From the NCBI GenBank assembly GCA_913062645.1, contig CAJXVW010000001.1, positions 372,001 to 436,000 of the forward strand: a stretch of 64,000 bases of DNA, given 5' to 3'. Made by a program: the position numbers and the translations under genes. Numbering within the stretch: the first letter of the stretch is position 1; every line of letters begins with the position of its first letter. The notes under the pieces are model-generated. The model searched no databases and was not told the DNA's origin. It saw nothing but the letters and a program-made list of their open reading frames with translations. This document shows positions 1 through 64,000 of the stretch, in pieces. The stretch comes from an uncultured Mycoplasmatota bacterium. GTDB lineage: Bacteria; Bacillota_I; Bacilli_A; Izemoplasmatales; Izemoplasmataceae.

Positions 1-1
1 C

Positions 2-1153
2 GTGCTCGGTGAGTTCACCGTCGATCAAGATGGCACGGACGTGGTGGAAACGTTCGTCGATCCCCGCGGTATCTACGTCACGGAAGATGGCGAACTGTAT
101 GTCACCGATTTCGAGCGGCAGCAGATTCTCGTTTTCGATGACGATTATCGGCTGGTCGAGATCATCGGCAAACCGGATCACCCGACGTATGGCGATCGCG
201 AATTCAAGGTCAAGAAAATCGTTCTTGATCGCACCAAACGAATCTACGTCACCGTCGGCAACGTCTATGACGGCATCGTCGAGATGACCAGCGGCGGCGA
301 GTTCAGCCGCTTCTACGGCGTGCAGCAGGTGCAAACCAATCCGATCGACTTGTTGTGGCGGCGTCTGATGACGCAGGAACAGCTGGCCCGTACGGTGTTG
401 TTCCTGCCGGTCGAATACACCAACATGGCGATCGATCCCGAAGGGTTCATCTACGCGACCGCAACGAGCGATTCGCAGACCCCGATCCAACGACTCAATC
501 CCAAAGGCACCGATGTCCTCCGCAAAAATGGTTATGTGGCACCGATCGGCGACATTGTTCGGCTGCCCGATCAGGACCGCAGCAACTTCGTCGCAATCAC
601 CGTCAACGAGTACGGCATGTACACGGCGGTCGATCGTGCCAACAAGAAACTCTTCACCTACAACGACGAAGGCTATCTGATCTATGTCACCGGTCAGGAA
701 GGCGAACTCAAGGGGAACTTCAAGTATCCTACCGATGCCGCCTATGACGGGGAGGATCTGATTGTCCTCGACAGCGAACTCAATACCATCACGTTGATGG
801 AACCGACCGCCTTCGGTACGATGGTGAACGAAGCGATCCAACTGTCCTATCAAGGTGAATACCTCAACATCACCAATCTCTGGGAAGACATCATCGCCGA
901 GAACTCGAACTTCTCGTATGCCTATGTCGGCATCGGCAACGCATTGTTCCGCGACAAGGATTACGAGGCGGCGATGACCGCCTATGAACTCGGTTTCGAT
1001 CGCGACGGCTATTCCAAGGCGTACGAACAGTACCGCAAGGAACTGCTGCGCGACAACTTCCCGATCATCGGCTTTTCCGCGATGGCGGTCATCGGGATTC
1101 TGATCATCCGCCCGATCGTCGTCGATCTCAGGCAGAAAGGAGGAGCGGCGTGA
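2..1153 (+). CDS. NHL/beta-propeller protein with TPR-like tail and C-terminal membrane anchor (5' partial)
   Basis: The reading frame is open to the window edge, so the true start lies upstream and the 383 residues seen are a fragment. Repeated blocks of the type 'PRGIYVTEDGELYVTDFERQQILVFD' style (short hydrophobic strands ending in a surface loop) resemble NHL beta-propeller blades. Near residues 290-345 a TPR-like helical pair is seen (YAYVGIGNALFRDKDYEAAM). A single membrane segment lies just before the C-terminus, followed by a short basic tail. It overlaps the next gene by 4 bp. Similar NHL proteins sit beside YIP1, DUF5696 and sugar ABC permease genes in other Bacillota, so it is probably an outward-facing part of a glycan uptake system. 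The exact role is unknown. Confidence 0.7.
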   Translation: MLGEFTVDQDGTDVVETFVDPRGIYVTEDGELYVTDFERQQILVFDDDYRLVEIIGKPDHPTYGDREFKVKKIVLDRTKRIYVTVGNVYDGIVEMTSGGEFSRFYGVQQVQTNPIDLLWRRLMTQEQLARTVLFLPVEYTNMAIDPEGFIYATATSDSQTPIQRLNPKGTDVLRKNGYVAPIGDIVRLPDQDRSNFVAITVNEYGMYTAVDRANKKLFTYNDEGYLIYVTGQEGELKGNFKYPTDAAYDGEDLIVLDSELNTITLMEPTAFGTMVNEAIQLSYQGEYLNITNLWEDIIAENSNFSYAYVGIGNALFRDKDYEAAMTAYELGFDRDGYSKAYEQYRKELLRDNFPIIGFSAMAVIGILIIRPIVVDLRQKGGAA

Positions 1154-1824
1154 ACCACACGATGAAACGCACCGCGGACATCCTCCGCAAGTATGCCCAT
1201 GTGTTCTACAAAGAGTTCATCCAGTTTCCCTTCTATGTCCTGACCCATCCGATCGACGGGTTCTACGAGATGAAACGATACCACCGCGGACTCCTCAAGG
1301 TGGCGACGTTCTATCTCGTCATCGAGGCCACCCTCGGCATCCTTCAGTATCGGTACACCGGCTTTTTGTTCAACAATTTCAATCCCGCGACCTTCGACTA
1401 CATCCGGCAGATTCTCGTCACCGTCAGTCCATATGCGGCCTTCATCGTCGCCAACTGGGCGATCACGACGTTGATGGACGGCAAAGGGTCGATCAAGGAC
1501 ATCTACAATGTCGTCGGCTACGCGCTGTTTCTCAAGGTGTGGCTGTCGATCGCCAACATCTTTTTGTCCAACGTGTTTACGATGGACGAAGCATTCTTCT
1601 ATTACGGCATCGAGACGTTTGGCTACGTCGTGATGTTGTTTCTGGTGTTCATGGGGGTACTCACCATCCATGAATACTCGCTCTCCAAGGCGGTGCTGAC
1701 CATCATCCTCACCGTCGTGGTGATCGGCGTGATCGTATTCCTCGGTCTGTTGACGTTCTCGCTGATCCAGCAAATCTATGTCTTTCTCGTCACGATCTAT
1801 CGTGAGATCATCCTGAGGCTCTGA
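1150..1824 (+). CDS. Yip1-family-like multi-pass membrane protein
   Basis: 224 residues with about five hydrophobic segments (roughly residues 55-75, 90-115, 125-150, 160-185, 190-215). The length and layout suit bacterial YIP1-domain proteins. The GTG start at 1150 is chosen because an AAAGGAGG ribosome site lies 6 bases upstream; the first ATG (1162) is too far from it. The gene overlaps the preceding NHL gene, so the two are translationally coupled. Function is unknown; co-occurrence with NHL, DUF5696 and sugar permeases suggests an accessory role in the transporter. The family call rests on topology and context more than on a sharp motif. Confidence 0.6.
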   Translation: MNHTMKRTADILRKYAHVFYKEFIQFPFYVLTHPIDGFYEMKRYHRGLLKVATFYLVIEATLGILQYRYTGFLFNNFNPATFDYIRQILVTVSPYAAFIVANWAITTLMDGKGSIKDIYNVVGYALFLKVWLSIANIFLSNVFTMDEAFFYYGIETFGYVVMLFLVFMGVLTIHEYSLSKAVLTIILTVVVIGVIVFLGLLTFSLIQQIYVFLVTIYREIILRL

Positions 1825-1826
1825 TC

Positions 1827-4442
1827 ATGAACAACCTCATTCGCAAGGGCGTTCTCGCCCTCCTCGTGGTGCTCGTCGCCCTGATCGTATACTTGTTCAA
1901 CAGACCTCGCCCCGTCGCCGTCGACAATCTCTACAGCCAAAGCGATGTCGGTGTCCTGATGACCGGCCAGACCGGCGATCAGGACAGTGGCGCAATCGGC
2001 TACGACAAACACATTGAAAACGACTTTTTGGCTTTGTACGTCGATGATGATTCGTCGCGTTTCGCCATCAAGGACAAACGCAACGACTTCACCTGGTACA
2101 GCTCCAACACTCGCAACGATCCGTTGATCCGGACCGCCTCGGTGCGCAACCTCCAGCGTTCGACGTTCCAGATCAGCTATCTTCAGAAGGACGGCACCGT
2201 CGCCACCATGAACAACTACGAATACTCGATCGCCTACAAACGCGACTTCGAGGACAGTTTCGTGCTCGATTACAACGACGACGGCATCACCGTCACCTAC
2301 ACATTGCGCGATCGCGAACCGAAGGGGTATTGGTTCCCCGCCTACATCAGCGCTGACCGGTTCACCGAACTGGTTCTGACACCGGTCCAACTCGCCGGCA
2401 GCCAGATGGATTTGCGCAACTTGTTGGATTACTACGCACCGATGGAAGAGGACCCCGACACTTACGTCATCCGGCAGCTGATCCGCGATGAAGAGACCAA
2501 TGAGTTCGACATGACGACGCTGTCCGGCGCGCAGGTCGAAACGTTGTTCAAACTGTTCTATGAGATCGGTCATTACGGCAACAAGACCGACGGCGACGGC
2601 AACTACATCGAAGAGTATCACCTCGACGACGTCGCCTTCGACAACGAACAATACGGCATCATCATCAACTACGACCAACCCGAGTTCGTGGTCCCGATGG
2701 ACGTCATCCTCAATGAGGACAACGTCGAAGTCAAGATCAACTACTACGAGATCGAAGAACGCAACGGGTTCGAACTCGTCGCCATTCGCCTGTTGCCGTA
2801 TTTCGGCGCGCAACGCAATGACACCGACGGGTATCTCGTCATTCCCGAAGGAAGCGGCGGACTGATCCGCTTCAACAACGGCAAAAGTGCCTCGAAGAGT
2901 TATTCATCATACATCTATGGCATGGACAACACCGAAATCCCCGAGAAAATGACCGCTCGTGATGTCGGTGCGAGAATGCCGATTTTCGGCATCAAGGCAC
3001 CCGCCAATGCGATGATGGGCATCATCGAATCAGGGATCTCACATAGTCGCGTGACGGCCGATGTGAGCGGCAAGTTCGATTCCTACAACAAAATCTACAA
3101 CGAGTTCATCTTCAAACAGTCGGGCAGTTATCGCCTGGCCGAAAACACGGTCCAGCTGTGGACCGAACAGGACTATACGTACAGTCCTGCCGTCAAGTAC
3201 TATTTCTTTGCCGAAGACGACGCCAACTATGCATCGATGGCCCATTTGTTCGGCGACTATCTGGCCCAGAAATTCCGGCTGGACGCGCTTGACGACAAGC
3301 GCTACCGACTGTATCTGGAGTTTCTTGGATCGTATGACTACGATTCCTTCTTCCTGTGGTTCCCGACCAACGAAACGGCTTCGCTGACGACTTACGAACA
3401 GGCGACGGCGATCATTGACGAACTCAGGGCCGCCGGCGTCGAGGATCAGTTGATTCGGTATGTCGGGTGGTTCAACGGTGGCATCGAACACAGCGTCCCC
3501 GACGACATCAATCTCGACAATGCCGTGGGCGGTCGGCGCGACTTGCGGGACTTTCTTGCGCATCTGGAAGAACTGGGGTACCCGGTCTTCTTCGATGTCG
3601 ACTTCGTGAAAACCTACTCGTCCGGATCGTTCTATTCTTCGCGCAACTACGCGCGCGTCATCGGCGGCAACGTCAGTCGTTACTACGAATATTCCACATC
3701 CAGTCAGCTTCCGGATCCGCTCAGCGATCCGTACTATCTGTCCAATGTTCCAGCCATCGACCGCAACACGACGCGCTTCGAGCGCGATGCGGCACGGCTC
3801 GGACTGCCGGGCATCAGTTTCCGCAACCTGGGTGACATGATCTACAGCGACTACAAAATCAACGATCTGTTGCCGCGGGAATTCGTCACCATCTACTACC
3901 AGGACATCCTGGCCAAATTCTACACCTATGACACGATGGTCGAAGGTGGCAACATGTACGCGCTGGCGCTCACGCGCTACCTGACCGACGTCGAAGCACG
4001 AACGAGCAATCTGGTCGTCGTCGACGAAGCGATTCCGTTCTATCAGATCGCAGTCGCTCCTTACGTCGATTACAGTCTGCAGGCATTCAACTTTGGCGAC
4101 GTCTATGCGCAGGACGAATACCTCCTGAAAGCACTCGAAACGGGCAGCAACCTCAAAGCGATGATCAGTCATGATGACACCAGTGAACTGATGTATACTG
4201 ATTTCAACGAATATTACAGTGTCGCCTATGACAACAACAAAGACGACATCATCGCCATGTCGCTGGCCCATCAGGCCATCGGACTGAACGGATCGCATGT
4301 GATTGATCATCAGATTCTCGCTCCGGGTGTCGTACTGGTTACGTACTCATCGGACCGCACCTTCGTCATCAACTACAACGATACCGTATACGATCCCGAC
4401 GATCTGGCCGTGCCGGCCCGATCGTACGAGGAGGTGGAGTAG
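1827..4442 (+). CDS. DUF5696-type membrane-anchored extracellular protein
   Basis: 871 residues. One N-terminal signal-anchor segment (about residues 8-25) is followed by a long acidic, Tyr/Asp-rich extracellular region. From about residue 480 the pattern suggests a TIM-barrel-like glycosidase fold, but no catalytic motif is recognised with certainty. It lies 2 bases after the Yip1-type gene and directly abuts the first ABC permease. Large proteins of this kind are regular neighbours of LplB/YtcP-type permeases in Paenibacillus and Clostridia, annotated as DUF5696. It may bind or trim the oligosaccharide before uptake; that is inference. Confidence 0.65.
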   Translation: MNNLIRKGVLALLVVLVALIVYLFNRPRPVAVDNLYSQSDVGVLMTGQTGDQDSGAIGYDKHIENDFLALYVDDDSSRFAIKDKRNDFTWYSSNTRNDPLIRTASVRNLQRSTFQISYLQKDGTVATMNNYEYSIAYKRDFEDSFVLDYNDDGITVTYTLRDREPKGYWFPAYISADRFTELVLTPVQLAGSQMDLRNLLDYYAPMEEDPDTYVIRQLIRDEETNEFDMTTLSGAQVETLFKLFYEIGHYGNKTDGDGNYIEEYHLDDVAFDNEQYGIIINYDQPEFVVPMDVILNEDNVEVKINYYEIEERNGFELVAIRLLPYFGAQRNDTDGYLVIPEGSGGLIRFNNGKSASKSYSSYIYGMDNTEIPEKMTARDVGARMPIFGIKAPANAMMGIIESGISHSRVTADVSGKFDSYNKIYNEFIFKQSGSYRLAENTVQLWTEQDYTYSPAVKYYFFAEDDANYASMAHLFGDYLAQKFRLDALDDKRYRLYLEFLGSYDYDSFFLWFPTNETASLTTYEQATAIIDELRAAGVEDQLIRYVGWFNGGIEHSVPDDINLDNAVGGRRDLRDFLAHLEELGYPVFFDVDFVKTYSSGSFYSSRNYARVIGGNVSRYYEYSTSSQLPDPLSDPYYLSNVPAIDRNTTRFERDAARLGLPGISFRNLGDMIYSDYKINDLLPREFVTIYYQDILAKFYTYDTMVEGGNMYALALTRYLTDVEARTSNLVVVDEAIPFYQIAVAPYVDYSLQAFNFGDVYAQDEYLLKALETGSNLKAMISHDDTSELMYTDFNEYYSVAYDNNKDDIIAMSLAHQAIGLNGSHVIDHQILAPGVVLVTYSSDRTFVINYNDTVYDPDDLAVPARSYEEVE

Positions 4443-5399
4443 ATGAAACTGTTCGGTAAACGCATCACTTATAAACAGGAGAAGGTCATCTTCGGCATTC
4501 TGTTTCTGTCGCCATGGATCATCGGTCTCGTGTTCGTATTCTTCAGCGCCATCCTCGATTCGCTACTGTACAGCCTGTCGACGGTGCATTTCATCAGCGG
4601 CAACGCGACCGATGCCGAGATATCGGCGTTCATCGAATCGCTCGGTGGGTTCGCGTTCAAAAAAAGCGGTGTCATCCTCGAATGGGTCGGACTGGACAAC
4701 TTCCGGTACGCCTTGTTCGAACACGGCACGTTCAATCGCATCCTCGTTGACAGCGTGATTGAAATCGGCCTCAATCTGCCGATCATCATCATCTTCAGTC
4801 TGCTTGTCGCGGTGATGCTCAACACGCGTTTCAAAGGCAATGTGTTTGCCCGCGCGGTGTTCTTCCTGCCGGTCATCATCGCTTCGGACGCGATCACCAC
4901 GGCGCTCAGTCAGGCGACGTTGCTGCAGGATACGATGAACAACGTCGAGGAGAGTGTCTTCGGCAACTTCGAGTTTCAGGCGTTTTTGCTCGAGGCCGGT
5001 TTGTCGCAGAGCATCGTTACCTTCCTGTCCAACACCGTCAATCAAATCTTCAACGTGATCTCCTATTCCGGCGTGCAGATTCTCATCTTCCTCGCCGGCA
5101 TTCAGTCGATTCCGTCACATCTGTACGAGGCGGCCAAGATCGAGGGTGCGAATTCGTATGAATCGTTTTGGAAAATTACCATGCCGATGGTCAGCCCGCA
5201 CATTCTGACGGTGGGCATCTACACGATCATCGACGGCTTTGTCCGCGCGCCGATCACCGAGCTGATCCTCAGCCTCAAGGACAATCTGCTCTATGGATAC
5301 AGCGCTTCGATGGCGTGGATCTACTTTGCCATCGTGATTCTCATCATCGGCATCTTCATCGGTCTGATGAATCGGGTGGTGTTCTACTATGATAACTAA
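4443..5399 (+). CDS. Sugar ABC transporter permease (LplB/MalF type)
   Basis: 318 residues with six predicted membrane segments and the inner-membrane component signature EAAKIEGANSYESFWKITMP (near residues 223-242), which docks the ATPase. A long loop between the first two segments is typical of the CUT1 LplB/MalF branch. The start codon directly follows the upstream stop and is preceded by GAGGAGG. It overlaps the second permease gene by 11 bp, so the two form a heterodimer. No solute-binding protein or ATPase gene lies in the window; the former is probably upstream, the latter possibly a shared MsmK-type subunit. Confidence 0.9.
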   Translation: MKLFGKRITYKQEKVIFGILFLSPWIIGLVFVFFSAILDSLLYSLSTVHFISGNATDAEISAFIESLGGFAFKKSGVILEWVGLDNFRYALFEHGTFNRILVDSVIEIGLNLPIIIIFSLLVAVMLNTRFKGNVFARAVFFLPVIIASDAITTALSQATLLQDTMNNVEESVFGNFEFQAFLLEAGLSQSIVTFLSNTVNQIFNVISYSGVQILIFLAGIQSIPSHLYEAAKIEGANSYESFWKITMPMVSPHILTVGIYTIIDGFVRAPITELILSLKDNLLYGYSASMAWIYFAIVILIIGIFIGLMNRVVFYYDN

Positions 5400-6384
5400 A
5401 ATCCGCACCTATCTTCGCAATGAGGCGCATCGTTTCGAACGTCGCGTCAAGGCGAAAGGGTTCAAGCAGGAAGTCAGTTACCGCGTGACCAAGATTGTGG
5501 TTTCGATTGTTCGCTCGTTCATCGTGTTCGGCCTTTGTTTCGTGATCCTCTATCCGATTTTGCAGATGATTGTCGCCGCCGTCACCAACCCCGACGATCT
5601 TTCCAATCCGCTGGTGGTCTGGATTCCCCGCCAGTTCAGTCTGGAGTTTATTCAGTTTGCGGCTGAAATCCTCGATTACCGGACCGGTCTCATCAACACC
5701 GCGATCATGAGTTTCGGGGTGATGATCCTGACGCTGATCACCAGCAGTCTGGCCGGTTACGCATTCGCCAAACTGAAGTTCAAAGGAATCAATATTCTGT
5801 TTTTCTTCGTACTCTTCACCATCGTCGTACCACCGCAGACGATTGCCATGCCACTGTACATGATCTTCAATCGCCTCGGTCTGACCTCGACCTTGTCGAG
5901 CGTCTTCATCCTGGCGTTCCTCGGCATGGGCATCAAATCCGGTATTTTCATTTTCATCTTCCGACAGGTGTTCCGCAACTTGCCGAAAGAACTGGAGGAA
6001 GCTGCCTTGATTGATGGCTGCGGCGTATTCAAAACGTACTATCTCGTGATGTTGCCGAATGCGTCCAGCGCCTTCATCACGGTCGGGCTGTTCAGTTTTG
6101 TATGGCAGTGGAACGACGTGTTCTATACGCGGCTGTTGATCGCCGTGGAAAATCTCAACATTCTGGCGCTCAATCTCACCAGCGTATCGACGAAGCTGGT
6201 CTACATGCTGCAGAAACTCGGCGTCGATCAGACACTCGCCGAGGGCATCAGCCGCAATCCGCTGTTGGTCGGTACGATCGCCAACACCGGTGCGCTGCTC
6301 ATGATGCTGCCCCTGTTGATCGGCTATCTGTTCGTACAGCGATACTTCGTCGAAAGCGTCGAACGAACCGGGATTGTCGGCTGA
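5389..6384 (+). CDS. Sugar ABC transporter permease (YtcP/MalG type)
   Basis: 331 residues, six membrane segments, and the ATPase-docking loop EEAALIDGCGVFKTYYLVML at about residues 203-222. The N-terminus has an extra charged stretch of about 35 residues before the first membrane helix, a little longer than in MalG. It overlaps the preceding permease by 11 bp and the following gene by one base, showing strict translational coupling. Together with its partner it should import an oligosaccharide in the CUT1 manner. Substrate cannot be read from sequence; neighbouring enzymes suggest N-acetylhexosamine- or mannose-containing glycans. Confidence 0.9.
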   Translation: MITKIRTYLRNEAHRFERRVKAKGFKQEVSYRVTKIVVSIVRSFIVFGLCFVILYPILQMIVAAVTNPDDLSNPLVVWIPRQFSLEFIQFAAEILDYRTGLINTAIMSFGVMILTLITSSLAGYAFAKLKFKGINILFFFVLFTIVVPPQTIAMPLYMIFNRLGLTSTLSSVFILAFLGMGIKSGIFIFIFRQVFRNLPKELEEAALIDGCGVFKTYYLVMLPNASSAFITVGLFSFVWQWNDVFYTRLLIAVENLNILALNLTSVSTKLVYMLQKLGVDQTLAEGISRNPLLVGTIANTGALLMMLPLLIGYLFVQRYFVESVERTGIVG

Positions 6385-7481
6385 TGGATCGGTATCTCGA
6401 CAAGGCGAGCGGGCCGATGATGCGATTCTTCGACATCATTTACAAGCTGTTCTATCTGAACGTTCTGTTTGTCGCGCACACCTTGCTCGGAGCGGTCATT
6501 GTCGGGTTCTATCCCAGTCTGTTGACACTGTTTCGCCTCAGCAAACGCGTCTTTCATGATCATGAGGACAATGTCTCGTACCACAAGGAGTACTTCCGCA
6601 TCTGGAAGTCGCTGCTCGGACAAGGCAACGCCTTGTTTGCGGTGTCGCTCGTGATCGGTGCCATTACCGTAATGGACATGATCTTCCTATACGACAATTA
6701 CCTCGGTGTCGACGAACTGACCATCTTCGGCGTGGTGTTGTCGCTTGGTGGATTGCTGCTGGCTTACGTGGTCGGCGGTTTGTTGGCGATGATTCCCGTG
6801 ACGGTGGCGTTTTACGAACGGTTCGCCGTACGCGACGCACTCAAGTTCGCCTTTTTCCAAACCTTGTCGGCACCGCTTCTGGTGTTGTGCTATTTGCTCG
6901 TTCTGGGCGGATCGTATCTCGTATTCAGCGTGCTTGTCAGTGCCGCTCCGTTTCTTGGGGCCAGCCTGCCGGCATGGCTGATGGTGCTCCTGTATGGCCG
7001 CGTCTACTTCAAGATTTTTCGGATTCGCGAGCACGACGGGTATCACTACATGAGTTTCCGCTACAATCGGGACGAAGCGCAACTGGCCGATGTGCTCCAG
7101 TCGCAACTGGCCGATCCGCGCGAACACATCGATGGCGCTCAACTGCATGCGATGGTGAACGCAGCGGACGTGTCGGTCCGCGACAGCATCGTCGTCATCG
7201 ATCAGGGACGCCATGTCATTGGATTCTTGCTGGCACGTCGTAACACCGAGGATCAACTGGCGATCGAACTGCTGGCGGTGAAAAAGGATCTTCAGCACCG
7301 TGGCATCGGTACGTCGATGCTCGACATCCTGCTTCGCCAGAACGATGGCACGACGGTGGTCATGTCGACCGACAAAAGCGCCTATCACCCATCTTGCAAG
7401 GAACCCCCGTTTCTTGCCACATTGCTACAACAACACGGATTCGTTCCCGAGCCTTCGGGACGTTATGTGAAACATCCGTAA
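6384..7481 (+). CDS. YesL-like (DUF624) membrane domain fused to a GNAT acetyltransferase
   Basis: 365 residues. The start ATG overlaps the last base of the permease stop codon. Residues 1-210 resemble DUF624/YesL: a hydrophobic N-terminus with FDIIYKLFYLNVLF, then about five membrane segments. Residues 225-365 form a GNAT domain with the acetyl-CoA loop signature KKDLQHRGIGTSMLD. YesL proteins are common beside LplB/YtcP permeases, but normally stand alone at about 210 residues, so the attached acetyltransferase is unusual. The frame runs through both parts without interruption. The GNAT domain would face the cytosol and could modify an incoming sugar or a protein; this is inference. Confidence 0.75.
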   Translation: MDRYLDKASGPMMRFFDIIYKLFYLNVLFVAHTLLGAVIVGFYPSLLTLFRLSKRVFHDHEDNVSYHKEYFRIWKSLLGQGNALFAVSLVIGAITVMDMIFLYDNYLGVDELTIFGVVLSLGGLLLAYVVGGLLAMIPVTVAFYERFAVRDALKFAFFQTLSAPLLVLCYLLVLGGSYLVFSVLVSAAPFLGASLPAWLMVLLYGRVYFKIFRIREHDGYHYMSFRYNRDEAQLADVLQSQLADPREHIDGAQLHAMVNAADVSVRDSIVVIDQGRHVIGFLLARRNTEDQLAIELLAVKKDLQHRGIGTSMLDILLRQNDGTTVVMSTDKSAYHPSCKEPPFLATLLQQHGFVPEPSGRYVKHP

Positions 7482-7497
7482 TCGGAGGTTGTCATCC

Positions 7498-9936
7498 ATG
7501 AAAAAAACATTGATTCTACTCTTGCTCATCATGTTTGGAGGTGCTCTCATGAGCCCGCAACAAGACGTCTCGACGACGCTCTCTTTTGATGTCAATGCAG
7601 CGACGAACTACTTGCGCATCCGACCCGGGAGCGACAAGTCCAACAACGATCTGACGCGCACGCAGCTACTGGCGTTTCTGGATGTCGTCACGGACGAAGT
7701 CAACACGGCCCTGACCGGGTTGTACGACATCGATCGCACGCTGGTTCAGGACCGCTTGGCGACGCTGACGGCACTGTTGGACGGACTGGACGATGCGACG
7801 TTCAACAACGACAAGGAGTTCTATTACTCGTTGTATGAAGGTCTCTTCGAACTCTACTCCTACACATTGGAATCGCGCACCGTGGAAGGACGGGGCATGT
7901 GGCATCGGCCGTTCGAGTCGAATCTGGCCGAAGTACGCGAGACACTCGCCGAACTCCAGGCAATGGGTGTCAACATGCTGTATGTCGAAACGTTCTGGAT
8001 GGGCCGGTTGATCTATGACTCCAACGTACCCGGTACGTTCCAGCATGGGTTCACCCTCGGTGGCTATGCAGACGGGAGTGTCGATTACGGAACCAATTTG
8101 TTGGTTGCGTTCGTGGAAGAAGGGAAGAACTACGGCATTGAAGTCCATGCCTGGGTCGAGAACTTCTTTGTCGGCTACGGAGACAGTTACACGTCAAGCC
8201 CGATTCTCAATCAGAATCCCGACTGGGCGTCCTTCAACTACGATGGCACCATCCCTCAAAAACAAGAGATCAATTATTTGTTCATGGATCCCGCCAATCC
8301 CGAGACACGGGATTATCTGAAGGCCATATATGGCGAGATGGCACTGTTCGACGACGTCGCCAGCATCCATCTCGACTACATTCGCTACCCGGTTGCCGCC
8401 AACGTCACCAGCACCACTTCGAATCGCGATACCGGCTACAGCGTGTATGCCGAACGTGAATTCAAAAGCATCTACGGCTACACCGGCGATCTGCGCACAC
8501 TGGTCGTGACCAATCCGCAGGCGGCCGCCGATTGGCGCGAATACAAGACCCAGGTAATCAGCGATTTCGTCGCCGGCGTCTATTACACCGTCAAGAATCT
8601 CAATCCCGACATCTATCTCTCCACCGCAATCTTCGGCAATCTCAATCATGCGCTCGAAACCAAGATGCAGGACTGGGCGAGCTGGATCGAAGATGGCTAC
8701 GTGGAACTGATCTTGCCGATGGCGTATTACCAATCCTCGATCACGGTTCGCAGCGAGGTCGGCAATCTGACGACGATCGTCGATTCCAACGCGTTCTCGT
8801 ACGCCGGCATCGCGCCGAGTTTCATGGGTTACAACGATCATCTCAATACGACGCAAATCGAAGGCAGTCTCGATGGCAATGCGATGGGAGCGACCTTCTT
8901 CGCATCGCAAAATTATCTCATCGAGACCTTCAACGGTACCATCACATACAATACCAAAGTCCAAAGCATTCTGACCAACGGCACGTTCCGCAACGCGGCG
9001 ATGGTTCCGCACGGGGACACGCAGACGGTCGTCACAACGGTCTTCGACGACATCCTTGACAAGGCCGACCGCTTATACGTGCCCCACGGCAAGATGACGT
9101 CGCAGCAACGAGCGGATCTCGAAGCGGCCCTCCTCCCCTTGCGGAGCATGAGCATGCAAGCGGAACAGGACCTGTACGATCTGATCGCCGCGCTCGAGGC
9201 GATCAACGTCGCAACCCATGCGACCGACGTTGCCGTCAACCGCATCCAGGATGACATCGACTATCTGATCGACATTCTCGTCATCAAAGCGAAACGGCTT
9301 CATTTCGACAATACCATCGACATTAGCGTCAATCCCGATCCCAACACCACCTTCCCCGACCCGATCGAACTGGATGCGCCGACCAATCTCACCAAGGACG
9401 GGGCGACGGTGTCCTGGGATGAGGTGCCGAATGCCGTCGGCTACCTCGTCAATCTCAACGGCACCACCTATATGACGGCAGAGACATTCTTCGATGTACG
9501 AGACGGTTCGGTCATTGGTGGAACCAACATCATCGGCGTCATCGCAATGGGTGACGATGTTGTCTACACCGACAGCGATTACTCCGTGGTGTTGCAGTTC
9601 GAAGCCCTCGAATTGGACGCACCATCGGGCATTCACATCATCGATGACGTGCTCTATTTCGATCCCGTCGAAGGCGCCGTGGAGTATTATCTGAAAGTCG
9701 GCATCAAGACCAGGCGGTTCACGGCGACAGAGTTTGATCTGTCGACGCTGAATCTCACCACCGACATTCACGAAATCGAATTACGCGCCATCGGTGACGG
9801 ATACCAGAGTGTCGACAGCGATTTCTCAGACGAAACGGAATACAAGGCCGGTGACTTGTCCCTGCAAGCGATATTCGGCGATCTGTTCACCAGTTTCGCA
9901 ACATCCAGTCTCAACCAGAATCAGGAGGAAGAATGA
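7498..9936 (+). CDS. Secreted GHL10-type glycosyl hydrolase with C-terminal FN3-like domains
   Basis: 812 residues. The ATG at 7498 lies 9 bases after GGAGG; an upstream TTG in frame is not needed. A signal peptide (MKKTLILLLLIMFGG) is followed by a helical region, then a family-10-like glycosyl hydrolase barrel at about residues 130-430 (RGMWHRPFESNLAEVRETL, GVNMLYVETFW, HAWVENFF, IHLDYIRYP, LILPMAYY are typical GHL10 motifs). A helical linker and two beta-sandwich repeats resembling FN3 domains follow (about 625-800). No wall anchor is seen. GHL10 relatives cleave peptidoglycan or host glycans; the substrate here is not known. Confidence 0.82.
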   Translation: MKKTLILLLLIMFGGALMSPQQDVSTTLSFDVNAATNYLRIRPGSDKSNNDLTRTQLLAFLDVVTDEVNTALTGLYDIDRTLVQDRLATLTALLDGLDDATFNNDKEFYYSLYEGLFELYSYTLESRTVEGRGMWHRPFESNLAEVRETLAELQAMGVNMLYVETFWMGRLIYDSNVPGTFQHGFTLGGYADGSVDYGTNLLVAFVEEGKNYGIEVHAWVENFFVGYGDSYTSSPILNQNPDWASFNYDGTIPQKQEINYLFMDPANPETRDYLKAIYGEMALFDDVASIHLDYIRYPVAANVTSTTSNRDTGYSVYAEREFKSIYGYTGDLRTLVVTNPQAAADWREYKTQVISDFVAGVYYTVKNLNPDIYLSTAIFGNLNHALETKMQDWASWIEDGYVELILPMAYYQSSITVRSEVGNLTTIVDSNAFSYAGIAPSFMGYNDHLNTTQIEGSLDGNAMGATFFASQNYLIETFNGTITYNTKVQSILTNGTFRNAAMVPHGDTQTVVTTVFDDILDKADRLYVPHGKMTSQQRADLEAALLPLRSMSMQAEQDLYDLIAALEAINVATHATDVAVNRIQDDIDYLIDILVIKAKRLHFDNTIDISVNPDPNTTFPDPIELDAPTNLTKDGATVSWDEVPNAVGYLVNLNGTTYMTAETFFDVRDGSVIGGTNIIGVIAMGDDVVYTDSDYSVVLQFEALELDAPSGIHIIDDVLYFDPVEGAVEYYLKVGIKTRRFTATEFDLSTLNLTTDIHEIELRAIGDGYQSVDSDFSDETEYKAGDLSLQAIFGDLFTSFATSSLNQNQEEE

Positions 9937-10625
9937 TGAAGACGAATCTAATCAAGAAGCACAGCCTGATCGTGTCCTGTCAAGCGCTTGCCGATGAACC
10001 GTTGCACGGCAGTGAGATCATGGCCAAGATGGCGCTCGCCGCTTTGCAGGGCGGTGCACAGGGAATCCGCGCCAACTCCGCTGCGGACATCAAAGCGATC
10101 AAAGAAGTCGTCGACTTGCCGGTGATCGGCATCGTCAAGAAAGAATACAACGGCTATCCCGTCTACATTACGCCGACGATGGCCGAAGTCGACGAAGTCG
10201 CGGCAAGCGGTGCGGAAATCATCGCCATAGACGCCACCGACCGCGAACGTCCGGATGACAACTGTCTGGCGTCGTTTGTCGCGGCGATTCGCGACAAATA
10301 TCCAGAACTCCTGATCATGGCCGACATTTCCACGTATGAAGAGGGTGTGGCCGCCGCAAACATGGGAGTCGACATCGTTTCGACGACATTGTGCGGATAC
10401 ACCGAACAGACCAAAGACACCAAAATTCCCAATTTCAAATTGGTGCGTCAACTGGCGAACACGATCGAACAGCCGATCATCTGCGAGGGTGGAATCCAAT
10501 CACCGAAACAATTTCTCAAAGCCCTCAAGAGCGGTGCCTATGCCTGCGTCGTCGGCAGTGCCATCACCCGTCCGCAGCTGATCACCAAGAAGTTCACGGA
10601 CGTGATTCCCGATGCATCGAATTAG
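9933..10625 (+). CDS. nanE: N-acetylmannosamine-6-phosphate 2-epimerase
   Basis: 230 residues, the usual NanE length. It converts ManNAc-6-P to GlcNAc-6-P in sialic acid and N-acetylmannosamine catabolism. Seen motifs: LIVSCQALADEPLHGSEIMA at the N-terminus, GAQGIRANS, IGIVKKEYNGYPVYITPTM with the catalytic lysine, IDATDRERP, and the phosphate-binding CEGGIQSP and VVGSAITRP loops. The start ATG overlaps the upstream stop; an ATG one codon later is equally usable, both behind AGGAGG. The end overlaps the GH84 gene by 14 bp. No NanA lyase or NagA/NagB gene is seen nearby. Confidence 0.93.
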   Translation: MMKTNLIKKHSLIVSCQALADEPLHGSEIMAKMALAALQGGAQGIRANSAADIKAIKEVVDLPVIGIVKKEYNGYPVYITPTMAEVDEVAASGAEIIAIDATDRERPDDNCLASFVAAIRDKYPELLIMADISTYEEGVAAANMGVDIVSTTLCGYTEQTKDTKIPNFKLVRQLANTIEQPIICEGGIQSPKQFLKALKSGAYACVVGSAITRPQLITKKFTDVIPDASN

Positions 10626-12168
10626 AAATCGGTACACGGTTGGGGAACACGTCGATTTCACCGATGTCTGGTATGAGGATGATGTCCTTCGCACCGAACC
10701 CACCTTGGATGTGACGGAAGAACAGGATCCGACACTCGGTGACAACTATCGAATTCGTGTCCGCAAGCCGCATCGTGTCATTCTGACTCATGGTAATGAG
10801 CGATCACGTCACTATGCCGCGGAAACACTTGAACACTTGATTATCCATGACGATCTCGACTATGGTCTGTACGAAGATGGTCCCCGGTTCGACATGCGCG
10901 GCATCATCGAAGGGTTCTACGGTGAACCATGGACGCATGCCGATCGCCTGGATGTCATGTCGTTTCTCGAGCAACATCACATGAACACCTACATGTATGC
11001 GCCCAAGGACGACCCCTATCATCGCCACAAGTGGCGCGAACCGTATCCGGCGGATGCGTTCGCACAATTGCGGGAACTGATTGACGCCGCCCTGGCGCAT
11101 GATGTCGATTTCTACTTCTCGATCAGCCCCGGCAATGACTTCAACTACACCAAAGAGGATGATTTTGTCGCGTTGTTCGAGAAAATCGACGCCGTGCGTT
11201 CATGCGGTGTACGCCATTTCTGTCTCTTGCTGGATGACATCGACTACCAACTCAACGCGGCCGACAAAGCCGCCTTCCAGACACCGGGTCAGGCGCATGC
11301 CTACATCACCAACCGCCTGCACGAACACTTGCGCAAACACGACGAACAGACGGTGCTCGTGATGTGTCCGACCGAGTACCATCAGAATGTCGACACGCCG
11401 TATCGCAACGATCTCAAACAACACATGAACCCCGACGTCCTCGTGTTTTGGACGGGGTACAACACCGTCGCCGAATACATCCCCAATGTCGATGGGGAAC
11501 GTGTCCGGGACTACTTCGGACACGAGCTCGTGCTGTGGGACAATTATCCCGTCAACGACATGGCGACCGACATGTTGTTTCTCGGTCCCTTGACGGGTCG
11601 TGGCGATCAGCTTGATCGCACCCACACGGGCATGGTCAGCAACCCGATGGTTCAGTGGTCGCTTTCCAAAATTCCGATCATCACGATGTCCGACTACATG
11701 TGGGATCCCTCCGGCTACGACCCCGAACAATCGTTTGCCGAAGCGATCCGCGATTTTGCGGGTGAGGAGTCCTTTGTACTGCCGCTCGAACGGGTCGTAT
11801 CGCATTTTCGACATACTATTTTGGAATATTATCAAGATCCGCAGCTGGAGTCCCATGTGCAAGACCGCAACATCGATGGTCTGGTCGCGTACTACGAGCA
11901 ATTGATCGACGACATCCGAACGCTGGATGCGTTCCCCGATCCACGTTTTCGCGAACAGTTTCAGCCGTGGTGGGAACGGATCGTGTTCGATCATGATCTG
12001 CTCAAGGCGATGCAAGCCGATGACACGGCAGGCGTCGCGCGGATGTTGAGTGAAGTACCAGACAAACAACACACCACCGGCGGCAACTATGCCGTCAAAT
12101 ACGCCAAAGCGATCGGTCTTTATGACGGTCCGCTCTATCCTCACCAACGCAAGAATTTCTGGGAGTGA
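10612..12168 (+). CDS. GH84 beta-N-acetylglucosaminidase (O-GlcNAcase/NagH-like), apparently cytosolic
   Basis: 518 residues without a signal peptide. It should remove terminal beta-linked GlcNAc by substrate-assisted catalysis. The GH84 hallmark GIIEGFYGEPWTH is at about residue 92, followed by YMYAPKDDPYHRHKWREPY, and the catalytic aspartate pair is in LLLDDID (residues D208 and D209). A small N-terminal alpha/beta domain precedes the barrel, as in other GH84 enzymes, and a helical C-terminal domain follows. It starts inside nanE, so the two are translationally coupled. Lack of export fits action on imported oligosaccharides rather than on whole mucin, unlike clostridial NagH. Confidence 0.92.
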   Translation: MHRIRNRYTVGEHVDFTDVWYEDDVLRTEPTLDVTEEQDPTLGDNYRIRVRKPHRVILTHGNERSRHYAAETLEHLIIHDDLDYGLYEDGPRFDMRGIIEGFYGEPWTHADRLDVMSFLEQHHMNTYMYAPKDDPYHRHKWREPYPADAFAQLRELIDAALAHDVDFYFSISPGNDFNYTKEDDFVALFEKIDAVRSCGVRHFCLLLDDIDYQLNAADKAAFQTPGQAHAYITNRLHEHLRKHDEQTVLVMCPTEYHQNVDTPYRNDLKQHMNPDVLVFWTGYNTVAEYIPNVDGERVRDYFGHELVLWDNYPVNDMATDMLFLGPLTGRGDQLDRTHTGMVSNPMVQWSLSKIPIITMSDYMWDPSGYDPEQSFAEAIRDFAGEESFVLPLERVVSHFRHTILEYYQDPQLESHVQDRNIDGLVAYYEQLIDDIRTLDAFPDPRFREQFQPWWERIVFDHDLLKAMQADDTAGVARMLSEVPDKQHTTGGNYAVKYAKAIGLYDGPLYPHQRKNFWE

Positions 12169-12173
12169 TCCAC

Positions 12174-13691
12174 ATGCAGAACATCATCGTCATTCCGCTG
12201 GACGAGCGTCCGTGCAACCTCCGCTTTCCAGCTCTTCTCGGTGCGATGACCGACATCAATGTCATCCTTCCGCCCAAAGACATCCTCGGCAACAAGAAGG
12301 AACCAGCCGCGATAGATCGCGTCTGGGCCTTTCTCAAGGAACACATCACCAGCGCAACCGGCGTGGTGCTGTCGATTGACATGTTGCTGTACGGCGGCAT
12401 CGTACCATCGCGATTGCATGACGATGACGTCGAGACCTTGAAACGACGACTGGCCCGGTTGGAAGAACTGAAACAGGATCATCCGTCGGTGACATTTTAC
12501 GCATACCATTTGATCATGCGCAATCCGACGTACTCGTCGAGCGACGAAGAACCCGATTACTACGAGCGTGTCGGCCGGGAGATTCATCTGCGCGGCGTCT
12601 ACGAACACAAGCAGGCGATCGGCATTCTGAGCACCGAGGAAGAGAAGGATTATGCGCGCGTGTTGACAACTCTAGACGATGCATCGTGGAATGACTATAC
12701 CGCGCGCCGCCAGCGCAATCTGGCGCTTGACATCCAGTCGGTCGATTATGTGGCAAGCGGCGTGATCGATTTCCTCATAGTCCCGCAGGACGACGCCTCG
12801 CCCTACGGTCTGACGGCCATCGATCAACAGCAACTGCGCAAGCACATCGCCGAGCAAAACGTGACCAGCAAAGTCCTGATGTATCCCGGCGCCGATGAAG
12901 TGGCGAACACCCTGATCGCCCGGATGGTGAACCATCTCCATCAACGCCAGCTTAAAGTGGCACTCAAATACACCAGCGAACAAGGCAAGTTCGTCATCCC
13001 GCTATACGAGGATCGACCCCTGGGCGAGACCGTCAAATATCAGATCATGGCCGCCGGTGGCATCGTCGTGCAAAGCGACACCGACGCCGATCTGATCCTG
13101 ATTGTCAATGCCCCTTCCGGCAAGATGCTCAATGCGTCAGAAGCGTTCAAGAAAGGGTTGGAATACGATGCCTTCCGCAATCTGGTGGAAGCCGTCGATC
13201 ATGCCGCCTATTGGATTGACAAGAAGAAACCCGTTGCGATCGCCGATGTGGCCTATGGAAATGGCAGCGATCTGGATCTGATCCGGCTCCTTGGCGAACG
13301 CGAGTTGCTGTTTCGCGTAGCCGGTTACGCCGGTTGGAACACATCCAGCAACACGCTTGGAACGGTCATTCCGCACGGCATGTTCTTCGCATCATTTGGC
13401 TCGTCGCAGGCGCACCTTGATTTCCTCTCGCTGCGCTACGTCGAGGATGCGGGATACTGTGCCGTCGTACGGCAGGCGACCTGTCAGCACGTGTTACCGA
13501 CATTGGGCCTGGATTATTTTCATGCCGATGGGGAACGCGGCCAAGTCAGCGCCGCGGTTGCCGAACAACTCGAACAATTCATCTCATCTCATCTTGTGGA
13601 CGCGAACCACGACATCGTCATCCGTGATTGCTGGATGCCATGGCGGCGCATGTTCGAAGTCGGACTGGATACGAAGGTTGTGAAAAAATGA
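12174..13691 (+). CDS. DUF4127 family protein
   Basis: 505 residues, cytosolic. The N-terminus IIVIPLDERPCNLRFP is the family's signature, followed by LPPKDILGNKKEP and SIDMLLYGGIVPSR, which place it in DUF4127 with confidence. No catalytic function is established for the family. The ATG at 12174 is preferred over an in-frame GTG at 12165, because GGGAG lies 8 bases ahead of the ATG. DUF4127 genes recur beside GH84, GNAT and sugar ABC genes in Bacillota, so a role in amino-sugar or polysaccharide breakdown is likely but unproven. It overlaps the next gene by 4 bp. Confidence 0.85.
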   Translation: MQNIIVIPLDERPCNLRFPALLGAMTDINVILPPKDILGNKKEPAAIDRVWAFLKEHITSATGVVLSIDMLLYGGIVPSRLHDDDVETLKRRLARLEELKQDHPSVTFYAYHLIMRNPTYSSSDEEPDYYERVGREIHLRGVYEHKQAIGILSTEEEKDYARVLTTLDDASWNDYTARRQRNLALDIQSVDYVASGVIDFLIVPQDDASPYGLTAIDQQQLRKHIAEQNVTSKVLMYPGADEVANTLIARMVNHLHQRQLKVALKYTSEQGKFVIPLYEDRPLGETVKYQIMAAGGIVVQSDTDADLILIVNAPSGKMLNASEAFKKGLEYDAFRNLVEAVDHAAYWIDKKKPVAIADVAYGNGSDLDLIRLLGERELLFRVAGYAGWNTSSNTLGTVIPHGMFFASFGSSQAHLDFLSLRYVEDAGYCAVVRQATCQHVLPTLGLDYFHADGERGQVSAAVAEQLEQFISSHLVDANHDIVIRDCWMPWRRMFEVGLDTKVVKK

Positions 13692-14641
13692 AGTATCGTA
13701 ATTGGAACGGACACGAATCGTATCAGACGATTCTGCAACAATGGAATGCCGATATGCCGAAGGATTTCCACCTTCGCGAGGACTTGTTCATATCGCAGAT
13801 TCTCAAACAGGAAGACATTCATCGCCCGGCGTCTTATGTCGCCATCGATGAAACCGATCGGGAAGTTGGTTGGATCATCGTCAAACGATGGAATCGCGAT
13901 GGCATCGATGCCTACCGTGGCGTGGCTTGGATTTCCTTTCTCTATGTCGTCCCCTCACACCGGAAACAAGGCATCGGACGCAAACTGGTGACGCTCGCAA
14001 TCGATCAGTTGCGTCTGGATGGCATTCATACCGTTCATGTCGGCAAGGACATGAACAATCTGTTTTGCGGCGTGCCTGAGATATTCGGCACGAAAGGCTT
14101 CTTTGCCGCAATGGATTTCGTGGAACACGATTTCTCGGTCGACATGCACAAACACGTCACGTCCACCGATTTGATACCCTTAAGACAACAGTTGAACTAT
14201 CGGATTCGTCTCGCGACACGGACTGATTTCCCCAAGATTCACGCGTTTTTTGCCAAAAACTTCCCGGGCCGCTGGCAACAGGAGTTCATCGAATACGACC
14301 GTCTCGGTCACGACGGCAGCGCCTTCGTCATTGTTCTTCATGACGACAGGGTCATCGCCTTCTGCCGCATCAACGACAGTCGCTCGGGCTACAACATGTA
14401 CAACACCAACTGGACGGCGACCTTCGATCATTTGATTGGTGTCGGACCACTTGGCGTCGACGATGATTATCGTGGTTATGGTCTCGGGTTCGATGTCACG
14501 GCGGAGGCCATCAACGATGCCGTCAGACGTGATGCCTCCGACATCATCATCGACTGGACGAGTCACATTGAGTTCTATCGCAAATTCGGTTTCGACGTAT
14601 GGCACCGCTATGCGTCGATGACCCGCAAACTATCGAGGTGA
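13688..14641 (+). CDS. Tandem GNAT-domain N-acetyltransferase
   Basis: 317 residues with two GNAT modules. The first (about residues 1-150) carries FLYVVPSHRKQGIGRKLV, the acetyl-CoA pyrophosphate loop. The second (about 180-317) carries VGPLGVDDDYRGYGLGFDV in the same place and ends in EFYRKFGFDVWHRYASM. The ATG at 13688 overlaps the DUF4127 stop; an upstream in-frame start inside that gene has no ribosome site. Double-GNAT proteins of this kind often accompany DUF4127 and beta-hexosaminidase genes and may acetylate an amino sugar. The acceptor substrate is unknown. Confidence 0.85.
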   Translation: MKYRNWNGHESYQTILQQWNADMPKDFHLREDLFISQILKQEDIHRPASYVAIDETDREVGWIIVKRWNRDGIDAYRGVAWISFLYVVPSHRKQGIGRKLVTLAIDQLRLDGIHTVHVGKDMNNLFCGVPEIFGTKGFFAAMDFVEHDFSVDMHKHVTSTDLIPLRQQLNYRIRLATRTDFPKIHAFFAKNFPGRWQQEFIEYDRLGHDGSAFVIVLHDDRVIAFCRINDSRSGYNMYNTNWTATFDHLIGVGPLGVDDDYRGYGLGFDVTAEAINDAVRRDASDIIIDWTSHIEFYRKFGFDVWHRYASMTRKLSR

Positions 14642-14645
14642 TATC

Positions 14646-15395
14646 ATGAAAAAGCTACTCTTGGTGCTGGCGTTTGTCGGCATGACACTGACTGCCTGCA
14701 AACCGGTCGCCGTGGAATGTGATCCGGGGTTCCACGAAGAAAACGGCGAATGCGTACCCGATGACATCACCTGTGATGACGGATTCATCCTGGACGGAGA
14801 CGAGTGTGTACCCGAACCGATCGAATGCGAAGAGGGTTATGTGCTCGACGGAGACGAGTGCGTGCCGATCGATCAGACCACCGAACTCGAACGAGCGTTC
14901 GACAACACCATCGACATCGACAACTACCGAATGGACGTGGTCGTCACCGAGGGCGTCACCACACTCAACATCACGTTGCTGTTCGACGGGCAGTCCTCAT
15001 CGATTGAGATCGGTGACGACATCGAATACTTCCAAAAGATCGATGACGTCTGTTACCGCGTCACCGAACAGCTCGACAATGTGATTACCGAAGAAATCGA
15101 CTGCATCGCCACCGAAGATACGCGGTTTCAATTTTTCCACGGATTCGAAATCGAATGGTTTGAACCCAATGTCGATGAGGATTACGTCATCGTCGGCGGC
15201 GAATTCAATTACTTGTCCAATTTCTTCCGACAAACCGTTCCCGGTGCGGTTGTCAGCGATTTCGTGATGACCGTCAGCAACGATTATTTCCATACGTTCA
15301 CGTTCGACGTGACTGGCGATGACGGGTTCTATCAGTTTGACATCACGCTGTCGGCCATTGGAACCACGACGGTCGATGTGCCGAGTGGTGAATGA
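14646..15395 (+). CDS. Lipoprotein with three tandem 18-residue Cys-rich repeats
   Basis: 249 residues. The signal peptide ends in the lipobox LTAC, so Cys18 should be lipidated and the protein surface-anchored. Residues 25-74 are three near-perfect repeats of an 18-residue unit, each C-x2-G-[FY]-x5-G-[DE]-x0-1-C-V-P, reminiscent of EGF-like or disulphide-stapled loops. The rest (about 80-249) is an acidic beta-rich domain of unknown family. It is co-transcribed with the double-GNAT gene and the phosphodiester glycosidase. It could bind a surface glycan; nothing in the sequence proves it. Confidence 0.7.
   Translation: MKKLLLVLAFVGMTLTACKPVAVECDPGFHEENGECVPDDITCDDGFILDGDECVPEPIECEEGYVLDGDECVPIDQTTELERAFDNTIDIDNYRMDVVVTEGVTTLNITLLFDGQSSSIEIGDDIEYFQKIDDVCYRVTEQLDNVITEEIDCIATEDTRFQFFHGFEIEWFEPNVDEDYVIVGGEFNYLSNFFRQTVPGAVVSDFVMTVSNDYFHTFTFDVTGDDGFYQFDITLSAIGTTTVDVPSGE
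14718..14867 (+). repeat. Three 54-bp in-frame tandem repeats (Cys loop units)
   Basis: Three consecutive units of 54 bp (the last without its linker) encode CDPGFHEENGECVP, CDDGFILDGDECVP and CEEGYVLDGDECVP. The second and third units are closer to each other than to the first, suggesting recent duplication within the gene. Confidence 0.75.
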
Positions 15396-15398
15396 TGC

Positions 15399-16955
15399 AT
15401 GAACAAGGCATGGATATTGACGTTGATGCTGTTCCTTGCACTGGGCGTGCATGACATGGCTCTGGATGCGGATTTCACCGTCACGCCGGTGACCATTGAA
15501 ACCACCATGATCGACGGCGTCGAACACACCAAAATCGTCGGTACCGTGGAAAACGAACAAGGTGTGATGTCGGATCAGGTGATTCAGTATCTGCGCGGCA
15601 ATCCGACAATCGACAACAACCTCCACGTGATTGCGGCGGATGCTTATCTGCCATTTTCCTACAGCACCGCAACGGTGCCGAACATCATCGCCGCGACCAA
15701 CAATCGTTACGATCATTACGATGTGATCGGCGGCATCAACGGCGACTACTACAACATGACTGTCGGCATTCCCGTCGAAGCCTACATTCGCAATTACGAA
15801 GTCTTGTCTTCGGGACTGGGGTACGAACGTCCCGTCATCGGATTCAAGGACAGTGGTGAAGTCATTTTCGGACGCCCCTGCTATGAGGGCATGGAACTGC
15901 TCATCTATCGCAGTGACGGCGCATTGCGCAACCGTCTGCCGGTCGAACGGATCAACCGATTGCCGTTTTCCGATCGCGGCACCACGGTCTTCTTCAGCGA
16001 TTACACGCAAACCATCACGACCCCCTTCCCGAAACTGATCATCGATACCAGCGAATACAAGACCGACGGGTATCAGACACGGTACTTCGGTAGCGGCGAT
16101 TACCTTTCCACAACCACCGATGAAATCACCGTTCCCGATGGATCGTTCGTAATCGTCAGCAACGATCCCTACGTCACCGATGTGATCCGAACCAACGACC
16201 GCGTCGTCGTCCAACAGAAGGTCGGTTGCGGATTTGAAGACGTCCGCTTTGCGATTGGAACGTGGGAACACCTTGTCTCCGGTGGCGTCGCGACCAATTC
16301 CCTGACGTACGGGACCGCCCCGGCCAGTGACAATCCACGTACCGCGATTGGTGTCACCACTACCGGTGACGTGATTCTTCTGACGGTTGACGGTCGGCAA
16401 GCGGCAGCCGGCATGGACGGCATGTCCTTGTATGAAGTGGCCGATTTGATGGTGTCGCTTGGGGCGGTGGAAGCTTACGCGATGGATGGCGGCGGAAGCA
16501 CGACGATGGTTGTCAAGGATCCCGATGACGGATCTTACGATATAACCAACAGTCCATCCGACGGATCACCGCGGCGCGTATCGAACGCGATTCTGTTTGT
16601 CAATGGGTCACATCCCGATCCCGTGCAAGAACTGGGTCTGCCCGATTTGAGCGAGCGACTGCCGATTCCCTCGAACCTATTCATCGACAACGAGGGTGTC
16701 CTCCGCTTCAACAAAGTCGACCATGCGGAAGGGTATGAGATTGTCATCAATGATACGACGTATCCCACGCTCAGCCGAGACCTGCCGCTCAATTTCGCGC
16801 CAGGTACCTATGCCATCCAAGTGCGGGCCAAAGGAGATGGGATGTACTATGCCGACAGTCCGTATTCCGGCACCCTGATTTTCACTGTTTTGGACGATCG
16901 GTCCGCCCGCATTGCCGAACTGTTCCGCAACTATGCGAACAGCGAGAACAAATAA
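15399..16955 (+). CDS. Secreted phosphodiester glycosidase (NAGPA/DUF2233) with FN3-like tail
   Basis: 518 residues. A signal peptide (MNKAWILTLMLFLALGV) precedes the phosphodiester glycosidase domain at about residues 60-400. Family motifs are clear: GGINGDYYN, DNPRTAIGV, LLTVDGRQ, AMDGGGSTTMV and RRVSNAILF. The family's known members remove GlcNAc from a sugar phosphodiester (human uncovering enzyme) or act on wall teichoic acid or exopolysaccharide (YoeB-like, EpsL-like). Residues 420-505 look like one FN3 module similar to those in the GHL10 protein at 7498. It closes the long plus-strand operon; a new promoter follows. Confidence 0.87.
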   Translation: MNKAWILTLMLFLALGVHDMALDADFTVTPVTIETTMIDGVEHTKIVGTVENEQGVMSDQVIQYLRGNPTIDNNLHVIAADAYLPFSYSTATVPNIIAATNNRYDHYDVIGGINGDYYNMTVGIPVEAYIRNYEVLSSGLGYERPVIGFKDSGEVIFGRPCYEGMELLIYRSDGALRNRLPVERINRLPFSDRGTTVFFSDYTQTITTPFPKLIIDTSEYKTDGYQTRYFGSGDYLSTTTDEITVPDGSFVIVSNDPYVTDVIRTNDRVVVQQKVGCGFEDVRFAIGTWEHLVSGGVATNSLTYGTAPASDNPRTAIGVTTTGDVILLTVDGRQAAAGMDGMSLYEVADLMVSLGAVEAYAMDGGGSTTMVVKDPDDGSYDITNSPSDGSPRRVSNAILFVNGSHPDPVQELGLPDLSERLPIPSNLFIDNEGVLRFNKVDHAEGYEIVINDTTYPTLSRDLPLNFAPGTYAIQVRAKGDGMYYADSPYSGTLIFTVLDDRSARIAELFRNYANSENK

Positions 16956-16959
16956 AGCA

Positions 16960-16988
16960 TTGGTCACAACTGAAAAAAATGATACAAT
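16960..16988 (+). promoter_or_regulatory. Promoter of the RpiR regulator gene
   Basis: TTGGTC at 16960-16965 and TACAAT at 16983-16988 are separated by 17 bases, and GAGGAG precedes the ATG at 17009. The -10 box matches consensus at five of six bases. Confidence 0.6.
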
Positions 16989-17008
16989 TGAACTGAGGAG
17001 TTGATACC

Positions 17009-17842
17009 ATGGTAGCTGGAAATCTGCTGGACGCCATCAGCGTCTACGAGAACGCCTTTACCAAAAGCGAGAAGATTCTCTACGAATACTTGAAAGAAGC
17101 GATCGATGACCTGATTTACATGAGTGTCACCGAACTGGCGGACAAAATCGGCGTCGGCGAATCCACGATTCTGCGGTTTTGTCGCAAGGTCGGCTACAAG
17201 GGGTATCAGGATTTCAAACTCAATGTCGCCCAGTATCTGGGGGCCGGCCAATTGGAACAGCGCACCGACGAAGACAAGTCGCTGATGGAAGTGGTTGAAT
17301 CCAGTCTCATCAACTCGATCAAGAAAAGCACCACGCTGATTACCGAGGAGAAGATCGAGGACACCGTTGAGTTGTTAAATCATGCCAAACGAGTGTTGTT
17401 TTTCGGAGTCGGATCGAGCGGTCTCGCCGCGGTTGAAGCCAAACACCGCTTCATGCGTATCGGTCGCAAGTATGATGCGTTCACCGATTCGCATTTCATG
17501 ATGATGATCGCTTCGACATTGCAGGAGGGAGACGTCATCGTCGCCTTTACGCTGTCCGGAGGGACCAAGGATACCGTCGATGCCTGCCGCGTCGCTCGTG
17601 AAAACGGGGCGAAGGTGGTCGCCATCACCTCGTATTTGAAAAGCCCGATCACCAAGAATGCCGATGTCGTATTGTTGACAAGCGGTAAGGAAGGACCATT
17701 TGAAGGTGGTTCGATGTTCGCCAAAGTGTCGCAACTCTACATCATCGATCTGCTGTTCACCTACACCGCACAGACCGACATCGAGCACGCGAAGCATTAC
17801 CAAAACACCATCGCCAAATCGATTACCGACAAGAGTTATTGA
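17009..17842 (+). CDS. MurR/RpiR-family transcriptional regulator
   Basis: 277 residues. Residues 1-77 are the RpiR helix-turn-helix domain (VTELADKIGVGESTILRFCRKVGYKGYQDFKL). Residues 125-260 are a SIS sugar-phosphate-binding domain (VLFFGVGSSGLAAVEA, IVAFTLSGGTKDTVDA). Regulators of this family sense phosphorylated amino sugars such as MurNAc-6-P or GlcNAc-6-P. Its place between the glycan operon and the ROK kinase suggests it controls one or both; the inverted repeat at 17997-18034 is a possible operator. It has its own promoter. Confidence 0.93.
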   Translation: MVAGNLLDAISVYENAFTKSEKILYEYLKEAIDDLIYMSVTELADKIGVGESTILRFCRKVGYKGYQDFKLNVAQYLGAGQLEQRTDEDKSLMEVVESSLINSIKKSTTLITEEKIEDTVELLNHAKRVLFFGVGSSGLAAVEAKHRFMRIGRKYDAFTDSHFMMMIASTLQEGDVIVAFTLSGGTKDTVDACRVARENGAKVVAITSYLKSPITKNADVVLLTSGKEGPFEGGSMFAKVSQLYIIDLLFTYTAQTDIEHAKHYQNTIAKSITDKSY

Positions 17843-17913
17843 TTCGAAGAACCAGCCGATTGAAAATTCATTCCAACATTACAATGAATTTAGGAAATGT
17901 TTTACAAAATTCG

Positions 17914-17942
17914 TTTACTTTCAGGGCGAAGTTTCGTATAAT
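17914..17942 (+). promoter_or_regulatory. Promoter of the ROK kinase / GH38 operon
   Basis: TTTACT (17914-17919) and a perfect TATAAT (17937-17942) lie 17 bases apart. The predicted transcript starts about 17949 and has a leader of about 100 bases that contains the inverted repeat at 17997-18034. Confidence 0.75.
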
Positions 17943-17996
17943 GAGAGTAGCTAGGTTTCTTCACTCTATTTCCTATTCTTGCGTTGCTTATACGGA

Positions 17997-18034
17997 ATTC
18001 AATATGGCTTTCTTTCGGGAAAGCCATATTGAAT
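17997..18034. promoter_or_regulatory. 16-bp perfect inverted repeat in the leader of the ROK kinase gene
   Basis: Left arm ATTCAATATGGCTTTC (17997-18012) and its exact reverse complement (18019-18034) flank a 6-base loop. There is no T-run after it, so it is not a classic terminator. It ends 2-3 bases before the GGGAGG ribosome site of the kinase gene. It may be an operator for the neighbouring RpiR protein or an mRNA hairpin controlling translation or stability. Confidence 0.8.
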
Positions 18035-18049
18035 GTAGGGAGGTATTTG

Positions 18050-18925
18050 ATGACCATCATCGCTTGTGACATCGGGGCCACCGAGATCAAGGGGGCCCGT
18101 TATGAAGATGCGATCGCCATTCAGACGCAACGTCTTCGAACCGAACCCGAACGAGGAGCGCACCATACCATGAACCAATTGCATAAATTGATCGGACAAC
18201 TATGGACAGAAGAGGTGCGTGCCATTGGAATCGTCTCCGCTGGTGCGATCAATCCTACAAGCGGCATGATCGTCGGCAACACCGGCACGATGACCGATTG
18301 GGTCGGGGTGTCGTTGAAGGCGGACATCGAGACGGCATTTGGTGTCCCGGTCCATGTCGACAACGATGCCAACGGGGCGATGCTGGCAGAATTTGAACCG
18401 TACCGTCAAGCCGGTATCCAACACGCCGTGATGCTGACCTTGGGCACCGGTGTCGGCAGTGCCGTCGTCATCCACGGCGAGCTGTATCGCGGTGCGACCT
18501 ATCAAGTGGAGTTCGGTCACCTGATCTTGCATCCCGGCGGACGTCCATGTACATGTGGGCAATCCGGCTGCGCCGAACAGTATCTATCGGGACGCGCGTT
18601 GACAAATCGAGCCATCGCCGAGGTCGATGGCGCGATCACGCACGGAAGCGAACTGTTTCTCGCGGCGACCCAACAAAACCCGTGTGCTCTTGCCGTATTG
18701 GAGGAGTACTTTGACGATTTGTTCCTCTATCTTCAATCGCTTGATCGCGTGTACGATCCCGAACTGTTTCTGATCGGGGGCGGCGTGACCGACAACAACA
18801 ACCTGTTTGCAACGATGCTGGAAGAGAAACGCCTCGAACACTGTTTCACCAAGCCGATTCACCTGGCCCGACTGCAAAACCGGGCCGGCATTCAGGGCGC
18901 CTATTTGCTGGCCGAAAGAGGATGA
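18050..18925 (+). CDS. ROK-family sugar kinase (amino-sugar or glucose kinase type)
   Basis: 291 residues. The ATG at 18050 lies 8 bases after GGGAGG; the longer in-frame extension would run through the hairpin and is not needed. The phosphate-binding loop IIACDIGATEIKGAR opens the protein, LTLGTGVGSAVV is the adenosine motif, and the ROK zinc motif is GHLILHPGGRPCTCGQSGC. It should phosphorylate a free hexose or N-acetylhexosamine after glycan breakdown, for example ManNAc to ManNAc-6-P, the substrate of NanE. Substrate choice is inferred from context. It is followed 4 bases later by the GH38 fusion gene. Confidence 0.9.
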   Translation: MTIIACDIGATEIKGARYEDAIAIQTQRLRTEPERGAHHTMNQLHKLIGQLWTEEVRAIGIVSAGAINPTSGMIVGNTGTMTDWVGVSLKADIETAFGVPVHVDNDANGAMLAEFEPYRQAGIQHAVMLTLGTGVGSAVVIHGELYRGATYQVEFGHLILHPGGRPCTCGQSGCAEQYLSGRALTNRAIAEVDGAITHGSELFLAATQQNPCALAVLEEYFDDLFLYLQSLDRVYDPELFLIGGGVTDNNNLFATMLEEKRLEHCFTKPIHLARLQNRAGIQGAYLLAERG

Positions 18926-18929
18926 TTCG

Positions 18930-21900
18930 ATGAAACGCATGACCGTCGTCTATCAGACGCATTGGGATCGTGAATGGTATTACAATGTCGATACCTACAT
19001 GATCCGCATGAAACATGTTCTCAAACGCATCATGGAATTACTCGATTGCGACGCGATCGGGTCGTTTGTATTTGACGGCCAGGTACGGGCTCTCGAAGAT
19101 TATCTGGCGATTGCCGAGCCGAAGGAGCGACAAAAGATTCTGTCGTATGTCGAAGATGGCCGTATTGTCATCGGGCCGTGGTACGTTTTGGCGGATGAGT
19201 TTCTGGTCGATGGGGAATCATTGATTCGCAATCTCGAAATCGGGATTCATAAGGCGACATCGTTTGGTGGGTATCAAAAGGTCGGATATTTGCCGGATTC
19301 GTTCGGGCATGTTTCGCAAATGCCGCAGATTCTGAGGGGTTTCCAACTCGAACATGCCATATTGTGGCGAGGTGTGGTGCCCGATGATTTGTTCTTCCAG
19401 TGGCAGGCTCCCAATCAGGACAGCGTGTTCGCCGTCTATTTGAAAGAAGGCTATTATCAACCGATCATCGAGCAAGAACAATACAAGCAACTGTTCGCAT
19501 CGTTTCTTGAGAAAATAACGGCATTCAGCGACGCACCGCATTTGCTCCTGACCAACGGCGGCGATCATCTGATGCCGGCCTTGGCCGATGTTCCAAGTCG
19601 CATCGTCGAACTGTCCGAAACCCACGATCTGTCGATTGACATCGGAACGTACGAGCAATATTTGAACGCAATCGACAAGCGTTCGTACAACCAGACAATC
19701 ACCGGTGAACTGCGCGACAACCGCGGCATCTACGTGCTTCCCAACGTGCTCAGTTCACGGTATGATCTGAAACGCACCAACCGCATCAGTGAAATGCGCT
19801 TGCGTACGCTCGAGGCCCTCGCCGCCAAGAGTCATCTGTTTGACGATTATCCCCAACAACGCCTCCTTGACACGATGTGGGAGACGCTGTTGCTCAATCA
19901 TCCCCACGATTCCATCTGCGGTTGCAGCATCGATGACGTGCACCGTGAAATGGACGTCCGGAGCACCAAGTTGAACCATCAGCTCGATGCCTTGATCAAA
20001 CAGACCTTTGTCGACATGGATGCGTATCGTCTCACCCATAATTATGACACCAACGACACCAGACTGTTCAGTGATGACAGTCGTTTCACCGTAGTCAATC
20101 CGACGCTTCGCAAGGTGCATGGATTGCAGAAGGTGACCGTGTTTCTGGCGGATGGAAATCCGCTCAATGACGGGTTTGTCGTCAGTGACGGTACCATCGA
20201 TTACACGACCGTCATCGTGGCCAAACGGGCGACCCGTCGGTTTGAATCGCCGCTCGACGATGCCCCCCGGTTCCTGCGCGGCCACGAGTATGACATCGTG
20301 TTCCGCGTAAAGAACCTCAATGGTGTGGATGGCAATCCCTATGTCCTCAAGGCAGGACAGCCGATCACCCTGGCAACCGAAGATCAACCGGTGATTGAAA
20401 ATGCAATGATCCGCGTCGCCCTCTGCGGCAATGACTTGACCATAACCGACAAACGAACCGGGCAAGTCTATCCGCACTGCAATGCCTACGTGTCGTCACT
20501 CGATGCGGGTGACGAGTACAATTACTCGCAACCCGCCAACGACACCGTAACCCATGCGGAGTTGGTGTCGGCAACGGCGCATCGAAGCGATACCTATCAG
20601 GAACTTCGTCTTCGTCACCGTCTGTCCGCTCCGACCAGCTTGAACGGCGATCGTTCAGCGGCAATCGAAGAACGCATGGATTCGTACATAGAAACCGTGG
20701 TGTCACTGTACGCCGATCGAGCGGACATTGATGTTGTGGTTGATGTCGACAATCGCAGCAAGGACCACCGCTTGCGGGTACACTTTGATAGCCCCGAGCG
20801 GGTAGTTGCACATTTCAGTGATACCGCATTCGATGTCGTTCGCCGTGATGTTCGCGACGAGGCATACGATGCGCCGAAACAGAAGGAAGTCCCGGTTGTC
20901 GTCGATCCATCGTTGTCGATGATCACCCTGGACAGCGGCATTCGCGTCGATCACGAAGGCATGCACGAGTATCAGGTTCGACATGTCGATGACCATTCGC
21001 GACTGGAAATCACGATGCTGCGCGCTGTTGGTCATCTGTCCCGTGATGATCTGCGAAGCCGCGGTGGGGGAGCGGGTCCGTCGTTTCCGACACCCGACGC
21101 CCAGATGATCGGACAGCATGCGTATCGCTACAAGATTCACGTCGGTGACGTAGATCCATTCGCAAACAATGACACATTCCGTCAACCGTTGCTGATCACC
21201 AAGGGTCATCTCGACAAACGTGGATCCTTGTTGCAAATCGCCAATCCCCATCTCCATGTATCCAGTCTTCGCAAACGTGGGAACGAGTTGGAGCTGCGTG
21301 TCTTCAATCCCGGCGATGATGCACAGACGTTGGCGCTTCAGTCTTCGTATCCGATCGAAACCATGCGCGTTGTCGATTTTCTTGGCGAGCCAATGGATGG
21401 ATCTATCTCAGTCATCGCGCCCCGCACGATCCGTACATTCCGCCTCTTGCTTTCGGCAAAACCCCAGGACAAAACCGATGTGCTGGTTGTCGGTGGCAGC
21501 ATCGGTGGCGTTCAGGCCGCCCTATCGCTGGCACAGGCCGGACGAGACGTGCTCTTGGTGGAAGAAAGCGACTGGCTCGGTGGTCAGCTGACGAGCCAGG
21601 CCGTCCCGCTTGACGAACACCCGTTCATCGAATCTTTCGGCTGCACCAAACGATATCGCGCCTTCCGCGACAAGGCGCGGGATCACTATCGTAACACCCA
21701 TGAGATCAAGGCCGAATATCGTGATTCGCAGACATTCAATCCCGGCAACGCCTGGGTCACCAATCTGGCCTTCGAACCCAAGGTGGCCAAGCTGCTGTTT
21801 GATGACATGGTAGCTCCTTACGAGGGCAACAATCTTGAAATTCGATACCGTCAGAAGGCGATTCGAGCCCGAACAGGGGAGGACAACATCGAAACCGTCA

Positions 21901-23009
21901 CCCTGCAAGATACCGATAGTCTTGCGGAAACCATCATCACGGCCAAGTATTTCATTGACGGCACCGATCTCGGTGATCTGCTTCCGCTTACCGGCACCGA
22001 GTTTGTCACCGGTGCGGAAAGCAAGGACGAGACCAACGAGTTCCATGCCGCAGCCATAGCCGATCCGACCGACTTGCAACCGGTCACGCATGTTGTGGCC
22101 ATGCGTTGGGACGACCAGGCAACGACGACAATCGACAAACCGGCACAATATGAGTATTTTCGACACTACAAGACACCATACTCGGATCAAATGGTGCTGA
22201 GCGAATACGGCCCCGATTCATCCACCAAGCGCGAACGAAAGTTCAACACCTACGACGGTCGCATGGCACTGTGGCGATATCGACGGTATTTCGATCCGAC
22301 GTTGTACAACCATTGCGACAAGCCTGAGAGAACGACCATCAACTGGCCGCAGAACGACTACTTCATGGGCAACATTTTCGATGATGAATGGGACGATCGG
22401 CATCGTCACATGGCGAAAGAACTGACGCGCTCCTTCGTGTATTATCTGCAGACGGAAGTGCCTCGCCACGACGGTGGCCATGGCTATCCGGAGATGCAGA
22501 TCGCGACGAATGAACTCGGCACCACCGATGGCTTCGCGATGATGCCTTACATTCGGGAATCGCGTCGCATCCGCGCTCTGAAAACCGTTGTGGAAGAGGA
22601 TGTCAGCGCACGGGCCAATGCCACCTTGCCGCACGTCGATTACAGTGTGGGTGTTGGCTCCTATCACATCGATCTGCACATCACAACCAAATCGCATCGG
22701 TTCTTTTTCGACAACACCTGGCCGTTTGAGATTCCCCTTGGCGCATTGATTCCGATTCGCGTCAAGAATCTTCTGCCGGCCTGCAAGAACATCGGGACCA
22801 CCCATCTCACCAATGGCTGCTTCCGTCTTCATCCGGTCGAATGGAACGTCGGCGAGGTAGCGGGCTACTTGGTCGATTTCCTGTTGCGTCAGAAGCTGAC
22901 ACCGCAACAACTCTATCAAGACAAGTCCCAGATCAAACGGTTTCAGGAGGAACTTCGCAACAACGGCGTTGAACTGTCCTGGCCCGAAGATAAGGTTAAG
23001 GTGATTTGA
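18930..23009 (+). CDS. GH38 alpha-mannosidase fused to an FAD-dependent oxidoreductase
   Basis: 1359 residues in one uninterrupted frame, starting at the ATG behind AAAGAGG. Residues 1-845 are a complete bacterial GH38 alpha-mannosidase: zinc ligands in QTHWDREW (H11, D13), nucleophile and zinc ligand D123 in YLPDSFGH, and the third zinc ligand in LLLNHPHDSICGCS. Residues 849-1359 are an FAD oxidoreductase of the PF12831 type, starting with the dinucleotide fold DVLVVGGSIGGVQAA and ending VEE(S), followed by DWLGGQLTSQAVPLDEHP. The GH38 C-terminal beta domain ends at TIRTFRLLL directly before it. The usual GH38 stands alone at about 850 residues, so this is a rare bifunctional protein. No signal peptide: cytosolic. 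The FAD part may oxidise a released or bound sugar (inference). Confidence 0.9.
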   Translation: MKRMTVVYQTHWDREWYYNVDTYMIRMKHVLKRIMELLDCDAIGSFVFDGQVRALEDYLAIAEPKERQKILSYVEDGRIVIGPWYVLADEFLVDGESLIRNLEIGIHKATSFGGYQKVGYLPDSFGHVSQMPQILRGFQLEHAILWRGVVPDDLFFQWQAPNQDSVFAVYLKEGYYQPIIEQEQYKQLFASFLEKITAFSDAPHLLLTNGGDHLMPALADVPSRIVELSETHDLSIDIGTYEQYLNAIDKRSYNQTITGELRDNRGIYVLPNVLSSRYDLKRTNRISEMRLRTLEALAAKSHLFDDYPQQRLLDTMWETLLLNHPHDSICGCSIDDVHREMDVRSTKLNHQLDALIKQTFVDMDAYRLTHNYDTNDTRLFSDDSRFTVVNPTLRKVHGLQKVTVFLADGNPLNDGFVVSDGTIDYTTVIVAKRATRRFESPLDDAPRFLRGHEYDIVFRVKNLNGVDGNPYVLKAGQPITLATEDQPVIENAMIRVALCGNDLTITDKRTGQVYPHCNAYVSSLDAGDEYNYSQPANDTVTHAELVSATAHRSDTYQELRLRHRLSAPTSLNGDRSAAIEERMDSYIETVVSLYADRADIDVVVDVDNRSKDHRLRVHFDSPERVVAHFSDTAFDVVRRDVRDEAYDAPKQKEVPVVVDPSLSMITLDSGIRVDHEGMHEYQVRHVDDHSRLEITMLRAVGHLSRDDLRSRGGGAGPSFPTPDAQMIGQHAYRYKIHVGDVDPFANNDTFRQPLLITKGHLDKRGSLLQIANPHLHVSSLRKRGNELELRVFNPGDDAQTLALQSSYPIETMRVVDFLGEPMDGSISVIAPRTIRTFRLLLSAKPQDKTDVLVVGGSIGGVQAALSLAQAGRDVLLVEESDWLGGQLTSQAVPLDEHPFIESFGCTKRYRAFRDKARDHYRNTHEIKAEYRDSQTFNPGNAWVTNLAFEPKVAKLLFDDMVAPYEGNNLEIRYRQKAIRARTGEDNIETVTLQDTDSLAETIITAKYFIDGTDLGDLLPLTGTEFVTGAESKDETNEFHAAAIADPTDLQPVTHVVAMRWDDQATTTIDKPAQYEYFRHYKTPYSDQMVLSEYGPDSSTKRERKFNTYDGRMALWRYRRYFDPTLYNHCDKPERTTINWPQNDYFMGNIFDDEWDDRHRHMAKELTRSFVYYLQTEVPRHDGGHGYPEMQIATNELGTTDGFAMMPYIRESRRIRALKTVVEEDVSARANATLPHVDYSVGVGSYHIDLHITTKSHRFFFDNTWPFEIPLGALIPIRVKNLLPACKNIGTTHLTNGCFRLHPVEWNVGEVAGYLVDFLLRQKLTPQQLYQDKSQIKRFQEELRNNGVELSWPEDKVKVI

Positions 23010-23716
23010 TGAAACGATACACGGAACGGACCATGGACAACCTCGTCATGCGTGGCTACGAACAATACGTTGACGACGCGATGGTGGTGGTGATGTTTCA
23101 CGGATTCACCGGTCACAAGACCGAATCGAGCGGTCTTTTCCGCAAACTGGCCGACGCGTTGGAACAATCCGGCATCTCCAGCCTACGCTATGACTGGTTC
23201 GGTCATGGTGAAAGCGACCTCACATTCGACCAGATCCGTGTTCCGCTACTGGTTCGTCAGGCCAACGAGATACTGGATGAGGCATTCCGCCGGTATCGGC
23301 GCGTCTGTTTGCTGGGCTTCAGCATGGGCGGTGCCATCGCCATGCATGTCGCCAACAACGACATTGATCGGTTGATTCTGATGGCACCGGCGCAAAACAT
23401 GAAACACATCGCCACCGATTTTTTCACCGGTGACGACCAACAAACCCATGACGTGCACGGGTTCGTGCTGCACCGCGAGTTTGCCGAAGGGTTCATCGAT
23501 CTCGATCTCCAGACGCCGATGCAAGACTATCAGCGACCAGTCCTGCTCCTCCAGGGCGAACAAGACATGGCTGTCAGCAAAACCCAAACGGAAGCACTGC
23601 ACGCCGCTTTGCATGACAGCGAGCTGATGGTGCTCGAAGGGGCCGATCACTGTTTCTCCAGTCACGCGTATCACATGGCGCTTGCCGCTCGTATCATCGC
23701 ATTTCTGAATCGCTGA
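23009..23716 (+). CDS. Alpha/beta hydrolase, esterase-like
   Basis: 235 residues, the size of cinnamoyl/feruloyl or acyl esterases. HGFTGHKTES is the oxyanion loop, LGFSMGGAIA holds the nucleophilic serine, GEQDMAV the acid and GADHCFSS the histidine. The ATG at 23009 shares its first base with the stop codon of the GH38 fusion, and AAGGTG lies upstream. It closes this operon and a terminator follows at once. It could remove acetyl or aromatic esters from sugars, which fits the glycan locus. Confidence 0.85.
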   Translation: MKRYTERTMDNLVMRGYEQYVDDAMVVVMFHGFTGHKTESSGLFRKLADALEQSGISSLRYDWFGHGESDLTFDQIRVPLLVRQANEILDEAFRRYRRVCLLGFSMGGAIAMHVANNDIDRLILMAPAQNMKHIATDFFTGDDQQTHDVHGFVLHREFAEGFIDLDLQTPMQDYQRPVLLLQGEQDMAVSKTQTEALHAALHDSELMVLEGADHCFSSHAYHMALAARIIAFLNR

Positions 23717-23721
23717 CAAAC

Positions 23722-23744
23722 AGACGACCGCGAGGTCGTCTTTT
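23722..23744 (+). terminator. Rho-independent terminator after the glycan operon
   Basis: An 8-bp stem AGACGACC / GGTCGTCT with loop GCGA is followed by a short T-run. Confidence 0.85.
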
Positions 23745-23764
23745 ACTTGAAAAAATAGTAAAAG

Positions 23765-23780
23765 TGTTTCACGTGGAACA
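23765..23780. other. parS chromosome-partition site (ParB-binding)
   Basis: TGTTTCACGTGGAACA is the exact reverse complement of TGTTCCACGTGAAACA, the Bacillus subtilis parS consensus, with all 16 bases matching. It lies in a non-coding gap between a terminator and the next promoter. ParB spreads from such sites and loads SMC. parS sites usually cluster near the replication origin, so this part of the genome may be origin-proximal (inference). Confidence 0.85.
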
Positions 23781-23850
23781 TACCAAATCAGAAACGATTT
23801 TAAACTGGTGGTGCAACTTAACGAAAAGTATCTGCAAGTTAATACATTCG

Positions 23851-23879
23851 TTGTGAATTGACTGTCCATGTAGTATAAT
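23851..23879 (+). promoter_or_regulatory. Promoter of the double ABC exporter operon
   Basis: TTGTGA (23851-23856) and a perfect TATAAT (23874-23879) lie 17 bases apart, 33 bases ahead of the ATG at 23912. Confidence 0.65.
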
Positions 23880-23911
23880 GTACCTATCGTAAATATAGCG
23901 AGGTGAATCAC

Positions 23912-26152
23912 ATGCTCAAGTTGCAAAACATCTCCAAGTACTATCACAGCAATGACGTCGTCGCGCTTGGTCTGCGCAAGGTCTCGCTCGAGTTCGCACT
24001 CGGCGAGTTCGTCGCTGTCACCGGTGAGAGCGGCAGCGGGAAAAGCACCCTGCTCAACGTCATCAGCGGGCTCGATACGTACGAAGACGGGGAGATGTAC
24101 GTCAACGGCGAAGAAACGTCCTATTTTTCCGTCGAGGACTGGGAAAGCTATCGCCGTCAATACATTGGTTTCGTATTTCAAAACTACAACATCATCGATT
24201 CGTACAGCGTGCTCGAAAACGTCATGCTGGCGCTCACCATTCAGGGGTATGACAAGGCGACGCGCAAACAGCGCGCCCTGGAACTGATCGATCGCGTCGG
24301 ATTGACAAGTCACGTGCACCACAAGGCATCGAAACTCTCGGGCGGCCAGAAACAACGCGCCGTCATCGCTCGCGCACTCGCCAAGGACTGTCCGATCATC
24401 GTCGCCGACGAGCCGACCGGCAATCTGGACAGCGAATCGGGCGAAAACATCATGCGCCTGCTCAAGGAAATCAGCGAGGACAAATTGGTCATCGTCGTCA
24501 CGCACAACTACGATCAGGTGAAGGATTATGCTACCCGCAAGATCCGTCTGTTCGATGGTGAAGTCGTCGAGGACAAGACGATTCGCAAGCGCAAGGACGT
24601 CGAAACCGGAGTCACTCTGGCCGGGTATCACATGACGCTTCTTACCTTGATCGGCATCGCCTTCCGCAACATGTTCCGAACCCCGCGTCGGACGATTTTC
24701 ACATTGATCGTGGCCATCTTCATCAGTGCCGTGTTCACGTTCGTTTGGGGAGCCTTCAATGAGAGTCTCAACACGTCATATTATGGCGGCATCTATGAGA
24801 ACGTGACCGACCGGAGGATCATCGTCACCAAGTTTGACGAGACCCCGTTCACGCAAGCGGAACTGGATACGCTGGCCGGTCTCGATCGGGTCAACTATCT
24901 ACTGGAACACGACATTCTCAATGAGTCGTATGTCTATGATGCGTATCAATCCTATGGCTATACCAACTACAACTACAATTACGTCAATCCCGCCGCAATG
25001 CTTAGTCCGAGTGATCTCAAGCGTGGACGGTTGCCACAAAGCGAGTTTGAAATCGTCACGATGGATTACGAAGAATACCAGATCGGCGATCGCATTGAAG
25101 TGTTCTTGAGCGATCCCTATCAGTTCCGTGATGGCGCATCCGCAGCCAATGGTGCATCCTACGAGTTTGAAATCGTCGGCATCGCCAAACAGATATCACA
25201 GAGTTCGTGGTATCGGAACCTGTACTTCCACGATGATTTTCTGAACAACGATCGCCTGATCGGCAACGCGTATGTCATCGGCGCCTGGGGAGACGGTTAC
25301 GTCCGCTACAGTTATGAGGCGCAACTGGGGGCTGCCGCTCCGATCCAAATCTACTCGTTCTTCAGTTTCCGTATCGATGACACCGTACCGGATGGAGAAG
25401 TCCAGCTGAGTGAGGATGTACTGGACGAAATGGGTCGCGAGTTCTTCGGCGGAGGTCTGGACGAACAACCGAACTACTATGACAACTTGAGCATATCGGC
25501 ATATGGCCGATCCAATTTCTATACCGTTTCGGCAACCTTCGACAGCGTGGAGATGTTCGATGCTGGCGGCGCCGATGCTTGGGGCATCGCCGCCATCAAT
25601 TCCAATACGTTCAACAGCCTCTATCAAAATGAGGCCTATCAAATCACGCTCTTTGTCGACAACAGTTACGACGCCGAGTTCGTACTGGACGACTTGGAGG
25701 ACCTGGAATTCAATGCCGTGTATCCCGCAGCGATCGGCAATCAGTTCGAAGAAATCACGCGGATGATTCTCACTGTCGTGTACGGGTTCTTGATGATCGG
25801 CATGCTCGTGGTGATCTACTTCATCACCTATGTCGTTCTGAAGAACGTTCAGGATTCGAAAAAGAAGGACTATCTCATTTTCCGGTCGATTGGTGCGAGC
25901 AAGAAAGATCTGTCGCAAGTCACCAACATCGAGTTGGTCATTACGATGGTCTTCGCGTTCCTGATCACCACGGGATTCTTCGTGCTGAATGATTTCGTGT
26001 TGTATTGGATTCCGCAGTTCCTCGGCTACTTCACCATCTTCAGCTATCTGTTCATTCTGGTGCTGCTCTTCGCACTGGCCATTTTGCTGGGCAATCGATT
26101 CAATCGCCGCATCTTCGGTCGATCGGTCATCACGTCCCTCAAACAGGAGTAG
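23912..26152 (+). CDS. MacB-like ABC protein: ATPase fused to FtsX-type permease (first of a pair)
   Basis: 746 residues. Residues 1-225 are a LolD/MacB-class ATPase: Walker A GESGSGKST, signature LSGGQKQR, Walker [14 protein letters not shown] first membrane helix lies near 250-275, a large extracellular domain near 275-610, and three more helices in the last 130 residues, the MacB topology. The ATG at 23912 follows GCGAGGTG; an in-frame GTG three codons earlier overlaps that site. The extracellular domain is rich in Tyr and Asp. Such proteins export peptides or lipids or drive envelope remodelling without transporting anything through the membrane. It probably pairs with the following gene. 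Confidence 0.88.
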   Translation: MLKLQNISKYYHSNDVVALGLRKVSLEFALGEFVAVTGESGSGKSTLLNVISGLDTYEDGEMYVNGEETSYFSVEDWESYRRQYIGFVFQNYNIIDSYSVLENVMLALTIQGYDKATRKQRALELIDRVGLTSHVHHKASKLSGGQKQRAVIARALAKDCPIIVADEPTGNLDSESGENIMRLLKEISEDKLVIVVTHNYDQVKDYATRKIRLFDGEVVEDKTIRKRKDVETGVTLAGYHMTLLTLIGIAFRNMFRTPRRTIFTLIVAIFISAVFTFVWGAFNESLNTSYYGGIYENVTDRRIIVTKFDETPFTQAELDTLAGLDRVNYLLEHDILNESYVYDAYQSYGYTNYNYNYVNPAAMLSPSDLKRGRLPQSEFEIVTMDYEEYQIGDRIEVFLSDPYQFRDGASAANGASYEFEIVGIAKQISQSSWYRNLYFHDDFLNNDRLIGNAYVIGAWGDGYVRYSYEAQLGAAAPIQIYSFFSFRIDDTVPDGEVQLSEDVLDEMGREFFGGGLDEQPNYYDNLSISAYGRSNFYTVSATFDSVEMFDAGGADAWGIAAINSNTFNSLYQNEAYQITLFVDNSYDAEFVLDDLEDLEFNAVYPAAIGNQFEEITRMILTVVYGFLMIGMLVVIYFITYVVLKNVQDSKKKDYLIFRSIGASKKDLSQVTNIELVITMVFAFLITTGFFVLNDFVLYWIPQFLGYFTIFSYLFILVLLFALAILLGNRFNRRIFGRSVITSLKQE

Positions 26153-26161
26153 GTGGACATC

Positions 26162-28591
26162 ATGATAAAACTGACAAGACTCGAGAAGTTCTACAACAAA
26201 AACCGAACCAATGAAATTCATGTCATCAATGACATCTCGTTGAGTCTGCCGAGCGAAGGTCTCGTCGTTCTTCTGGGACCATCCGGCAGTGGCAAGACGA
26301 CCCTGCTCAATGTCTTGGGCGGACTGGACAAAGTGCAGTCCGGATCGATTGATTTCGACGGCACCGACATACCGCGTTACAACTCGTCGGTGTGGGACAA
26401 GATCCGCAACAAGGACATCGGCTACATCTTCCAAAACTACAATCTGCTCAACAACATGACGGTGTATGAAAACATCTCGCTCACGCTCAACATGATCGGC
26501 ATCTACGACAAAGACGAGATCGATCGCCGGATCAACTACATCCTCGAAAACATCGGCATGATCAACTACCGCAAACGCAAGGCGTCGCAACTGTCCGGCG
26601 GACAGCAGCAACGCGTCGCGATTGCACGTGCTCTGGCCAAGAATCCCAAGGTCATCATCGCCGACGAACCGACCGGCAACCTCGACAGCAAGAACACGCA
26701 GGACATCATGAACATCATCAAATCGATCAGCCGCACCAAACTGGTCGTGCTCGTCACCCATGAAGAGAACATCGCCAACTTCTACGGTGACCGCATCATC
26801 CGCCTTCAAGACGGCAAAATCGTTTCGGACGAAGACAACCGTTCCAATGGTACGTTGGATGTCCAACACGATACCGACATCTACCTCGGTGATCTTCGCA
26901 AAGTCATTGACAACTCCGTGGACAATGCCACGATTGCGCTGTACTCCGACGAAGAAACCAAGGACAAACTCGACATCCGGCTGATCGTCAAGAACAAAAC
27001 CCTCTACATCGACGTGCAGTCCGAACAGTATCAGAAGAAGCAACTGCTCGAAACCGACAGTGAAATCAACCTGATTGACGGCAAGTACGAACACATCGAT
27101 CGAGACACGTATCAAACGTTTGATTTCGATCTGGATGAAGTGGCCAATGACAATCTTGCCGATTCCAGCAAGCACAGCGTCATATCCGTCAAAGACAGTT
27201 TGCGCATTGCCTGGAATCGATTCAAACAGACCACCTTCAGCGGTAAAATCCTCTATGTCGCGTTTGCCGGCGTAGCGGCCTTGATCGCCGTTGCCATCGC
27301 CATGCTCAACGGCATTCTCATTCCCCAAACCGAAGATTTTCTGTCCGATGCCAAAGAACTGATCATGTTCGATCGCGGAAACAACACATATGATGAAATC
27401 CTTACCGCCATCGACGATCCGTCGATTGCATATTTACGTTACGTGGACGACATCGTCATCGATGTCGAACTACCGACGTTCTTCCAAAGCTGGTCCAACG
27501 AAACCGACTTGGTACGTAAGGTGGTTCACGCCGATCAGTTGCAGGACAATCGCATCATCAACGGTCGCGAGATTCAACAGTTTGGCGAGTTCGTGATCGA
27601 CAAACGTGTCGCCGATTCGATGACCGCCAGCAGTGAATATCGCTATGTCGGCATCACATCGTACTCCGATTTGTACGAACTCGACTACTCCATCACGATA
27701 ACTACCCCTTTCGGATCCACCGTCATTCCGCTTACGCTGGTCGGCATTGTCGATGACGAGAGCCCGGTCATCTATCTTGACGAAGACCTGATTCTGATGC
27801 ATGAGTTTCAAATGGGCATCTACGAACAGTACGAGGACAGTCTCATCATTGAACTCGGCACGGATCTGGACGCCGATGACGAACTGCTCGTCGGCCACGT
27901 TGCGGAACTCGATCTGCCGACGCTGTCCGCGCTGACCTACACGTTCTCAAACGAAACCTTTGCGGCCGTCGGCAGCTTCACGACCACGCGGGACAATGTA
28001 CCACCGATTCTGATTCGTCGCGACGCCCTCAAGGAGGCCTACTTCGAGGCAACCTATCCGAGTCAGGATTATGAACTCACCGTGTACGCCAACGATGTCA
28101 ACGACGCGTTGGATACGCTCGAGAGCGAACAATTCGATGCCGAAGGGTATTTTCAAACCACCCGGCTGGTCTATCGACAAGACCGCATCGCCGCGTCGAT
28201 CGGCATCGTCACCTTCAATCTCGTGATGCTGGGTGCTTCGGCGCTGAGTTACTTCTTCATTCTGCGATCCAGCTTGCTGGCGCGCATCTATGAAGTCAGC
28301 GTCTACCGCGCGCTCGGCGTGACCAAGTGGGACATCATCAAGATGTTCGTCACGGAGATCGTGATGATCACAACCATCACCAGTCTGATCGGATATCTGT
28401 TCCTGACGACGATTCTCTACCGCATCGAGCTGATGGCCGACGACTTCATGGATCTGATGACCGTGACGCCATTGTCAATCGTCATCGGCGTGGTGATCAT
28501 TTATGTCGTCAACATCGTCGCCGGTCTGATTCCCGTCTTCAACCTGCTCAACCGCACCCCGGCGGAAATTCTCAGCAAATACGACTTCTAA
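26162..28591 (+). CDS. MacB-like ABC protein: ATPase fused to FtsX-type permease (second of a pair)
   Basis: 809 residues. ATPase at 1-225 with Walker [10 protein letters not shown], signature LSGGQQQR and Walker [14 protein letters not shown] cytosolic linker of about 130 residues, rich in charged side chains, separates it from the first membrane helix near 365-385; the extracellular domain and three C-terminal helices follow. The linker is absent from the first protein. The ATG at 26162 lies just after GAGTAGGTGG, 9 bases from the upstream stop. With the preceding gene it probably forms a heterodimer. The substrate is unknown. A strong terminator follows. Confidence 0.87.
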
Positions 28592-28620
28592 AAAAGCACA
28601 TCAATTTGTGCTTTTTTTTT
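28591..28620 (+). terminator. Rho-independent terminator after the ABC pair
   Basis: AAAAAGCACA and TGTGCTTTTT form the stem around a 6-base loop, with a run of nine or more T. Confidence 0.9.
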
Positions 28621-28647
28621 GATGTCGTGTCCGGGCCTTGTTCGGTG

Positions 28648-28656
28648 TGGTATAAT
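28648..28656 (+). promoter_or_regulatory. Extended -10 promoter of the ATPase-TOPRIM operon
   Basis: TGGTATAAT is a perfect extended -10 element (TGnTATAAT). No good -35 box is seen at the right distance. AGGAGGTGAG follows before the ATG at 28676. Confidence 0.6.
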
Positions 28657-28675
28657 GGAATCAGGAGGTGAGAAC

Positions 28676-29845
28676 ATGATCGAGCACATCTTCATCAAGA
28701 ACTACAAGGCGTTCGAACGGGAGAACATCCCGCTCGACAAGCACACGCTTTTGATCGGTAGTTATCATTCCGGAAAGACGACGGTGCTGGAAGCTTTGGA
28801 CTTGTTTTTCAATGAAGTGTTGCGCCACGATTACATTCGCGATCGCGACAAGGATGTCGTGATCGAAGTTCACATCGACGACGAGCGGTACCGCAAGGTG
28901 TGGAGTCCGCCCGACTATTATCCGAACTTCCGAAAATCGATCGGCAACATGTTCGCCATCAACCACATCAAGTACCTGTATGTTCCACGGGTGATCCACG
29001 ATCCCAAACTGATCAACGACATTCTCACCATCAACATGACCGAGCGTCTGGATGGAACCAAGCAGTCGCGCATCGCCAAGGTGGCCGACTACATCGACGG
29101 CATCCTCGGCAACAGCAACTATCCGATCTTCCAGGTGCGCGCCGACTACAAGATGGCGATCGAGGACGATCTCGATCTGGAGCGGACCGATTACACGAAA
29201 CTGTTGTCGAACATCACCTATCAGCACCTGATCATCGGCATCGACAACGTCGAAGACAACTTCAACATCGATTCGCTCGAGCGGATCACCACCTATTCCT
29301 ATCAGACGATTTACGCCACCAACGACGCCGACATCGTCACCCATCACGAGTATTACGTCGCCCATCTCTACAAAGGCGATCAAAGCGACGACTACGAGGT
29401 CATCAAGAAACGACTGGCCAACCACCGGAAAACCTATTTGCTCGTCGAAGGGAAATACGATGTCAATTGGTTTGAAACGGCACTTCGTCTGCTTCACCTC
29501 GATGACGCCTACACCGTCATCCCTTGCGGGGGCTACGGAAATATCACATTCGTGCAGGAACAGCTCGAAAAAGAAGGCTACAAGACGATTGCCATCACCG
29601 ATGGCGACGCACATTTCGAACACGCGCTGAAACGTGACGTAATCGAACTCTATGCCGATGTCGACTTCGTCAACCGCAAGTTCCACACCGACTTCAAAAC
29701 CCTGCCAAAATCAAAATATGCGTTCTTCAATGCCTTCACCGTCAAGGACGACATCGTCAAGAATGTCCTGAGCCGGTGGGCAAAACACAATCTGACCAAA
29801 GACCACGACTTCGTAAGGGATGTTGCGGCACTACTGAAGGAGTGA
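28676..29845 (+). CDS. Compact OLD-like ATPase with C-terminal TOPRIM nuclease domain
   Basis: 389 residues, shorter than typical OLD/GajA proteins (about 550-600). Residues 1-245 are an ABC/SMC-like ATPase: FIKNYKAFERENI, Walker A GSYHSGKTT (28-36), a Walker-B-like strand LIIGIDNVED and IYATNDADIV in the place of the switch-histidine region. The LSGGQ signature is not recognisable. Residues 250-389 are a TOPRIM domain with metal-binding LLVEGKYD (E258) and ITDGDA (D309, D311). OLD proteins are DNA nucleases, several of them antiviral. A role in defence or DNA repair is possible. It heads a five-gene operon with very short spacing. Confidence 0.75.
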   Translation: MIEHIFIKNYKAFERENIPLDKHTLLIGSYHSGKTTVLEALDLFFNEVLRHDYIRDRDKDVVIEVHIDDERYRKVWSPPDYYPNFRKSIGNMFAINHIKYLYVPRVIHDPKLINDILTINMTERLDGTKQSRIAKVADYIDGILGNSNYPIFQVRADYKMAIEDDLDLERTDYTKLLSNITYQHLIIGIDNVEDNFNIDSLERITTYSYQTIYATNDADIVTHHEYYVAHLYKGDQSDDYEVIKKRLANHRKTYLLVEGKYDVNWFETALRLLHLDDAYTVIPCGGYGNITFVQEQLEKEGYKTIAITDGDAHFEHALKRDVIELYADVDFVNRKFHTDFKTLPKSKYAFFNAFTVKDDIVKNVLSRWAKHNLTKDHDFVRDVAALLKE

Positions 29846-29849
29846 TGCA

Positions 29850-30320
29850 ATGCGACGATACATTGAATGCAAATCGATCACGGCCTACAAGGACGTGACT
29901 ATCTATGACGAAACCATGGAACCGGCAGGAACGATCCGGTTCCGCAAACGTAAGAAGCCGTACCCGATCACCGTGGAGACGCGTGACAATGGCCTCATCA
30001 ACGTGCTCAGCCGTCCCCTCAAACGCCATGGGCGCTATGAACTCTTTGATGCCAATGACGCTTCATTGGCGACGATCGACATCGGCGTCAAGATCATCCA
30101 CAGCGTGATTCGCAGCGACACCTACTACTTCGCCAAGGCGTCGTTTTGGAAGATGTATTACCAGTTGTTCGACAACCGCTTGCAGGTTGGCGAACTGAAA
30201 GTGGTCCGGCAAGACGGCAAACGCTGGTTCCAAATCGATTCGTCCAAGGACGACATCGTCCACATTCTGGCCTTGTTTCTGCTGGCCCACGCGATCCGCA
30301 TTAAAAGTCTGATGAATTAA
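29850..30320 (+). CDS. LURP-one-like (tubby C-terminal-like) protein, first copy
   Basis: 156 residues. The run of paired beta strands with a helix near the C-terminus (IVHILALFLLAHAIRI) resembles the LURP-one-related fold, and the next gene is a clearer member. Ribosome site AAGGAG overlaps the upstream stop. No enzyme motif is seen. Bacterial LOR proteins have no established function; the fold is related to phospholipid-binding tubby domains. Divergent, so the family call is moderate. Confidence 0.5.
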   Translation: MRRYIECKSITAYKDVTIYDETMEPAGTIRFRKRKKPYPITVETRDNGLINVLSRPLKRHGRYELFDANDASLATIDIGVKIIHSVIRSDTYYFAKASFWKMYYQLFDNRLQVGELKVVRQDGKRWFQIDSSKDDIVHILALFLLAHAIRIKSLMN

Positions 30321-30331
30321 CGGGAGGAACC

Positions 30332-30823
30332 ATGAAATTTTACATCAAGCAAAAAGTGTTTTCACTGAAAGATCAATTCAGCGTCATGGACGAGCAACAG
30401 AACGAAGTGTTCCAAGTGCAGGGCAAGATGTTCAGTTTTGCCAACAAGCTGGATCTCAAGACCCGCGACGACCAGGTTGTGCTGCATGCCAAGAAGCAAG
30501 TCTTCTCATTCATGCCGAAGTACTTCATTCTGACCCCGCAGGAGGAGCAGATCGCCCTCGTGCAACGCAAGTTCGGATTCCGTCCGAAGTTCGTGGTCCA
30601 GGCGCTCGGCCGCGAGTTCACCGTGGAAGGCACTTTCTTCGGACATGCCTTCGGAGTATTCGATGGCAACGAAGAAGTCGCATCGATTTCCAAAAAGGTG
30701 ATCAGTTGGGGTGACACCTATGAGATCGACATCCGTTACGAGCAGAACATTCCGCTGTTTTTGTTCATCGTCATCATCATCGACCAAGTGATCCATGAAC
30801 AAAAACGCCGCAACTACAACTAA
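30332..30823 (+). CDS. LURP-one-related (LOR) family protein, second copy
   Basis: 163 residues. MKFYIKQKVFSLKDQFSVMD and the regular strands through QGKMFSFANKLDLKT and KQVFSFMPKYFIL match the bacterial LOR family (YxjI-like). A hydrophobic segment close to the C-terminus (PLFLFIVIIIDQVI) is the buried helix of the fold or a membrane contact. It follows GGGAGG and its end overlaps the methyltransferase gene by 29 bp. Function is unknown. Confidence 0.75.
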   Translation: MKFYIKQKVFSLKDQFSVMDEQQNEVFQVQGKMFSFANKLDLKTRDDQVVLHAKKQVFSFMPKYFILTPQEEQIALVQRKFGFRPKFVVQALGREFTVEGTFFGHAFGVFDGNEEVASISKKVISWGDTYEIDIRYEQNIPLFLFIVIIIDQVIHEQKRRNYN

Positions 30824-31460
30824 TCACTGTCGGATCTGCGGACAACCGGTGACCACGTGGAACGATCCGCGCATTCAGGTCATGTATGACGTCTGCGATC
30901 ATTGTCATTTCATCTACAAGCAACCCCCATACCATCCGGATCATCAAGCGGAGAAACATCGCTACGAAACGCACAACAACGATCCCGGCAACCCGGGGTA
31001 CCGTTCGTACATGGAGCGGTTCGTTGAGAATCATGTGACCCCGCTTGCGGACGTCCGCACCATACTCGACTACGGCAGCGGGCCGTATCCGATGCTTGCC
31101 GACGTCCTTCGCGACGCCGGGTACGACGTCGCCATCTACGATCCGTACTTTCATCCGCATGACGAGTACGCCGATGGCCGGTATGACTTGATCATTCTCC
31201 ACGAGGTGATCGAGCACATGGCGGATCCGCTGAGCGGGTTACGGCGACTGATCAAACTGCTGCAGCCGTCGGGACGCCTGCTTGTCCGCACTCAGTTCCG
31301 CCCGTTGGACAAGGACGCCTTTTTGGCGTGGTGGTACAAACGAGATGAAACCCACGTCGGTTTTTTTGACGATCGGACCTTCGTGGTGCTTGCGTCGCTG
31401 CTCGATCTTGTGGTATCGACAAGCAATCACAAGGACATCGTCCTTCTGCAACGACGTTGA
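30795..31460 (+). CDS. Class I SAM-dependent methyltransferase with N-terminal zinc ribbon
   Basis: 221 residues. Residues 12-35 hold two CxxC pairs (CRICG and CDHCH), a zinc ribbon. The methyltransferase domain follows with the SAM-binding glycine loop ILDYGSGPYP, the acidic end of strand 2 (AIYDPYF) and LIILHEVIEHM. The order zinc ribbon then Methyltransf_23 is that of a known bacterial group of unknown substrate. It starts inside the LOR gene and ends directly against the helicase gene. Confidence 0.82.
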   Translation: MNKNAATTTNHCRICGQPVTTWNDPRIQVMYDVCDHCHFIYKQPPYHPDHQAEKHRYETHNNDPGNPGYRSYMERFVENHVTPLADVRTILDYGSGPYPMLADVLRDAGYDVAIYDPYFHPHDEYADGRYDLIILHEVIEHMADPLSGLRRLIKLLQPSGRLLVRTQFRPLDKDAFLAWWYKRDETHVGFFDDRTFVVLASLLDLVVSTSNHKDIVLLQRR

Positions 31461-33821
31461 ATGGGTGATACGATGAATGAGATTCGCATCTCCGTCAAGG
31501 ACATGGTGCAGTTCATCCATGTCGGTGGCGACCTCACAAACGAATTCAAGTCCAATAAGCGCGCGCGTCAGGGTCAAGACGCGCACGTCTTTTTGCAGTC
31601 CCAATACGGTGCTGATGATCAGAAAGAAGTACCGGTCGATGTGGTGCATGAACTGGACGACTATCACCTCCGCATCAACGGCCGCATCGACGGTCTCAGG
31701 ATCAAGGACGGTACGCTTCACCTCGAAGAGATCAAAAGCACGCTCACCGATCTTCATCTGATGAAGATCGACACCCGTCCCGAGCACCTTGCACAGGCCA
31801 AGATGTACGCCTACATGTATTGCCTGCGTGAAGGACTCAAATCGCTGCGGGTCGACTTGATTTACATCTCGGTACCCGATTACGACACCAAGACCTTCTC
31901 GAAACGTTACAACATGACGCAACTCACCAAGTTTTTTGAAGAGACGGTCTTTTCCTATGTCAGTTGGCGACGAATCTACGATGAACATCAGTACAACAAA
32001 CTGCGCTCGATCGAAGGACTCAATTTCCCTTTCGATGAATATCGCGAAGGCCAATACACGTTCATGGGCGCCATTTATCAGACGCTGGTTGCCCGCGACA
32101 TTCTGTATTCGATTGCCCCGACCGGCATCGGCAAGACGGTGGCGGCCCTGTTTTCCAGCCTCAAGGCAATCGAAACGGAACAGGACAAAGTCTTCTACCT
32201 GACCGCAAAAAATGCCGGCAAGAAGATTGTTGTGGACACGGTGAATCTTCTCAAGAAACAGGGATTGATCGCGAAAACGGTCGTGATTCATGCCAAGGAC
32301 CGGATGTGTTTGATGGACAAGGTCGACTGCGATCCGGACATCTGTCCATATGCGAAGGGATATTTCGATCGCGTTGGCGACGCACTCAACGACATCTTCG
32401 TGCATCAGGACGTATATGACATCGATCTCATCAAGAACTATGGTGAGTATCATACCATTTGTCCCCACGAATTCAGTTTGTCCATCTCCAATTATGCCGA
32501 CATCGTCATCTGCGACTATAATTATGCGTTCGATCCACGCACGCATCTGATTCGTTATTTTGATGAGGATTACTATCATCCGATCCTCCTCGTTGACGAG
32601 GCGCACAACATGATTGATCGCTCGCGACAAATGTACTCGAGCACGATTACGAAGTCCATTCTCAGCAAGCTCAAGACTGCGGCGAAGGGACGCAAGCCGT
32701 CCGTTGCCCGGCAACTCAATAAGGCGATCGCCTATCTCGATCAGTTCGTCGCCGATTACGACATCCAGAAAAACCCGTTTTATCATCAGGACGATCTCGA
32801 TGTCGACTTCGTCAATCTGATCGAACAAATCGCCAACAAGGTTGAACAGATCCTTGTTGAAAACAAGAAGTTCGCCACGCGTTCACAGGTCCTCGACGGG
32901 TATTTCGCGTGTGTCCAGTTTCTCCGAATCAGCGATTTCTACGGATCCAGCTACCGCTATTTCGTCGAGTGGGTCGATGAGGATGTGATCGTGACGCAAA
33001 GTTGTCTCGATGCGTCGATGTACATTCTCGACACCATCAAACGCCGGGCGAAGGGTACGATACTGTTCAGTGCGACCTTGGAACCGATTGATTACCACGT
33101 ACGTCTGATCACCGCCGGCGAAGGCAAAAGCATCCGCATCCCCTCTCCCTTCCGGCAGGATCATCTGGGGTTGTTCGTCGACGATTCGACGTCGACCCGC
33201 TATCGCGACCGCGAACGCAGCATCGACAAGATCATCGATACGATCTACGCGATGTTGGAAACGCATGTCGGCAACTACATCGTGTTCTTCCCATCCTATC
33301 GCTATCTCAATCGCGTGCTCGAGCACTTTGATACCGATGGATATGAAGTATTGGTCCAGAAACGGGGCATGTCGCTGTATGATCGAAACAAGATTCTACA
33401 CCGTTTTGATACCGTTGAGGACACATCGAAGATTGGTTTTTTTGTTCTTGGCGGCAGTTTCGCCGAGGGCATCGACTACATTGGTGAGAAGCTGTCGGGT
33501 GTGCTCGTCGTGGGTGTGGCGATGCCGCAGTACAACCCGTACAATGAGATTCTCCGCGGGTATTTCGACGAGATGTTCGACAACGGATTTGACTTCGCAT
33601 ATACGTTCCCCGGCATGAACAAGGTGATTCAAGCGGTTGGTCGGGTCATCCGCACGGAAACCGACATCGGTATCGCGGTCTTGTTTGATGATCGTTATGG
33701 AGGTCGTACGTACCGGGTCCTGTTCCCCGACAACTGGTCCCATGCCAAGCGCATTCGACGGGGTGACTACCTGCAAAATTATCTGGAAGAATTTTGGAAA
33801 AACAAGAAAAACCGTGTATAA
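31461..33821 (+). CDS. PD-(D/E)XK nuclease fused to iron-sulfur XPD/DinG-like DNA helicase
   Basis: 786 residues from the ATG at 31461, or 782 from the ATG at 31473, which has GGTGA ahead of it. Residues 1-180 are a RecB/Cas4-like nuclease: INGRIDGL, LEEIKST and the helical QAKMYAY motif. The helicase has Walker A APTGIGKTVA, DEAH box LLVDEAHNM, and motif VI QAVGRVIRTETD. Four cysteines between motifs I and II (RMC, VDC, DIC, TIC) should bind a 4Fe-4S cluster as in XPD and DinG. It should unwind 5'-3' and cut DNA in repair. It is the last gene of the operon. Confidence 0.88.
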   Translation: MGDTMNEIRISVKDMVQFIHVGGDLTNEFKSNKRARQGQDAHVFLQSQYGADDQKEVPVDVVHELDDYHLRINGRIDGLRIKDGTLHLEEIKSTLTDLHLMKIDTRPEHLAQAKMYAYMYCLREGLKSLRVDLIYISVPDYDTKTFSKRYNMTQLTKFFEETVFSYVSWRRIYDEHQYNKLRSIEGLNFPFDEYREGQYTFMGAIYQTLVARDILYSIAPTGIGKTVAALFSSLKAIETEQDKVFYLTAKNAGKKIVVDTVNLLKKQGLIAKTVVIHAKDRMCLMDKVDCDPDICPYAKGYFDRVGDALNDIFVHQDVYDIDLIKNYGEYHTICPHEFSLSISNYADIVICDYNYAFDPRTHLIRYFDEDYYHPILLVDEAHNMIDRSRQMYSSTITKSILSKLKTAAKGRKPSVARQLNKAIAYLDQFVADYDIQKNPFYHQDDLDVDFVNLIEQIANKVEQILVENKKFATRSQVLDGYFACVQFLRISDFYGSSYRYFVEWVDEDVIVTQSCLDASMYILDTIKRRAKGTILFSATLEPIDYHVRLITAGEGKSIRIPSPFRQDHLGLFVDDSTSTRYRDRERSIDKIIDTIYAMLETHVGNYIVFFPSYRYLNRVLEHFDTDGYEVLVQKRGMSLYDRNKILHRFDTVEDTSKIGFFVLGGSFAEGIDYIGEKLSGVLVVGVAMPQYNPYNEILRGYFDEMFDNGFDFAYTFPGMNKVIQAVGRVIRTETDIGIAVLFDDRYGGRTYRVLFPDNWSHAKRIRRGDYLQNYLEEFWKNKKNRV

Positions 33822-33822
33822 T
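33794..33822 (+). promoter_or_regulatory. Promoter of the VTC operon, inside the 3' end of the helicase gene
   Basis: TTGGAA (33794-33799) and a perfect TATAAT (33817-33822) lie 17 bases apart. The -10 box overlaps the helicase stop codon. Confidence 0.65.
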
Positions 33823-33850
33823 ATGGTTAACGCATATTTTACACGGTTTT
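33808..33850. terminator. Inverted repeat around the helicase stop codon, possible terminator
   Basis: AAAACCGTGTA (33808-33818) pairs perfectly with TACACGGTTTT (33840-33850) across a 21-base loop. It overlaps the VTC promoter, so it may end the helicase message or regulate the next one. Confidence 0.5.
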
Positions 33851-33868
33851 ATGAAGTGAGGTGATGGC

Positions 33869-34546
33869 GTGAAAACAACGCATCGGTTGGAACACAAGTA
33901 TCGGATCACGTATGCCGACTACTTCCGATTGAAGCCCTTGATTGCAGCCCTGATGATCCATGATGTTCATGGCGACAAGGAGGACTATCCGGTCCACAGC
34001 ATCTATCTCGACGATGTCTATCATTCGGGAGCCGCCGACAAGGCCTTCGGCAATCAATTCCACAAGAAATACCGCATCCGATTCTATCATGATCCGCATC
34101 GTCGCAAGCTGGAACTGAAGGAAAAAGTCGGGGAGAACTCGACCAAGTACGCCACCGCCATCAGCGAGCCGCTGTTCGAAGCGATCATGAATCAGGATCT
34201 CGACGTGTTGAACGAACACTTCGATGATCCGCTCATCCGGCGCTTCACGTTGGACATGCTGCTCCATAATCTCAAACCCACATGCAACATCGTATATCGC
34301 CGGGAAGCGTATCGCGACCCGCTGGACAATCTCCGCATCACCTTCGATCATTCGCTCGCCGTCGGCTCTGTCACGTCCGATATCACCAGTGACAACATCA
34401 CGTTGTTGCCGCACAGCCACCTGTTGATCGAAGTCAAATACGAACACTTCATTCCCAAACCAATCCGTCAGGTCCTGAAGCAAGTCACGATGACCAAGTT
34501 ATCGGTATCGAAGTACTTTCTCGGGTACCAGCAAATACAACCTTAG
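33869..34546 (+). CDS. VTC-domain protein (polyphosphate polymerase-like)
   Basis: 225 residues. The GTG start is needed because the nearby ATG is out of frame and closes at once; GAGGTG precedes it. The VTC tunnel fold is marked by THRLEHKYRI at the N-terminus, YRIRFYHDPHRRKLELKEK with basic and acidic tunnel residues, and LIEVKYEHFIP at the end. In yeast VTC4 the domain makes polyphosphate from ATP. In bacteria it usually stands beside DUF4956 and CotH genes, as here. Cytosolic. Substrate in bacteria is not settled. Confidence 0.87.
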   Translation: MKTTHRLEHKYRITYADYFRLKPLIAALMIHDVHGDKEDYPVHSIYLDDVYHSGAADKAFGNQFHKKYRIRFYHDPHRRKLELKEKVGENSTKYATAISEPLFEAIMNQDLDVLNEHFDDPLIRRFTLDMLLHNLKPTCNIVYRREAYRDPLDNLRITFDHSLAVGSVTSDITSDNITLLPHSHLLIEVKYEHFIPKPIRQVLKQVTMTKLSVSKYFLGYQQIQP

Positions 34547-34558
34547 GAGGACCCCGAC

Positions 34559-35239
34559 ATGTCCATCATGGATCTCTTCAATCAAGACATCATCGATTTG
34601 TACAATCAGCAGAACGTCAGTCTCGAAGCCATTCTGTTCAACATCATCGTGGTGTTTTTGCTCAGTCTGATCATTCTCTTCACGTACAAGAAAAGCTACC
34701 AGACCACGGTCTACAATCGCAGTTTCGCCATCAGTCTGCCGATTTCGGCGATGGTCACATCGGTCATCATCGTCAGTGTCGCATCGAACATCATTTTGTC
34801 GCTCGGGATGGTTGGTGCCCTCAGCATCGTCCGTTTCCGAACGGCACTCAAAAACCCGTTCGACACGGTTTACATGTACTGGGCGATTGGCCTTGGCATC
34901 ACCGTCGGCGCCGGGTTGATCCTCGTTGCCGTGATTGCCACGGTCGTCATCGCCGGTGCCATCTTCCTGTTGATCTTGATGGAAGTGTTCGTCTCCTCGT
35001 ATTTCGTGATTGTCCGTGCCAGCGACAGCAGTGAAGAGGAACACATTCTCAACGAAGTCAAGGGCATTTACGGCAAGTACACGCTTCGTAACAAAACCAT
35101 CAAGGATGGTTCGCTCGATCTCACCCTCGAGGTTCGTTCCAAGGATGACAAGACATTGCTTCTGAATCAAGTCAAGGACATCAAGTCGGTCACCAGCGTG
35201 ATCGTACTGTCGCATCAGGGAGATTACATTTCCGAATAA
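34559..35239 (+). CDS. DUF4956 membrane protein
   Basis: 226 residues. About four membrane helices lie between residues 22 and 145, with the conserved family core LSLGMVGALSIVRFRTALKNP in the loop between them; a cytosolic alpha/beta domain of about 80 residues follows. The ribosome site is TAGGAGG. It forms an operon with the VTC gene before and CotH gene after. DUF4956 proteins are thought to be the membrane partner of bacterial VTC proteins; that is based on conserved gene order. Confidence 0.88.
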   Translation: MSIMDLFNQDIIDLYNQQNVSLEAILFNIIVVFLLSLIILFTYKKSYQTTVYNRSFAISLPISAMVTSVIIVSVASNIILSLGMVGALSIVRFRTALKNPFDTVYMYWAIGLGITVGAGLILVAVIATVVIAGAIFLLILMEVFVSSYFVIVRASDSSEEEHILNEVKGIYGKYTLRNKTIKDGSLDLTLEVRSKDDKTLLLNQVKDIKSVTSVIVLSHQGDYISE

Positions 35240-36741
35240 TGATGCCGCTTCGCATTCGCCGCACCCTCATTGTTGTGATCATGCTGGTGAGCCTGTTCGT
35301 TCTCAACGGTTTGTCGGACCGCAATTTGTTCCTTCATCTTGCGGATGAGTTTGACATATTGTTGATGCTGCAACGAGAACAGGAACGCCTCGACCAAGAA
35401 GCGAACAATGCAGAACGAAATGCCTACACCTTGGAGAACCGGGATAAGCCTCAAGACTATCAAAACCTATTCGACAACACTATCAAACACACGTTCATCA
35501 TCGATTTTGATAATGCGGAGTGGCAAGGACTCAACGACGACATGGTGTCGTATTTTGAGCAATTCGGGACGTTCCGCAGTAACCATTATCGCAAAGTTGA
35601 CGTAACCTATTACGCCGACGGCGAGGAGTTGTTCATTCCCGATGTCGGCATCCGTTCCAAAGGGAACATCTTCAGTCGCTATCCGCCCGTCGACGAGTGG
35701 GGCAATGTGCGACCGATTCATTATGTGCTCAAGTTCAACGAAACGTTTGACACCATCGAAGGCACGCGAGCGTATGATTGGTTGAAGACACGCGAAGTAT
35801 TCGATCTGGAAAAACTCGCCTTCAAGTGGAATCGCAACGGCGACGCCACCTACTTAAGCGAAGTCTACAGCATGCAGGTGTTTCGCGAAGCTGGCGTTCC
35901 GGCGCCATCGATGAGTCTCACCAAGTTCATCATCCGCATCGAAGGTGTCGAAGTGATGAATGAACTGTACTCCGTTCAGGAGGTCATCGACGAGGAATTC
36001 ATCCGCAAACACCTTCAAGAGGTTCCGACTCAGGAAGTCGGTGACTTGTACAAAGTCATCTGGCCGGGAACTCTGGAACCCATACACGACAGTGATCTTT
36101 ACGGCATTCGTGAATGGGAAACCAATACAAGACCGGTATACGGATTGGAGACCAACACGGATTCTCCCGATTACCAGCAGTTGATCGACTTCACGCTCCG
36201 TCTCGACGAGTCAAATCCGAACATCCGGCAGGCAACCATGGAACAGGAACTTGACATTGACAACATGATTCGGGCCTTCGCGGTGAGCATTTTCCTTGGT
36301 AATCCCGACGATTACCGCGGCAATGCCAACAATTACTATCTGTACTTCGATCTGCAAGGCAAAGCGACCTACATCCCTTATGATTTTGATCATTCACTGG
36401 GACAGGGCTGGGCGGGAGACCCGGTGTTCATCGATTATTCGCTCGGCAACGACATATACATCTGGGAAGGTCTCGGATTCAGCGAGAATACCCGCAACAT
36501 CCCGCTCGTGGACAACATCCTGCTGGCGTATGAGGAGTACCGGATTTCCTATGAGAATTATCTGGAACAATTCATTTACGACGGTACGTTCTCGTTCTCT
36601 TCCTTCAGCGCGCTGTTTGATACCGCTGAAACGCTCTATGGTGATGAGTTCACGATGACCAATGACAAATATCACTATTTCACGGCCAAAATCAACAATG
36701 TGTTGGAAGACATCGCCTTTTATCGCGCTCAACGCAATTAA
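35239..36741 (+). CDS. CotH-kinase family protein, membrane-anchored
   Basis: 500 residues with one N-terminal membrane segment (about 5-23). CotH features: VGIRSKGNIFSRY, KLAFKWNRNGDATYLSE, a kinase-like core with YSVQEVIDEEFIRKH, and the metal-binding ATYIPYDFDHSLGQGW. CotH proteins are secreted protein kinases in spore coats; many non-spore members occur with VTC and DUF4956 genes. The start overlaps the DUF4956 stop by one base. It probably acts outside the cell. A terminator follows. Confidence 0.85.
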   Translation: MMPLRIRRTLIVVIMLVSLFVLNGLSDRNLFLHLADEFDILLMLQREQERLDQEANNAERNAYTLENRDKPQDYQNLFDNTIKHTFIIDFDNAEWQGLNDDMVSYFEQFGTFRSNHYRKVDVTYYADGEELFIPDVGIRSKGNIFSRYPPVDEWGNVRPIHYVLKFNETFDTIEGTRAYDWLKTREVFDLEKLAFKWNRNGDATYLSEVYSMQVFREAGVPAPSMSLTKFIIRIEGVEVMNELYSVQEVIDEEFIRKHLQEVPTQEVGDLYKVIWPGTLEPIHDSDLYGIREWETNTRPVYGLETNTDSPDYQQLIDFTLRLDESNPNIRQATMEQELDIDNMIRAFAVSIFLGNPDDYRGNANNYYLYFDLQGKATYIPYDFDHSLGQGWAGDPVFIDYSLGNDIYIWEGLGFSENTRNIPLVDNILLAYEEYRISYENYLEQFIYDGTFSFSSFSALFDTAETLYGDEFTMTNDKYHYFTAKINNVLEDIAFYRAQRN

Positions 36742-36743
36742 AC

Positions 36744-36769
36744 AAACCATGCCGACGGCATGGTTTTTT
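36744..36769 (+). terminator. Rho-independent terminator after the cotH-like gene
   Basis: AAACCATGCC / GGCATGGTTT stem with a 3-base loop and a run of T. Confidence 0.9.
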
Positions 36770-36801
36770 ACTAGAAAAATGACGATATGACTGTGTTTCT
36801 A

Positions 36802-36810
36802 TGGTACAAT
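36802..36810 (+). promoter_or_regulatory. Extended -10 promoter of the phosphotransferase gene
   Basis: TGGTACAAT is an extended -10 element (TGnTACAAT) with no clear -35 box. Confidence 0.5.
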
Positions 36811-36838
36811 GGAATAAGGTCGAAATGAGGTGAACGAT

Positions 36839-37834
36839 ATGGAAGAGCACATCCAACAGGCAATGTCGGATGAGATTCTTGAAGATGCGGCGCAACGCTA
36901 CGGCATACGCTTTGCCGACATCGTCAAGATTGGTGGGTTCGAGAACTTCGTGTTTGGCTATACCAAAGACAATCAGGACTACATTCTGCGTTTCGTTCAC
37001 AGTGATCATCGAACGTATGATTTGGTTCTTGCGGAGATAGAGTTCATTGATTATCTTGCTCGCAACGGTGCTTCGGTTTCCACCGTCATCCATTCGAATG
37101 GTGATCACATCGTCGAACGGATCCCTCTTCCAGGAGATGCGTACTTCTCCGTATCCGCGTTTACCAAAGCGCCGGGAGATTATGTCAAACCCGACGATCT
37201 GACACCGCAGTTCTACACGATGTTCGGTCGTGAGGTCGCGCGGTTGCACAACCTATCTGCGACGTTTCAACCAACACACAGGCGGCCACATTGGTATGAG
37301 GAGAACTTCCACGACATTGCACTGCGCGTACTGGATGAATCCGATCGTGAGATCATTGAGGCATATGACGCCATAGAACGCTCGATTCGCGATTTACCGC
37401 AGAATGAACACAACTATGGCTTGATCCACACCGATCTCCACTTTGGAAACATGTATTACGATAAGAAGAAGTTGACATTTTTTGATTTTGACGACAGTTC
37501 CTACAAACATCACCTTTCCGATATTGCCATCATATTGTTTTATCATTTCTTCCGCGAGCAACTGTCGGACCAGGAATACAATGATCAATCACGTTATATT
37601 TTAAAGCATTTCTTAACCGGATATCGTGAATTGCGGGATTGGGACATGGAGTTCATGCGACATATAAACGATTTCTTACAACTTCGTACAGTAATTTTAT
37701 ACATTGTTTTGGTCGCCGCGGGGTCGGAGACCATGGAAAATCCGCGACGAAAAGCTGCCATGCAACGAATGCGTGAAAGAGTGCTAAATCGAAGCATGGA
37801 TTTGGATCTAGACTATGTCTTGAGGGATCTCTAA
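36839..37834 (+). CDS. Aminoglycoside/choline-kinase-like phosphotransferase (APH fold)
   Basis: 331 residues. The ATG at 36839 is chosen over a GTG at 36830 that overlaps the GAGGTG ribosome site. The APH catalytic loop is GLIHTDLHFGNMYYD, with the metal-binding FDFDDSSY after it. An N-terminal lobe holds YILRFVHSD. Proteins of this group phosphorylate small molecules such as choline, thiamine, homoserine or antibiotics; nothing in the sequence fixes the substrate. It overlaps the radical SAM gene by one base. Confidence 0.85.
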   Translation: MEEHIQQAMSDEILEDAAQRYGIRFADIVKIGGFENFVFGYTKDNQDYILRFVHSDHRTYDLVLAEIEFIDYLARNGASVSTVIHSNGDHIVERIPLPGDAYFSVSAFTKAPGDYVKPDDLTPQFYTMFGREVARLHNLSATFQPTHRRPHWYEENFHDIALRVLDESDREIIEAYDAIERSIRDLPQNEHNYGLIHTDLHFGNMYYDKKKLTFFDFDDSSYKHHLSDIAIILFYHFFREQLSDQEYNDQSRYILKHFLTGYRELRDWDMEFMRHINDFLQLRTVILYIVLVAAGSETMENPRRKAAMQRMRERVLNRSMDLDLDYVLRDL

Positions 37835-38709
37835 TGGAGACCGTCAAGGCCAAGCGAATGATTTATGCTGTGCAATGTGGTCAATCATGGTTTGGTGTAA
37901 CGCACAACGTCAATATATATCGTGGATGTGATCACGGGTGCATTTATTGTGATTCACGAAGCAGCTGTTATCGTATCCATCAATTCGATCGCATTCGTGT
38001 CAAGGAACGTGCCGACCAGAAGATTGACCATGAGTTATCAAACAAACGTAAGACGGGTGTCATTGGATTGGGTGGTATGAACGATCCGTACAACCGTTTT
38101 GAGGCGAAGGAGGAGTACACCAGACGCTCACTGATGGCCATAGACAAACATCGCTTCGGTGTTCACGTCATCACCAAAAGCGATCTCGTCACGCGTGACA
38201 TTGATTTGTTTCAATCGATCATGAAACACTCGGTTGTGAATGTTGGCATCACAATCACGACTATTGATGATGCCCTGCAACAGCGCATCGAACGCAATGT
38301 CAGTTCTACCAGCGAGCGCTTTGCGGCACTGCAGAAATTGCGTCAAAACGGTATTTTCAGTGGTGTTCTGATGATGCCGTTGCTACCATTCATCAATGAT
38401 ACCATCGCCAATGTGGAAGGCATTGTCAAACGTGCGAAAGACGTGGATGCCTGTTACATCTATCCATCCTTTGGAGTAACCCTGCGCGACAACCAGCGAC
38501 AACATTTCTTCCGGCTCATCGGTCCAGAGTTAACCGAACGCTATGTCAAAACCTTTGGTGAGGCGTACATGTGTCAGTCACCACAACACAAGACGTTGCG
38601 TGCCAAATTTGAACAATTATGCGATGAGGCTGGTATTCTGTACCGGATGGCTGACATCGTAGAAGCATCACGAGCCTTTGTCCAAACCGAACAATTGTCC
38701 TTGTTTTAG
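37834..38709 (+). CDS. SPL-family radical SAM protein with C-terminal clamp-binding motif
   Basis: 291 residues. The radical SAM cysteines are in YRGCDHGCIYCDSRSSCY. The layout (VNIYRGCDHGC, GVIGLGGMNDPYN, VHVITKSDLVTRD, GVLMMPLLPFINDT) matches the spore-photoproduct-lyase-like group also called Rv2578c family. Members of the SPL family proper repair thymine dimers; most of these relatives are uncharacterised. The protein ends in EQLSLF, a consensus sliding-clamp-binding pentapeptide (QL[SD]LF), which suggests work on DNA at replication forks or during repair. It overlaps the upstream stop by one base. Confidence 0.85.
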   Translation: METVKAKRMIYAVQCGQSWFGVTHNVNIYRGCDHGCIYCDSRSSCYRIHQFDRIRVKERADQKIDHELSNKRKTGVIGLGGMNDPYNRFEAKEEYTRRSLMAIDKHRFGVHVITKSDLVTRDIDLFQSIMKHSVVNVGITITTIDDALQQRIERNVSSTSERFAALQKLRQNGIFSGVLMMPLLPFINDTIANVEGIVKRAKDVDACYIYPSFGVTLRDNQRQHFFRLIGPELTERYVKTFGEAYMCQSPQHKTLRAKFEQLCDEAGILYRMADIVEASRAFVQTEQLSLF

Positions 38710-38719
38710 GAGGAATGCC

Positions 38720-39637
38720 ATGAAAGTATATGCCGAACATCACAAGGTTCAGGAGTTTCTCAAAGAGCAGCAACTCCAGGGCATCGACATCGTCGATGAC
38801 TCCCAAACGGCCAACTACTTGATCACCGGCCGTTACGACCGATCCAAGTATCATGCCGATTTGAAAGGCATCATCATTCCCTATACGGGCCACAACAATG
38901 TTGATCTTGATGCCATGCGTGAACAGGATTTGATGCTGTTCATTACACCGACGCGCTCCCGATGGGTAGCGGAAAAGGCCGTCACCTTGACGCTCGCGCT
39001 GCTAGGGCGGACGATTCCGTATCACGAACAGCTCAAAATCGGCAACTGGTCCGAGCGCAACAGTGCGAAACGAATTCCCTGGACAAGCATTCAGGATCTC
39101 TCGGTGGGCCTGTTCGGGTACGGTCGGATCGGAACCTACATCCACCAGTTTTTACGAGGCTTTGGATGTGATTTTTACACCATCGATCGTGGAAAAGTGT
39201 ACCCTCCGGAGGTCAAAACCGTTAAAAATCTTACCAATTTGATACAGTTAAGCGACATCATCATCATTTCCACACCGCTCAACCACACCACCGAAGGCTG
39301 TTTTGACAAGACGAAGCTGTCAAGCATGAAACACAAGTATCTCATCAATGTCGGACGTGGAAAAATCGTCGAGGAAGAAGCGCTGTACGATGTATTGACA
39401 ACCGGGCGCTTGCGGGGGTATGCATCGGACGTCTGGTACAATTATCCGAAAGGCAAAGAATCGCAACTGCCTTCGAACTATCCACTCCATGAACTTGACA
39501 ATGTGGTGATGTCCAATCATTCCGGTGGATTCACCGAACATACCAATGAGGAAGTTAATCGCGATTTGATCGCGACATTACATAAACTATTACAAGAAGA
39601 TTATGCGGATCAACTAGATCTGACATCCCTGATATGA
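38720..39637 (+). CDS. D-isomer-specific 2-hydroxyacid dehydrogenase family protein
   Basis: 305 residues. The ATG at 38720 follows TTAGGAGG. NAD-binding fold: VGLFGYGRIGTYIHQ at about residue 130; catalytic arginine in LINVGRGKIV, the acid region in YASDVWYNYP, and catalytic histidine in MSNHSGGFTEHT. These enzymes reduce 2-oxo acids with NADH, or act on phosphoglycerate-like substrates. No extra ACT domain is present, so it is not a typical SerA. The substrate is open. Confidence 0.87.
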   Translation: MKVYAEHHKVQEFLKEQQLQGIDIVDDSQTANYLITGRYDRSKYHADLKGIIIPYTGHNNVDLDAMREQDLMLFITPTRSRWVAEKAVTLTLALLGRTIPYHEQLKIGNWSERNSAKRIPWTSIQDLSVGLFGYGRIGTYIHQFLRGFGCDFYTIDRGKVYPPEVKTVKNLTNLIQLSDIIIISTPLNHTTEGCFDKTKLSSMKHKYLINVGRGKIVEEEALYDVLTTGRLRGYASDVWYNYPKGKESQLPSNYPLHELDNVVMSNHSGGFTEHTNEEVNRDLIATLHKLLQEDYADQLDLTSLI

Positions 39638-39645
39638 GGTGCGAC

Positions 39646-40314
39646 ATGAACAAACTCCTAACGATGATTTTGACCCTGACTATGGTTTTGATACTCTCCA
39701 GCTGTAAGGGTGAACCCGAAGAAGAACCCTTTGAACACAATGTTCCACGCGAGTATGGCGTGAATCTGAACGCGCTTGGCTATGCCGAGTATCTGTCCTT
39801 GAACAATCCTGTCGTAACGATTACGGTGACGGACATCGGTGAGATTCGTCTGCAACTGTTTCCAGAGCTTGCCCCGATCTCCGTTGATAACTTCATCGCC
39901 TATATCGAAGCGGGTGCATATGACGACAATGAGTTCCACCGGGTCGTCACCAACTTCATGATTCAAGGTGGTCGCCTGGACGATCCGATTTGTCCGATTC
40001 CCGGAGAAATGACATCTAACGATGGATACGAGAACGAACTCGGACATTTTCGAGGCGTCCTGTCAATGGCTCGGGTCGGAGATGATTACAACTCCGGCAG
40101 TTCTCAGTTCTTCATTGTACAGCGTGACACCGGACAACTCGATGGCGAATACGCAACATTCGGAGGCGTCGTGGCTGGCTTCAATGTGTTGGATTACATC
40201 GCTTCATTACAAGCGGAAACCGGTGAAGTGCCTATCGTACAGATCGTGATCGAATCCATCACGGTCGATCTCAAATCGTATCAACCGGGTGAGCGAATCT
40301 GTTTCGAAGAATAG
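39646..40314 (+). CDS. Cyclophilin-type peptidyl-prolyl isomerase lipoprotein
   Basis: 222 residues. The signal peptide ends in a lipobox-like LSSC, so it is anchored outside the membrane. The cyclophilin domain (about 48-200) shows FHRVVTNFMIQGG with the catalytic arginine, SMARVGDDYNSGSSQFFIV and the GEYATFGGVVAGFNVLD loop. It would help extracytoplasmic proteins fold. The ATG at 39646 is chosen because GAGGTG lies 3-4 bases before it; an earlier ATG overlaps that site. Confidence 0.9.
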   Translation: MNKLLTMILTLTMVLILSSCKGEPEEEPFEHNVPREYGVNLNALGYAEYLSLNNPVVTITVTDIGEIRLQLFPELAPISVDNFIAYIEAGAYDDNEFHRVVTNFMIQGGRLDDPICPIPGEMTSNDGYENELGHFRGVLSMARVGDDYNSGSSQFFIVQRDTGQLDGEYATFGGVVAGFNVLDYIASLQAETGEVPIVQIVIESITVDLKSYQPGERICFEE

Positions 40315-40321
40315 CCAAATC

Positions 40322-40351
40322 GAGAATGAAATGATATTTTCATTCTCTTTT
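40322..40351 (+). terminator. Rho-independent terminator after the cyclophilin gene
   Basis: GAGAATGAAA / TTTCATTCTC stem and T-run. Confidence 0.85.
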
Positions 40352-40357
40352 GTTTGG

Positions 40358-40366
40358 TGGTATAAT
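40358..40366 (+). promoter_or_regulatory. Extended -10 promoter of the RdhA-like gene
   Basis: TGGTATAAT, perfect extended -10; a weak TTTTCA lies 18 bases upstream, inside the preceding terminator. Confidence 0.55.
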
Positions 40367-40382
40367 ATGGTAAGGTGATGGC

Positions 40383-41486
40383 ATGAAACGATACGACGAA
40401 CGCGAGACGCTGTTTTCCCGCGTCAACCTCAAACAGGGAACGAAAGAGTACAACGAGTTTTATCAGAAACATCCGGAACTCAAATCGAGCGACGACGCCC
40501 AGCGTCGCGTCTCGTTTCGTCATGCCTTGCGGAAGGATGATCGCTTCAAGGAACGCTTCTTCCCTATTACGAAACACAACAAGAACTATATCAAACACGT
40601 GTTTGATATGGCGGAGAGCTACCCTATTCAATCCAAACGAGTGCCGTTGCCGGGTAGTTTTGCGGACAACATCAAGGAGATTACCAAGTACTATGGTGCG
40701 ACCGATGTCGGAATCGCTGCGCTGACGGATGCTTCGTATTATTCTCATCTAGGGGGCGTTAGCGAGCATATCGGCAAAGACACCTATGGCGAGCCAGTGG
40801 TTCCCCATTATCGAACTGCCATTGTATATACGGTCGCCATGGATCTTCCGATGATCAATCGCGCTCCGCAGTACGAGGAACTGCTTGCTACCGAAGAGGC
40901 CTACTTGCGGGTGGCTACGATCGGTAGTCGTCTAACCATGTACTTGAAGGAACTTGGCTACCAGGCGATGTTCAATAACAGTGAATACTATCTTGCGCCA
41001 CTGGTTCCGCTTGCTCAAGATGCGGGACTCGGGCAAATTGGCATGTGCAATCACATCGTGACGAAAACGCACGGCAACAACATCCGACTGGGTGCCGTCT
41101 TTACAACGCTGCGCGTCGACATCGATCAGCCGGAAGATTTTGGTTTGACGGAGTTTTGTAAACGCTGTGCGCTTTGTCTTCAAAATTGTCCCTCCAAGGC
41201 AATCACACATAAGACACGGATCGTCAATGGCCGCCAGTTTTACAAATTTCATGACAACCGATGTTACGATATCTGGATCAAATCCGGTACCGATTGCGGT
41301 ACTTGCATCTCATCGTGCCCATTTACACAGGGCGTTGATCAGGACAAACTGAGTCGCATCAAGGAAGCGCCCGAACTGATTGATGAGATGATGAACGAAC
41401 ACTATCAACGCTATGGCCGCCGTGTGTTTGATAAGGTCGAGATGGATATCATCAAGGTGGATGACGACAATGGACAAGACAATTGA
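40383..41486 (+). CDS. Reductive-dehalogenase-like (RdhA/QueG superfamily) iron-sulfur protein
   Basis: 367 residues without a Tat signal, so cytosolic. The C-terminal part carries two 4Fe-4S motifs: FCKRCALCLQNCPSKAI and, after a spacer with HDNRCYDIW, CGTCISSCPF. That spacing and the W/C-containing insert are closer to RdhA than to epoxyqueuosine reductase QueG. The middle region (GAVFTTLRVDID, LVPLAQDAGLGQIG) is the cobalamin-binding nitroreductase-like fold. It could be a B12-dependent reductase of unknown substrate. No RdhB anchor gene is present, which argues against respiratory dehalogenation. Confidence 0.8.
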   Translation: MKRYDERETLFSRVNLKQGTKEYNEFYQKHPELKSSDDAQRRVSFRHALRKDDRFKERFFPITKHNKNYIKHVFDMAESYPIQSKRVPLPGSFADNIKEITKYYGATDVGIAALTDASYYSHLGGVSEHIGKDTYGEPVVPHYRTAIVYTVAMDLPMINRAPQYEELLATEEAYLRVATIGSRLTMYLKELGYQAMFNNSEYYLAPLVPLAQDAGLGQIGMCNHIVTKTHGNNIRLGAVFTTLRVDIDQPEDFGLTEFCKRCALCLQNCPSKAITHKTRIVNGRQFYKFHDNRCYDIWIKSGTDCGTCISSCPFTQGVDQDKLSRIKEAPELIDEMMNEHYQRYGRRVFDKVEMDIIKVDDDNGQDN

Positions 41487-41703
41487 TGTTCATGGCATGA
41501 CGGTTGACATGGCACGGCGCGCGATCGAACGCTTCATTGCAGAATGCGATTCTTCGGTGACGCGGATAGTAATCGTTCACGGATTTCAGCATGGCGATGC
41601 GTTGCGTCGTATGATACAAAGCCCCAACGGCATTCGTAGTAAGCGCATCCGCAACAAACGTTTCACCAAAAATCGTGGTGAGACCATATATGAACTATAC
41701 TGA
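41470..41703 (+). CDS. Small Smr-domain protein
   Basis: 77 residues, starting inside the RdhA-like gene (17-bp overlap). IDVHGMTVDMARRAIERFI and RIVIVHGFQHGDALRRMI are the two halves of the Smr nuclease-like domain found at the C-terminus of MutS2, including the DHG-type and the HG(x)G-type motifs (here HGFQHG). Stand-alone Smr proteins bind or nick nucleic acid. Coupled translation suggests co-expression with the upstream gene, but no functional link is clear. Confidence 0.8.
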   Translation: MDKTIDVHGMTVDMARRAIERFIAECDSSVTRIVIVHGFQHGDALRRMIQSPNGIRSKRIRNKRFTKNRGETIYELY

Positions 41704-41712
41704 GGTGTTGAT

Positions 41713-42063
41713 ATGAATAACAATCAGAAATCCATAGTTGGAGCGGTTGTAACACTCTTGTTTGTGGTCCTGTTCATCAGCATATTCTTTACTGGTTCGG
41801 TGATGTTTACGACTGCTTTGGTTCCCTTGATTTTCATATTGCCACTGATCATCAATCTGGCAAAACGACAAAATTCGGGAGAAAACCAGCGATATCAAGC
41901 CAAAATGGCATGTAAACAATGTCAAAAGATCATTGATAGAGACAGTCGGTTCTGCAAATACTGTGGAACATCGGTCTCTGAAGAGTTTGCCTGTGAGTTT
42001 TGTGGTGAATATAACCCAAAGGGTACAGAATATTGTTCAAACTGTGGTGCTAAATTGATTTAA
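41713..42063 (+). CDS. Membrane protein with double zinc ribbon
   Basis: 116 residues. Two membrane helices lie at about 9-28 and 31-48, followed by two zinc ribbons: CKQCQKIIDRDSRFCKYCG and CEFCGEYNPKGTEYCSNCG. The ribosome site is GAGGTG. Function unknown; zinc-ribbon membrane proteins of this size often act in envelope stress or as regulators. The next gene is a shorter relative. AT-richer than the genes before it. Confidence 0.75.
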   Translation: MNNNQKSIVGAVVTLLFVVLFISIFFTGSVMFTTALVPLIFILPLIINLAKRQNSGENQRYQAKMACKQCQKIIDRDSRFCKYCGTSVSEEFACEFCGEYNPKGTEYCSNCGAKLI

Positions 42064-42111
42064 CAAGATTGACCACATCAGTTATATATCAACTAAGTGT
42101 CGTGATATGGA

Positions 42112-42423
42112 ATGAAAGAGAAGTGGATTCGTTGGATCGTGATAGCCATCATTCTCAGTGGCGTATTGCTTGTTGCTTACGCTGCATACACGATCAATGT
42201 AACATTGTTAGTCATTGGTATAATTTTTATGGTGGTCAGTATTATTTTGGCCTTTTTTCTGTTAACTTTACAGCTCTTTCGAAGGGACAAGCAATTGGAT
42301 CTTGAAGCCCTTAAAAATGCAGGTTTAACTATCGTAAATTGTCCAAAATGCGACAAAAATAACGTATTAGAAGATCAATTTTGCATCCACTGTGGTGAGA
42401 AACTCGGTGAACAGAATGAATAA
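42112..42423 (+). CDS. Membrane protein with single zinc ribbon
   Basis: 103 residues: two membrane helices at about 8-27 and 31-54, then one zinc ribbon CPKCDKNNVLEDQFCIHCG. It looks like a shortened relative of the protein at 41713. No good ribosome site precedes the ATG; only a weak purine stretch is seen. The end overlaps the MFS gene by 8 bp. Function unknown. Confidence 0.6.
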   Translation: MKEKWIRWIVIAIILSGVLLVAYAAYTINVTLLVIGIIFMVVSIILAFFLLTLQLFRRDKQLDLEALKNAGLTIVNCPKCDKNNVLEDQFCIHCGEKLGEQNE

Positions 42424-43606
42424 ATTTCGGAGAAACATTCGTCTGGACTACATCCATACATTGTTTCGTAATTTTAATCTTACTCATGGTATTTGGTTGA
42501 TTTATCTGGCTTCCAAGGGATTCAGCTTTTTTGAAATTGGATTGTTCGAAGGTATCTTCCATCTGTCAAGCATTACCATGGAAGTTCCGACTGGGATGAT
42601 TGCTGACATTCTTGGTCGAAAGATAAGTCGGGTTCTCGGCGTAGTTACGTTCATATTGTACATTTTACTTCTTCTGATCGGGAATAGTTTCTTCGTTATT
42701 GGAATTGCATTCTTCCTATGTGGTCTTGCTTATACTTTCGAGTCCGGAAGTGGTGAAGCTCTAGTATATGATTCTCTGATACTAATAAATGAAGAACAAC
42801 GTTACATGAAAGTAATGGGATATAAAGAAATATTGTTTCAATTGAGCAATAGCATTGCATTGGTTGTTGGTGGTTACTTGGCTATACGAGCCATGGAATG
42901 GAACTTTTATTTAATGTTTCTCGTCTTTGCTATTGCATTAGTCCCTATTTTGATGATGCGTGAAACAATGGAAAAACGAAACATCGAGAAACATGATTTC
43001 CGGTCTGAAATGTACAATCAATTCATAAAAAGTACAAAAACAGTTTTTTCATCGAAACATCTCATGTTTTTACTGATCAGCGGTGCGTTGATGGCTGCTC
43101 CGATTACAACACTGTTTTTTTACCTCCAAAATCATTTGACAAATTTGGAATATTCATTCATTGCTATAGGATGGTTGTTGGGAGTTCATTCGGTAGTCAG
43201 TTCGCTGGGAGGATTGTTCGCTCAACGAATAGAAAAGATATTTCGTGAAAAGTTGATAATTTATATTATTCCCATATTTATTGTCGCACTCATATGGCTT
43301 GTACAAATTGAGTCGCTTGTGTTCATTTCCTTTTCTTTGTTAGGATTTTTTGATGCAGTGTTATATATTGTATTAAACGACTACATCAATCGAGTGATTC
43401 CTAGTGATCAACGAGCAACCATACTTAGCTTTGGTAGTTTAGCATTTAGCATAGTGATGATATTGATCTTCCCATTGGTAGGTTTTCTAGGCGATACATA
43501 TGGACTGCCAGTTGGTTTCCTCGCATTGGCAATAATCGTATCACTTTCCTATCTGGGGCTCTTGCTCTCACTGAGGGGTAATAATATTTTCAAAGAGTTT
43601 TCATAA
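42416..43606 (+). CDS. Major facilitator superfamily transporter
   Basis: 396 residues with about 11-12 membrane helices. The MFS signature between helices 2 and 3 is VPTGMIADILGRKISR. The ATG at 42416 is preceded by GGTGA; a GTG 24 bases earlier lies inside the zinc-ribbon gene without a ribosome site. Low-GC codon use sets it apart from most genes here. MFS members of this type export drugs or sugars, or act as multidrug pumps; the substrate cannot be told. Confidence 0.85.
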   Translation: MNKFRRNIRLDYIHTLFRNFNLTHGIWLIYLASKGFSFFEIGLFEGIFHLSSITMEVPTGMIADILGRKISRVLGVVTFILYILLLLIGNSFFVIGIAFFLCGLAYTFESGSGEALVYDSLILINEEQRYMKVMGYKEILFQLSNSIALVVGGYLAIRAMEWNFYLMFLVFAIALVPILMMRETMEKRNIEKHDFRSEMYNQFIKSTKTVFSSKHLMFLLISGALMAAPITTLFFYLQNHLTNLEYSFIAIGWLLGVHSVVSSLGGLFAQRIEKIFREKLIIYIIPIFIVALIWLVQIESLVFISFSLLGFFDAVLYIVLNDYINRVIPSDQRATILSFGSLAFSIVMILIFPLVGFLGDTYGLPVGFLALAIIVSLSYLGLLLSLRGNNIFKEFS

Positions 43607-43742
43607 GTATTTACATACATAAATGGCTTAAAATAGACATTTATAACATTTTTGATAATGGGATTATTTTAGATTCTTTCATTATTTTACGTGCTTCAAT
43701 ACTATGAAAATATAATGAAAACAATGTTATGGTGGTGTTATC
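43607..43742. promoter_or_regulatory. AT-rich gap with promoter of nfnAB
   Basis: No gene is seen. A perfect TATAAT lies at 43711-43716, with TTTACG (43686-43691) 19 bases upstream as a possible -35 box. Confidence 0.5.
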
Positions 43743-44558
43743 ATGTACCAAATACTAGAAAAGCGCGCACTCAATACAGACGTTGATTGGATGGTCATCA
43801 AGGCACCTTTAGTTGCGAAAAATGCGCAACCTGGGCATTTTGTCATTCTTCGTGTTGATGAAGTTGGTGAACGTATTCCCCTAACCATAGTTGAACATAC
43901 AGACTCGACCATTACCATCATCTATCAAAAACTAGGCTTTTCCACAATGAAATTAGGGGAACTGGAAATCGGTGATACCATTCACGATCTCGTTGGACCA
44001 TTGGGACGCCCTACCCACATACGTGACGTATCTTCCATTATTGCTGTTGCAGGTGGGGTGGGAGCTGCTCCACTATATCCCCAGCTACGAGCCTATAAGG
44101 CTAAAGGGGTCAATATTGAATTGGTACTTGGTGCACGCGATAAAAGTCACCTTATATTGTTAAATGAATATCGAGCTTTGTGCAATGAAGTCCATGTTTG
44201 CACGGACGATGGTTCCTTTGGAACAAAGGGTTTTGTAACGGTATTGCTAGAGCGAATACTACAAGAAAAGACATTTGACCACTCGATTGCAATAGGCCCA
44301 CTAATCATGATGAAAAACGTCGTGGCTTTAAATGATTCTTTCGAGCTGGCTACGGATGTATCGCTGAATCCAATCATGATTGATGGTACAGGCATGTGTG
44401 GCAACTGCCGCGTCTCCATTCATGGCGAAACATATTTTGCCTGCGTTGACGGCCCTGATTTTCCAGCGGATGGCATCAACTTTGACGAATTGATTGTTCG
44501 ACAGAACTATTATCATGATCAGGAGCATGTTTGCAGTCTGGGGTTGAAGCACAAATGA
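43743..44558 (+). CDS. nfnA: Electron-bifurcating NfnAB small subunit (ferredoxin-NADP reductase-like)
   Basis: 271 residues. FAD-binding core RIPLTIVEHT, pyridine-nucleotide loop AVAGGVGAAPLYPQL, and C-terminal 2Fe-2S cysteines in GTGMCGNCRVSIHGETYFACVDGP. Together with the next gene this matches NfnA, which transfers electrons between NADH, NADPH and ferredoxin. The same fold also occurs in sulfide dehydrogenase and dihydroorotate dehydrogenase subunit B; the adjoining glutamate-synthase-like gene favours Nfn. It overlaps the next gene by 4 bp. In an anaerobe it would balance NADPH with ferredoxin. Confidence 0.87.
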   Translation: MYQILEKRALNTDVDWMVIKAPLVAKNAQPGHFVILRVDEVGERIPLTIVEHTDSTITIIYQKLGFSTMKLGELEIGDTIHDLVGPLGRPTHIRDVSSIIAVAGGVGAAPLYPQLRAYKAKGVNIELVLGARDKSHLILLNEYRALCNEVHVCTDDGSFGTKGFVTVLLERILQEKTFDHSIAIGPLIMMKNVVALNDSFELATDVSLNPIMIDGTGMCGNCRVSIHGETYFACVDGPDFPADGINFDELIVRQNYYHDQEHVCSLGLKHK

Positions 44559-45934
44559 AGATGCCCCGCGAGACGATGCCGGTTCTGGATCCAAAAGAAC
44601 GCAGTAAAAATTTCGATGAAGTAGCTTGCGGCTTTACACTTGCTCAATCACAACTAGAGGCTTCGCGCTGTCTGGATTGCAAGAATCCACGTTGCATAGA
44701 GGCTTGCCCAGTACATGTTGAAATACCCAAATTCATCCACGAAATCATTGATGGTCGGATTGAAGATGCATACTTTACGCTATATAAGGACAACATACTT
44801 CCTGCTATTTGTGGGCGTGTCTGTCCACAAGAGAAGCAGTGTGAAGGGGCATGTGTTCTTGGCATCAAAGGCGACAGCGTTGCGATCGGCGCCCTGGAGC
44901 GATTTTTAGGTGATTATGCGCTGGAACACCAACTTCACAAACCAACCGACATCGTGGACAATCACATCAAAGTTGCAATTGTCGGCAGTGGACCGGCCGG
45001 ACTGGCCAATGCTGCCAGCATGCGACTGCTTGGCTATGACGTGACGATTTTTGAAGCGTTGCATGAGTTCGGTGGTGTACTGAAATATGGGATTCCCGAT
45101 TTTCGTCTGCCGAAACATATCGTCGAAGCGGAGATTGATCGTCTCAAAGAACTTGGCATCCATTTCGAAAAGAATGTCATCATTGGCAAGTCGATTACAA
45201 TTGACCAATTGAAAAATGACTACAATTTTAAAGCCATCTTCATTGGCAGTGGCGCTGGACTTCCCAGTGCGTTGGGAATTCCTGGTGAAAACTTTAGTGG
45301 CGTGTATTATGCAAATGAGTTTCTCACCCGGGTGAATTTAATGAAATCTCGAGATTTCCCCAAATCACCAACGCCAGTACGAATCGGTCAACGAGTTGCC
45401 GTGGTCGGTGGAGGCAACGTGGCCATGGACGCCGCCCGCACCGCAAAGCGTCTTGGCGCGAAGGAAGTGTTCATCCTGTATCGTCGTGATATGGAGAGTC
45501 TACCGGCGCGACTGGATGAAATCCATCACGCCATAGAAGAGCAGATCGAGTTCCGATTGTTACGAAATCCGGTCACATTCATCGGGGAGGACTACGTTGT
45601 CAAGCAAGTGAAATGTGAGATCATGACCCTTGGCGAACGTGATTCGTCCGGACGGCGTCGACCGCTCCCAACAGGAACTTATGAGACGTTTGACATTGAT
45701 TCTTGCATCATTTCCATTGGTCAGAAGCCCAATCCGATCCTCAAGGATGCGACCATCGGCCTCGAGGTCAACAAATGGGGATGCATCGTCGTCAACGACT
45801 ATCAGACGTCGATCCCTGGCGTGTTTGCCGGTGGGGATGTAGTTTCCGGCGCCGCTACGGTCATTCTGGCAATGGGAGCCGGCAAAGATGCGAGTGTTTA
45901 CATGGATCGCTACATTAACGAGAAAAAGAATTGA
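44555..45934 (+). CDS. nfnB: Electron-bifurcating NfnAB large subunit (glutamate synthase small-subunit-like)
   Basis: 459 residues. Start ATG overlaps the nfnA stop. N-terminal iron-sulfur domain: CLDCKNPRCIEACPVHVEIP and CGRVCPQEKQCEGAC. FAD loop VAIVGSGPAGLANAASM at about residue 142; NADPH loop VAVVGGGNVAMDAARTAKRLG at about 285; FAD-site VFAGGDVVSGAATVILAMGAGK near the C-terminus. It would host the bifurcating FAD. Its stop codon lies inside the -35 box of the next promoter. Confidence 0.9.
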   Translation: MKMPRETMPVLDPKERSKNFDEVACGFTLAQSQLEASRCLDCKNPRCIEACPVHVEIPKFIHEIIDGRIEDAYFTLYKDNILPAICGRVCPQEKQCEGACVLGIKGDSVAIGALERFLGDYALEHQLHKPTDIVDNHIKVAIVGSGPAGLANAASMRLLGYDVTIFEALHEFGGVLKYGIPDFRLPKHIVEAEIDRLKELGIHFEKNVIIGKSITIDQLKNDYNFKAIFIGSGAGLPSALGIPGENFSGVYYANEFLTRVNLMKSRDFPKSPTPVRIGQRVAVVGGGNVAMDAARTAKRLGAKEVFILYRRDMESLPARLDEIHHAIEEQIEFRLLRNPVTFIGEDYVVKQVKCEIMTLGERDSSGRRRPLPTGTYETFDIDSCIISIGQKPNPILKDATIGLEVNKWGCIVVNDYQTSIPGVFAGGDVVSGAATVILAMGAGKDASVYMDRYINEKKN

Positions 45935-45959
45935 CAATAGATTGGAATAATTGTAAACT
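45931..45959 (+). promoter_or_regulatory. Promoter of the degV-marR genes
   Basis: A perfect TTGACA (45931-45936) and TAAACT (45954-45959) lie 17 bases apart. Confidence 0.65.
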
Positions 45960-46007
45960 ACTATTAGATACTTTGAACATCAAAACAAATCTATTGGGGA
46001 GGCAAAT

Positions 46008-46859
46008 ATGTCTAAAATTGGTCTTTTGGTATGTGGAAACTCCGGCATCGACTACATCGAACACAAGTACGACATTCCTGTTATTCGTTCAATCCTGCTG
46101 GTAGGCGACAAGGAATATTCGGATTACGTCGACATCACCGCCGGTGAGTTCTATGACATGCTCAAAGAAAATCCCGATTTGACGCCATCAACCGCACAGG
46201 CTGCGACCGGTGTCATTTTGGAACAGTATCAGGAAATGGTCGCAAAAGGATACGACAAACTACTCGTCGTCAGCATTTCGAACAAGCTGAGCGGTACCTA
46301 CGAAGGATGCATGCTTGCAGCCAAGATGCTGGACGATGTGGAAGTGCGCGTCTTCGATTCGCTCAGCGTGTCCTATCCCGAAGCGAAGATGATTCTTGAT
46401 GCTGCGAAAATGATCGAAGAAGGCAAGACGCTCGATGAAATATGGGCGCATCTGGAACACCTTCGCGACAACCATCGCATTCTGTTCAGCGTGGACACGC
46501 TGCGCTATCTTGTCAAGAACGGCCGCCTGTCCGGCGCCAGCGGGTTCCTCGGCAGCATGCTGAAGATCAAACCAATGCTGGAAATCACCAAAGATGGACG
46601 TGTTGAAGCGATCGAAAAGATCCGTACCTTGTCCAAAGCAACCAACCGCTTGATTGAAAAATTCCTTGAAGAGCTCGGCGACAAAGACATGGAAGTGTTC
46701 CTGATTCAGGCCAATGCCGAAGAACGCGCCGACATTGTCCGCCATGCCATCCTCGAACAACGTCCCGACATCAAGGAAATCAAATCCTATCCACTCACAC
46801 CGGTCGTTGGCGCCCATGCCGGTCCGGGTGTTGTCGGTGTCGGATACATCGCCAAATAA
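46008..46859 (+). CDS. DegV family fatty-acid-binding protein (FakB-like), first copy
   Basis: 283 residues, the normal DegV length. Ribosome site GGGGAGG. Family motifs are present: LVVSISNKLSGTYEGC, which holds the carboxylate-binding residues, and KNGRLSGASGFLGSMLKIKP, followed by a final GPGVVGVGYI. FakB proteins present fatty acids to the FakA kinase for phospholipid synthesis. FakA is not in the window. It is followed after 20 bases by a MarR regulator, a FabT-like arrangement. Confidence 0.88.
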   Translation: MSKIGLLVCGNSGIDYIEHKYDIPVIRSILLVGDKEYSDYVDITAGEFYDMLKENPDLTPSTAQAATGVILEQYQEMVAKGYDKLLVVSISNKLSGTYEGCMLAAKMLDDVEVRVFDSLSVSYPEAKMILDAAKMIEEGKTLDEIWAHLEHLRDNHRILFSVDTLRYLVKNGRLSGASGFLGSMLKIKPMLEITKDGRVEAIEKIRTLSKATNRLIEKFLEELGDKDMEVFLIQANAEERADIVRHAILEQRPDIKEIKSYPLTPVVGAHAGPGVVGVGYIAK

Positions 46860-46879
46860 GCAAACAACGGGGGGATGAC

Positions 46880-47317
46880 ATGGAAACACCCAAAGAAATC
46901 ATCAACGAACTGCTGGTGGAAGTGTTCAATCACATTCTCAGCATCGAAGCCGAAGCGCTCCGGAAACGCGGCGTCAAGCTCAGCATGAATGAAATGCATG
47001 TCCTCGAGGCCATCGAAAAGACCGAAGAACCGACCATGAGCAACATCGCCCGTCGTCTTCGCGTCACCGTGGGCACACTGACAACGGCGATCAACCGTTT
47101 GGTCGAGAAAGGCTATACGACGAGATATCGTCAACCCGAGGACAAACGGAAGGTGCTGATCGCCTTAACCGCCAAAGCGGACAAAGCGCTTCGCATTCAT
47201 GACGAGTTCCACGAAGAGATGATCGAAGCGACCATCAAGGACATGAAACTCGACGAGGATGAAATCCTTCTCCAGTCGCTCTACAATATCAAGGAATACT
47301 TCAAGCAAAAGTACTGA
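46880..47317 (+). CDS. MarR-family transcriptional regulator (FabT-like)
   Basis: 145 residues. Winged-helix core LSMNEMHVLEAIEKTEEPTM, SNIARRLRVTVGTLTTAINR and wing YTTRYRQPEDKRKVLIALT. Ribosome site GGGGGG precedes the ATG. Its link to a DegV gene suggests control of fatty acid or lipid genes, as FabT does in streptococci, but the target is not shown by the sequence. Confidence 0.87.
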   Translation: METPKEIINELLVEVFNHILSIEAEALRKRGVKLSMNEMHVLEAIEKTEEPTMSNIARRLRVTVGTLTTAINRLVEKGYTTRYRQPEDKRKVLIALTAKADKALRIHDEFHEEMIEATIKDMKLDEDEILLQSLYNIKEYFKQKY

Positions 47318-47332
47318 CGCACCCGAAACACC

Positions 47333-47361
47333 TTTACTTTACATCGTATATTTGGTATTAT
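47333..47361 (+). promoter_or_regulatory. Promoter of the padR-like operon
   Basis: TTTACT (47333-47338) and TATTAT (47356-47361) lie 17 bases apart with TGG before the -10 box. An ATG at 47360 overlaps this box, so the PadR gene cannot start there. Confidence 0.65.
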
Positions 47362-47398
47362 GAAACAAGATAAATACGATCGAAGTGGAGGTGTTTTT

Positions 47399-47728
47399 TT
47401 GATTCATTCCGACTTGATACGCGGCCATCTCGAGAGCGTCATTCTCAAGCTGATCCTGGAACAGGATCGCTATGGCTATGAAATCGCCAATTGCATCAAA
47501 GAACGCACCGACGACCGTTTCAGCATCAAGGAGGCGACACTCTACAGCATCGTCAATCGGCTGGAGAAACGGTCCTTGATCGAATCGTACATCGGGGAAA
47601 AAACACACGGCAAAAAACGCCGTTATTACAAAATCACCACCTTGGGAAGGGCGTACTTCGAAACGAAAAAAGAAGAGTGGCAGGAACTCCGTGAGATTCT
47701 TGACACCTTATTGGAGGAAACATCATGA
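47399..47728 (+). CDS. PadR-family transcriptional regulator
   Basis: 109 residues from a TTG start that lies 5 bases after GGAGGTG; the first in-frame ATG (47360) overlaps the promoter. LESVILKLILEQDRYGYEIAN, the winged helix SIKEATLYSIVNRLEKRSLIESY and GKKRRYYKITTLG are classic PadR. It overlaps the next gene by 4 bp. PadR regulators of this sort usually repress an adjacent membrane or transporter operon, here the gene at 47725 and the second degV. Confidence 0.88.
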   Translation: MIHSDLIRGHLESVILKLILEQDRYGYEIANCIKERTDDRFSIKEATLYSIVNRLEKRSLIESYIGEKTHGKKRRYYKITTLGRAYFETKKEEWQELREILDTLLEETS

Positions 47729-48165
47729 AACGGATCCGGAACTTCGTAAAGAACACCTTCAAAGACGTCCCCAAGGAGACACGTGCCGAACTGATCGAGC
47801 AAGTCACACAAACACTCGTTGAAAAGGTCGAAGATCTCCAGGAACATGGGCTCACCCTCGATGAAGCCGTCAACAAGACCGTCATCGAGTTCGGCACCGC
47901 CGAAGACTACTTCGCCTCGCTGGACAAAGCACCCAATTTCTTTGGCCGCATCAAATCGATCCGCCAGTACCGCAACGACCTCTTGTTCAGCATCTTCGGG
48001 GCGCTCATCATCATTGGCATGCTGGTGTTTTCGAACTTGTATTACACGCCGGATCTGATCTGGTTCGTGTTGCCGGCGCTGGCTGTCCTGTGGTGGCCGC
48101 TCGCCGTTCTGTACCATTTTCTGAATAAGAAAGACAAACTCGAAGGAGACGATGAAGATGAGTAA
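47725..48165 (+). CDS. DUF1700-like membrane protein paired with PadR
   Basis: 146 residues. An N-terminal charged helical part (about 1-75: ETRAELIEQVTQTLVEKVED, EAVNKTVIEFGT) is typical of the permease-prefix/DUF1700 domain, and two membrane helices follow at about 85-105 and 110-135. The acidic tail ends inside the next gene. DUF1700 proteins regularly sit behind PadR regulators; the function is unknown. Confidence 0.7.
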   Translation: MKRIRNFVKNTFKDVPKETRAELIEQVTQTLVEKVEDLQEHGLTLDEAVNKTVIEFGTAEDYFASLDKAPNFFGRIKSIRQYRNDLLFSIFGALIIIGMLVFSNLYYTPDLIWFVLPALAVLWWPLAVLYHFLNKKDKLEGDDEDE

Positions 48166-49021
48166 ACGCGCCGTTATCGCAACCAGCACTGGTTGCCTCG
48201 ATTATCTGGATCTCGATCATGACAATCTCCGCATCTTGCGAATGAAAATCACCATCAACGAGGACACCCACGATGATTTCATCGGCATCACCGCCGATGA
48301 ATTCTACCGTCGCCTCAAAGAAGACGATTCGCTTGTCCCCACCTCGTCGATGCCGTCTCCGGGAGAACTCTACGAACTTCTCGACGAACTGGAAGGAGCG
48401 GGGTATGACGAGGTCTTCGTCATTACCATTTCAAGCGGTCTGTCCGGCACCTATGGAGTGTGTACCGCAGCGATGCAAAACTACGAAGGAAACCTGACGG
48501 TTCACGTCGTCGATTCCCGCAACGCAGCGATCAGCGAGGGATGGCTGTCACTCGAAACGCTCCGGCTCATTGCCGACGACGTTCCCAGCGCGGACATCCT
48601 CGCCTACCTGGAACGGATTCGCACCAGTCGCAAACAGTACTTCATGGTTGACAACCTGCGCTTGTTTGTAGCCAACGGTCGACTGTCCGGCGCGAGCGGC
48701 TTCATCGGTGGTTTGCTGAAGATCAAACCGATTCTCGAAGTCAACGACGAAGGCAAGATCGTGCCGTTCCAAAAGGTCCGCACGCAGAAACGCGCGCTCA
48801 AGGAAATGGTCGACATCGTGATCGCCGACCTGAACAAACTGAAGGATTTTGTCGTCACCTACGACACTTCCGACAACACCGAAGGCATCGCCTATGTCAA
48901 GGAGCGCATTGCCGAAGCATTTCCCAACTACAAGTACTTTGAAGCACCGATCACACCGGTCATCGGTTGTCATACCGGAATTGGAACGGTTGGTGTCGCG
49001 TACTTCGATTTATCCGAATGA
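48158..49021 (+). CDS. DegV family fatty-acid-binding protein (FakB-like), second copy
   Basis: 287 residues. The ATG at 48158, 9 bases after AAGGAG, is preferred to one at 48152. TISSGLSGTYGVC and ANGRLSGASGFIGGLLKIKP match the first copy in the window, and GCHTGIGTVGVAYFD closes the protein. Two FakB proteins with different acyl preference are usual in Bacillota. It overlaps the membrane protein gene by 8 bp and is followed by a strong terminator. Confidence 0.88.
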   Translation: MSKRAVIATSTGCLDYLDLDHDNLRILRMKITINEDTHDDFIGITADEFYRRLKEDDSLVPTSSMPSPGELYELLDELEGAGYDEVFVITISSGLSGTYGVCTAAMQNYEGNLTVHVVDSRNAAISEGWLSLETLRLIADDVPSADILAYLERIRTSRKQYFMVDNLRLFVANGRLSGASGFIGGLLKIKPILEVNDEGKIVPFQKVRTQKRALKEMVDIVIADLNKLKDFVVTYDTSDNTEGIAYVKERIAEAFPNYKYFEAPITPVIGCHTGIGTVGVAYFDLSE

Positions 49022-49022
49022 G

Positions 49023-49060
49023 GCAAACAAAAAAGGAACGCACGTTCCTTTTTTGTTTGC
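49023..49060 (+). terminator. Rho-independent terminator after the second degV
   Basis: An 18-bp perfect stem runs from 49023-49040 to 49043-49060 with the T-run inside its right arm. It is long enough to work in both directions. Confidence 0.9.
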
Positions 49061-49079
49061 TTGCCATGCGATTAAGTGA

Positions 49080-49085
49080 TACAAT
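49080..49085 (+). promoter_or_regulatory. Promoter -10 box of the Gx-family gene
   Basis: TACAAT with TGA directly before it (extended -10); TTGCTT at 49057-49062 lies 17 bases upstream. Confidence 0.45.
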
Positions 49086-49101
49086 AACATCGGTGATTTC
49101 C

Positions 49102-49596
49102 ATGAGAACGAAACGACTTACCCTGCTGGCGATCATGCTCGCCATCAGCATCGTTCTGTCGATTGTCGAATCCATGTTGCCCGTCATTCCCGTGCCGGGG
49201 GTGAAACTCGGACTCGCCAACGTCGTGACGCTGCTGATCATGTTCATCTATGGCGAGAAAGACGCCTTCATGATTTTGTTTCTGCGCATCGTCCTCGTTG
49301 GCCTGTTGCGCGGCAACATCTTCAGCGTGACCTTCTTCCTGTCGCTTTCTGGTGGCATGATGGCGTATCTGATGATGTTCCTGTTCAAACAGTTGAAAGT
49401 CTTCAGCATGGTCGGCATCAGCATCATGGGTGCCTTCGGGCATTCCGTCGGCCAGATTGTGATGGCGATCTTCCTGATCGAACGCGCCGAACTGATTTTC
49501 TATTTCCCGTACATCCTCGTCCTCTCGGTCATCACCGGCGTCATCACCGGACTGTTGGCGCTAAGGTCCCTGCAAATCATGAAAAAAGCCGTCTGA
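49102..49596 (+). CDS. Gx-transporter / heptaprenyl diphosphate synthase component I family membrane protein
   Basis: 164 residues, about five membrane helices. LTLLAIMLAISIVLSIVES, PGVKLGLANVVTLLIMF and LLRGNIFSVTFFLSLSGG are the conserved blocks of Hpre_diP_synt_I (PF07456), now often called Gx transporter. The ATG at 49102 has GGTGA ahead. In many Clostridia this family sits with NusG-domain-II proteins, ApbE and FMN-binding proteins, as on both sides here, so it may serve the flavin-based electron system, perhaps for quinone or flavin supply (inference). Confidence 0.82.
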   Translation: MRTKRLTLLAIMLAISIVLSIVESMLPVIPVPGVKLGLANVVTLLIMFIYGEKDAFMILFLRIVLVGLLRGNIFSVTFFLSLSGGMMAYLMMFLFKQLKVFSMVGISIMGAFGHSVGQIVMAIFLIERAELIFYFPYILVLSVITGVITGLLALRSLQIMKKAV

Positions 49597-49607
49597 GACG
49601 GCTTTTT
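49583..49607. terminator. Bidirectional terminator between convergent genes
   Basis: AAAAAGCCGTC and GACGGCTTTTT form an 11-bp stem with a 3-base loop. It overlaps the Gx stop codon and serves the converging apbE gene too. Confidence 0.85.
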
Positions 49608-49609
49608 GT

Positions 49610-50926
49610 TTACTTGTAGGTGTCATCAAGATACTGGGCTTCAAAACCATCACTGAAGACGATTTGATCGTCCATGGTATACCAGATCGCTTCAAGGTTG
49701 TCGATGCCGTTGACGAACGCCAGTCCATCAATGAGCGGCATCGTGAAGATCGCCGTCGAATAGATGTCGGCCAGCGCCGGATCGTCGGTGACGATGCTGA
49801 CGGATCGGCTGTAGCGCTCCGGCATCAAGGTGTTGGGGTTGATGATGTGATGGTAAATTTCGCCGTCGACTTCGTAATATTGTTGGTAATCGCCGCTCGT
49901 GACCAACTGGTCGCCAGCGCTCAGATAGACAGTCGCGTAATAACTGGTTTCAAAGGTCGGATCGGTAATCGCCAGCAGGAATTTGCCGTTTTCCCTTGTC
50001 GGGTGCGTACCGCCGATTGAGATGTTGCTTTCTCCGTTATTGAGAAGATACCCATGCAGATTCAGACCATCGAGGTACTCGATCAAAACCCTGGAAATGA
50101 AGCCTTTGGACATGCCACCGAGATCAAGCGACATGCCTGATTCCATCGTAATCGTGTGGTTGGTTTCATCCATCGTTATGCCGGCGGGATCAGTGAAGGC
50201 GTTTCTTGCCTGCAACTGTTCCATCGGCGGAACCTCGCAGACAGGATCAGTGAAGTTGGTAAGACATGATTCACGATAATCATGCCACAGCAACAGAACG
50301 GGTCCGAGGGCGATATTGAACAGATCATCGACCTCATCTTGATGATCGAGAGCGAATTGGATCATGTCGAACAATGGTTCGTCAATCACGTGAGTTGCCG
50401 TCGGATCGTCGTTGATCGTTTTCACATTCGTGACGTTATTGTAGTTGTTGTACTTGTCGCTGAGTTTGTGATAGTAGTCGAGTAGCAATTCAACATTGTC
50501 GAAGATGTTTGCAACAGCACCATTGTACGTGTCACCTTGGTAGTAGATGCGGAGTTTGACAACGGTATGCAGATACTGTGTCCAGAACACCTGGCATTCG
50601 GTGAGATCGGTGCCATCGATTACCGTGCATCCGTCTTCTCGATAATAGACGGTACGCGTGAGCGTCCGGACGTCCCCTTCATAGTCAAGAGTATACGTCA
50701 CCGTATAGTCTCCAGCTTGCGTCGGATCGATGTCGCTGTCAATCGTAACATACTCGGACAGGTCCTCGTTGTTGACCCTTGCCAAGAAACCTTTTTCAAC
50801 ATAATCAGAATCAACAGTATACGATACTTCTGATTCCCCGATTAAGTCAAAAATAAGTTCTTTACTGCATGCGGTCAAAGTAGTTGTGGTAATTACAATG
50901 AGTGCGATAATGATGAATTTCTTCAT
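49610..50926 (-). CDS. apbE: FAD:protein FMN transferase (ApbE) lipoprotein with N-terminal Ig-like domain
   Basis: 438 residues. Signal peptide with lipobox LTAC. Residues about 25-100 look like a bacterial Ig-like (DUF5011-type) beta sandwich; the catalytic ApbE domain occupies about 105-438. Key motifs are DLGGMSKGF, and LVTSGDYQQYYEVDGEIYHH with INPNTLMPER after it, the FAD- and metal-binding loops. ApbE attaches FMN through a phosphodiester bond to Thr/Ser of RnfG, RnfD and FMN-binding lipoproteins. All these targets are encoded within 10 kb here. The extra N-terminal domain is uncommon; usual ApbE is about 330 residues. Confidence 0.92.
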   Translation of the reverse strand: MKKFIIIALIVITTTTLTACSKELIFDLIGESEVSYTVDSDYVEKGFLARVNNEDLSEYVTIDSDIDPTQAGDYTVTYTLDYEGDVRTLTRTVYYREDGCTVIDGTDLTECQVFWTQYLHTVVKLRIYYQGDTYNGAVANIFDNVELLLDYYHKLSDKYNNYNNVTNVKTINDDPTATHVIDEPLFDMIQFALDHQDEVDDLFNIALGPVLLLWHDYRESCLTNFTDPVCEVPPMEQLQARNAFTDPAGITMDETNHTITMESGMSLDLGGMSKGFISRVLIEYLDGLNLHGYLLNNGESNISIGGTHPTRENGKFLLAITDPTFETSYYATVYLSAGDQLVTSGDYQQYYEVDGEIYHHIINPNTLMPERYSRSVSIVTDDPALADIYSTAIFTMPLIDGLAFVNGIDNLEAIWYTMDDQIVFSDGFEAQYLDDTYK

Positions 50927-50975
50927 GGTATCAACCTCGTATTCATGTGGTGATGTACGCTGTGTTCATGGGAAC

Positions 50976-51002
50976 AAAAAAACTGGGGCAACCCAGTTTT
51001 TT
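50976..51002 (-). terminator. Rho-independent terminator of the minus-strand FMN lipoprotein gene
   Basis: AAAAACTGGG / CCCAGTTTTT stem with 4-base loop; on the minus strand it is followed by T. It overlaps the stop codon of the gene at 51001-51639. Confidence 0.85.
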
Positions 51003-51639
51003 AGCTACCGTAGTTTGCTTCGTGATAGGCAAGCAACTCTTTCATGACGCGGATCATGTTGTTGGTGGACACGCTGCTTCCGGTGTAGTCATCAATGAGA
51101 TCCTGATCATCGATTGTCACGGTATTGCTGATGCCGTGATAATCGCTGTTCTTGAAGACTTGAATGCCTTCCAGATCTTCGAGTGTTTTACCGATCAGCC
51201 AGGGAATGAATTCCGTTTCGAAATCATCCAATGTTTTGCCGGTGGGCGTCGGGTCGCTGTCGCCCCACATGCCGGCGGTATAGTGGCCATCTTCGCCATC
51301 GTGACCAAAGGAGATGGTGAGTAGCTCATTGGTGTTCAAATCGATTTCTACATAGGCAACCTGCCAGTAATTGACATCGGCGTTGCGGCAAGTACAGGAC
51401 AAGTACGTGACCTGGTATTTGACATAGTCGCGCAGTTTGTACTCGAATAAAATGTATGCGTTCTTGGTGGTTTCATCACCATGTCCATTGAGATGGGTGA
51501 ACGGCATGGCGTTGTCGGCAACGACACCGCCGTTATTGGTTTCTCCTGTCACACATTCCGGACCAACGCAGAGTTCGCCACAAGCGGAAAGGGTCACAAC
51601 GAAAACCAATGTGAGGAGCAGTAGGCTCAATTTTTTCAT
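51001..51639 (-). CDS. Lipoprotein with FMN-binding-like C-terminus
   Basis: 212 residues. Lipobox LSAC at residues 17-20 and two nearby cysteine pairs. The C-terminal half shows DDYTGSSVSTNNMIRVMKEL, which resembles the flavinylation motif D-x2-[ST]-G-[AS]-[ST] of FMN_bind domains, directly before the amphipathic helix that follows it in RnfG. It lies between apbE and a rhodanese lipoprotein, so it is likely a flavin-carrying surface protein. The domain is weakly conserved before the motif. Ribosome site AAGGAGG on the minus strand. Confidence 0.65.
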   Translation of the reverse strand: MKKLSLLLLTLVFVVTLSACGELCVGPECVTGETNNGGVVADNAMPFTHLNGHGDETTKNAYILFEYKLRDYVKYQVTYLSCTCRNADVNYWQVAYVEIDLNTNELLTISFGHDGEDGHYTAGMWGDSDPTPTGKTLDDFETEFIPWLIGKTLEDLEGIQVFKNSDYHGISNTVTIDDQDLIDDYTGSSVSTNNMIRVMKELLAYHEANYGS

Positions 51640-51674
51640 GATATCCTCCTTACAGATTCAAACTTCCAATATAC

Positions 51675-51703
51675 ATTATATATAAAACGGTAGTAGAAAG
51701 CAA
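51675..51703 (-). promoter_or_regulatory. Promoter of the FMN lipoprotein gene
   Basis: On the minus strand TTGCTT (51703-51698) and TATAAT (51680-51675) are 17 bases apart. Confidence 0.6.
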
Positions 51704-51734
51704 CCTTCAATTGATGCAAAATCGGAGATGGAGC

Positions 51735-52559
51735 TCAGTTTATGATTAATGTTTCAATTAACGCCAACAGATCGTCGTCGAAGCCAAGTTCGTATTCGAC
51801 GATATCATGGCTGCCACTGGTATTGGCCGTCATCATGAGGTCGTAGAGTTCATTCATCGTCATCGGGTGTGTAACGATGAACTCTTCCAGTATGGTCAAC
51901 TGGTCATTGTAGTTCGTCAGACCATCGTAGAAGGATCCTCTCAAGGTGCGATTGTCGCTATCGACGATATCAAAACGGATTGACGTGATGTACTTTCCCA
52001 AATCCAGTTCACCGCTGACAAAATAGCGTCGGTGTGTCGTCTCACTGAGAAAATCAGTGTAGAACATATCGCCGTATCGGTAATCACCAGTACCCAAAAC
52101 CTTGTATTCTCCCAAATACTCATAAAATCCGCCCAAAGAGAAAACTCGTTCGTATCCAAGATGCCACAACGCCGCCTGTACATACTCGCTGCGCATGCAG
52201 CCGTCTGCATACAGGAAAATTGCTTTGTCTTGTTTGAACAATCGTTCAAGCTCGTACTGGTCAATGATCTGTGAGGGTTCGAACGCGAACGTGTCTGAGC
52301 GCTCGAACACCCGGTAGTCCAGATAATCGAAAAAGGGGATCTGTTCGAATCCGTCGATGTATCCGGCAGCAAACTTGGCATCGAAATTACGCAAATCAAC
52401 GTACTGAACATCGTCACGGTACATGTATTCGTCCAGATTCTCCATCGTGATCACAGTTTCAGCCGTAATCGGCAACGGTTCGTCAACCGGTTCTTCAACA
52501 CACCCAAGCAGGCTAATCAAAGCCATTGGAACGACCAGGTAGAGTAATCTTTTCATCAT
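51735..52559 (-). CDS. Rhodanese-like lipoprotein with altered active-site loop
   Basis: 274 residues. The signal peptide ends in a lipobox LLGC. Residues about 38-155 are a rhodanese domain (DDVQYVDLRNFD, YIDGFEQIPFFDYLDY), clearly paralogous to the protein at 60792. Its active-site loop reads YADGCMRSEYV where the paralogue has MCGSGTRAGYV, so the canonical cysteine position is alanine and a cysteine sits three places later. The C-terminal region corresponds to the FMN-binding domain of the paralogue but lacks a recognisable TGxT-type attachment motif. It may be a diverged scaffold or sulfur carrier. The start could be one codon later. Confidence 0.8.
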   Translation of the reverse strand: MMKRLLYLVVPMALISLLGCVEEPVDEPLPITAETVITMENLDEYMYRDDVQYVDLRNFDAKFAAGYIDGFEQIPFFDYLDYRVFERSDTFAFEPSQIIDQYELERLFKQDKAIFLYADGCMRSEYVQAALWHLGYERVFSLGGFYEYLGEYKVLGTGDYRYGDMFYTDFLSETTHRRYFVSGELDLGKYITSIRFDIVDSDNRTLRGSFYDGLTNYNDQLTILEEFIVTHPMTMNELYDLMMTANTSGSHDIVEYELGFDDDLLALIETLIIN

Positions 52560-52585
52560 CTTACACCTTCCTTCTCAACGTCCCC

Positions 52586-52594
52586 ATTATAGCA
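52586..52594 (-). promoter_or_regulatory. Extended -10 promoter of the rhodanese lipoprotein gene
   Basis: On the minus strand TGCTATAAT, a perfect extended -10 element, lies about 30 bases ahead of the start codon. Confidence 0.5.
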
Positions 52595-52660
52595 TTTTTT
52601 CACCTTCAATATAAAGTAGTTATAATTAAAAACTTTATATTTTATATCCCGAAGTTTTCA

Positions 52661-52689
52661 TTCACATTTAGGGGTCTCTTTGTTATAAT
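52661..52689 (+). promoter_or_regulatory. Strong promoter of the hydrogenase-Rnf operon
   Basis: TTCACA (52661-52666) and TATAAT (52684-52689), 17 bases apart, with TG at the extended -10 position. It should start the whole 52.7-60.6 kb transcript, as no terminator is seen until 60612. Confidence 0.8.
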
Positions 52690-52734
52690 GTAATAGGTTA
52701 TATTTTTTTATATACAACTAGAGAGGTGAACACA

Positions 52735-53088
52735 ATGACAACAAAGTCGCAAGACGTAAACGCGTTGTTCGAACAGTGGATTCTTGATGCCGAAACGCGT
52801 CTTCAGGAAGAAGACATGTTCACAAAAATCAAGAGTTATCTGGAAAGCACGCACCCCGAAATCTGCGGCAAGTGCATCCCCTGTCGCGACGGCGTTCCCA
52901 AGTTGGAACGATTGTTCGACAAGTACATCCAAGGCGAAGCGACGCTCAAGGACCTGAAGGAAATCGAGCGCATCGTATATAACCTCCGGGCAAGCCGATG
53001 CAGCGTGGGGCTCGACATTGGCAAGAACATGGAAGTCATACTCGAAAACAACTACAATGTGCTGTACAGCCCCGTGAAAAAATACTAA
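52735..53088 (+). CDS. NuoF/HydB C-terminal-type 4Fe-4S protein, stand-alone
   Basis: 117 residues. The ATG at 52735 follows AGAGGTG; an in-frame GTG overlaps that site. Residues 25-115 correspond only to the last, iron-sulfur domain of NuoF or hydrogenase HydB: HPEICGKCIPCRDGVPKLERL supplies three cysteines and ASRCSVGLDIGKN the fourth. The NADH- and FMN-binding modules that make up most of NuoF (about 430 residues) are absent. It should be a small electron-transfer subunit. As first gene of the hydrogenase-Rnf operon it may bridge the hydrogenase and RnfC. Confidence 0.83.
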   Translation: MTTKSQDVNALFEQWILDAETRLQEEDMFTKIKSYLESTHPEICGKCIPCRDGVPKLERLFDKYIQGEATLKDLKEIERIVYNLRASRCSVGLDIGKNMEVILENNYNVLYSPVKKY

Positions 53089-53103
53089 GGAGGATCCTAC
53101 CAC

Positions 53104-54804
53104 ATGGCGAAGATAACCATCAACGGACAACTTGTCAAAGTCAAAAAAGGTACGACCATCCTCAGTGCCGCCCGACAGCTGGGAATTGACATTCCGACGC
53201 TCTGCTTTCTCGAAGAGATCAACGAGATCGGCTTCTGCCGCATCTGCGTTGTCGAAGTGGAAGGCGAGCAGGATCTCATATCGGCCTGTAATACCGAGAT
53301 CACCAATGGCATGGTGATTCAAACCGACAGCGACAAAGTCCGCCAATCTCGTGAAGCAACCCTGCAACTACTGGCGTCCCGCCACCGTTTCGATTGCTGG
53401 CGCTGCCCGAAAGACGGCATGTGCGAGTTCTACGACTTGCTCAAGTCACATGACGTCGTCTTTGAAGAATTTGGTCCTGGAATCGGACGCTCGAGCGATC
53501 TGATTGCTGGCTCAGGTATTTCACAAGACCAGAGCAAATGCGTCCTCTGCAAACGCTGCGTGGCCGTATGCCAGAACGTCGTCACCGCCAACGTCCTGAA
53601 GTTCCGCGACGACGACGATCCGATGAATCCCATCGTCAGTCCGACCCCCGGTCTCGCGTTTGACGATGCCGGCTGCATCTTCTGTGGCCAGTGCGTCAAG
53701 GCCTGCCCCACCGGCACCCTGTTCGAAACCGATCACACCAATGACGTTCTCACCTTCCTGAGAAACAAGGACGATCATGTCGTGGTCCAACTCGATACCC
53801 GTGTCAACGGCGCCATCGCCGAGTCCTTCGGATACGACATCGACACCCCGTTCGAAGAAACGTTCGGCAAGACCGTCAAGGCTCTTGAACTGCTTGGCTT
53901 TGACACCGTAACGACACTCGATTACGGCGAGGACTACCACGCTCGCGCAACCGCCGAAGAGCTGTTGAAGCGATTGGAAGACAAAGACAACCTGCCTCTG
54001 TTCACGTCGAGTTGTCCTGCGTCTACGCGGTTCCTCGAACTGTATGAGCCCGAACGTCTCGATCACATCGCGACGGTCAAGTCGCCCCATATCCTCCAGG
54101 GTTCACAACTCAAACACAAGCTGCTGAAACAGAAACCAGCCAACACAAAGGTCGTCACGCTCAGCTCGTGCACGGCCAAGAAATACGAACGGACCAGAGA
54201 AGAACTTGTCACTGCCGGCGTCGCCGACGTCGATACGGCCCTGACCGTCCGTGAAATCACCAAACTGATGAAGCAAAAAGGCATCGCTTATCGCAATCTT
54301 GAAGCGGCCACGCCCGATCCCGCAGTCACCTCCGAACATGTTGCGGTTCAGGGCGGCGTCCTCGTTGCCGTTCTCAATGCGGCGCACCAGATCAAGACCG
54401 GCGAACCGCTCGCGGAACTCACGTTCAAGCATGTTCACGGCGAGAAGGAAAGCGATGGATTCATCGAAGAAGCTACCGTCCAACTTGGCGAAGCCAAACT
54501 CAATGTGGCTCGCGTCATCGGCGGTGCGGCCTTCAAGGAACTCTTCGCCCGATCGAACAAGAAGAACTACCATCTGATTGAGTTCCTGATGTGCCCCGGC
54601 GGCTGTCTCAATGGCGGCGGCATGCCGATACACAAAAACTTGACAACCCACGAGGTCATCGCTCGACGCGAAACGAGTTACTGCGACGGCGGAACCGATC
54701 TGCCCCTCAGCAACCCCCTGCACAATCATCTCGTCGACGACAACTTCGCCGATGATCCAAGCATTCATACCGGGTACTCGCAAAAAGAGTACCGGAAGGA
54801 ATAG
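53104..54804 (+). CDS. [FeFe] hydrogenase catalytic subunit with variant H-cluster pocket
   Basis: 566 residues. Modular layout as in Clostridium CpI: 2Fe-2S domain (CFLEEINEIGFCRIC to SAC, residues 1-80), His-ligated cluster HRFDCWRCPKDGMC, two 4Fe-4S motifs (CVLCKRCVAVCQ and CIFCGQCVKACP), then the H domain. The four H-cluster cysteines are present: C304 in L1 (FTSSCPAS), C356 in L2 (LSSCTAKKYE), C497 and C501 in L3 (FLMCPGGCLNGGGMP). The proton-relay cysteine of CpI (C299) is Ser303 here, and the L1 tryptophan and L2 methionine-proline are also replaced by serine-type residues. So it may be a slow, sensory-like or reversible enzyme. No HydEFG maturase gene is in the window. Confidence 0.93.
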   Translation: MAKITINGQLVKVKKGTTILSAARQLGIDIPTLCFLEEINEIGFCRICVVEVEGEQDLISACNTEITNGMVIQTDSDKVRQSREATLQLLASRHRFDCWRCPKDGMCEFYDLLKSHDVVFEEFGPGIGRSSDLIAGSGISQDQSKCVLCKRCVAVCQNVVTANVLKFRDDDDPMNPIVSPTPGLAFDDAGCIFCGQCVKACPTGTLFETDHTNDVLTFLRNKDDHVVVQLDTRVNGAIAESFGYDIDTPFEETFGKTVKALELLGFDTVTTLDYGEDYHARATAEELLKRLEDKDNLPLFTSSCPASTRFLELYEPERLDHIATVKSPHILQGSQLKHKLLKQKPANTKVVTLSSCTAKKYERTREELVTAGVADVDTALTVREITKLMKQKGIAYRNLEAATPDPAVTSEHVAVQGGVLVAVLNAAHQIKTGEPLAELTFKHVHGEKESDGFIEEATVQLGEAKLNVARVIGGAAFKELFARSNKKNYHLIEFLMCPGGCLNGGGMPIHKNLTTHEVIARRETSYCDGGTDLPLSNPLHNHLVDDNFADDPSIHTGYSQKEYRKE

Positions 54805-54815
54805 AAGGTGACCAC

Positions 54816-56036
54816 ATGATAACCGAATACCGACAATATCTCGATCCGAAGAAAGTCTGGATCCCCCTTACCGACGGCACCTTCAAACTGGCCAGTGTCC
54901 AAGTCGAACAAGACGACGCCGTCACGGCCGGACAAATCGTCGCCTACAAGTACAGCGGCAAATTGAAGACGCCGGTCCTGGCATCGATCACCGGCACCGT
55001 CGTTGGGTTCGAAGAACGTCTCGACCGTTTCAACAAATACGTGGATCACATCGTCATCGAACGATCCGATTCCAACCAGATGATCACCCATGAAGGCCTG
55101 GACGACGATGTCCCGGCGGCCATCATCCGACAGCGCATCGAAGACTGCGGACTCCGTCAGTTCAACGTCGACGGCCTCTATACCGACATTGCATTCGAAC
55201 GACCCATCAAGCACATTCTCGTCAATGCCATCTACGCCAATGAACCGTTCATCTCAACGGACTACGATTTCGTCAAGCAACACGCCGAGTTGATTGCGGA
55301 TGGCATCAAGCTGTTGCAACACGCCGCGCATGCTGAAACAGCCACGCTGATCGTCGACAAGTACATGGACGAGCAAACCTTGGAAGCACTTGGCAAAGCC
55401 ACCGTCGACAAAGGCATCGAGGTCGTGCAAGTCAACACCAAGCATGTCAACGGATGGGATTACCGCATTGCCAAACAACTGGTTGGCGAAACGATTTCTC
55501 CCAATCTCATCGACAATCAGATTCTGTACACGTCCGCCTATGCGGCCAAGCACATTCACGATGCCGTCCGCAACGGTCGTCCGCTCATCGAGCGTCAAGT
55601 CGCCATCACCGGTGATGCGCTCCGCGTCAACGTGCTCTACGACGTGCGTCTCGGCACGCGCCTCGAAGATCTCGTCGACGATCTCGGCGGATACGACGAC
55701 GGCGGCACCTACATGTGTCACGTCGGCAGTTTTCTGTCCGGCGAACAGGTCGCCGCGGATTCCTTCAGCGTTACCGCGACCGTCGACACCATCGATGTCA
55801 GCGCGTATCGCCAGGAACCGGAAGAAGTCTGCATCAAATGCGGCGAGTGCAACGACATTTGCCCCGCCGGCATCCTACCACAGAACATCATGGATGCGGA
55901 ACTCCGCAATGTCAACGCCCGCATCGTCGATCTGCATACCGACGAATGCATCGAATGCGGTTTGTGCAGTTATGTCTGTCCCTCGAAAATCAACGTACTG
56001 GAATGGGTGCGGCGTGCCAAACGCCGCGTCGGATAG
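54816..56036 (+). CDS. rnfC: RnfC-like subunit lacking the NADH/FMN-binding loop
   Basis: 406 residues, a little short for RnfC. Both C-terminal 4Fe-4S motifs are intact: CIKCGECNDICPAGILP (from C339) and CIECGLCSYVCPS. The N-terminal barrel-sandwich domain (AGQIVAYKYSGKLKTPV) is also present. The region that should hold the glycine-rich flavin/NADH loop (canonical GLGGAxFPTHxK) reads GLRQFNVDGLYTDIAFERP at about residues 112-130, only the later NEPFISTDY remaining like the canonical ECEPYxTxDY. The second nucleotide motif (YPxGxEKQL, NNVGTA) is lost as well, as is GGPMMG (here GGTYMC). So it probably cannot use NADH. It follows the hydrogenase gene by 11 bases. Confidence 0.9.
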   Translation: MITEYRQYLDPKKVWIPLTDGTFKLASVQVEQDDAVTAGQIVAYKYSGKLKTPVLASITGTVVGFEERLDRFNKYVDHIVIERSDSNQMITHEGLDDDVPAAIIRQRIEDCGLRQFNVDGLYTDIAFERPIKHILVNAIYANEPFISTDYDFVKQHAELIADGIKLLQHAAHAETATLIVDKYMDEQTLEALGKATVDKGIEVVQVNTKHVNGWDYRIAKQLVGETISPNLIDNQILYTSAYAAKHIHDAVRNGRPLIERQVAITGDALRVNVLYDVRLGTRLEDLVDDLGGYDDGGTYMCHVGSFLSGEQVAADSFSVTATVDTIDVSAYRQEPEEVCIKCGECNDICPAGILPQNIMDAELRNVNARIVDLHTDECIECGLCSYVCPSKINVLEWVRRAKRRVG

Positions 56037-56045
56037 GAGGAAACC

Positions 56046-57146
56046 ATGGAATTTACAATGAAAAAGCCACCTATCATCAGCAACCAGCAACGTTCCTACA
56101 AACGCTCCTTGAGCTTGCACATCTCACTCATCATCGTCAGTCTGACGGCGATTTTCACCCGTGCCTTCATTGCCGTCCCCGAGGGCGAATCATGGGTCCC
56201 CGACCAGATGTTCAAGACATTCTTGATGTTGTTCACGGGAGCGCTCGTGAGCGTCCTCATCGAACTCGTCTACTCGATCAGCGAAGGCACCAGTCAGGAG
56301 TTCAGCGAATATCGCCGGCTCGTCGATCCGATCAACACCGGGTTGCTCATCGCGCTGTTGCTTCCGACATCGACGCCGATGTATGTCCTGATTCTGGCCG
56401 TCGCCGTCGGCGTGTACGTCGGCAAAATCGTGTTCGGTGGTTATGGCTATTACATCTTCAATCCGGCCTTGGTCGGAGTGCTGTTCGCCACCATATCGTT
56501 CGCCACTCAGATTGAGTACGGCGACACACCGCTCGTGCTCTTGAAACAAGCGATTGAAGGCCAATCCTATAACTTTGAACTGATCGATCTCGTCCTCGGC
56601 AACTATGTCGCCGTGGCGATCGGCAGCACCAGCGTCATCGTCTTGGGTGGCGTGTTCATCTATTTGTCCATTACCCGTGTCATCGATCTGCGACTGAGCG
56701 GCACGTTCGTGCTGGCGATTCTCATTATCAGCGCAATCGTCGGATTCGTCAACTTCGGAGGTGCGATGTGGAACTACGTCTTCGTCAACATGATCACCGG
56801 CTTGACGATGTTCGGCGCCGTATTCCTCGTCGCCGAAACCGTCAGCAGCCCCACCTCACGGGAAGCGAAACTGATTTACGCCGTCGTGATCGCGATCATG
56901 ACGATGATGGTCCGGATTCTCGGAACCGAAGTCGAAGGCGTCGTCTTCGCCGTGCTTTTGGGTAACATGCTGGCGCCGTTCTTGAACCGTACCGTCACCC
57001 GCAGCAACAAGAAACTGTTCATTCAAACCAGCGTAATCCTCGCGGTGGTTGTGCTTCTCACCGGCTTCGTCCTTGGCTTCATCCTGCAAGGACGGTTGAT
57101 TGAAGCCTTCGACGCGATGATTCAATGGGGAGGGATGATCGCATGA
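56046..57146 (+). CDS. rnfD: RnfD membrane flavoprotein subunit
   Basis: 366 residues with about nine or ten membrane helices. RnfD/NqrB core: VDPINTGLLIALLLPTSTP, GYYIFNPALVG, LVLGNYVAVAIGSTS and MWNYVFVNMITGLTMFGAVFLV. The FMN attachment site, canonical S/TGATPL, reads YGDTPL here, so the flavin-bearing threonine seems kept but the preceding residues have changed. Ribosome site TAGGAGG. RnfD carries covalent FMN and riboflavin in the membrane. Overlaps rnfG by 4 bp. Confidence 0.92.
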   Translation: MEFTMKKPPIISNQQRSYKRSLSLHISLIIVSLTAIFTRAFIAVPEGESWVPDQMFKTFLMLFTGALVSVLIELVYSISEGTSQEFSEYRRLVDPINTGLLIALLLPTSTPMYVLILAVAVGVYVGKIVFGGYGYYIFNPALVGVLFATISFATQIEYGDTPLVLLKQAIEGQSYNFELIDLVLGNYVAVAIGSTSVIVLGGVFIYLSITRVIDLRLSGTFVLAILIISAIVGFVNFGGAMWNYVFVNMITGLTMFGAVFLVAETVSSPTSREAKLIYAVVIAIMTMMVRILGTEVEGVVFAVLLGNMLAPFLNRTVTRSNKKLFIQTSVILAVVVLLTGFVLGFILQGRLIEAFDAMIQWGGMIA

Positions 57147-59050
57147 AACCAGTAAAAATCGTCGTAATGCTCCTGGTTGTCGTGCTCGTCTCATCGGTTG
57201 GCGTATACTTTGTCGAAAGCATCACCACGCCGATCATTGAAGACCGTCGCGCCCAGGAAATCGAAGAAGCATTGCAAAGCATATTCCCCGCCATCGACGG
57301 AACCACCGACACCGTCACCTCGGACACCGACGTTGATTTCGGCACCACCGGAATTACCGACGTACTCGTCATCCGTGATGGCGACGACAATGTCAAAGGC
57401 TATGTCTACACCATGACCTTCCGTGGGTTCTCCTCGGAGATCATCTATCTGGTCGGCATCGACGCCGCCGGGGCAATCACCGGCTATCAGACGCTCCAGC
57501 AGAATGATACCGCCGGATACGGCGCGCAAATCGCCGACGAAGAGAACTGGACCCAGTTCACGGGCATGTCAATCGAGACCGCCGGCAACGGCGACTTCGA
57601 CGGACTGGCCGGAGCCACGGTCACGACCAACGCATGGAAGTCTTCCTTTGAAACCCTCTTCAACTTCCATCTCGACACCTACGGCTACACGCCGATGACC
57701 GACGAACAACTGCTGCTGCAGAAGAAGCAGACACTTGTCGGCAATGATCTCACCATCGAGTCCTACACGCCGGATCTCGCGCCGGGCGACTACGGCATCA
57801 CCGCCGTTGACGTCGCCACCGACGGCACGGACAATCAGGCGGTCATCTATACCGTTGAGTTCGTTGGGTACAACGCCACCGGCAGCAACACCTATCTGAT
57901 TGCGTTCGACCTGGCGACCAATGAAGTGCTTGGCGGAACCGCCCTGTCGAGCGACGACACCGAAGGATTCGGTGCTCTAATTCTGGACAATGCCAACTGG
58001 GCGGATTTCCCCGGAATGAGCCTTGAAGATGCCGAAGACGGCAACTTCGACGGCATCGCGGGAGCGACCGTTACAACGCTGGCCTGGAAACAAAGTCTGG
58101 TCGACGTCGGCATGTTCCACCGCGTCGAGTTTCTCGGTGAAACGCCACGCACCGTCGAATCGCTGAGCGAACTGCTCTTCCCCGGAGCCGACCGCTTCAC
58201 CAACGTCACCAGTGAAAAGCCCTTCGGCACAATGATCGAGGGCGTCTATGACGTGTTCGACGATCTCGGTGCCAAACTGGGAACCGTCTACCACGTGCAG
58301 ACCATCGGTGCCAGTTACGCCGAACTCACGACCATCGAGTTCCTGATCGGCATCGACACCGCGGACAACTTCACCGGTTTCTACATGCTCGACGACTCGG
58401 AAACGCCGGGACGCGCCGACGCGTTCTACGCCGACGATTACGGCGATACCATCGAGGGTGTCGCGATCACCGATGATTATGAACTGGACGCCGTTGGCGG
58501 AAGCACGATTACGTACAACGTGATCACCGCGGCCATCGACGAGGTCGTCCATTATCATCAGACCAAATACATTCTCCTTCCGGAACGCATCATGGATGCA
58601 CTTGCGGAAGCATACCCCGGCGCCGTCTCGTTCGAGAGTGTCTACAGCGACTACGACTTCGACGCCACCATCAACAACCTGTACGCCGCCAAGGACGGCA
58701 GCGATGCCGTCATCGGTTACGTCTACTACGCCACCGCAACCGGATACTCCGGTAACATCATTGAATTCATGTGGGGCGTCGACAACAGCGGTGTCGCCCA
58801 GCAACTCTACATCATGAACGACACCCAGTCCTGGGACGACGCGACGTACGCCGGATACGACGGCGCGTTCGGTACCGATTTCAACACATCGACCTGGCTT
58901 GATCTGTTCGAGGGAGTGACCTTCCAGTCGATCCTCGACACCGAAGTCATCGATGCCGCCGGCGTGTCGACCACAACCGGTGGCATGAAAGTGTCGCTCG
59001 AACGAATCGCCCAATATCACGCCGATCAAAACGTAGGAGGTGCTAGCTGA
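57143..59050 (+). CDS. rnfG: Giant RnfG with four FMN-binding modules
   Basis: 635 residues, more than three times the usual RnfG (about 190). One N-terminal membrane anchor (about 5-25) is followed by four consecutive FMN_bind domains outside the cell. Their attachment motifs are GLAGATVTT (Thr159), GIAGATVTT (Thr309), AVGGSTITY (Thr455) and AAGVSTTT (Ser609), spaced about 150 residues apart. The first two are canonical and nearly identical in sequence; the third and fourth diverge but keep Gly and Thr/Ser. The ATG at 57143 follows GGGGAGGG; the frame extends 6 codons further up through that site. Four covalent FMN would make a flavin wire. Target of ApbE. Confidence 0.92.
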   Translation: MKPVKIVVMLLVVVLVSSVGVYFVESITTPIIEDRRAQEIEEALQSIFPAIDGTTDTVTSDTDVDFGTTGITDVLVIRDGDDNVKGYVYTMTFRGFSSEIIYLVGIDAAGAITGYQTLQQNDTAGYGAQIADEENWTQFTGMSIETAGNGDFDGLAGATVTTNAWKSSFETLFNFHLDTYGYTPMTDEQLLLQKKQTLVGNDLTIESYTPDLAPGDYGITAVDVATDGTDNQAVIYTVEFVGYNATGSNTYLIAFDLATNEVLGGTALSSDDTEGFGALILDNANWADFPGMSLEDAEDGNFDGIAGATVTTLAWKQSLVDVGMFHRVEFLGETPRTVESLSELLFPGADRFTNVTSEKPFGTMIEGVYDVFDDLGAKLGTVYHVQTIGASYAELTTIEFLIGIDTADNFTGFYMLDDSETPGRADAFYADDYGDTIEGVAITDDYELDAVGGSTITYNVITAAIDEVVHYHQTKYILLPERIMDALAEAYPGAVSFESVYSDYDFDATINNLYAAKDGSDAVIGYVYYATATGYSGNIIEFMWGVDNSGVAQQLYIMNDTQSWDDATYAGYDGAFGTDFNTSTWLDLFEGVTFQSILDTEVIDAAGVSTTTGGMKVSLERIAQYHADQNVGGAS

Positions 59051-59688
59051 TGGCCCGCAAACAGAAATCATTAAGTGATGTCTTCACCGCTGGCTTCTTC
59101 AAGCAGAATCCGGTCTTCGTACAATTTCTCGGCATGTGTCCGACGCTCGCCGTCACCGGCAGTGTCGAAAGCGCGATCGGGATGGGCGCGGGCGTCATCT
59201 TCGTCCTCGTGTTGTCGAATCTGATCATCTCGCTGATCCGCAGCGCCGTACCGCGCGAAGTCCGCATTCCGATCTACATCGTCGTCATCGCCTCGTTCGT
59301 GACGATGCTGGAAATGCTGATGAACGCATTTGTCCCCGATCTGGCGGCCCAGCTGGGAACCTTCCTCAGCTTGATCGTCGTCAACTGTCTGATTCTCGGC
59401 CGCGCCGAAGCGTTCGCTTCCAAAAACGGACCCGTGCGCAGCGTGCTGGACGGACTCGGCATGGGCATCGGGTTCACCGGTGGCATCACCTTGCTGGCGT
59501 TCTTCCGTGAACTGCTCGGCAAGGGATCAATCACCATCTGGGGCGATTTCGCCTTGAATCTGATTCCCAGCGACTTCCAGATCTCGATTCTCGTGGCTCC
59601 TGCCGGCGCGTTCCTCGTGTTCGGCATCCTTGTATCGCAGATCAACAAAATCAAACTCCGCCGTGCGGAGCAAGGCGAGGTGGCGTAA
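59050..59688 (+). CDS. rnfE: RnfE membrane subunit
   Basis: 212 residues, six membrane helices. The two half-membrane cysteine motifs that share a 2Fe-2S cluster with RnfA are present: FLGMCPTLAVTGS near residue 29 and VVNCLILGRAEAFAS near residue 115. The length and sequence are normal. The start overlaps the rnfG stop by one base, behind GTAGGAGG. It lies in canonical order (C-D-G-E-A-B). Confidence 0.95.
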   Translation: MARKQKSLSDVFTAGFFKQNPVFVQFLGMCPTLAVTGSVESAIGMGAGVIFVLVLSNLIISLIRSAVPREVRIPIYIVVIASFVTMLEMLMNAFVPDLAAQLGTFLSLIVVNCLILGRAEAFASKNGPVRSVLDGLGMGIGFTGGITLLAFFRELLGKGSITIWGDFALNLIPSDFQISILVAPAGAFLVFGILVSQINKIKLRRAEQGEVA

Positions 59689-59691
59689 TCC

Positions 59692-60303
59692 ATGGAATTC
59701 ATCGCAATCGCATTTGGCGCCATTTTCGTCAATAACGTCGTACTCAATCAGTTCTATGGTCTGTGCCCCTTTCTAGGGGTATCAACCAAGAAATCCAGCG
59801 CCTTCTCGATGGGCATGGCCGTTACTTTCGTCATCACGCTGTCGACGATGATTGCCTACACCATCTACAATCAGGTGCTCGTACCCAACAACATCGAATA
59901 TCTGTCCACGATCGTCTTCATCCTGGTCATCGCATCGTTCGTCCAGCTCGTGGAAATGGTCATCAAGAAATTCTCCAGCGCAATCTACAGCGCGCTCGGC
60001 GTGTATCTCCCGCTGATCACAACCAACTGCGCCGTGCTCGGGGTCGCCATCGACGTGACCGTCAACGGCACCGGTTCGCAGAAGTTGCTGATGGCCTCGG
60101 GCGTCGCACCGACCTTCTGGCAGGCGACCGTCTACGCCCTCGGCATCTCGCTCGGCTATGCGATCGTCATCTTCCTGTTCTCGGCGATTCGTGAAGAAAT
60201 GGACGCCTACCCGATCAAGAAGAACTGGCAAGGCATTCCGATCGCGCTCATCACCGCGTTCATCATGGCGATGATCTTTAGCGGATTCGGAGGGGTGATC
60301 TGA
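59692..60303 (+). CDS. rnfA: RnfA membrane subunit
   Basis: 203 residues, six membrane helices. Cysteine motifs YGLCPFLGVSTKK near residue 25 and TTNCAVLGVAID near 112 pair with those of RnfE. The family's FILVIASFVQLVEM helix is present. Normal length. Three bases separate it from rnfE and one base overlaps rnfB, so the membrane core of the complex looks complete and functional. Confidence 0.95.
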   Translation: MEFIAIAFGAIFVNNVVLNQFYGLCPFLGVSTKKSSAFSMGMAVTFVITLSTMIAYTIYNQVLVPNNIEYLSTIVFILVIASFVQLVEMVIKKFSSAIYSALGVYLPLITTNCAVLGVAIDVTVNGTGSQKLLMASGVAPTFWQATVYALGISLGYAIVIFLFSAIREEMDAYPIKKNWQGIPIALITAFIMAMIFSGFGGVI

Positions 60304-60608
60304 TGGTTGTCGTCATTGTATTGGCCGTTGTCATCAGTGTCGTCCTCGCGCTCCTCTTGTGGGGCGCCAGCGTGGTCTTCCATGTCGAGGAGGATCCGCG
60401 GCTGCAAGACATCATCGATTTGCTTCCCAATCAGAACTGCGGACTCTGCGGCAACCCCGGTTGCAAGGGGATGGCCGAGGCGATCCTCCGCGAGGACGCC
60501 AAACTGTCACAATGCAAGCCGGGCGACCAGGCAATGCGCGAAGACATTCGTGATTACCTGGCCGAGCATCCCAACGAAGCCGGCGAGTACGTGAAAGTCA
60601 AGATGTAA
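60303..60608 (+). CDS. rnfB: Minimal RnfB: membrane anchor plus one 4Fe-4S motif, no ferredoxin domain
   Basis: 101 residues, against 180-330 in usual RnfB. One membrane helix (about 2-24) is followed by the conserved LLPNQNCGLCGNPGCKGMAE and a fourth cysteine in SQCKPGD, the four-cysteine cluster of the RnfB hydrophilic domain. The two or more C-terminal CxxCxxCxxxCP ferredoxin clusters are missing. The gene ends with a normal stop codon followed directly by a terminator, and no cysteine-rich sequence follows in any frame, so this is not a fresh frameshift. Ferredoxin docking at RnfB is therefore doubtful. Confidence 0.92.
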   Translation: MVVVIVLAVVISVVLALLLWGASVVFHVEEDPRLQDIIDLLPNQNCGLCGNPGCKGMAEAILREDAKLSQCKPGDQAMREDIRDYLAEHPNEAGEYVKVKM

Positions 60609-60611
60609 CAC

Positions 60612-60643
60612 AAAAGCACCCCCTCGAGGGTGCTTTTTTTTTG
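60612..60643 (+). terminator. Rho-independent terminator of the hydrogenase-Rnf operon
   Basis: AAAAGCACCC / GGGTGCTTTT stem, 6-base loop, run of T. Confidence 0.92.
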
Positions 60644-60746
60644 TGGACGCCACAGCGCCCCTGCCACATGCAGTTGGGTGAGATGAGGTTATGAAGCAGA
60701 CTCTTTGTTACACGAATATGGTACGCGTGACCGTTGATTATTGCCC

Positions 60747-60777
60747 AAAAAAAACGAGACATCGAAATGTCTCGTTT
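60747..60777 (-). terminator. Rho-independent terminator of the rhodanese-FMN lipoprotein gene
   Basis: AAACGAGACA / TGTCTCGTTT stem, with the T-run on the minus strand. The gap between it and the plus-strand terminator holds no gene. Confidence 0.88.
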
Positions 60778-60791
60778 CTTTGTTGTGAGGA

Positions 60792-61664
60792 TTACTCAGC
60801 TTGGCCGATTGCTTCTTCGAAGGCCAGTTTGAGACCATCAATCGATACGGTGACACCGGCGAAATCATCGAAATGTCCATCGGTGATTGCCCATGCATCG
60901 TCCCAACCTTGGTTGTCGAGGATGGCTTCAGCGAGGGTGTTCGCCTGGGTGAACCAGAAGTTTTCGCCGTCGGGGCTGGTATCCATGTCATATCCTTCGC
61001 CGAGAGCTTGCTTGGTGGTCCAGTATGAGTTGTCGGTCTCAGGATCGCGATCCGGATCTTTTTCATACAGGGCGTCGAGGATGACTTCTTCGATGCCGCC
61101 TTTTTCGTTGATGACGACGGTGGCCATGTAGCCGGAGTCTTCATCAAGACCGAAATAGGTGCCCGGGGTGTAGTCGCCTTTGACAAGCGGGTTCAGGGTG
61201 TATGATCCGTCGCCGAGGACTTTGTTGTCGCCCGTGTAGTCGGCGATGCCGCCAACGTTGTAGACGTTCTCGTATCCGAGTTCTTCGAGAGCGGCCATTA
61301 CATAGCCGGCACGGGTGCCGCTGCCGCACATCAAGAAGATCGTTTTGTCCATGTCGAACAGGGCGGTGAGGCCAGATTCGCTGAGGATTTCATCGGCTTC
61401 GAATTCCCAGTCGCCATCGCGAACGAGGATGCCTTCATACTCAAGATAATCGAAGAACGGGATGAATTCAAATCCTGCGATATATCCGGCGTTCATTTTG
61501 TCGTCGAAGTTGCGCAGATCAACATACTGGACGTCGGATCTACCGAGGTACTCATCGATGTTCTCCATGTCGACTTCGTCGGGAATGTCAGGCAGGTTGT
61601 TGCCGCATCCGGCGAGAGCCAATGTCAGAGCAAATGCTACAAACAATAATGCAAACTTTTTCAT
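60792..61664 (-). CDS. Lipoprotein with rhodanese and FMN-binding domains
   Basis: 290 residues. Lipobox LAGC (Cys20). Residues about 38-150 are a rhodanese domain with intact active-site loop MCGSGTRAGYV. Residues about 160-290 are an FMN_bind-like domain: strands around GYMATVVINEKGGIEEV and then DDFAGVTVSIDGLKLAF, whose AGVT matches the FMN-attachment site with a Thr. ApbE could flavinylate it. The combination suggests a surface protein that handles both sulfur and electrons, perhaps persulfide or polysulfide reduction. It is a paralogue of 51735-52559 and is driven by a perfect consensus promoter. Confidence 0.87.
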   Translation of the reverse strand: MKKFALLFVAFALTLALAGCGNNLPDIPDEVDMENIDEYLGRSDVQYVDLRNFDDKMNAGYIAGFEFIPFFDYLEYEGILVRDGDWEFEADEILSESGLTALFDMDKTIFLMCGSGTRAGYVMAALEELGYENVYNVGGIADYTGDNKVLGDGSYTLNPLVKGDYTPGTYFGLDEDSGYMATVVINEKGGIEEVILDALYEKDPDRDPETDNSYWTTKQALGEGYDMDTSPDGENFWFTQANTLAEAILDNQGWDDAWAITDGHFDDFAGVTVSIDGLKLAFEEAIGQAE

Positions 61665-61702
61665 GTTTTCCTCCTAGGTTTTTTAGTTTATAACCGTCTA
61701 AT

Positions 61703-61731
61703 ATTATAATAGTTTGAATGCTAAATGTCAA
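61703..61731 (-). promoter_or_regulatory. Perfect consensus sigma-A promoter of the rhodanese-FMN lipoprotein
   Basis: On the minus strand TTGACA (61731-61726) and TATAAT (61708-61703), both without mismatch, lie exactly 17 bases apart; AGGAGG then precedes the ATG. Confidence 0.9.
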
Positions 61732-61930
61732 ACCCTTTTCAAGGGTAAAAACACTTTTGTTAGGCCGAAAACCAATGATTAGCACACGAATTATTTCATT
61801 CTTTTTTTAGTTCGTGTAGAAACAAAAAGGACATAGATATATCGCATCTGATTTAATGAAAATAAACGAAATATTGACAATAAAAAAAGCAAGTCCAATA
61901 ATCAAAAATTACAACGATTTTGATGGGATG

Positions 61931-61939
61931 TGTTATAAT
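61931..61939 (+). promoter_or_regulatory. Extended -10 promoter of the NusG-II protein gene
   Basis: TGTTATAAT, a perfect extended -10 element, 28 bases ahead of the ATG at 61967. Confidence 0.55.
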
Positions 61940-61966
61940 GAATTAACAAGTTCATTGGGTGATATT

Positions 61967-62395
61967 ATGCGAAAATCGGATGTCATTCTGATCGCCGTGG
62001 TTCTGATTGTCGCTGTCGTAAGTTTCTTCGCGTTTCGCGAATTGACCAACGACAGTGCATTGGTCGATGGAACGGCCATCGTCTTCTATAATGATGAAAA
62101 AATACTCGAAATCGATCTTGCCGATGGTAATTATAAAGTTTTTAATGAGGATCGGATTTTGTCGATTGACGAAGACAACAAGTTGTATCACGTCGAAGGA
62201 TCGAACCCTTACGGCGTTCTTATTGAATACCAGGACAACCGGGTTCGCGTCATCGACGAGGAGAGTCCGCAACACATCTGTCGACAACAAGGCTGGACCA
62301 ACTCGCCATTGAATCCGCTGACGTGTCTGCCCAATAACATCATCATCGTCATCGAGGCCAAAGACGAGGATCTGCCCGATGACATCACCGGATAG
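61967..62395 (+). CDS. Membrane-anchored NusG-domain-II-like protein
   Basis: 142 residues. One membrane anchor (about 5-25) and an extracellular beta domain: GTAIVFYNDEKILEIDLADG, VRVIDEESPQHICRQQGW and CLPNNIIIVIEAKDE are the marks of the NusG_II (PF07009) family. The two cysteines around the ICRQQGW element are typical. The ATG at 61967 has GGGTGA ahead and lies behind the promoter; the in-frame extension upstream does not. Such proteins neighbour Gx transporters, ApbE and FMN-binding proteins and probably belong to the flavin electron system. The biochemical role is unknown. Confidence 0.82.
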   Translation: MRKSDVILIAVVLIVAVVSFFAFRELTNDSALVDGTAIVFYNDEKILEIDLADGNYKVFNEDRILSIDEDNKLYHVEGSNPYGVLIEYQDNRVRVIDEESPQHICRQQGWTNSPLNPLTCLPNNIIIVIEAKDEDLPDDITG

Positions 62396-62407
62396 GAGGA
62401 GAAGTTC

Positions 62408-62626
62408 ATGGATGGTTTGCTAGCGACACTACTCGAACTGGGCCTGTTTTTCATTCTCATGACGTTCAACCTGCAGTTGTTCAATTCCACGCGATTTGAA
62501 ACGCTCTTCAAGAAGGGTCATGTCAAACAGATACAACTGATGTACATATTCACCGTCATCATCTTTACCTATCTTCTGACACGAGCACTGATGCGTCTGA
62601 TCGAACTGGCGTTCCAACTGACGTAG
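62408..62626 (+). CDS. DUF1146 (YwzB-like) small membrane protein
   Basis: 72 residues, two membrane helices (about 5-22 and 45-65) with FNSTRFETLFKKGHVKQIQL between them, which fits DUF1146. Ribosome site TAGGAGGAG. In Bacillota this small protein often lies near ATP synthase or cell-wall genes; its function is unknown. Confidence 0.7.
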   Translation: MDGLLATLLELGLFFILMTFNLQLFNSTRFETLFKKGHVKQIQLMYIFTVIIFTYLLTRALMRLIELAFQLT

Positions 62627-62635
62627 GTAAAAAAC

Positions 62636-62666
62636 ATACGCGCGCGGCCACAAGCCGTGCGCGTAT
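62636..62666. terminator. Bidirectional terminator between convergent genes
   Basis: A 13-bp GC-rich stem (one G-U pair) with a 5-base loop; T-run short on the plus strand, longer on the minus strand. Confidence 0.75.
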
Positions 62667-62667
62667 T

Positions 62668-63279
62668 TCATTGATATGCCGTTATCGTCTTAATGACTTG
62701 AATCGTGGCGACTCCCCTGGTTTGATCGGCCATCCAATTGCGGAACTCTTTCACATCATCGGTGGCGAGTTGCACGAAGTAGTTCACGTTCTCATCGTAC
62801 TCGGTATTGACGAGCGTGTAACGGTCCCTGAGTGGCTGCTCGACCGCTCCGATCAAATCAAACGGTATGGTTACCTTGAGCAGTTGAAACTCTCGGAGCC
62901 AGACGTATCTCGCCTCCTCGAGCGTTTCCGAGATGCTTTTGCCGTAGGCGCGAGCCAAGCCACCGGCACCCAGTTTGATGCCACCGTAATAGCGAACGGA
63001 AACAGCCAACACGTCGGTCAGGTCGTTTTTGAGCAGCACCTCGATCATTGGTAAACCGGCGGTTCTGGTTGGTTCACCATCGTCAAAATACTTTTGCTCA
63101 TTCTGCGCATGCCCGATCACGTACGCATAACAGTGATGCGTCGCATCGGGGTGTTCGTCCTTGATGCGGCGATATGATCTCATCGCTTCATCCTTGCTGC
63201 GAACGGGGATCAGATGGCCGATGAACAAGGACTTGTTCACCAGGATTTCATGACGAACGGTAGTTTGGATGCTTTTCAT
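62668..63279 (-). CDS. YigZ/IMPACT family protein
   Basis: 203 residues from the Met at 63279, which has GGTGAT ahead. The Met at 63297 overlaps a perfect -10 box and is rejected. N-terminal IMPACT domain: KSLFIGHLIPV, HHCYAYVIG, KYFDDGEPTRTAGLPMIEVL and VRYYGGIKLGAGGLARAYG. The C-terminal part (about 135-203) is the DUF1949 ferredoxin-like domain. The family is linked to translation control under stress; the bacterial role is unproven. Confidence 0.9.
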   Translation of the reverse strand: MKSIQTTVRHEILVNKSLFIGHLIPVRSKDEAMRSYRRIKDEHPDATHHCYAYVIGHAQNEQKYFDDGEPTRTAGLPMIEVLLKNDLTDVLAVSVRYYGGIKLGAGGLARAYGKSISETLEEARYVWLREFQLLKVTIPFDLIGAVEQPLRDRYTLVNTEYDENVNYFVQLATDDVKEFRNWMADQTRGVATIQVIKTITAYQ

Positions 63280-63295
63280 GGTTATCACCATCTTC

Positions 63296-63304
63296 ATTAT
63301 ACCA
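63296..63304 (-). promoter_or_regulatory. Extended -10 promoter of the YigZ gene
   Basis: On the minus strand TGGTATAAT is a perfect extended -10; no clear -35 box. Confidence 0.55.
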
Positions 63305-63333
63305 CGCTTATTTGTGAAAAATATGGTAAAAGA

Positions 63334-63362
63334 TGGAAAACAATCGGGATATATAGTATAAT
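63334..63362 (+). promoter_or_regulatory. Promoter of the CCA-adding enzyme gene
   Basis: TGGAAA (63334-63339) and a perfect TATAAT (63357-63362) lie 17 bases apart, 17 bases ahead of the ATG. Confidence 0.5.
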
Positions 63363-63379
63363 TTACTTTGGTGATTTAC

Positions 63380-64000
63380 ATGTCGCACTATCTTGAAAAC
63401 GGGAAGAAAATCATACGCACACTGAACGATAACGGCTTTGAAGCCTACTTCGTCGGTGGCTTTGTCCGTGACCATCTGCTCGGTATCGAATCTGACGATA
63501 TCGACATCACGACCAACGCCACTCCCGAACAGGTGGAGTCGTTATTTCCATTTGTGAAGCACACCGGCCGCAAATTCGGCGGCGTCACCGTTTTTATCGA
63601 CAAACATGGCTATGAAGTCACGACCTACCGCCTGGAAGCAAAATATCAGAATCATCGCCATCCCGGCGAAGTCACCTTCTCCAGCAACTTGAACGATGAC
63701 CTTGTTCGCCGCGATTTCACCATCAACGCGTTGGTCATGGATGCCGACGAACGCATCTTTGATCACGTCGAAGGGAAAACCGATTTAAATGCGCGTCTGA
63801 TCCGCACAATCGGCAATCCGCGATCGCGGTTCGAGGAAGACGCATTGCGCATTCTGCGGGCGTTCCGGTTTGTCAGCAAACTCGATTTCACGATCGAACC
63901 CGAAACCCTTGCGGCACTGGCGGAATATCGTCATTTGGTAAAGACCATCACCATCGAACGGGTCATGGTGGAACTCGACAAGATTCTGTCCGCGCCGCAT
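63380..64000 (+). CDS. cca: tRNA CCA-adding enzyme / poly(A) polymerase family nucleotidyltransferase (3' partial)
   Basis: The first 207 codons are seen; the window edge cuts the gene. Start ATG behind TTGGTGAT. Class II nucleotidyltransferase motifs: EAYFVGGFVRDHLLG and then DDIDITTNATP with the catalytic aspartates, GGVTVFIDKHGYEVTTYR, LNDDLVRRDFTINALVMD, and the neck-domain RFEEDALRILRAFRF. It adds or repairs the CCA end of tRNA. Poly(A) polymerase cannot be excluded from the fragment, but Gram-positive members mostly add CCA. Confidence 0.92.
   Translation, partial: MSHYLENGKKIIRTLNDNGFEAYFVGGFVRDHLLGIESDDIDITTNATPEQVESLFPFVKHTGRKFGGVTVFIDKHGYEVTTYRLEAKYQNHRHPGEVTFSSNLNDDLVRRDFTINALVMDADERIFDHVEGKTDLNARLIRTIGNPRSRFEEDALRILRAFRFVSKLDFTIEPETLAALAEYRHLVKTITIERVMVELDKILSAPH

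Follow-up and report, generated by a model that had tools for sequence, protein, structure and literature searches.

We describe a gene of an uncultured Mycoplasmatota bacterium, a wall-less relative of Izemoplasma, that encodes a glycoside hydrolase of family 38 (GH38) and an FAD-dependent oxidoreductase (FAD_oxidored, PF12831) in a single polypeptide. The gene lies in the window, the stretch of 64,000 nucleotides that was analysed here. Judged from its sequence, the fusion of two apparently intact enzymes is genuine. Both domains belong to known families and what is new is their joint architecture, found here in one lineage. We consider it about an even chance (probability of roughly 0.5) that the product is a cytoplasmic bifunctional saccharide-degrading enzyme, in which hydrolysis and flavin-dependent oxidation would act on the same imported saccharide and would be coupled by the fusion. 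The substrate, the redox chemistry and the coupling of the halves are the parts of this reading that we infer.

The open reading frame starts with an ATG at 18930, directly preceded by the ribosome-binding-like stretch AGAGG, and ends with the stop codon at 23007-23009. As the original prediction had stated, its 1359 codons for amino acids are free of internal stops. The gene occurs as a single copy in the genome (99.7% complete, 2 contigs, 1.99 Mb). Pfam places the three GH38 domains in canonical order, all exceeding their curated cut-offs: the N-terminal catalytic domain at residues 4-250 (E 1.5e-27, the value for the whole protein), Alpha-mann_mid at residues 273-359 (E 5.7e-14) and the C-terminal domain at residues 489-700 (E 6.6e-6). 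FAD_oxidored occupies residues 850-1342 and covers profile positions 1-416 of 416 with an E-value of 8.3e-94 and a score of 315.7 bits compared to a gathering score of 27, in agreement with the earlier claim of a complete oxidoreductase from about residue 849. At the junction, a few residues separate the final GH38 strand, which ends near residue 842, from the Rossmann strand, which starts near residue 848 (Table 1).

Table 1. Coordinates in the window of the fusion gene, its domains and the surrounding features
Feature	Position	Strand	Basis or remark
Two ABC transporter permeases (binding-protein-dependent)	4443..6384	+	PF00528
GHL10 glycosyl hydrolase-like protein	7489..9936	+	PF02638
NanE, ManNAc-6-phosphate 2-epimerase	9933..10625	+	PF04131 3e-67; NF002231 above cut-off
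GH84 beta-N-acetylglucosaminidase	10612..12168	+	PF07555 3e-107
DUF4127	12165..13691	+	PF13552 3e-159
NAGPA-type phosphodiester glycosidase	15399..16955	+	PF09992 9e-33
RpiR-family HTH + SIS regulator	17009..17842	+	
Promoter-like site (10/12) before ROK	17914..17942	+	consensus match only
ROK sugar kinase, opening the immediate transcription unit; its start is probably at 18050	17984..18925	+	PF00480
GH38::FAD_oxidored fusion protein	18930..23009	+	1359 aa; independent fused relative L021
GH38 N-terminal catalytic domain (H11, D13, D123 zinc/nucleophile; D212 acid/base)	18939..19679	+	PF01074, invariant columns, 3lvt alignment
GH38 middle domain; H326 in NHPHDSICG is the fourth zinc ligand	19746..20006	+	PF09261, invariant H326
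GH38 C-terminal beta domain	20394..21029	+	PF07748
Junction, lacking a long linker (about 5-6 residues)	21456..21473	+	
FAD_oxidored domain, full profile	21477..22955	+	PF12831 (Pfam) and conserved columns
Alpha/beta hydrolase, 4 nt overlap with the end of the fusion	23006..23716	+	
Terminator-like hairpin (8 pairs, T-rich tail), 3' end of the ROK-fusion-hydrolase unit	23722..23741	+	such sites are no more numerous than in shuffles

Members of the GH38 family are zinc-dependent retaining hydrolases. Their zinc ligands (His/Asp/Asp/His), nucleophile Asp and acid/base Asp are all kept in the fusion protein. The original prediction had described a complete GH38 enzyme with intact H11, D13 and D123, and these three residues indeed turned out to be invariant in the GH38 alignment. 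The same holds for two residues that it had not mentioned, the acid/base D212 and H326, the fourth zinc ligand. Residues H11, D13, D123 and H326, aligned also with 3lvt, match the zinc ligands His13, Asp15, Asp125 and His351 of SpGH38, and D212 matches its acid/base D232 (PMC2815779). The sole departure is a change from P to A at position 296, outside the active site, and we therefore reject the possibility that the GH38 half has decayed. From the kept residues, and with the mechanism taken from family knowledge, it is predicted to be a retaining alpha-mannosidase. The best NCBIfam match of this half is the mannosylglycerate hydrolase MngB (NF007331, 3e-119, residues 3-736). However, its score of 399.1 bits compared to an equivalog cut-off of 1138 led us to reject an identity with MngB.

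In the FAD half, the dinucleotide-binding region is conserved and FAD binding is predicted. 56 columns are invariant across 36 unfused relatives from seven phyla, and both fused proteins known to us keep 56 of 56, including H1250, R1299, H1301, E1304 and W1305 of the window protein. This argues against the FAD half being a decayed passenger, a possibility that we reject. In comparisons with solved structures, the generic nucleotide-binding motif was the only part of the FAD profile that matched, and we found no characterised close member of the PF12831 family. In the literature searched, PF12831 is named in one paper as an entry of a flavoproteome list, and our search retrieved no paper on a GH38-FAD fusion and none on DUF4127.

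The second fused protein is encoded on an independently assembled contig of Candidatus Izimaplasma (L021, identical with contig G021 of the window's family). This contig begins inside GH38 and continues in frame into the FAD domain, so that the GH38 half is partly covered. The two fused proteins are 55% identical, and in both cases a related alpha/beta hydrolase gene lies 3' of the fusion (38% identity). Because the same fusion and the same kind of next gene occur in an independent assembly, and given a clean coding frame of 4.1 kb in a near-complete genome, we reject as extremely improbable that two genes were joined by an error of assembly or sequencing, even if separate genes are frequent in relatives. 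The original prediction had named relatives with separate genes, together with a fusion caused by assembly error, as evidence against itself: separate genes do exist, but the assembly error does not hold. The FAD halves of the two fused proteins are sisters (SH-aLRT 99 and 100 in two trees), and one fusion event therefore suffices. Searches with strict E-value limits revealed no further fused gene in 90 genomes of the order or in samples of 395 genomes of the class and 392 of the phylum, the samples overlapping.

The unfused relatives differ in gene order. In G146 (L119), the FAD gene lies about 30 bp downstream of GH38 and has its own ribosome-binding-like stretch, and two other loci (L030 and L120) show the order FAD-GH38. 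The order GH38-DUF4127-(ROK)-FAD occurs in Halobacillus, Thalassobacillus, Rossellomorea, Cytobacillus and Microbulbifer. In Salipaludibacillus, the start of GH38 is overlapped by the gene of a different, divergent PF12831 protein. In the GH38 tree, all FAD-linked GH38s (13/13) are found on one side of one branch with one label change, a value as low as this being reached in 0 of 500 shuffles; the support of this branch is only 63. NanE, DUF4127 and ROK accompany 13 of 14 FAD-linked GH38 loci compared to 0 of 38 other GH38 loci. The corresponding Fisher p of 2e-11 overstates independence, since many of the genomes compared are related to each other and the loci were found with the window protein as query. 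Among enzyme-like genes, DUF4127 is the one most often found with the FAD gene family (22 of 34 FAD loci examined). GH38 is not an obligatory partner, as it is absent from many FAD loci, and there DUF4127 and NanE pair with FAD in many Bacilli. Overall, the conserved gene neighbourhood across phyla supports a probable functional link between GH38 and FAD.

The occurrence of the FAD family outside GH38 loci was followed in 13 annotated plasmid loci from Bacillota and four other phyla. In 10 of these, the FAD gene is the only enzyme beside a sugar importer, which, given the gaps in the gene tables of PLSDB, has to be read as the only listed enzyme of the operon. A sugar ABC transporter and mostly a LacI regulator, with no listed glycosidase, accompany the FAD gene in Streptomyces (two loci), Rhizobium, Sinorhizobium, Agrobacterium, Thalassospira, Deinococcus (two loci) and Allomeiothermus, and in Parabacteroides it lies beside SusC/SusD, again with no listed glycosidase. 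The Mesobacillus locus combines it with NanE, ROK, an alpha/beta hydrolase and two Gfo/Idh/MocA oxidoreductases. Since no other enzyme is listed in the ten sugar-import operons, the flavoenzyme probably acts directly on the imported sugar or a similar ring polyol. Two Rhodococcus loci contain an MFS transporter and, in one strain, a shikimate dehydrogenase, so the substrates of the family may not always be saccharides.

Around the fusion gene, the presence of NanE, ROK, GH84, NAGPA and DUF4127 indicates amino-sugar metabolism, and the cluster, in which a double GNAT gene is listed between DUF4127 and NAGPA, points to the intracellular breakdown of an imported amino-sugar/mannose saccharide. 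This operon context was absent from the original prediction. For the ROK kinase, the glucokinase and NanK subfamilies of NCBIfam matched below their cut-offs. The genome encodes no Neu5Ac lyase NanA, its sole PF00701 member being DapA. ManNAc would therefore not originate from sialic acid by the known route, and a sialic acid pathway was rejected. NagB is present in the genome; for NagA, no match above the cut-off of TIGR00221 was obtained.

These observations can be combined into a possible pathway. As suggested by the gene context, the ABC importer would take up an oligosaccharide containing an amino sugar and an alpha-manno residue. The N-terminal GH38 half, with D123 as nucleophile and D212 as acid/base, is predicted from its residues and from family knowledge to cut the alpha-manno linkage. 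On the same saccharide, or on the piece that is released, the C-terminal FAD half would oxidize a ring hydroxyl; this role is suggested by family members that have no other listed enzyme beside them in several operons for sugar import. ROK kinase and NanE could then pass the product to amino-sugar-phosphate metabolism under the control of the RpiR-SIS regulator. The fusion probably arose once, in the lineage of the window and Ca. Izimaplasma, from an operon in which both genes were already neighbours. It would fix the stoichiometry of the halves and may allow channelling. Since the fusion is real and relatives keep neighbouring genes in the same sugar-import operon, the two enzymes may well act together. 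The joint action proposed originally is thus partly supported. The genuine fusion and the conserved linkage speak in its favour, and of its two versions 'hydrolysis plus sugar oxidation' has better support than redox-assisted glycoside cleavage, since sugar-import operons contain the FAD half even where GH38 is missing.

Alternatively, the fusion could be neutral or serve co-expression, the two enzymes acting in one pathway on different intermediates with active sites that are neither coupled nor connected by channelling. The gene order of GH38 and FAD varies in relatives (either order, with DUF4127 or ROK in between), so contact between the two is not needed there; moreover, the FAD family functions without GH38 at many loci and the fusion is represented by two sequences of a single lineage. 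On the other hand, the two fused proteins have diverged to 55% identity and still keep the junction and, as far as the partly covered GH38 of L021 extends, two intact halves; the fusion has thus at least been tolerated over long times. We regard this explanation as rather unlikely, if a serious competitor.

According to a second alternative, the FAD half is redox-neutral: it would oxidize the ring (for example at C3), allow cleavage of the glycosidic bond by elimination or an inversion at C2, and return the hydride, with GH38 as a debranching partner. NAD plays such a part in GH4 and GH109, where oxidation is transient and the hydride is returned. However, no GH4/GH109 NAD-dependent glycosidase domain was matched by Pfam in the fusion protein. 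An FAD enzyme that stands alone in operons with sugar ABC transporters or SusCD would be easier to understand if its product were an ordinary sugar, but the genes of downstream enzymes may lie at other sites of those genomes. The 2-epimerases of the cluster (NanE or GlcNAc 2-epimerase) and the two oxidoreductases of Mesobacillus would fit as well. Oxidation at C3 by a flavoenzyme followed by beta-elimination occurs in other enzymes, although the flavin C3 oxidase described works with separate eliminases (PMC10628242). Taken together, we judge this alternative improbable. In its boldest form, the PF12831 half would process glycosides by itself with its flavin, through oxidation-elimination-reduction or C2 epimerisation, and would serve sugar-import operons of several phyla without another enzyme; the fusion would unite a classical hydrolase and a flavin-based one in a single chain. 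Such a proposal is slightly more speculative still, but a redox-neutral flavin glycosidase or epimerase would be more novel than hydrolysis plus oxidation.

The FAD half could also oxidize or dehydrogenate a non-sugar part (an aglycone, acid or cyclitol) released by GH38. This would agree with the proximity of the GH38 half to mannosylglycerate hydrolase among the NCBIfam families and with the shikimate dehydrogenase adjoining a Rhodococcus relative. Yet the MngB score is far under the cut-off and FAD orthologues mostly adjoin sugar importers with no glycosidase, which makes a non-sugar substrate a distant prospect.

The fusion provides direct evidence for a common pathway of a glycosidase and a widespread flavoenzyme family. 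Taken with the loci of several phyla in which no other enzyme is listed beside the sugar importer, it offers a defined protein on which the action of these 'FAD-dependent oxidoreductases' on sugars can be tested. Its context also ties DUF4127 to the same amino-sugar pathway.

With the nan clusters for sialic acid, the locus shares NanE, a ROK kinase and an RpiR-type regulator but differs by the absence of NanA; to our knowledge, GH38, FAD and DUF4127 are not part of nan clusters. The mngAB system relies on PTS uptake, whereas the fusion cluster has an ABC importer. The FAD half resembles the PF12831 family in its full-length match and in all invariant residues and differs from it by the fused glycosidase. 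The glycoside C3-oxidation plus beta-elimination systems GlycDH/AtOGE use a flavin oxidoreductase on intact glycosides and may illustrate how the FAD half works; their partners are eliminases and not GH38 (PMC10628242). Finally, bacterial GH38 alpha-mannosidases (SpGH38, PDB 2wyh/2wyi; 3lvt) share the order of domains and the complete active site for zinc. However, these are stand-alone chains of about 900 aa, whereas the GH38 described here carries an attached flavoenzyme and belongs to a group with FAD, NanE and DUF4127 as neighbours.

DUF4127 is the commonest enzyme-like neighbour of the FAD family, the PF12831 proteins akin to the C-terminal half of the fusion, and occurs at 22 of the 34 FAD loci examined. 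Invariant residues of DUF4127 include D13, R15, R119, E128, Q208, D209, D210, W391 and N392, among others. The amino-sugar operon of the window includes a tandem GNAT protein, and relatives of this protein are found at the FAD loci of the related genomes G138 and G129. NanE and NagB are both encoded in the whole genome, from which NanA is absent and in which NagA, for the GlcNAc-6-phosphate deacetylation step, was not found by TIGR00221. Two long proteins of the window each carry an ABC ATPase and an FtsX permease domain in a single chain.

Coordinates of the features discussed, in the window or at loci of relatives (L-numbers)
Feature	Location
DUF4127 gene	window 12165-13691
Tandem GNAT protein, two acetyltransferase stretches	window 13628-14641
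Two back-to-back long ABC/FtsX proteins	window 23903-28591
AAA_15 and OLD-like TOPRIM protein, OLD-family nuclease type	window 28619-29845
Divergent PF12831 protein	L031:7833-9314; L032:7833-9314
Protein of ~325 aa	L128:10332-11318; L124:1087-2058
Rhodococcus FAD-orthologue loci	L160:8004-10492; L154:8007-9629

In several class relatives (e.g. L128 and L124) the FAD gene is adjoined by a ~325-aa protein for which Pfam gives no match; in L128 it is placed between FAD and NanE. At L031 and L032, the GH38 gene shares 4 bp at its start with the gene for another PF12831 protein, which is divergent (25% over part) and apparently stands in for the usual FAD gene.

FAD-family orthologues also occur in sugar-importer operons of several phyla (L146-L153, L157, L159) as the sole listed enzyme, with no glycosidase listed there. 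The Rhodococcus orthologue neighbours IclR and an MFS transporter, and in R. opacus also shikimate dehydrogenase, a setting that suggests a substrate of the cyclitol or quinate type in this genus.

Follow-up and report, generated by a model that had tools for sequence, protein, structure and literature searches.

A variant Rnf operon of Izemoplasmatales with a HydA/HydB-like arm, a candidate iron-sulfur relay

The window, that is, the entire stretch of 64,000 nucleotides analysed here, contains eight forward-strand ORFs that constitute the nuoF-FeS, hydA, rnfCDGEAB operon. The first gene (52735–53088) encodes a protein of 117 aa (mini-NuoF; PF10589, E=1.7e-13) and is followed by hydA (53104–54804; a HydA-like protein of 566 aa, PF02906, with an A6-like NCBIfam match below the cut-off), rnfC (54816–56036; TIGR01945 and PDB RnfC matches), rnfD (56046–57146; PF03116), rnfG (57143–59050; 635 aa, PF04205 in three stretches and TIGR01947 in four), rnfE (59050–59688; TIGR01948, above the cut-off), rnfA (59692–60303; TIGR01943) and a short rnfB (60303–60608; 101 aa). 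The full set of Rnf subunits (RnfA, B, C, D, E and G) is thus encoded, several of the matches falling below the NCBIfam cut-offs. The gaps between consecutive ORFs are 15, 11, 9, -4, -1, 3 and -1 bases, none exceeding 15. The operon is bounded by a strong, extended -10 sigma70-type promoter (52661–52689, forward strand; TTCACA-17-TATAAT, 11/12, with TG before the -10) and an intrinsic terminator (60612–60637, forward strand; a 10-pair stem followed by a T tail). This is the only strong terminator on the same strand; a weak terminator-like match at 56933 is such as chance alone would produce. Hence the layout described in an earlier note on this DNA, eight joined genes with one promoter and no internal terminator, holds. 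The conserved flanks, all on the reverse strand, encode an ApbE flavin transferase lipoprotein (49610–50926; PF02424, E=4e-49), a lipoprotein without a Pfam match in which a motif scan detected the flavinylation-like sequence DDYTGSSVST (51001–51639), and two rhodanese-like lipoproteins (PF00581) located at 51735–52559 and 60792–61664, the latter with a flavin-like motif, DDFAGVTVS, from the same type of scan.

Synteny of the operon, including the flanking ApbE and flavin/rhodanese lipoproteins, extends to 17 other Izemoplasmatales genomes of the window's family (f1), and the core gene order recurs in 3 genomes of a second family of the class (f5), so the arrangement is not due to chance; the window and these 20 genomes provide the set of 21 orthologues. 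The juxtaposition of rnfC and an [FeFe] hydrogenase gene, for which the earlier note had proposed a genome search, is thus a recurrent feature. Within f1, the operon RnfC proteins show 49–68% identity, compared with about 30% to canonical RnfC. Sampling 395 genomes of the class and 392 of the phylum revealed no further carriers outside the two families; the best match outside them, G237, turned out to have an ordinary RnfC cluster instead. A scan of genome contigs with a single protein recovered only two close relatives. The hosts of the operon are wall-less sediment bacteria.

Rnf is normally taken to link ferredoxin and NAD. In the operon RnfC, the FMN/NADH motifs GLGGxxFPTH and ECEP are replaced in all 21 orthologues (one of which is a partial sequence), in agreement with the earlier statement that this protein lacks the NADH site. 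Both motifs are present in the other RnfC of the window's genome and in the RnfC proteins from PDB. The two C-terminal [4Fe-4S] motifs are retained in the window and in every aligned row that reaches the C-terminus. The mini-NuoF consists of the N3-type [4Fe-4S] domain of NuoF/HydB alone (there is no other credible domain than PF10589); the CxxCxxC motif and the later cysteine are kept in the aligned f1 rows, and the best PDB match is the C-terminal region of HydB from the Thermotoga maritima hydrogenase. Jointly, RnfC and mini-NuoF hold the complete HydB domain set (Complex1_51K, SLBB, the N3 domain and two [4Fe-4S] motifs), as gauged by comparison with HydB of the same genome, so that the HydA-HydB core of a trimeric hydrogenase is, in effect, grafted onto Rnf. 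A profile search also yielded a weak PrdC match for one of the operon proteins. The AlphaFold models, built from three-row alignments, were poor (mean pLDDT 50 for HydA and 47 for RnfC) and were left out of the evidence.

The remaining subunits point to the membrane and the space outside it. RnfB comprises a transmembrane helix and one [4Fe-4S] domain (PF04060 only); the ferredoxin domain is absent, as had been reported, but this is not a mark of the Rnf with a hydrogenase arm because RnfB of the canonical cluster in the same genome is of the same length, making the short RnfB a lineage trait. RnfD (PF03116 only) has no fused NqrF-type NAD-binding domain, and its covalent-FMN motif, DGVxGATPL, is reduced to GDTPL, with the Thr kept in f1 and replaced by Tyr in f5 in the alignment, so whether RnfD carries a covalent FMN is uncertain. 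RnfG contains three to four tandem FMN_bind domains, with flavinylation-like motifs at aa 153, 303 and 449. Together with ApbE and the flavin-motif lipoprotein, this multi-FMN RnfG upholds the link to an extracytoplasmic flavin chain that had been proposed for the locus. The genome further encodes three other Rnf/Nqr-type clusters and two intact hydrogenases. The earlier note had named a second normal rnf cluster that explains energy conservation as grounds against its proposal, and the genome does encode a canonical rnfCDGEAB cluster in which the GLGGSGFPTH motif is intact; energy conservation, therefore, does not depend on the Rnf with the hydrogenase arm.

The HydA component combines complete wiring with a degraded active site. 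Not one of the 16 N-terminal Fe-S ligands is missing from any of the 21 operon HydAs, the window's included. The four cysteines of [4Fe-4S]H (equivalents of C300, C355, C499 and C503; CpI numbering throughout) are retained as well, so that the H-cluster could still assemble, and maturation is possible given the presence of HydF, which scores above the cut-off in 15 of the 18 genomes, including the window's. For the same reason, lost maturation was rejected as the cause of the site loss. In the active-site alignment, the window HydA carries the substitutions C299S, E279T, S319A, M353S, P354S and M497L: the proton path residues C299, E279, S319 and E282 read S, T, A and E, with three of the four lost, and among the pocket residues M353, K358, F417, G418 and M497, K358 alone is kept. 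In CpI itself, C299S or E279A/Q reduce the activity to less than 1%, and S319A to about 6% (PMC6226526). The claim that a hydrogenase occupies the cytosolic side thus stands in part: a conserved, hydrogenase-derived arm does replace the NADH module of RnfC, but a working H2 site is not apparent in the window.

Such losses are found in 13 of the 21 operon HydAs, whereas the other 8 have a complete CpI-like pocket, which suggests that a truly H2-linked Rnf probably exists among the relatives. We consider it distinctly unlikely that the window encodes an active ion-translocating, H2-linked Rnf that, like Ech, passes electrons from ferredoxin to H+, or in reverse, through RnfB, RnfA/E, RnfG, RnfD, RnfC, NuoF-FeS and HydA. 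The eight intact pockets, the retention of every Rnf subunit and Fe-S ligand, and the presence of HydF are all compatible with such an enzyme, and the loss of the FMN site in RnfC, common to all orthologues, is what a switch of the terminal partner from NAD to HydA would lead one to expect. However, the window HydA lacks three proton-path and several pocket residues, and the residue at position 299 varies among S, T, H, I, W and V in the lost forms, a spread that speaks against catalysis being maintained. The ion-coupled H2 activity that the earlier note had proposed is unlikely for this copy. It seems very doubtful that the arm, as an enzyme of low activity, senses H2 or regulates Rnf. The precedent is provided by the HydS-type hydrogenases, in which the proton-relay cysteine is naturally absent: the T. 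maritima HydS retains low activity with an Ala at position 299 (PMC6226526). The window protein, for its part, has K358 as well as the [4Fe-4S]H cysteines. Nevertheless, the domain search found no PAS or signalling domain, the residues substituted in the pocket differ from genus to genus, and of the four H-cluster ligands, three are gone in one orthologue and all four in another.

Conservation differs between the two halves of HydA. Among the positions that are invariant in the intact HydAs, 74 of 101 in the N domain and only 18 of 136 in the C domain remain so in the lost forms; the identity in the N domain is similar for lost and intact pairs (0.71 and 0.74), in contrast to the C domain (0.39 and 0.70). 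The intact/lost state requires 5 changes on the operon tree, with at least 4 of the changes forced by supported branches. The operon arm very probably was ancestrally an active hydrogenase. Decay of hydA into a pseudogene was rejected: the frames are open in all members, and in an old pair of lost forms, the C domain continues to evolve under purifying selection (dN/dS 0.055). Repeated loss of the H2 site in a domain that is retained under selection is also what one would expect if the C domain were a structural scaffold, with a ferredoxin-to-extracellular-flavin pump operating via RnfB, RnfA/E and RnfG and no physiological current in the arm. We regard this as unlikely because the invariance of the Fe-S ligands throughout the arm (all 16 in 21/21 HydAs; for mini-NuoF and RnfC, in those rows whose alignment covers the ligands) is hard to explain without current.

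With the H2-site residues lost and all Fe-S wiring kept, the arm in the window is probably an electron cable rather than a hydrogenase. Our preferred interpretation, which we hold to be somewhat better than an even bet, is that the operon encodes a variant Rnf in which a HydB-/HydA-like arm, ancestrally H2-linked, was grafted on RnfC and now functions as a non-hydrogenase Fe-S relay in the window's genus; within this genus, judging from the substitutions, the arm most likely has lost H2 catalysis and become such a relay. Under this scheme, the FMN/NADH module of RnfC would have been lost and its place taken by the detached N3-type Fe-S domain of NuoF and the HydA homologue; the arm of the putative complex would link a soluble carrier of low potential with RnfC, RnfD and the multi-flavin RnfG, and from RnfG the electrons would pass to lipoproteins that carry flavins on the outer side of the membrane. 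The carrier would be ferredoxin, as the accessory-cluster domain of CpI suggests by analogy, and the arm is likely to be ferredoxin-facing. The complete RnfB-A-E path is kept beside the C-D path, which fits a full loop better than a purely outward flow. For the relatives with an intact HydA, we tentatively suggest, at somewhat less than even probability, an Rnf-based energy-converting [FeFe] hydrogenase, the window's lineage being one of several that converted it to a non-hydrogenase conduit from ferredoxin to extracellular flavin, losing the H-cluster site and keeping the Fe-S wire.

The conservation of an Rnf with a HydA/HydB-like arm in place of the NADH module implies that Rnf can exchange its cytosolic end. 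Intact and decayed HydAs in otherwise identical operons amount to a natural experiment in the transition from a hydrogenase to a plain electron carrier. The earlier note knew of no well-described complex of this make-up; indeed, no hydrogenase-Rnf complex is described in the open-access papers searched, although the gene order might have been remarked upon before.

The operon shares with the Rnf of Acetobacterium woodii and Clostridium tetanomorphum (ferredoxin:NAD+ oxidoreductase) the six homologous subunits, an RnfC with two [4Fe-4S] motifs, the RnfA/E core and a flavin-binding RnfG. It differs in the lack of the FMN/NADH motifs in RnfC, the addition of mini-NuoF and HydA, the multi-FMN RnfG and the altered covalent-FMN motif of RnfD; the reduction of RnfB to 101 aa is common to the normal Rnf of this genome. 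The Nqr/Rnf-like flavinylated systems, two-subunit assemblies that include an NqrF-type NAD(P)H domain, similarly have an RnfD-type subunit in which no flavinylation site is clear, FMN_bind proteins on the extracytosolic side and ApbE nearby; neither hydrogenase nor RnfC is mentioned in the main text of the respective publications (PMC8238504, PMC11334425). With the trimeric bifurcating [FeFe] hydrogenase HydABC, the operon has in common the HydA homologue, the HydB domain set divided between RnfC and mini-NuoF, and the match of the latter to HydB of the T. maritima enzyme; unlike HydABC, it lacks HydC (no NuoE-like gene) and the FMN/NADH motif, has a degenerate HydA pocket in the window and is linked to the Rnf membrane subunits. 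Homologues of RnfC serve as electron adaptors to other enzymes in MetVF-RnfC2, PduS and PrdC, outside any full Rnf with a hydrogenase. Finally, by analogy, the intact relatives would resemble Ech and Mbh in coupling H2 and ferredoxin to ion translocation and, if so, would represent a third architecture of energy-converting hydrogenases, made of [FeFe] hydrogenase and Rnf parts, unlike the window copy, whose hydrogenase site has degenerated.

The eight genes that the earlier note assigned to a single operon were confirmed at that locus, tightly packed between one extended promoter at the 5' end and one strong terminator at the 3' end. Domain searches identified NADH_4Fe-4S as the sole domain of the first product (hereafter mini-NuoF), the full HydA domain set (2Fe-2S, His-type 4Fe-4S, two 4Fe-4S, and Fe_hyd_lg_C) in the second, and matches to RnfC, D, G, E, A, and B in the rest. 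The named relatives of the genome (1.99 Mb, 99.7% complete), Candidatus Izimaplasma ZiA1 and UBA3566, assign it to the Izemoplasmatales. An RnfC query run against 90 genomes of the order recovered a close form in 18, including that of the window (49-68% identity in the other 17), sharply separated from canonical RnfC (~30% identity). As far as the contigs reach, these 18 share the order ApbE, lipoprotein, rhodanese lipoprotein (reverse strand), nuoF-FeS, hydA, and rnfCDGEAB, often followed by a second rhodanese lipoprotein, and the operon core has an identical order in three further genomes, which belong to another, small order within the class.

As previously noticed for the window, the NADH site of RnfC is gone: the glycine-rich FMN/NADH loop and the ECEP motif are replaced in 21/21 operon RnfC, by VDGLYT- and NEPF-like sequences in the family of 18. 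Both C-terminal [4Fe-4S] motifs are present in every sequence reaching the C-terminus. In ordinary Rnf structures, these clusters accept electrons from the riboflavin of RnfD before NAD+ is reduced by FMN (PMC9588780, PMC11889175). HydB proteins encoded elsewhere in the genome combine the domains of RnfC and mini-NuoF. On the flavin side, the operon RnfG contains three to four FMN_bind repeats, whereas RnfG of the canonical cluster in the same genome is a single domain of ~200 aa; the covalent-FMN motif of RnfD is reduced to GDTPL, a neighbouring lipoprotein and at least 8 of its orthologues share a flavinylation-like motif, and an ApbE gene flanks the operon.

The proposed [FeFe] hydrogenase stands in its domains and N-terminal Fe-S ligands (all 16 invariant in 21/21) but not in its catalytic pocket, which is intact in 8/21 orthologues and altered in 13/21. 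The window HydA (CpI numbering) has Ser at 299, 353, and 354, Thr at 279, Ala at 319, and Leu at 497; in CpI, C299A/S or E279A/Q leave <1% activity, and S319A leaves 6% (PMC6226526). The H2 end of the window complex is thus probably dead. In two orthologues (L051, L106), three or even all four of the H-cluster ligands are missing.

On a tree built from the other operon parts and the HydA N-domain, the intact or lost state requires five changes, four of these forced by well supported branches, implying about six losses if regain is impossible; long branches make some joins uncertain, notably that of L106. When pairs of equal N-domain identity are compared, lost pairs are far more divergent in the C-domain. 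Of the invariant positions, 18/136 survive in the C-domain compared to 74/101 in the N-domain. C-domain dN/dS, taken from pairs outside the window's genus because synonymous sites are saturated in pairs with the window sequence, is ~0.13 in one pair of intact forms, 0.23-0.37 when a lost form is set against an intact one, and 0.055 in an old pair of lost forms. The pattern is best read as a phase of relaxed selection and then renewed constraint on HydA, not as decay.

The other HydA paralogues examined have intact pockets, except for the fully degenerate L098:6479 and L100:4874. Some of the intact ones have TSCSP instead of TSCCP. This form of the L1 motif, with a single Cys as in A. woodii HydA1, occurs in the HydA of nine loci (L077, L080, L087, L089, L090, L092, L093, L104, L105), all other pocket residues being retained. 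In the window's genome, the HydA of a HydABC-like cluster (L098:4363-8284, contig C2) has A, G, G, and A in place of the four H-cluster cysteines, and two hydrogenase clusters (L098:12425-16838, L099:7930-10907) encode HydA with intact pockets. L100:4874-6580 encodes a similarly degenerate HydA.

The same genome harbors four Rnf/Nqr-type clusters, the window operon included. The earlier note had named a second normal rnf cluster as evidence against an H2-linked Rnf, and such a cluster is present: a canonical rnfCDGEAB (L009:11061-15808) with an intact GLGGSGFPTH motif. Its RnfB (L009:15503-15808), as short as that of the window, has 101 aa and also lacks the ferredoxin domain. At L009:830-5952 (G000:C1:605829-610951), cydAB, the cytochrome bd genes, lie directly upstream of an rnfDGEA core without RnfB or RnfC; an RnfE/A pair occurs ~1.7 kb from CydB in 5/5 CydB-bearing genomes among ten searched. 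The remaining cluster (L010:7521-11362) joins rnfDGEA to an NqrF-like subunit, without NqrA or RnfC, and is followed by a lipoprotein gene with at least 5 cytochrome-b5-like repeats (L010:13841-15439).

The invariant clusters outline a putative wire from the HydA N-domain through the mini-NuoF N3 cluster, the two [4Fe-4S] clusters of RnfC, and RnfD to the RnfG flavins, which, with an intact HydA, could couple H2 to the Rnf loop. Given the probably dead H2 end in the window, the preferred partner is a soluble carrier of low potential, most likely ferredoxin, and the outer partner would be the flavin chain; the electron direction and ion coupling we infer. In the open-access literature searched, we found no hydrogenase-bearing Rnf; the ZiA1 genome announcement names two Rnf complexes and, separately from them, hydrogenases. 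The modularity of Rnf/Nqr is already known (PMC12174285, PMC8238504, PMC11334425).

Follow-up and report, generated by a model that had tools for sequence, protein, structure and literature searches.

A second Rnf operon with a motif-depleted RnfC and a hydrogenase-like arm in Izemoplasma relatives suggests a rewired path for electrons out of the cell

The usual view of the Rnf complex is that of a fixed ferredoxin:NAD+ pump. With what does it exchange electrons when its RnfC lacks the flavin and NADH motifs? The question is raised by a gene at 54816..56036 (+ strand) of a 64,000-nucleotide stretch of DNA from an uncultured Mycoplasmatota bacterium (assembly GCA_913062645.1, contig CAJXVW010000001.1, positions 372,001 to 436,000), here called the window. 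A sequence-only reading had described its product as an RnfC in which the glycine loop is replaced and the YPxGxEKQL, NNVGTA and GGPMMG motifs are gone while the RnfC frame and both 4Fe-4S motifs remain, and had proposed that the electron partner was switched, as opposed to random decay. We have analyzed the protein by alignment, profile search and structure prediction.

The gene is a single open frame of 406 aa, and we refer to its product as the variant RnfC. It can be aligned end to end with three solved RnfC chains (9eri_C, 7zc6_C and 8ahx_C, with E values of 4e-35, 9e-29 and 5e-27 respectively), and profile searches against the same chains give E values of 6e-54 to 1e-33. The motifs can therefore be compared in register. 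The RnfC family model TIGR01945 matches at E 1.9e-56, with a score of 191.5 bits that is below its curated cut-off of 245.95. Sequence and fold identify the protein as an RnfC, but the FMN/NADH motifs (G.GG..FPT, ECEP, YPQG and GGPMMG) are all absent. At residues 112-127 the sequence GLRQFNVDGLYTDIAF is found in place of GLGG..FPTH.K, and the replacement of the FMN/NADH glycine loop as a whole, GLRQFNVDGLYTDIAFERP, occupies residues 112-130 (55149..55205, + strand). The loop is not merely gone; VDG[LI][YF]T substitutes for it, with D119, G120 and T123 invariant in the family alignment. Elsewhere HVNGWDYRI lies at the position of YPQG.EKQL, TSAYAA at that of NVGTA, VGSFLSG at that of GGPMMG, and N-E-P-F at that of the paired E-C-E-P-Y. 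The in-register alignment thus bears out the combined loss of motifs that had been read from the sequence.

At the C-terminus the two 4Fe-4S motifs CIKCGECNDICP and CIECGLCSYVCP (residues 339-388; 55830..55979, + strand) are intact, with invariant cysteines at 339, 342, 345 and 349, and at 378, 381, 384 and 388. This Fe-S part has a mean identity of 84% among orthologs. The AlphaFold model has a mean pLDDT of 76, falling below 50 in the Fe-S region at residues 334-406, and matches the NADH-bound RnfC of A. woodii (9eri_C) with Z 33.0 and an rmsd of 3.0 Å over 333 residues. Alignment, invariant cysteines and predicted fold agree that the RnfC frame and both cluster motifs have been kept, as had been claimed.

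The same replacement of the loop is found in all 17 full-length members of the family (the window protein included) and in three proteins of another family, while all 28 ordinary RnfC proteins sampled across the order and class keep G.GG..F, so that it is not the result of chance or of a frame error. In the RnfC tree the ordinary proteins are split from all flavin-less forms with a support of 0.84. Of 49 genomes in the GTDB family to which the window genome belongs, 18 carry window-type RnfC; many of the sampled genomes are metagenome assemblies. According to a scan of named genomes, the carriers are Candidatus Izemoplasma/Izimaplasma and related Mycoplasmatota, with distant orthologs in another family of the class (genomes G103, G124 and G113); no relatives were found on the viral contigs searched. 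For those pairs in which dS is unsaturated, dN/dS is at most 0.44 in all regions of the protein, and is lowest in the Fe-S part. The window genome (G000; 1.99 Mb in 2 contigs) encodes a second RnfC at C1:616123-617358, in which the loop GLGGSGFPTHIK, YPQGWE and GGPMMG are intact. Purifying selection, occurrence in about 20 species, the invariant loop and the intact paralog together give good support to a switch of partner, and the loss of the flavin motifs is an old, selected trait.

The gene lies third in an operon on the + strand with the order NuoFc, HydA, RnfC, RnfD, RnfG, RnfE, RnfA, RnfB. This order is constant in 16 loci of the family as far as the contigs extend, and also in L100, L101/L075 and L102. 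NuoFc (52726..53088; 120 aa; PF10589, E 1.7e-13) is a stand-alone C-terminal 4Fe-4S (N3/B1) domain of NuoF/HydB without the flavin domain. It aligns with residues 473-535 of HydB in the T. maritima HydABC complex, the domain that contacts HydA, and its four cysteines are conserved in 19 of 19 orthologs. HydA (53104..54804; 566 aa) is an [FeFe]-hydrogenase-like subunit in which the N-terminal Fe-S domains are intact and the H-cluster pocket is degraded. Its closest solved chain is HydA1 (7q4v_A, E 7e-94), of the HydABC type.

Downstream, RnfD (56046..57146; 366 aa) contains PF03116 only (E 3e-54); in its covalent-FMN motif GDTPLVLLK the Thr is kept and the SGA is lost. RnfG (57125..59050) matches TIGR01947 in four stretches, and a motif scan finds four FMN-binding repeats, AGATVTT, AGATVTT, GGSTITY and AGVSTTT. 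Both [2Fe-2S] cysteines are present in RnfE (59050..59688) and in RnfA (59692..60303), and the cluster ligands of both are invariant in 14 of 14 orthologs. RnfB (60303..60608; PF04060) is only 101 aa long, comprising a transmembrane helix and a single 4Fe-4S (B8-type) domain without the polyferredoxin part; its four cysteines are conserved among the orthologs (13 of 13). An RnfB of 101 aa with the B8 domain only is likewise encoded with the ordinary Rnf of this genome (L061 10502-10807), and this rules out loss of the ferredoxin part as a specific mate of the change in RnfC.

The operon can be compared with two of the closest known systems. It shares with the NAD-dependent Rnf complexes of A. 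woodii, C. tetanomorphum and A. vinelandii the fold and two 4Fe-4S motifs of RnfC, the RnfD, G, E, A and B neighbours, and the cysteine ligands of the [2Fe-2S] clusters in RnfA and RnfE and of the B8 cluster in RnfB. It differs from them in an RnfC without flavin and NADH motifs, an RnfB without the polyferredoxin part, a four-FMN RnfG, and the presence of HydA and NuoFc. With the electron-bifurcating [FeFe] hydrogenases of the HydABC/Bfu type it has in common HydA and the 4Fe-4S (B1) domain of HydB. However, these carry an FMN-bearing HydB (BfuB) together with HydC (BfuC), whereas the operon holds the isolated B1 domain only, with the variant RnfC in their place and a degraded H-cluster pocket; the NuoEF set of the genome is unlinked.

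In the window HydA the H-cluster motifs read TSSCP, SSCT and VAVQGG, the last instead of the FGATGG loop. Of the features of group A [FeFe] hydrogenases the four ligand cysteines (CCCC) are present, but the proton-relay cysteine and the FGATGG loop are lost. The fold of the H-domain is still predicted, with Z about 40 against [FeFe] hydrogenases; residues 120-209, in the Fe-S region of the model, have pLDDT below 50. Six of 17 family members retain an intact pocket (TSCCP, MPCT, FGA[SA]GG and the L3 cysteines), while three of the ligand cysteines are lost in L047 and all four in L102. Degraded forms occupy at least five separate positions in a FastTree phylogeny, in which one deep node has a support of 0.01, so that the number of losses is approximate. 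Mean identity among orthologs is 75% in the N-terminal Fe-S domains and 47% in the H-domain. Two close pairs in which one member is degraded (L043-L044 and L051-L052) give dN/dS values of 0.23 and 0.33 for the H-domain, as against 0.06-0.14 for three pairs in which both members are intact. Repeated loss of the H-cluster with conservation of the Fe-S domains argues that it is the Fe-S path of HydA that is constant, not H2 chemistry. Because the loss has occurred independently at least five times, including in the window, H2 is not an obligatory donor. The degraded pocket motifs make a plain working hydrogenase untenable for the window protein. In six loci (L100, L101, L075, L114, L116 and L117) TSCSP replaces TSCCP in motif L1 with the other H-cluster motifs mostly intact.

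Structural work has placed the clusters of RnfC between its own FMN and the flavin of RnfD (PMC11889175, PMC12174285), and the B1 (N3) cluster of HydB-like proteins passes electrons to HydA, as in transfer between BfuB and BfuA (PMC9304861). Loss of the FMN together with the addition of a free B1 domain and HydA is what would be expected of direct electron transfer from HydA to the RnfC clusters. We favor a reading, with chances that we put at about even, in which the variant RnfC of the second Rnf has no flavin and acts as a one-electron Fe-S adaptor that connects a HydABC-derived arm with RnfD and the outer flavins. Its NuoF-like flavin domain would no longer handle NADH, and would probably serve as a docking platform for HydA, bridged by NuoFc, the stand-alone version of the 4Fe-4S domain by which NuoF/HydB is connected with NuoG/HydA in complex I and HydABC. 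The path of the electrons would lead from the Fe-S clusters of HydA through NuoFc and both clusters of RnfC to the RnfD flavins, the multi-FMN RnfG and finally the outer flavin and rhodanese lipoproteins. Where an ortholog has kept its H-cluster intact, H2 would be the natural donor. The degraded pocket of the window species makes it more likely that its HydA relays electrons through Fe-S clusters, receiving them from ferredoxin or from an NADH-oxidizing NuoEF/HydA-like module; such a module lies in the same gene cluster in genome G091 and on another contig in the window genome. From this arrangement we infer a physical complex, and the direction of flow, donor and acceptor given here.

A broader proposal is somewhat more tentative: that this Rnf represents a class of its own. 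Its NADH module would have been swapped for the HydABC-derived arm, with HydA docked on the variant RnfC via the free NuoF 4Fe-4S domain; the machine would be driven by H2 or ferredoxin, would possibly pump ions and would send electrons to outer multi-flavin and rhodanese lipoproteins, and the H-cluster would repeatedly have been discarded with other donors taking its place. RnfA, RnfE and RnfB, with their clusters kept, could still pump Na+ or H+. The retention of these pumping subunits, needless for a pure outward wire, counts against an outward conduit, and the low pLDDT of the Fe-S regions and the weak FMN_bind matches of the lipoproteins (below) count against the adaptor. The RnfD of the outgroup family lacks the Thr of the covalent-FMN motif, which also counts against the adaptor.

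Loss of the NADH-handling part, with a hydrogenase-derived protein and surface flavoproteins as neighbours, suggests that the second Rnf is a rewired machine passing electrons out of the cell. Upstream are a small PF07456/ECF-type membrane transporter, heptaprenyl-diphosphate-synthase-I-like (48967..49596, + strand; Pfam E 1.6e-39), and ApbE, an FAD:protein FMN transferase lipoprotein and conserved operon neighbour (49610..50926, − strand; NF007774 at E 9e-12, under its cut-off). The PF07456 gene lies beside ApbE in most of the variant and short-type loci that extend that far. Next is a Cys-rich surface lipoprotein (51001..51639, − strand) with an invariant CTCR in the ortholog alignment and an FMN_bind-like tail, TGSSVSTNN; the tail resembles the RnfG flavinylation site weakly (hhalign E 4e-4 over 30 columns), and Pfam FMN_bind matches weakly in 2 of 11 members. 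There are two rhodanese-like lipoproteins, the first (51735..52559, − strand; PF00581) upstream and the second (60792..61664, − strand), with an MCGSGTR loop and PF00581 in 8 of 8 orthologs, downstream. An FMN_bind fold in the latter finds no support in profile comparison, and with Pfam only one of the 8 members matches (E 0.003). Finally there is a NusG_II-domain protein with an N-terminal hydrophobic stretch (61856..62395, + strand; PF07009, E 2e-16).

Orthologs of the NusG_II protein adjoin both full and minimal loci; the NusG_II and PF07456 flanks are absent from L100 and L111 within the DNA examined, which counts against the adaptor reading. In the minimal loci (L053-L058, from related genera) a shorter flavin-less RnfC of about 380 aa, also without part of the glycine loop, lies with RnfD between the PF07456/ApbE and NusG_II genes, with no RnfABEG or HydA beside the pair. 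That the same neighbours enclose this pair argues that the common core consists of flavin-less RnfC and RnfD, and that the two form a conduit leading out of the cytosol to the exterior.

ApbE, PF07456 and an FMN-binding extracytosolic protein, here RnfG, thus lie in one cluster, as in loci for flavin-based extracellular electron transfer. The Listeria-type loci share with the window ApbE and also PF07456 (EetB-type) and NusG_II (EetA-type) proteins. Their input is Ndh2 and quinone, whereas in the window it would be Rnf and HydA. The terms EetA, EetB and NusG had no match in the papers searched for them.

An Rnf that does without NAD has a precedent. That of Methanosarcina acetivorans is reported not to interact with NAD or NADP, and its RnfC is a proposed electron relay (PMC4023990); by description it resembles the system proposed for the window in its NAD independence, RnfC relay and outward multi-cofactor partner, but the partner is a c-type cytochrome, and HydA and NuoFc do not appear in that description. 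Multi-flavinylated RnfG and half-Rnf (NQR/RNF-like two-subunit) systems have also been described (Meheust 2021, PMC8238504). They share the idea of single-path outward transfer, a multi-FMN RnfG and an ApbE neighbour, but their RnfD carries a fused NqrF domain that binds NAD. No such fusion is seen in the window RnfD, where the input would be Fe-S clusters of the variant RnfC type. A term search of that paper for RnfC, hydrogenase and rhodanese found none. 'Two Rnf complexes' are mentioned without detail in Izimaplasma ZiA1, HR1 and HR2 (PMC6256511). The thiosulfate-induced cluster of strain zrk13 was considered as support and dropped, since it is described as a xanthine-dehydrogenase/nucleotide cluster (PMC8397711). 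No description of the HydA-NuoFc-RnfC arrangement was found in the literature searched, and to that extent it appears to be new, whereas Rnf without NAD use and multi-flavin RnfG were known already.

Could the flow be in the opposite direction? In an energy-converting hydrogenase, an [FeFe] counterpart of Ech, electrons from ferredoxin would pass through RnfB, RnfA/E, RnfG, RnfD and the variant RnfC to NuoFc and HydA, giving H2 and ion pumping. All clusters of the pumping path are kept, the pocket is intact in six orthologs, and among solved structures HydA is closest to HydABC-type enzymes. But this is impossible in the window species and the 10 other degraded family members, where the relay cysteine and pocket are lost; in CaHydA replacement of the relay cysteine by serine (C298S) severely impairs activity (PMC3485046). 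Nor does it explain the multi-FMN RnfG and the ApbE/PF07456/NusG_II flanks, and we regard it as unlikely.

Slightly less probable again is that NADH is the real donor, through a separate NuoE/NuoF/HydA-like module docking on HydA, NuoF having replaced the site on RnfC. Genome G091 unites in one cluster (L111 5785-15949) cydAB, a ferric-reductase-like protein, the variant RnfC, HydA, NuoFc, a second HydA, NuoF, NuoE and RnfBAEGD. The NuoF loop GRSGGAFPTG is intact, both HydA proteins are degraded, and the second, without an H-cluster, groups (0.99) with the product of C2:426544-428280 in the window genome, which is encoded together with NuoE and NuoF. The latter protein is found in 16 of 18 genomes with the variant RnfC and 1 of 31 without (both in 16 genomes, one only in 3, neither in 30; Fisher p 7e-10). 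However, its gene set and the Rnf operon are unlinked in Izemoplasma, its orthologs in many cases retain an H-cluster that is partial or of the TSCSP type, and the co-occurrence tracks related genera, so that common descent may account for part of it. We note that this set (C2:421424-428280; L059 3424-10280) is HydABC-like, with a HydA that lacks all four H-cluster cysteines and a NuoF with an intact FMN loop.

The variant RnfC might still bind FMN, and perhaps NADH, by other residues in a remodelled pocket. The fold is that of the NADH-bound protein, and N142-E143-P144-F145, adjoining the old pocket, are invariant in the family alignment. Yet the glycine-loop, YPQG, NVGTA and GGPMMG positions have all changed together in 20 species, and the short relatives have lost part of the loop too; we consider this improbable. 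That the protein is a structural relic with no electron role is a good deal harder to accept. NqrA is an RnfC homolog that has lost its flavin and is cofactor-free (PMC12174285), and the model of the variant RnfC matches it with Z 24.6, but NqrA is also without 4Fe-4S clusters, whereas conservation in the variant RnfC is highest at the eight cysteines and around them. Random decay of a paralog made redundant by the second, intact Rnf is ruled out by purifying selection, the lack of internal stops and conservation of the operon in about 20 species.

The adaptor reading thus keeps the partner switch of the sequence-only reading, which had missed its context: HydA, NuoFc, the four-flavin RnfG, the short RnfB, the second Rnf, and ApbE, PF07456 and NusG_II. 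The locus suggests that the NADH end of Rnf is exchangeable, and that a hydrogenase-type arm can be attached to Rnf by the docking logic that NuoF/HydB follows in complex I and HydABC. Since the H-cluster is intact in some orthologs and broken in others, the exchange of modules is directly testable, and cultured members of the Izemoplasma group exist. The locus would also provide a plausible route for disposal of electrons outside the cell in wall-less sediment bacteria related to Izemoplasma.

The window genome contains a third Rnf-like set, with RnfD, RnfG, RnfE, RnfA and a short RnfB but no RnfC (C1:605829-611252; L077 9829-14999 and L061 1-1252), which lies directly behind the cytochrome bd genes cydAB.

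Follow-up and report, generated by a model that had tools for sequence, protein, structure and literature searches.

The stretch of DNA analysed here (the window, 64,000 nucleotides) is best explained as encoding a multi-flavinylated RnfG within a derived Rnf complex of Izemoplasmatales-type bacteria. The NADH-binding end of the complex seems to have been swapped for a hydrogenase-like module, and electrons may leave the cell. Judging from sequence, we give a rough probability of 0.5 to a derived Rnf that is no longer NADH-linked and routes low-potential electrons outward via a flexible flavin chain; we infer both its electron donor and its terminal acceptor.

RnfG contains four FMN_bind modules

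The observation made on rnfG in a preliminary description of this DNA is confirmed, and the reading frame is free of internal stops. The protein and its modules are located as follows.

57143..59050, + strand: RnfG, 635 aa, four FMN_bind modules
57233..57700, + strand: module D1, residues 31-186, predicted acceptor T159, motif DGLAGATVT
57701..58156, + strand: module D2, residues 187-338, predicted acceptor T309, motif DGIAGATVT
58157..58600, + strand: module D3, residues 339-486, predicted acceptor T455, motif DAVGGSTIT
58601..59047, + strand: module D4, residues 487-635, putative acceptor S609, variant motif IDAAGVSTT

The NCBIfam model TIGR01947 scored RnfG at 120.9 bits (curated cutoff 102). 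In a genome scan, Pfam FMN_bind matched three stretches of the protein, with 42.7, 22.0 and 37.9 bits (cutoff 22 bits); D4 was unseen by this model. An unbiased HMM was built from six single-domain RnfG/NqrC-type proteins, with the modules of the window excluded from the build. It matched residues 2-172 (83.3 bits), 225-333 (28.0), 367-475 (20.0) and 509-632 (16.9), and its top score against 200 shuffles was 5.3 bits. Four FMN_bind matches had been anticipated from a domain search; three were obtained with Pfam and the fourth only with the single-domain HMM. Among the six module pairs, five scored above 1000 of 1000 shuffles, and the weakest, D2-D4, was equalled by 3 of 1000. When the D3 and D4 families were compared profile to profile with single-domain RnfG, the probabilities were 97.6 and 97.7, respectively, and the motif columns were in register.

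In the AF2 model of RnfG (mean pLDDT 79.4, pTM 0.44) one strand order occurred four times, and long helices began at residues 159, 309, 456 and 609; around the D3 motif the pLDDT was below 50. By structure comparison, D2 of the model (residues 185-333) matched NqrC 4u9s with Z 13.7 and D1 matched RnfG of the A. woodii / C. tetanomorphum Rnf with Z 16.0. VIA-align on the RnfG model (coverage mostly 2-183 and 187-327) gave no independent structural match for D3 and D4, which are therefore assigned from their sequence profiles and from the recurring order of strands. RnfG almost certainly contains four FMN_bind modules, and the single-domain HMM and the motif positions bear out the number of modules and the four acceptor positions proposed earlier. 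The flavin wire is still no more than a proposal, and the pTM agrees better with flexibly joined beads than with a stiff wire; in the accessible part of PMC11334425, multi-FMN proteins are pictured as beads on a string.

The four modules share a single membrane anchor, and successive acceptors are 150, 146 and 154 residues apart. The strict acceptor motif occurs three times in RnfG (mean 0.007 and maximum 2 in 2000 shuffles), in three of the four modules. D4, with IDAAGVST, is off-consensus, its Asp being shifted by one residue and Val replacing Ala. The division into two canonical and two variant motifs holds, D3 being a mild and D4 a clear variant. The single match to PF02424 (ApbE) in the genome lies 6.2 kb upstream of RnfG, which makes flavinylation plausible.

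49610..50926, - strand: ApbE flavin transferase, lipoprotein-type, with N-terminal Ig-like domain (PF02424 4.1e-49, PF16403 1.3e-10)

It is highly probable that at least three RnfG modules are flavinylated; for all four, the prediction is only slightly better than even.

Relatives of the locus

The comparison included 18 loci, namely the window, L043, L046, L048 and L066-L079, which do not amount to 18 independent lineages, L070 and L073 for instance being close to each other. Further loci were left out because their contigs equal in length those of loci in the set: L042, L044, L045 and L047 (counterparts L075, L066, L071 and L069, respectively) and L049-L052 (counterparts L076, L077, L073 and L078). 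The operon layout was the same in the relatives, as far as the contigs reach. At E <= 1e-60 this RnfC was found in 18 of 90 genomes searched within the order, all from one family; the equal number of genomes and loci is a coincidence. A scan of genome contigs with two RnfC peptides gave 15 loci, 13 of which were titled Izemoplasma/Izimaplasma, Mycoplasmatota, Tenericutes, Bacilli or Bacillales. Scan locus L079 was from an uncultured Mollicutes (38% identity), and L080 was dropped as a ferredoxin-only match. Other phyla may also hold a hybrid of Rnf and the hydrogenase-like protein HydL described below.

RnfG orthologues carry three to five modules. The iterated module HMM behind this search includes sequences that it scores and its E-values are therefore inflated, a bias which the single-domain HMM avoids. 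RnfG was cut by the contig end in L066 and L068, and the contigs of L074 and L079 stop before rnfG. In L070 and L073 strict motifs numbered 0/3 each; with motifs lost in some orthologue modules, RnfG modules need not all bear flavin. The four-module RnfG is no isolated case: besides these orthologues, the multi-flavinylated RnfG class was already published in 2021 (Meheust et al., PMC8238504, accessible part).

RnfC has lost its NADH/FMN loop

All six rnf subunit genes are present at the locus, and RnfA, B, C and D score below the curated NCBIfam cutoffs.

54816..56036, + strand: RnfC, Gly-rich NADH/FMN loop missing, two [4Fe-4S] motifs present
56046..57146, + strand: RnfD, DxxxGAT covalent-FMN motif missing, the aligned Thr retained (PF03116 3.3e-54)
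59050..59688, + strand: RnfE (TIGR01948 232 bits, cutoff 213.4)
59692..60303, + strand: RnfA (TIGR01943 211.4 bits, best family, under the cutoff of 229.3)
60303..60608, + strand: short RnfB, 101 aa, TM helix and one FeS domain (PF04060 5.5e-11)

The Gly-rich loop and ECEP were absent from RnfC in all 18 loci, the window included, and the eight cluster Cys of both [4Fe-4S] motifs were kept in all of them. The loop is present in solved RnfC and in the sister RnfC of L054, L056-L058 and L061 (L057 being the control). RnfC could bind flavin through other residues. We consider it probable that the Rnf complex is not NADH-linked.

In RnfD the covalent-FMN motif was absent from its place in 18/18 loci, and Pfam found PF03116 alone, with no fused NAD-binding domain (PF00175). 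Likewise, Pfam found PF04060 alone in RnfB, with no ferredoxin domains; the RnfB of the relatives has the same short form. Truncation of RnfB was rejected as a novelty: an RnfB of ~100 aa is also encoded in the sister loci L056, L057 and L058, with an intact RnfC loop, and T. maritima RnfB holds the first Fe-S domain alone (PMC9588780, accessible part).

A hydrogenase-like module accompanies rnf

In all 18 loci rnf is accompanied by a NuoF fragment and HydL.

52726..53088, + strand: NuoF C-terminal fragment, N3-type [4Fe-4S] motif only (PF10589 1.7e-13)
53104..54804, + strand: HydL, group-A [FeFe]-hydrogenase-like, FeS chain kept (PF02906 6.1e-55)

The FMN/NADH domain is absent from the NuoF fragment. 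Its four Cys were kept in every locus, as were the FeS-chain ligands of HydL (15 Cys and 1 His). Position 299 of HydL (Clostridium numbering), which we take to be the site of the proton-relay Cys, is Ser in the window, where the motifs read TSSCPAS and SSCTAKK; in own numbering, cluster-ligand Cys are kept at 304, 356, 497 and 501, in three loops. Eleven of the 18 loci, the window among them, lack a Cys at position 299, and seven have Cys299 with otherwise largely intact loops. L075 HydL has lost nearly all loop residues and the operon is still kept. Retention of the FeS ligands and the NuoF-fragment Cys despite the loss of Cys299 is expected of a conserved conduit, and with the proton-relay Cys gone HydL of the window is more likely an electron conduit. 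The preliminary description had seen the RnfG tail but missed this module, as well as the missing RnfC loop and RnfD motif; its interpretation of RnfG is, overall, partly supported.

HydL could also belong to an Ech-like hydrogenase-Rnf, in which electrons would pass from ferredoxin via RnfB, RnfA/E, G, D and C to HydL, with H2 made and ions pumped, or in reverse, the extra flavins being secondary. The seven loci with Cys299 and the general loss of the NADH end of RnfC are in line with this, as is the presence of HydA-type genes with intact motifs elsewhere in the source genome (L065 and one of two in L064). However, we regard it as rather unlikely in view of the HydL motifs of the window and the retention of the operon where Cys299, or in L075 nearly every loop residue, is lost; moreover, it leaves three extra flavin modules unexplained.

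We considered whether an intact hydrogenase site is traded off against flavin-motif number and rejected this idea, as 16 RnfG rows showed no clean relation. L071 and L076 have intact HydL loops and 3 strict RnfG motifs each, and L077 has altered loops and 1 strict motif.

Flanking lipoproteins

The operon is flanked by ApbE, Rhod2 and ORF212.

51001..51639, - strand: ORF212, lipoprotein with motif DDYTGSSVSTNN and CTC, putative flavinylated domain
51735..52559, - strand: Rhod1, rhodanese-type lipoprotein, loop Cys displaced (PF00581 4.3e-6)
60792..61664, - strand: Rhod2, rhodanese lipoprotein with probable C-terminal FMN_bind-type domain, motif DDFAGVTVS (PF00581 5.7e-6)

The ORF212 motif residues were invariant in 12/12 alignment rows; matches of the family to Pfam FMN_bind were weak and sub-cutoff only (2 of 12 members), and profile comparison gave an hhalign probability of 27.6. 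The C-terminal profile of Rhod2 matched PDB 2kzx (E 8.5e-11) with the motif in register, and 3 of 10 family members had Pfam FMN_bind matches, all sub-cutoff. The AF2 model of Rhod2 was poor (mean pLDDT 52.8).

These proteins raise the possibility of a sulfur-reducing respiratory complex, delivering electrons to extracytoplasmic thiosulfate or polysulfide on flavinylated rhodanese lipoproteins. Operons of the relatives are also flanked by rhodanese lipoproteins, and Rhod2, besides its probable FMN_bind-type domain, keeps the loop Cys and Arg in 10/10 rows. In the accessible part of PMC8397711, growth of the related strain zrk13 was stimulated by thiosulfate, but its sulfur genes were without obvious up-regulation under thiosulfate. 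The loop Cys of Rhod1 is displaced in 15/15 rows, and the roles of rhodanese-like domains are many. Thiosulfate reduction was therefore not adopted as the main reading and is kept as an improbable alternative; that the rhodanese lipoproteins are the terminal partner is itself doubtful.

A functionally ordinary ferredoxin-to-NAD Rnf, whose extra RnfG modules are mostly flavin-free neutral duplicates or spacers, is most unlikely: the six rnf genes are kept, the module number varies and several motifs are broken, but the RnfC loop is missing at every locus, another Rnf-type locus (L063) is present in the genome and three of the window's four RnfG motifs are strict.

Proposed electron route

In the derived Rnf that we favour, low-potential electrons would enter on the cytoplasmic side from ferredoxin through the single-cluster RnfB, or through the FeS chain of HydL and the NuoF fragment to the two RnfC clusters. 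After crossing the membrane by way of RnfA/E or RnfD, they would reach the FMN of D1, a module that would retain the normal shuttle role of RnfG. From there they would hop through D2, D3 and D4, which would be joined flexibly, onto flavinylated lipoproteins (Rhod2 and perhaps ORF212) and finally onto an extracytoplasmic acceptor. H2 may be donor or product in those lineages whose HydL has intact active-site loops. Retention of RnfA, E and B means that the inward half of a normal Rnf circuit may continue to operate, with export perhaps a minor function; the odds for net outward transfer are about even.

A hydrogenase-Rnf hybrid without NADH, ion-coupled and cytochrome-free, is put forward tentatively and seems unlikely as a whole. 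Electrons from H2 or ferredoxin would come in at RnfB or at a HydA-like FeS chain that docks on RnfC, would cross the membrane, and would be passed out by three to five covalent flavins to flavinylated rhodanese lipoproteins. If so, the hydrogenase active site would have been kept in some wall-less-type lineages and lost in others.

Should the favoured derived Rnf prove correct, Rnf would amount to a modular platform with exchangeable electron input and output ends, the NADH site having been removed, a hydrogenase-type FeS module brought in and a flavin chain added outside. This would give wall-less-type bacteria a cytochrome-free route of electron export, and RnfG with three, four and five modules would form a natural series for measuring the reach of a covalent flavin chain. 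The locus also offers a set for the motif tolerance of one ApbE, with GAT, GST and GVS sites in RnfG and GVT and GSS sites in the lipoproteins.

Comparison with known systems

The complex around RnfG (rnf with NuoF fragment, HydL and RnfC loop loss) was not found in print. Published systems are compared here as described in the accessible parts of the papers cited. As in the class of PMC8238504, RnfG lies in an rnf cluster and has more than one FMN_bind domain, and a second electron path to outside acceptors was proposed there; the hydrogenase-like subunit, RnfC loop loss and rhodanese-FMN lipoproteins set the window apart from the class as described. Purified SaFMN3 and CbFMN4, made with ApbE, carry three and four FMN, covalently attached to FMN_bind domains in tandem; unlike the window protein they are not RnfG, their motifs are canonical and no rnf operon is described for them (PMC10339131).

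The A. woodii and C. tetanomorphum Rnf share RnfABCDGE homologues with the window, but have a single-FMN RnfG, an NADH-binding RnfC, a polyferredoxin RnfB and a covalent-FMN RnfD (PMC11889175, PMC9588780). T. maritima-type RnfB, the only subunit compared, shares the short one-FeS-domain form (PMC9588780). As for HydABC-type enzymes, the FeS chain and H-domain of HydL are homologous to HydA1 7q4v (E 6.8e-94) and the NuoF fragment matches the cluster domain found at the NuoF C-terminus; in contrast, the window has no NuoF FMN/NADH domain, its HydL is without Cys299 and both are encoded with rnf. Finally, the NQR/RNF-like two-subunit export system differs from the window, which has six rnf genes and an RnfD without a fused NAD domain, but it likewise has an RnfD-type subunit without the covalent-FMN motif, and outward electron flow has been proposed for it (PMC8238504, PMC11334425).

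Gene order and distribution of the locus

The host genome comprises 1.99 Mb in two contigs. The locus consists of apbE, ORF212 (encoding a putative flavolipoprotein) and rhod1 on the opposite strand, followed by the gene for a NuoF fragment, hydL (a group-A [FeFe]-hydrogenase-like protein), rnfC-D-G-E-A-B and rhod2. The following features were located in the window:

49610-50926 (-), ApbE, the only PF02424 match in the genome
51735-52559 (-), Rhod1, a rhodanese-type lipoprotein
57143-59050 (+), RnfG
61856-62395 (+) and 62668-63297 (-), a pair of genes that follows rhod2 and adjoins the cluster in several relatives too

Named relatives are Izemoplasma/Izimaplasma-type genomes and MAGs. This gene order recurs as far as the contigs extend; other genes intervene between rnfB and rhod2 in L070 and L078, and L067 has one gene inserted between apbE and ORF212. 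Of 90 genomes of the order, 18 carry the derived RnfC described below, and these 18 belong to a single family. The G+C content of the window (1-64000) was 51.6%, high for the group, versus 41.2% at the matching locus of G002, a related genome of the same genus.

RnfG contains four FMN_bind modules

The open reading frame of RnfG is intact, codes for 635 amino acids and was assigned to the RnfG family (NCBIfam TIGR01947, 120.9 bits against a cutoff of 102). The preliminary description had claimed four covalent-FMN modules and proposed a domain search for four FMN_bind matches. In a whole-genome scan (cutoff 22 bits) Pfam recognised three FMN_bind stretches (42.7, 22.0 and 37.9 bits), but gave no FMN_bind match for the fourth region. 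To avoid circularity, an HMM was built exclusively from single-domain proteins, six in all: three taken from elsewhere in the same genome and three from the same order. This HMM did find four stretches, at residues 2-172 (83.3 bits), 225-333 (28.0 bits), 367-475 (20.0 bits) and 509-632 (16.9 bits), where the best of 200 shuffled RnfG sequences reached 5.3 bits and reversed RnfG scored below 0. Five of the six module pairs aligned above 1000/1000 shuffles; the score of the remaining pair, D2 versus D4, was matched by 3/1000. Profile-profile comparison with single-domain RnfG placed the acceptor motif in register for both the D3 and the D4 family, at probabilities of 97.6 and 97.7, respectively.

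In the AF2 model of RnfG (13 sequences; pLDDT 79.4, pTM 0.44) one order of strands recurs four times, and long helices begin at 159, 309, 456 and 609. The structures nearest to the model were two of RnfG, 7zc6 and 9eri, which match D1 (Z 16.0), and NqrC 4u9s, which matches D2 (Z 13.7); single-domain crystal structures from multi-FMN proteins were also matched (8p2b, Z 7.7; 8p2a, Z 6.8). No independent structural match to D3 or D4 appeared in this neighbour search. Taken together, the single-domain HMM, the module pairs, the profile-profile comparison and the modelled strand order bear out the four modules.

The predicted acceptor positions are indeed T159, T309, T455 and S609. A strict acceptor pattern fits sites 1-3, with a chance expectation of 0.007 per shuffled protein. 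Site 4 reads IDAAGVST, with the Asp one position late and Val replacing Ala. Among 16 RnfG rows surveyed, one was cut by a contig end, leaving the last module readable in 15. Its Ser/Thr acceptor was kept in all 15, and Asp was at the usual place in 14, the exception being the window. Since the last module of the orthologues mostly reads GV[ST] and D(x3)GV is also present in the lipoprotein Rhod2 (10/10 rows), GV[ST] has the appearance of a locally used motif variant, perhaps accepted by the local ApbE. Most RnfG orthologues have four modules, L070, L073 and L078 have three, and L067 and L076 have five.

In sister rnf loci (L056:8152-9432, L058:7739-9193 and L059:2802-4430) the protein at the RnfG position is likewise long, at 426 to 542 amino acids, and that of L059 has several GAT-type motifs. 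For this reason, multi-module RnfG may reach further across the order than the operon linked to the hydrogenase. The RnfC loop is intact in L056 and L058; L059 is cut before rnfC.

The Rnf complex around RnfG is altered

The unusual part is the complex around RnfG. It was compared over 18 rows (the window and 17 other loci), which do not represent 18 independent lineages. The GLGG/GMGG loop of RnfC, which we take to hold FMN and NADH, and ECEP are present in solved RnfC and canonical relatives, and both are absent from RnfC in all 18 rows, the window among them. The eight cluster cysteines of RnfC were retained in 18/18. The A. woodii study PMC11889175 draws a parallel between the flavin domain of RnfC and the FMN site in complex I and HydB.

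The covalent-FMN motif DxxxGAT was missing at its RnfD place in all 18 rows; the aligned Thr was retained in 17, and RnfD of L075 has SGAT a few residues downstream. RnfB (101 amino acids) comprises a TM helix and one FeS domain. This short form is not special, because it is common to sister rnf loci and already known from T. maritima. The NuoF fragment (120 amino acids) contains the N3-type cluster motif only, with 4/4 cysteines in 18/18.

Among solved structures, HydL is closest to HydA1 7q4v and to the Clostridium hydrogenase. Its FeS chain of 15 Cys and 1 His was kept in 18/18 rows. Position 299, a cysteine presumably involved in proton transfer in hydrogenases of this type, is Cys in 7/18 and another residue in 11/18, including the window; L079, which reads TSCSPGW as does 7q4v, was counted among the seven.

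Flanking envelope proteins

The rhodanese domain of Rhod2 has a CxxxxR loop. At the C-terminus of Rhod2 lies a further domain, whose profile matched PDB 2kzx (E 8.5e-11) with consensus DDVAGVT on DAISGAT; Pfam FMN_bind matched 3/10 members of the family, below cutoff. In ORF212, a motif resembling D.[FY][AT]GSSVSTNN accompanies an invariant CTC; profile support is weak. The loop Cys of Rhod1 is displaced in 15/15 relatives: the loop, YADGC.RS, has Ala at the expected catalytic Cys and Cys three residues later. At its N-terminus, ApbE has a surface Ig-like domain (PF16403).

Other electron-transfer loci in the genome

At L063:5830-9657 (C1, about 605.8-609.7 kb), bd-oxidase-like genes, which from the look of the sequence we take to encode cytochrome bd oxidase subunits, directly precede an RnfD/NqrB-like gene and a single FMN_bind protein, possibly a two-subunit Rnf-like module tied to bd oxidase. 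A third cluster, L062:6521-10362 (C1, about 1366.5-1370.4 kb), contains RnfD/NqrB-, FMN_bind-, RnfE- and RnfA-type genes and ends in a ferredoxin-reductase-like gene; by inspection it looks like nqrBCDEF. At L064:5740-9284 (C2, about 424.7-428.3 kb), a HydA-type protein without the H-cluster cysteines (SSSAAGW, APGIDRK, PGGGTA) comes after a full NuoF-type gene; next to them lies another NuoF-HydA pair, whose motifs are intact.

Proposed working and comparison with known systems

The electron-transfer steps are all proposed. Judging from published Rnf structures, D1 would sit where RnfG normally does, between RnfD and RnfA/E. Electrons would come either from ferredoxin at RnfB or from the reductant of HydL. 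Net flow would most simply be outward, because NADH binding appears lost, RnfG has three extra flavin modules and further putative flavolipoproteins lie outside. The confidence pattern of the AF2 model fits beads on a string, an arrangement reported for multi-FMN proteins in PMC11334425. The observation in the preliminary description was confirmed, and its interpretation is supported in part.

Multi-flavinylated RnfG in rnf clusters is described in PMC8238504 (section 18), which proposes that it opens a second route to acceptors outside and counts as many as 13 predicted sites in a multi-flavinylated protein. The main point of the finding is therefore already known. In mostly open literature we found no description of a hydrogenase-linked Rnf hybrid, although the supplementary lists of PMC8238504, outside our search, may include some of these clusters. 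The same literature yielded no report joining rhodanese and flavinylation, and what it yielded on extracellular electron transfer in Izemoplasma concerns anaerobic digestion and showed no description of the hybrid. Nor is the hybrid described in the available parts of PMC7301438, PMC6256511, PMC12174285 and PMC6349859; for strain ZiA1, PMC6256511 reports hydrogenases and Nqr besides two Rnf complexes. RnfG itself adds a new member to an established class, and its complex is a variant for which the literature searched gave no description.
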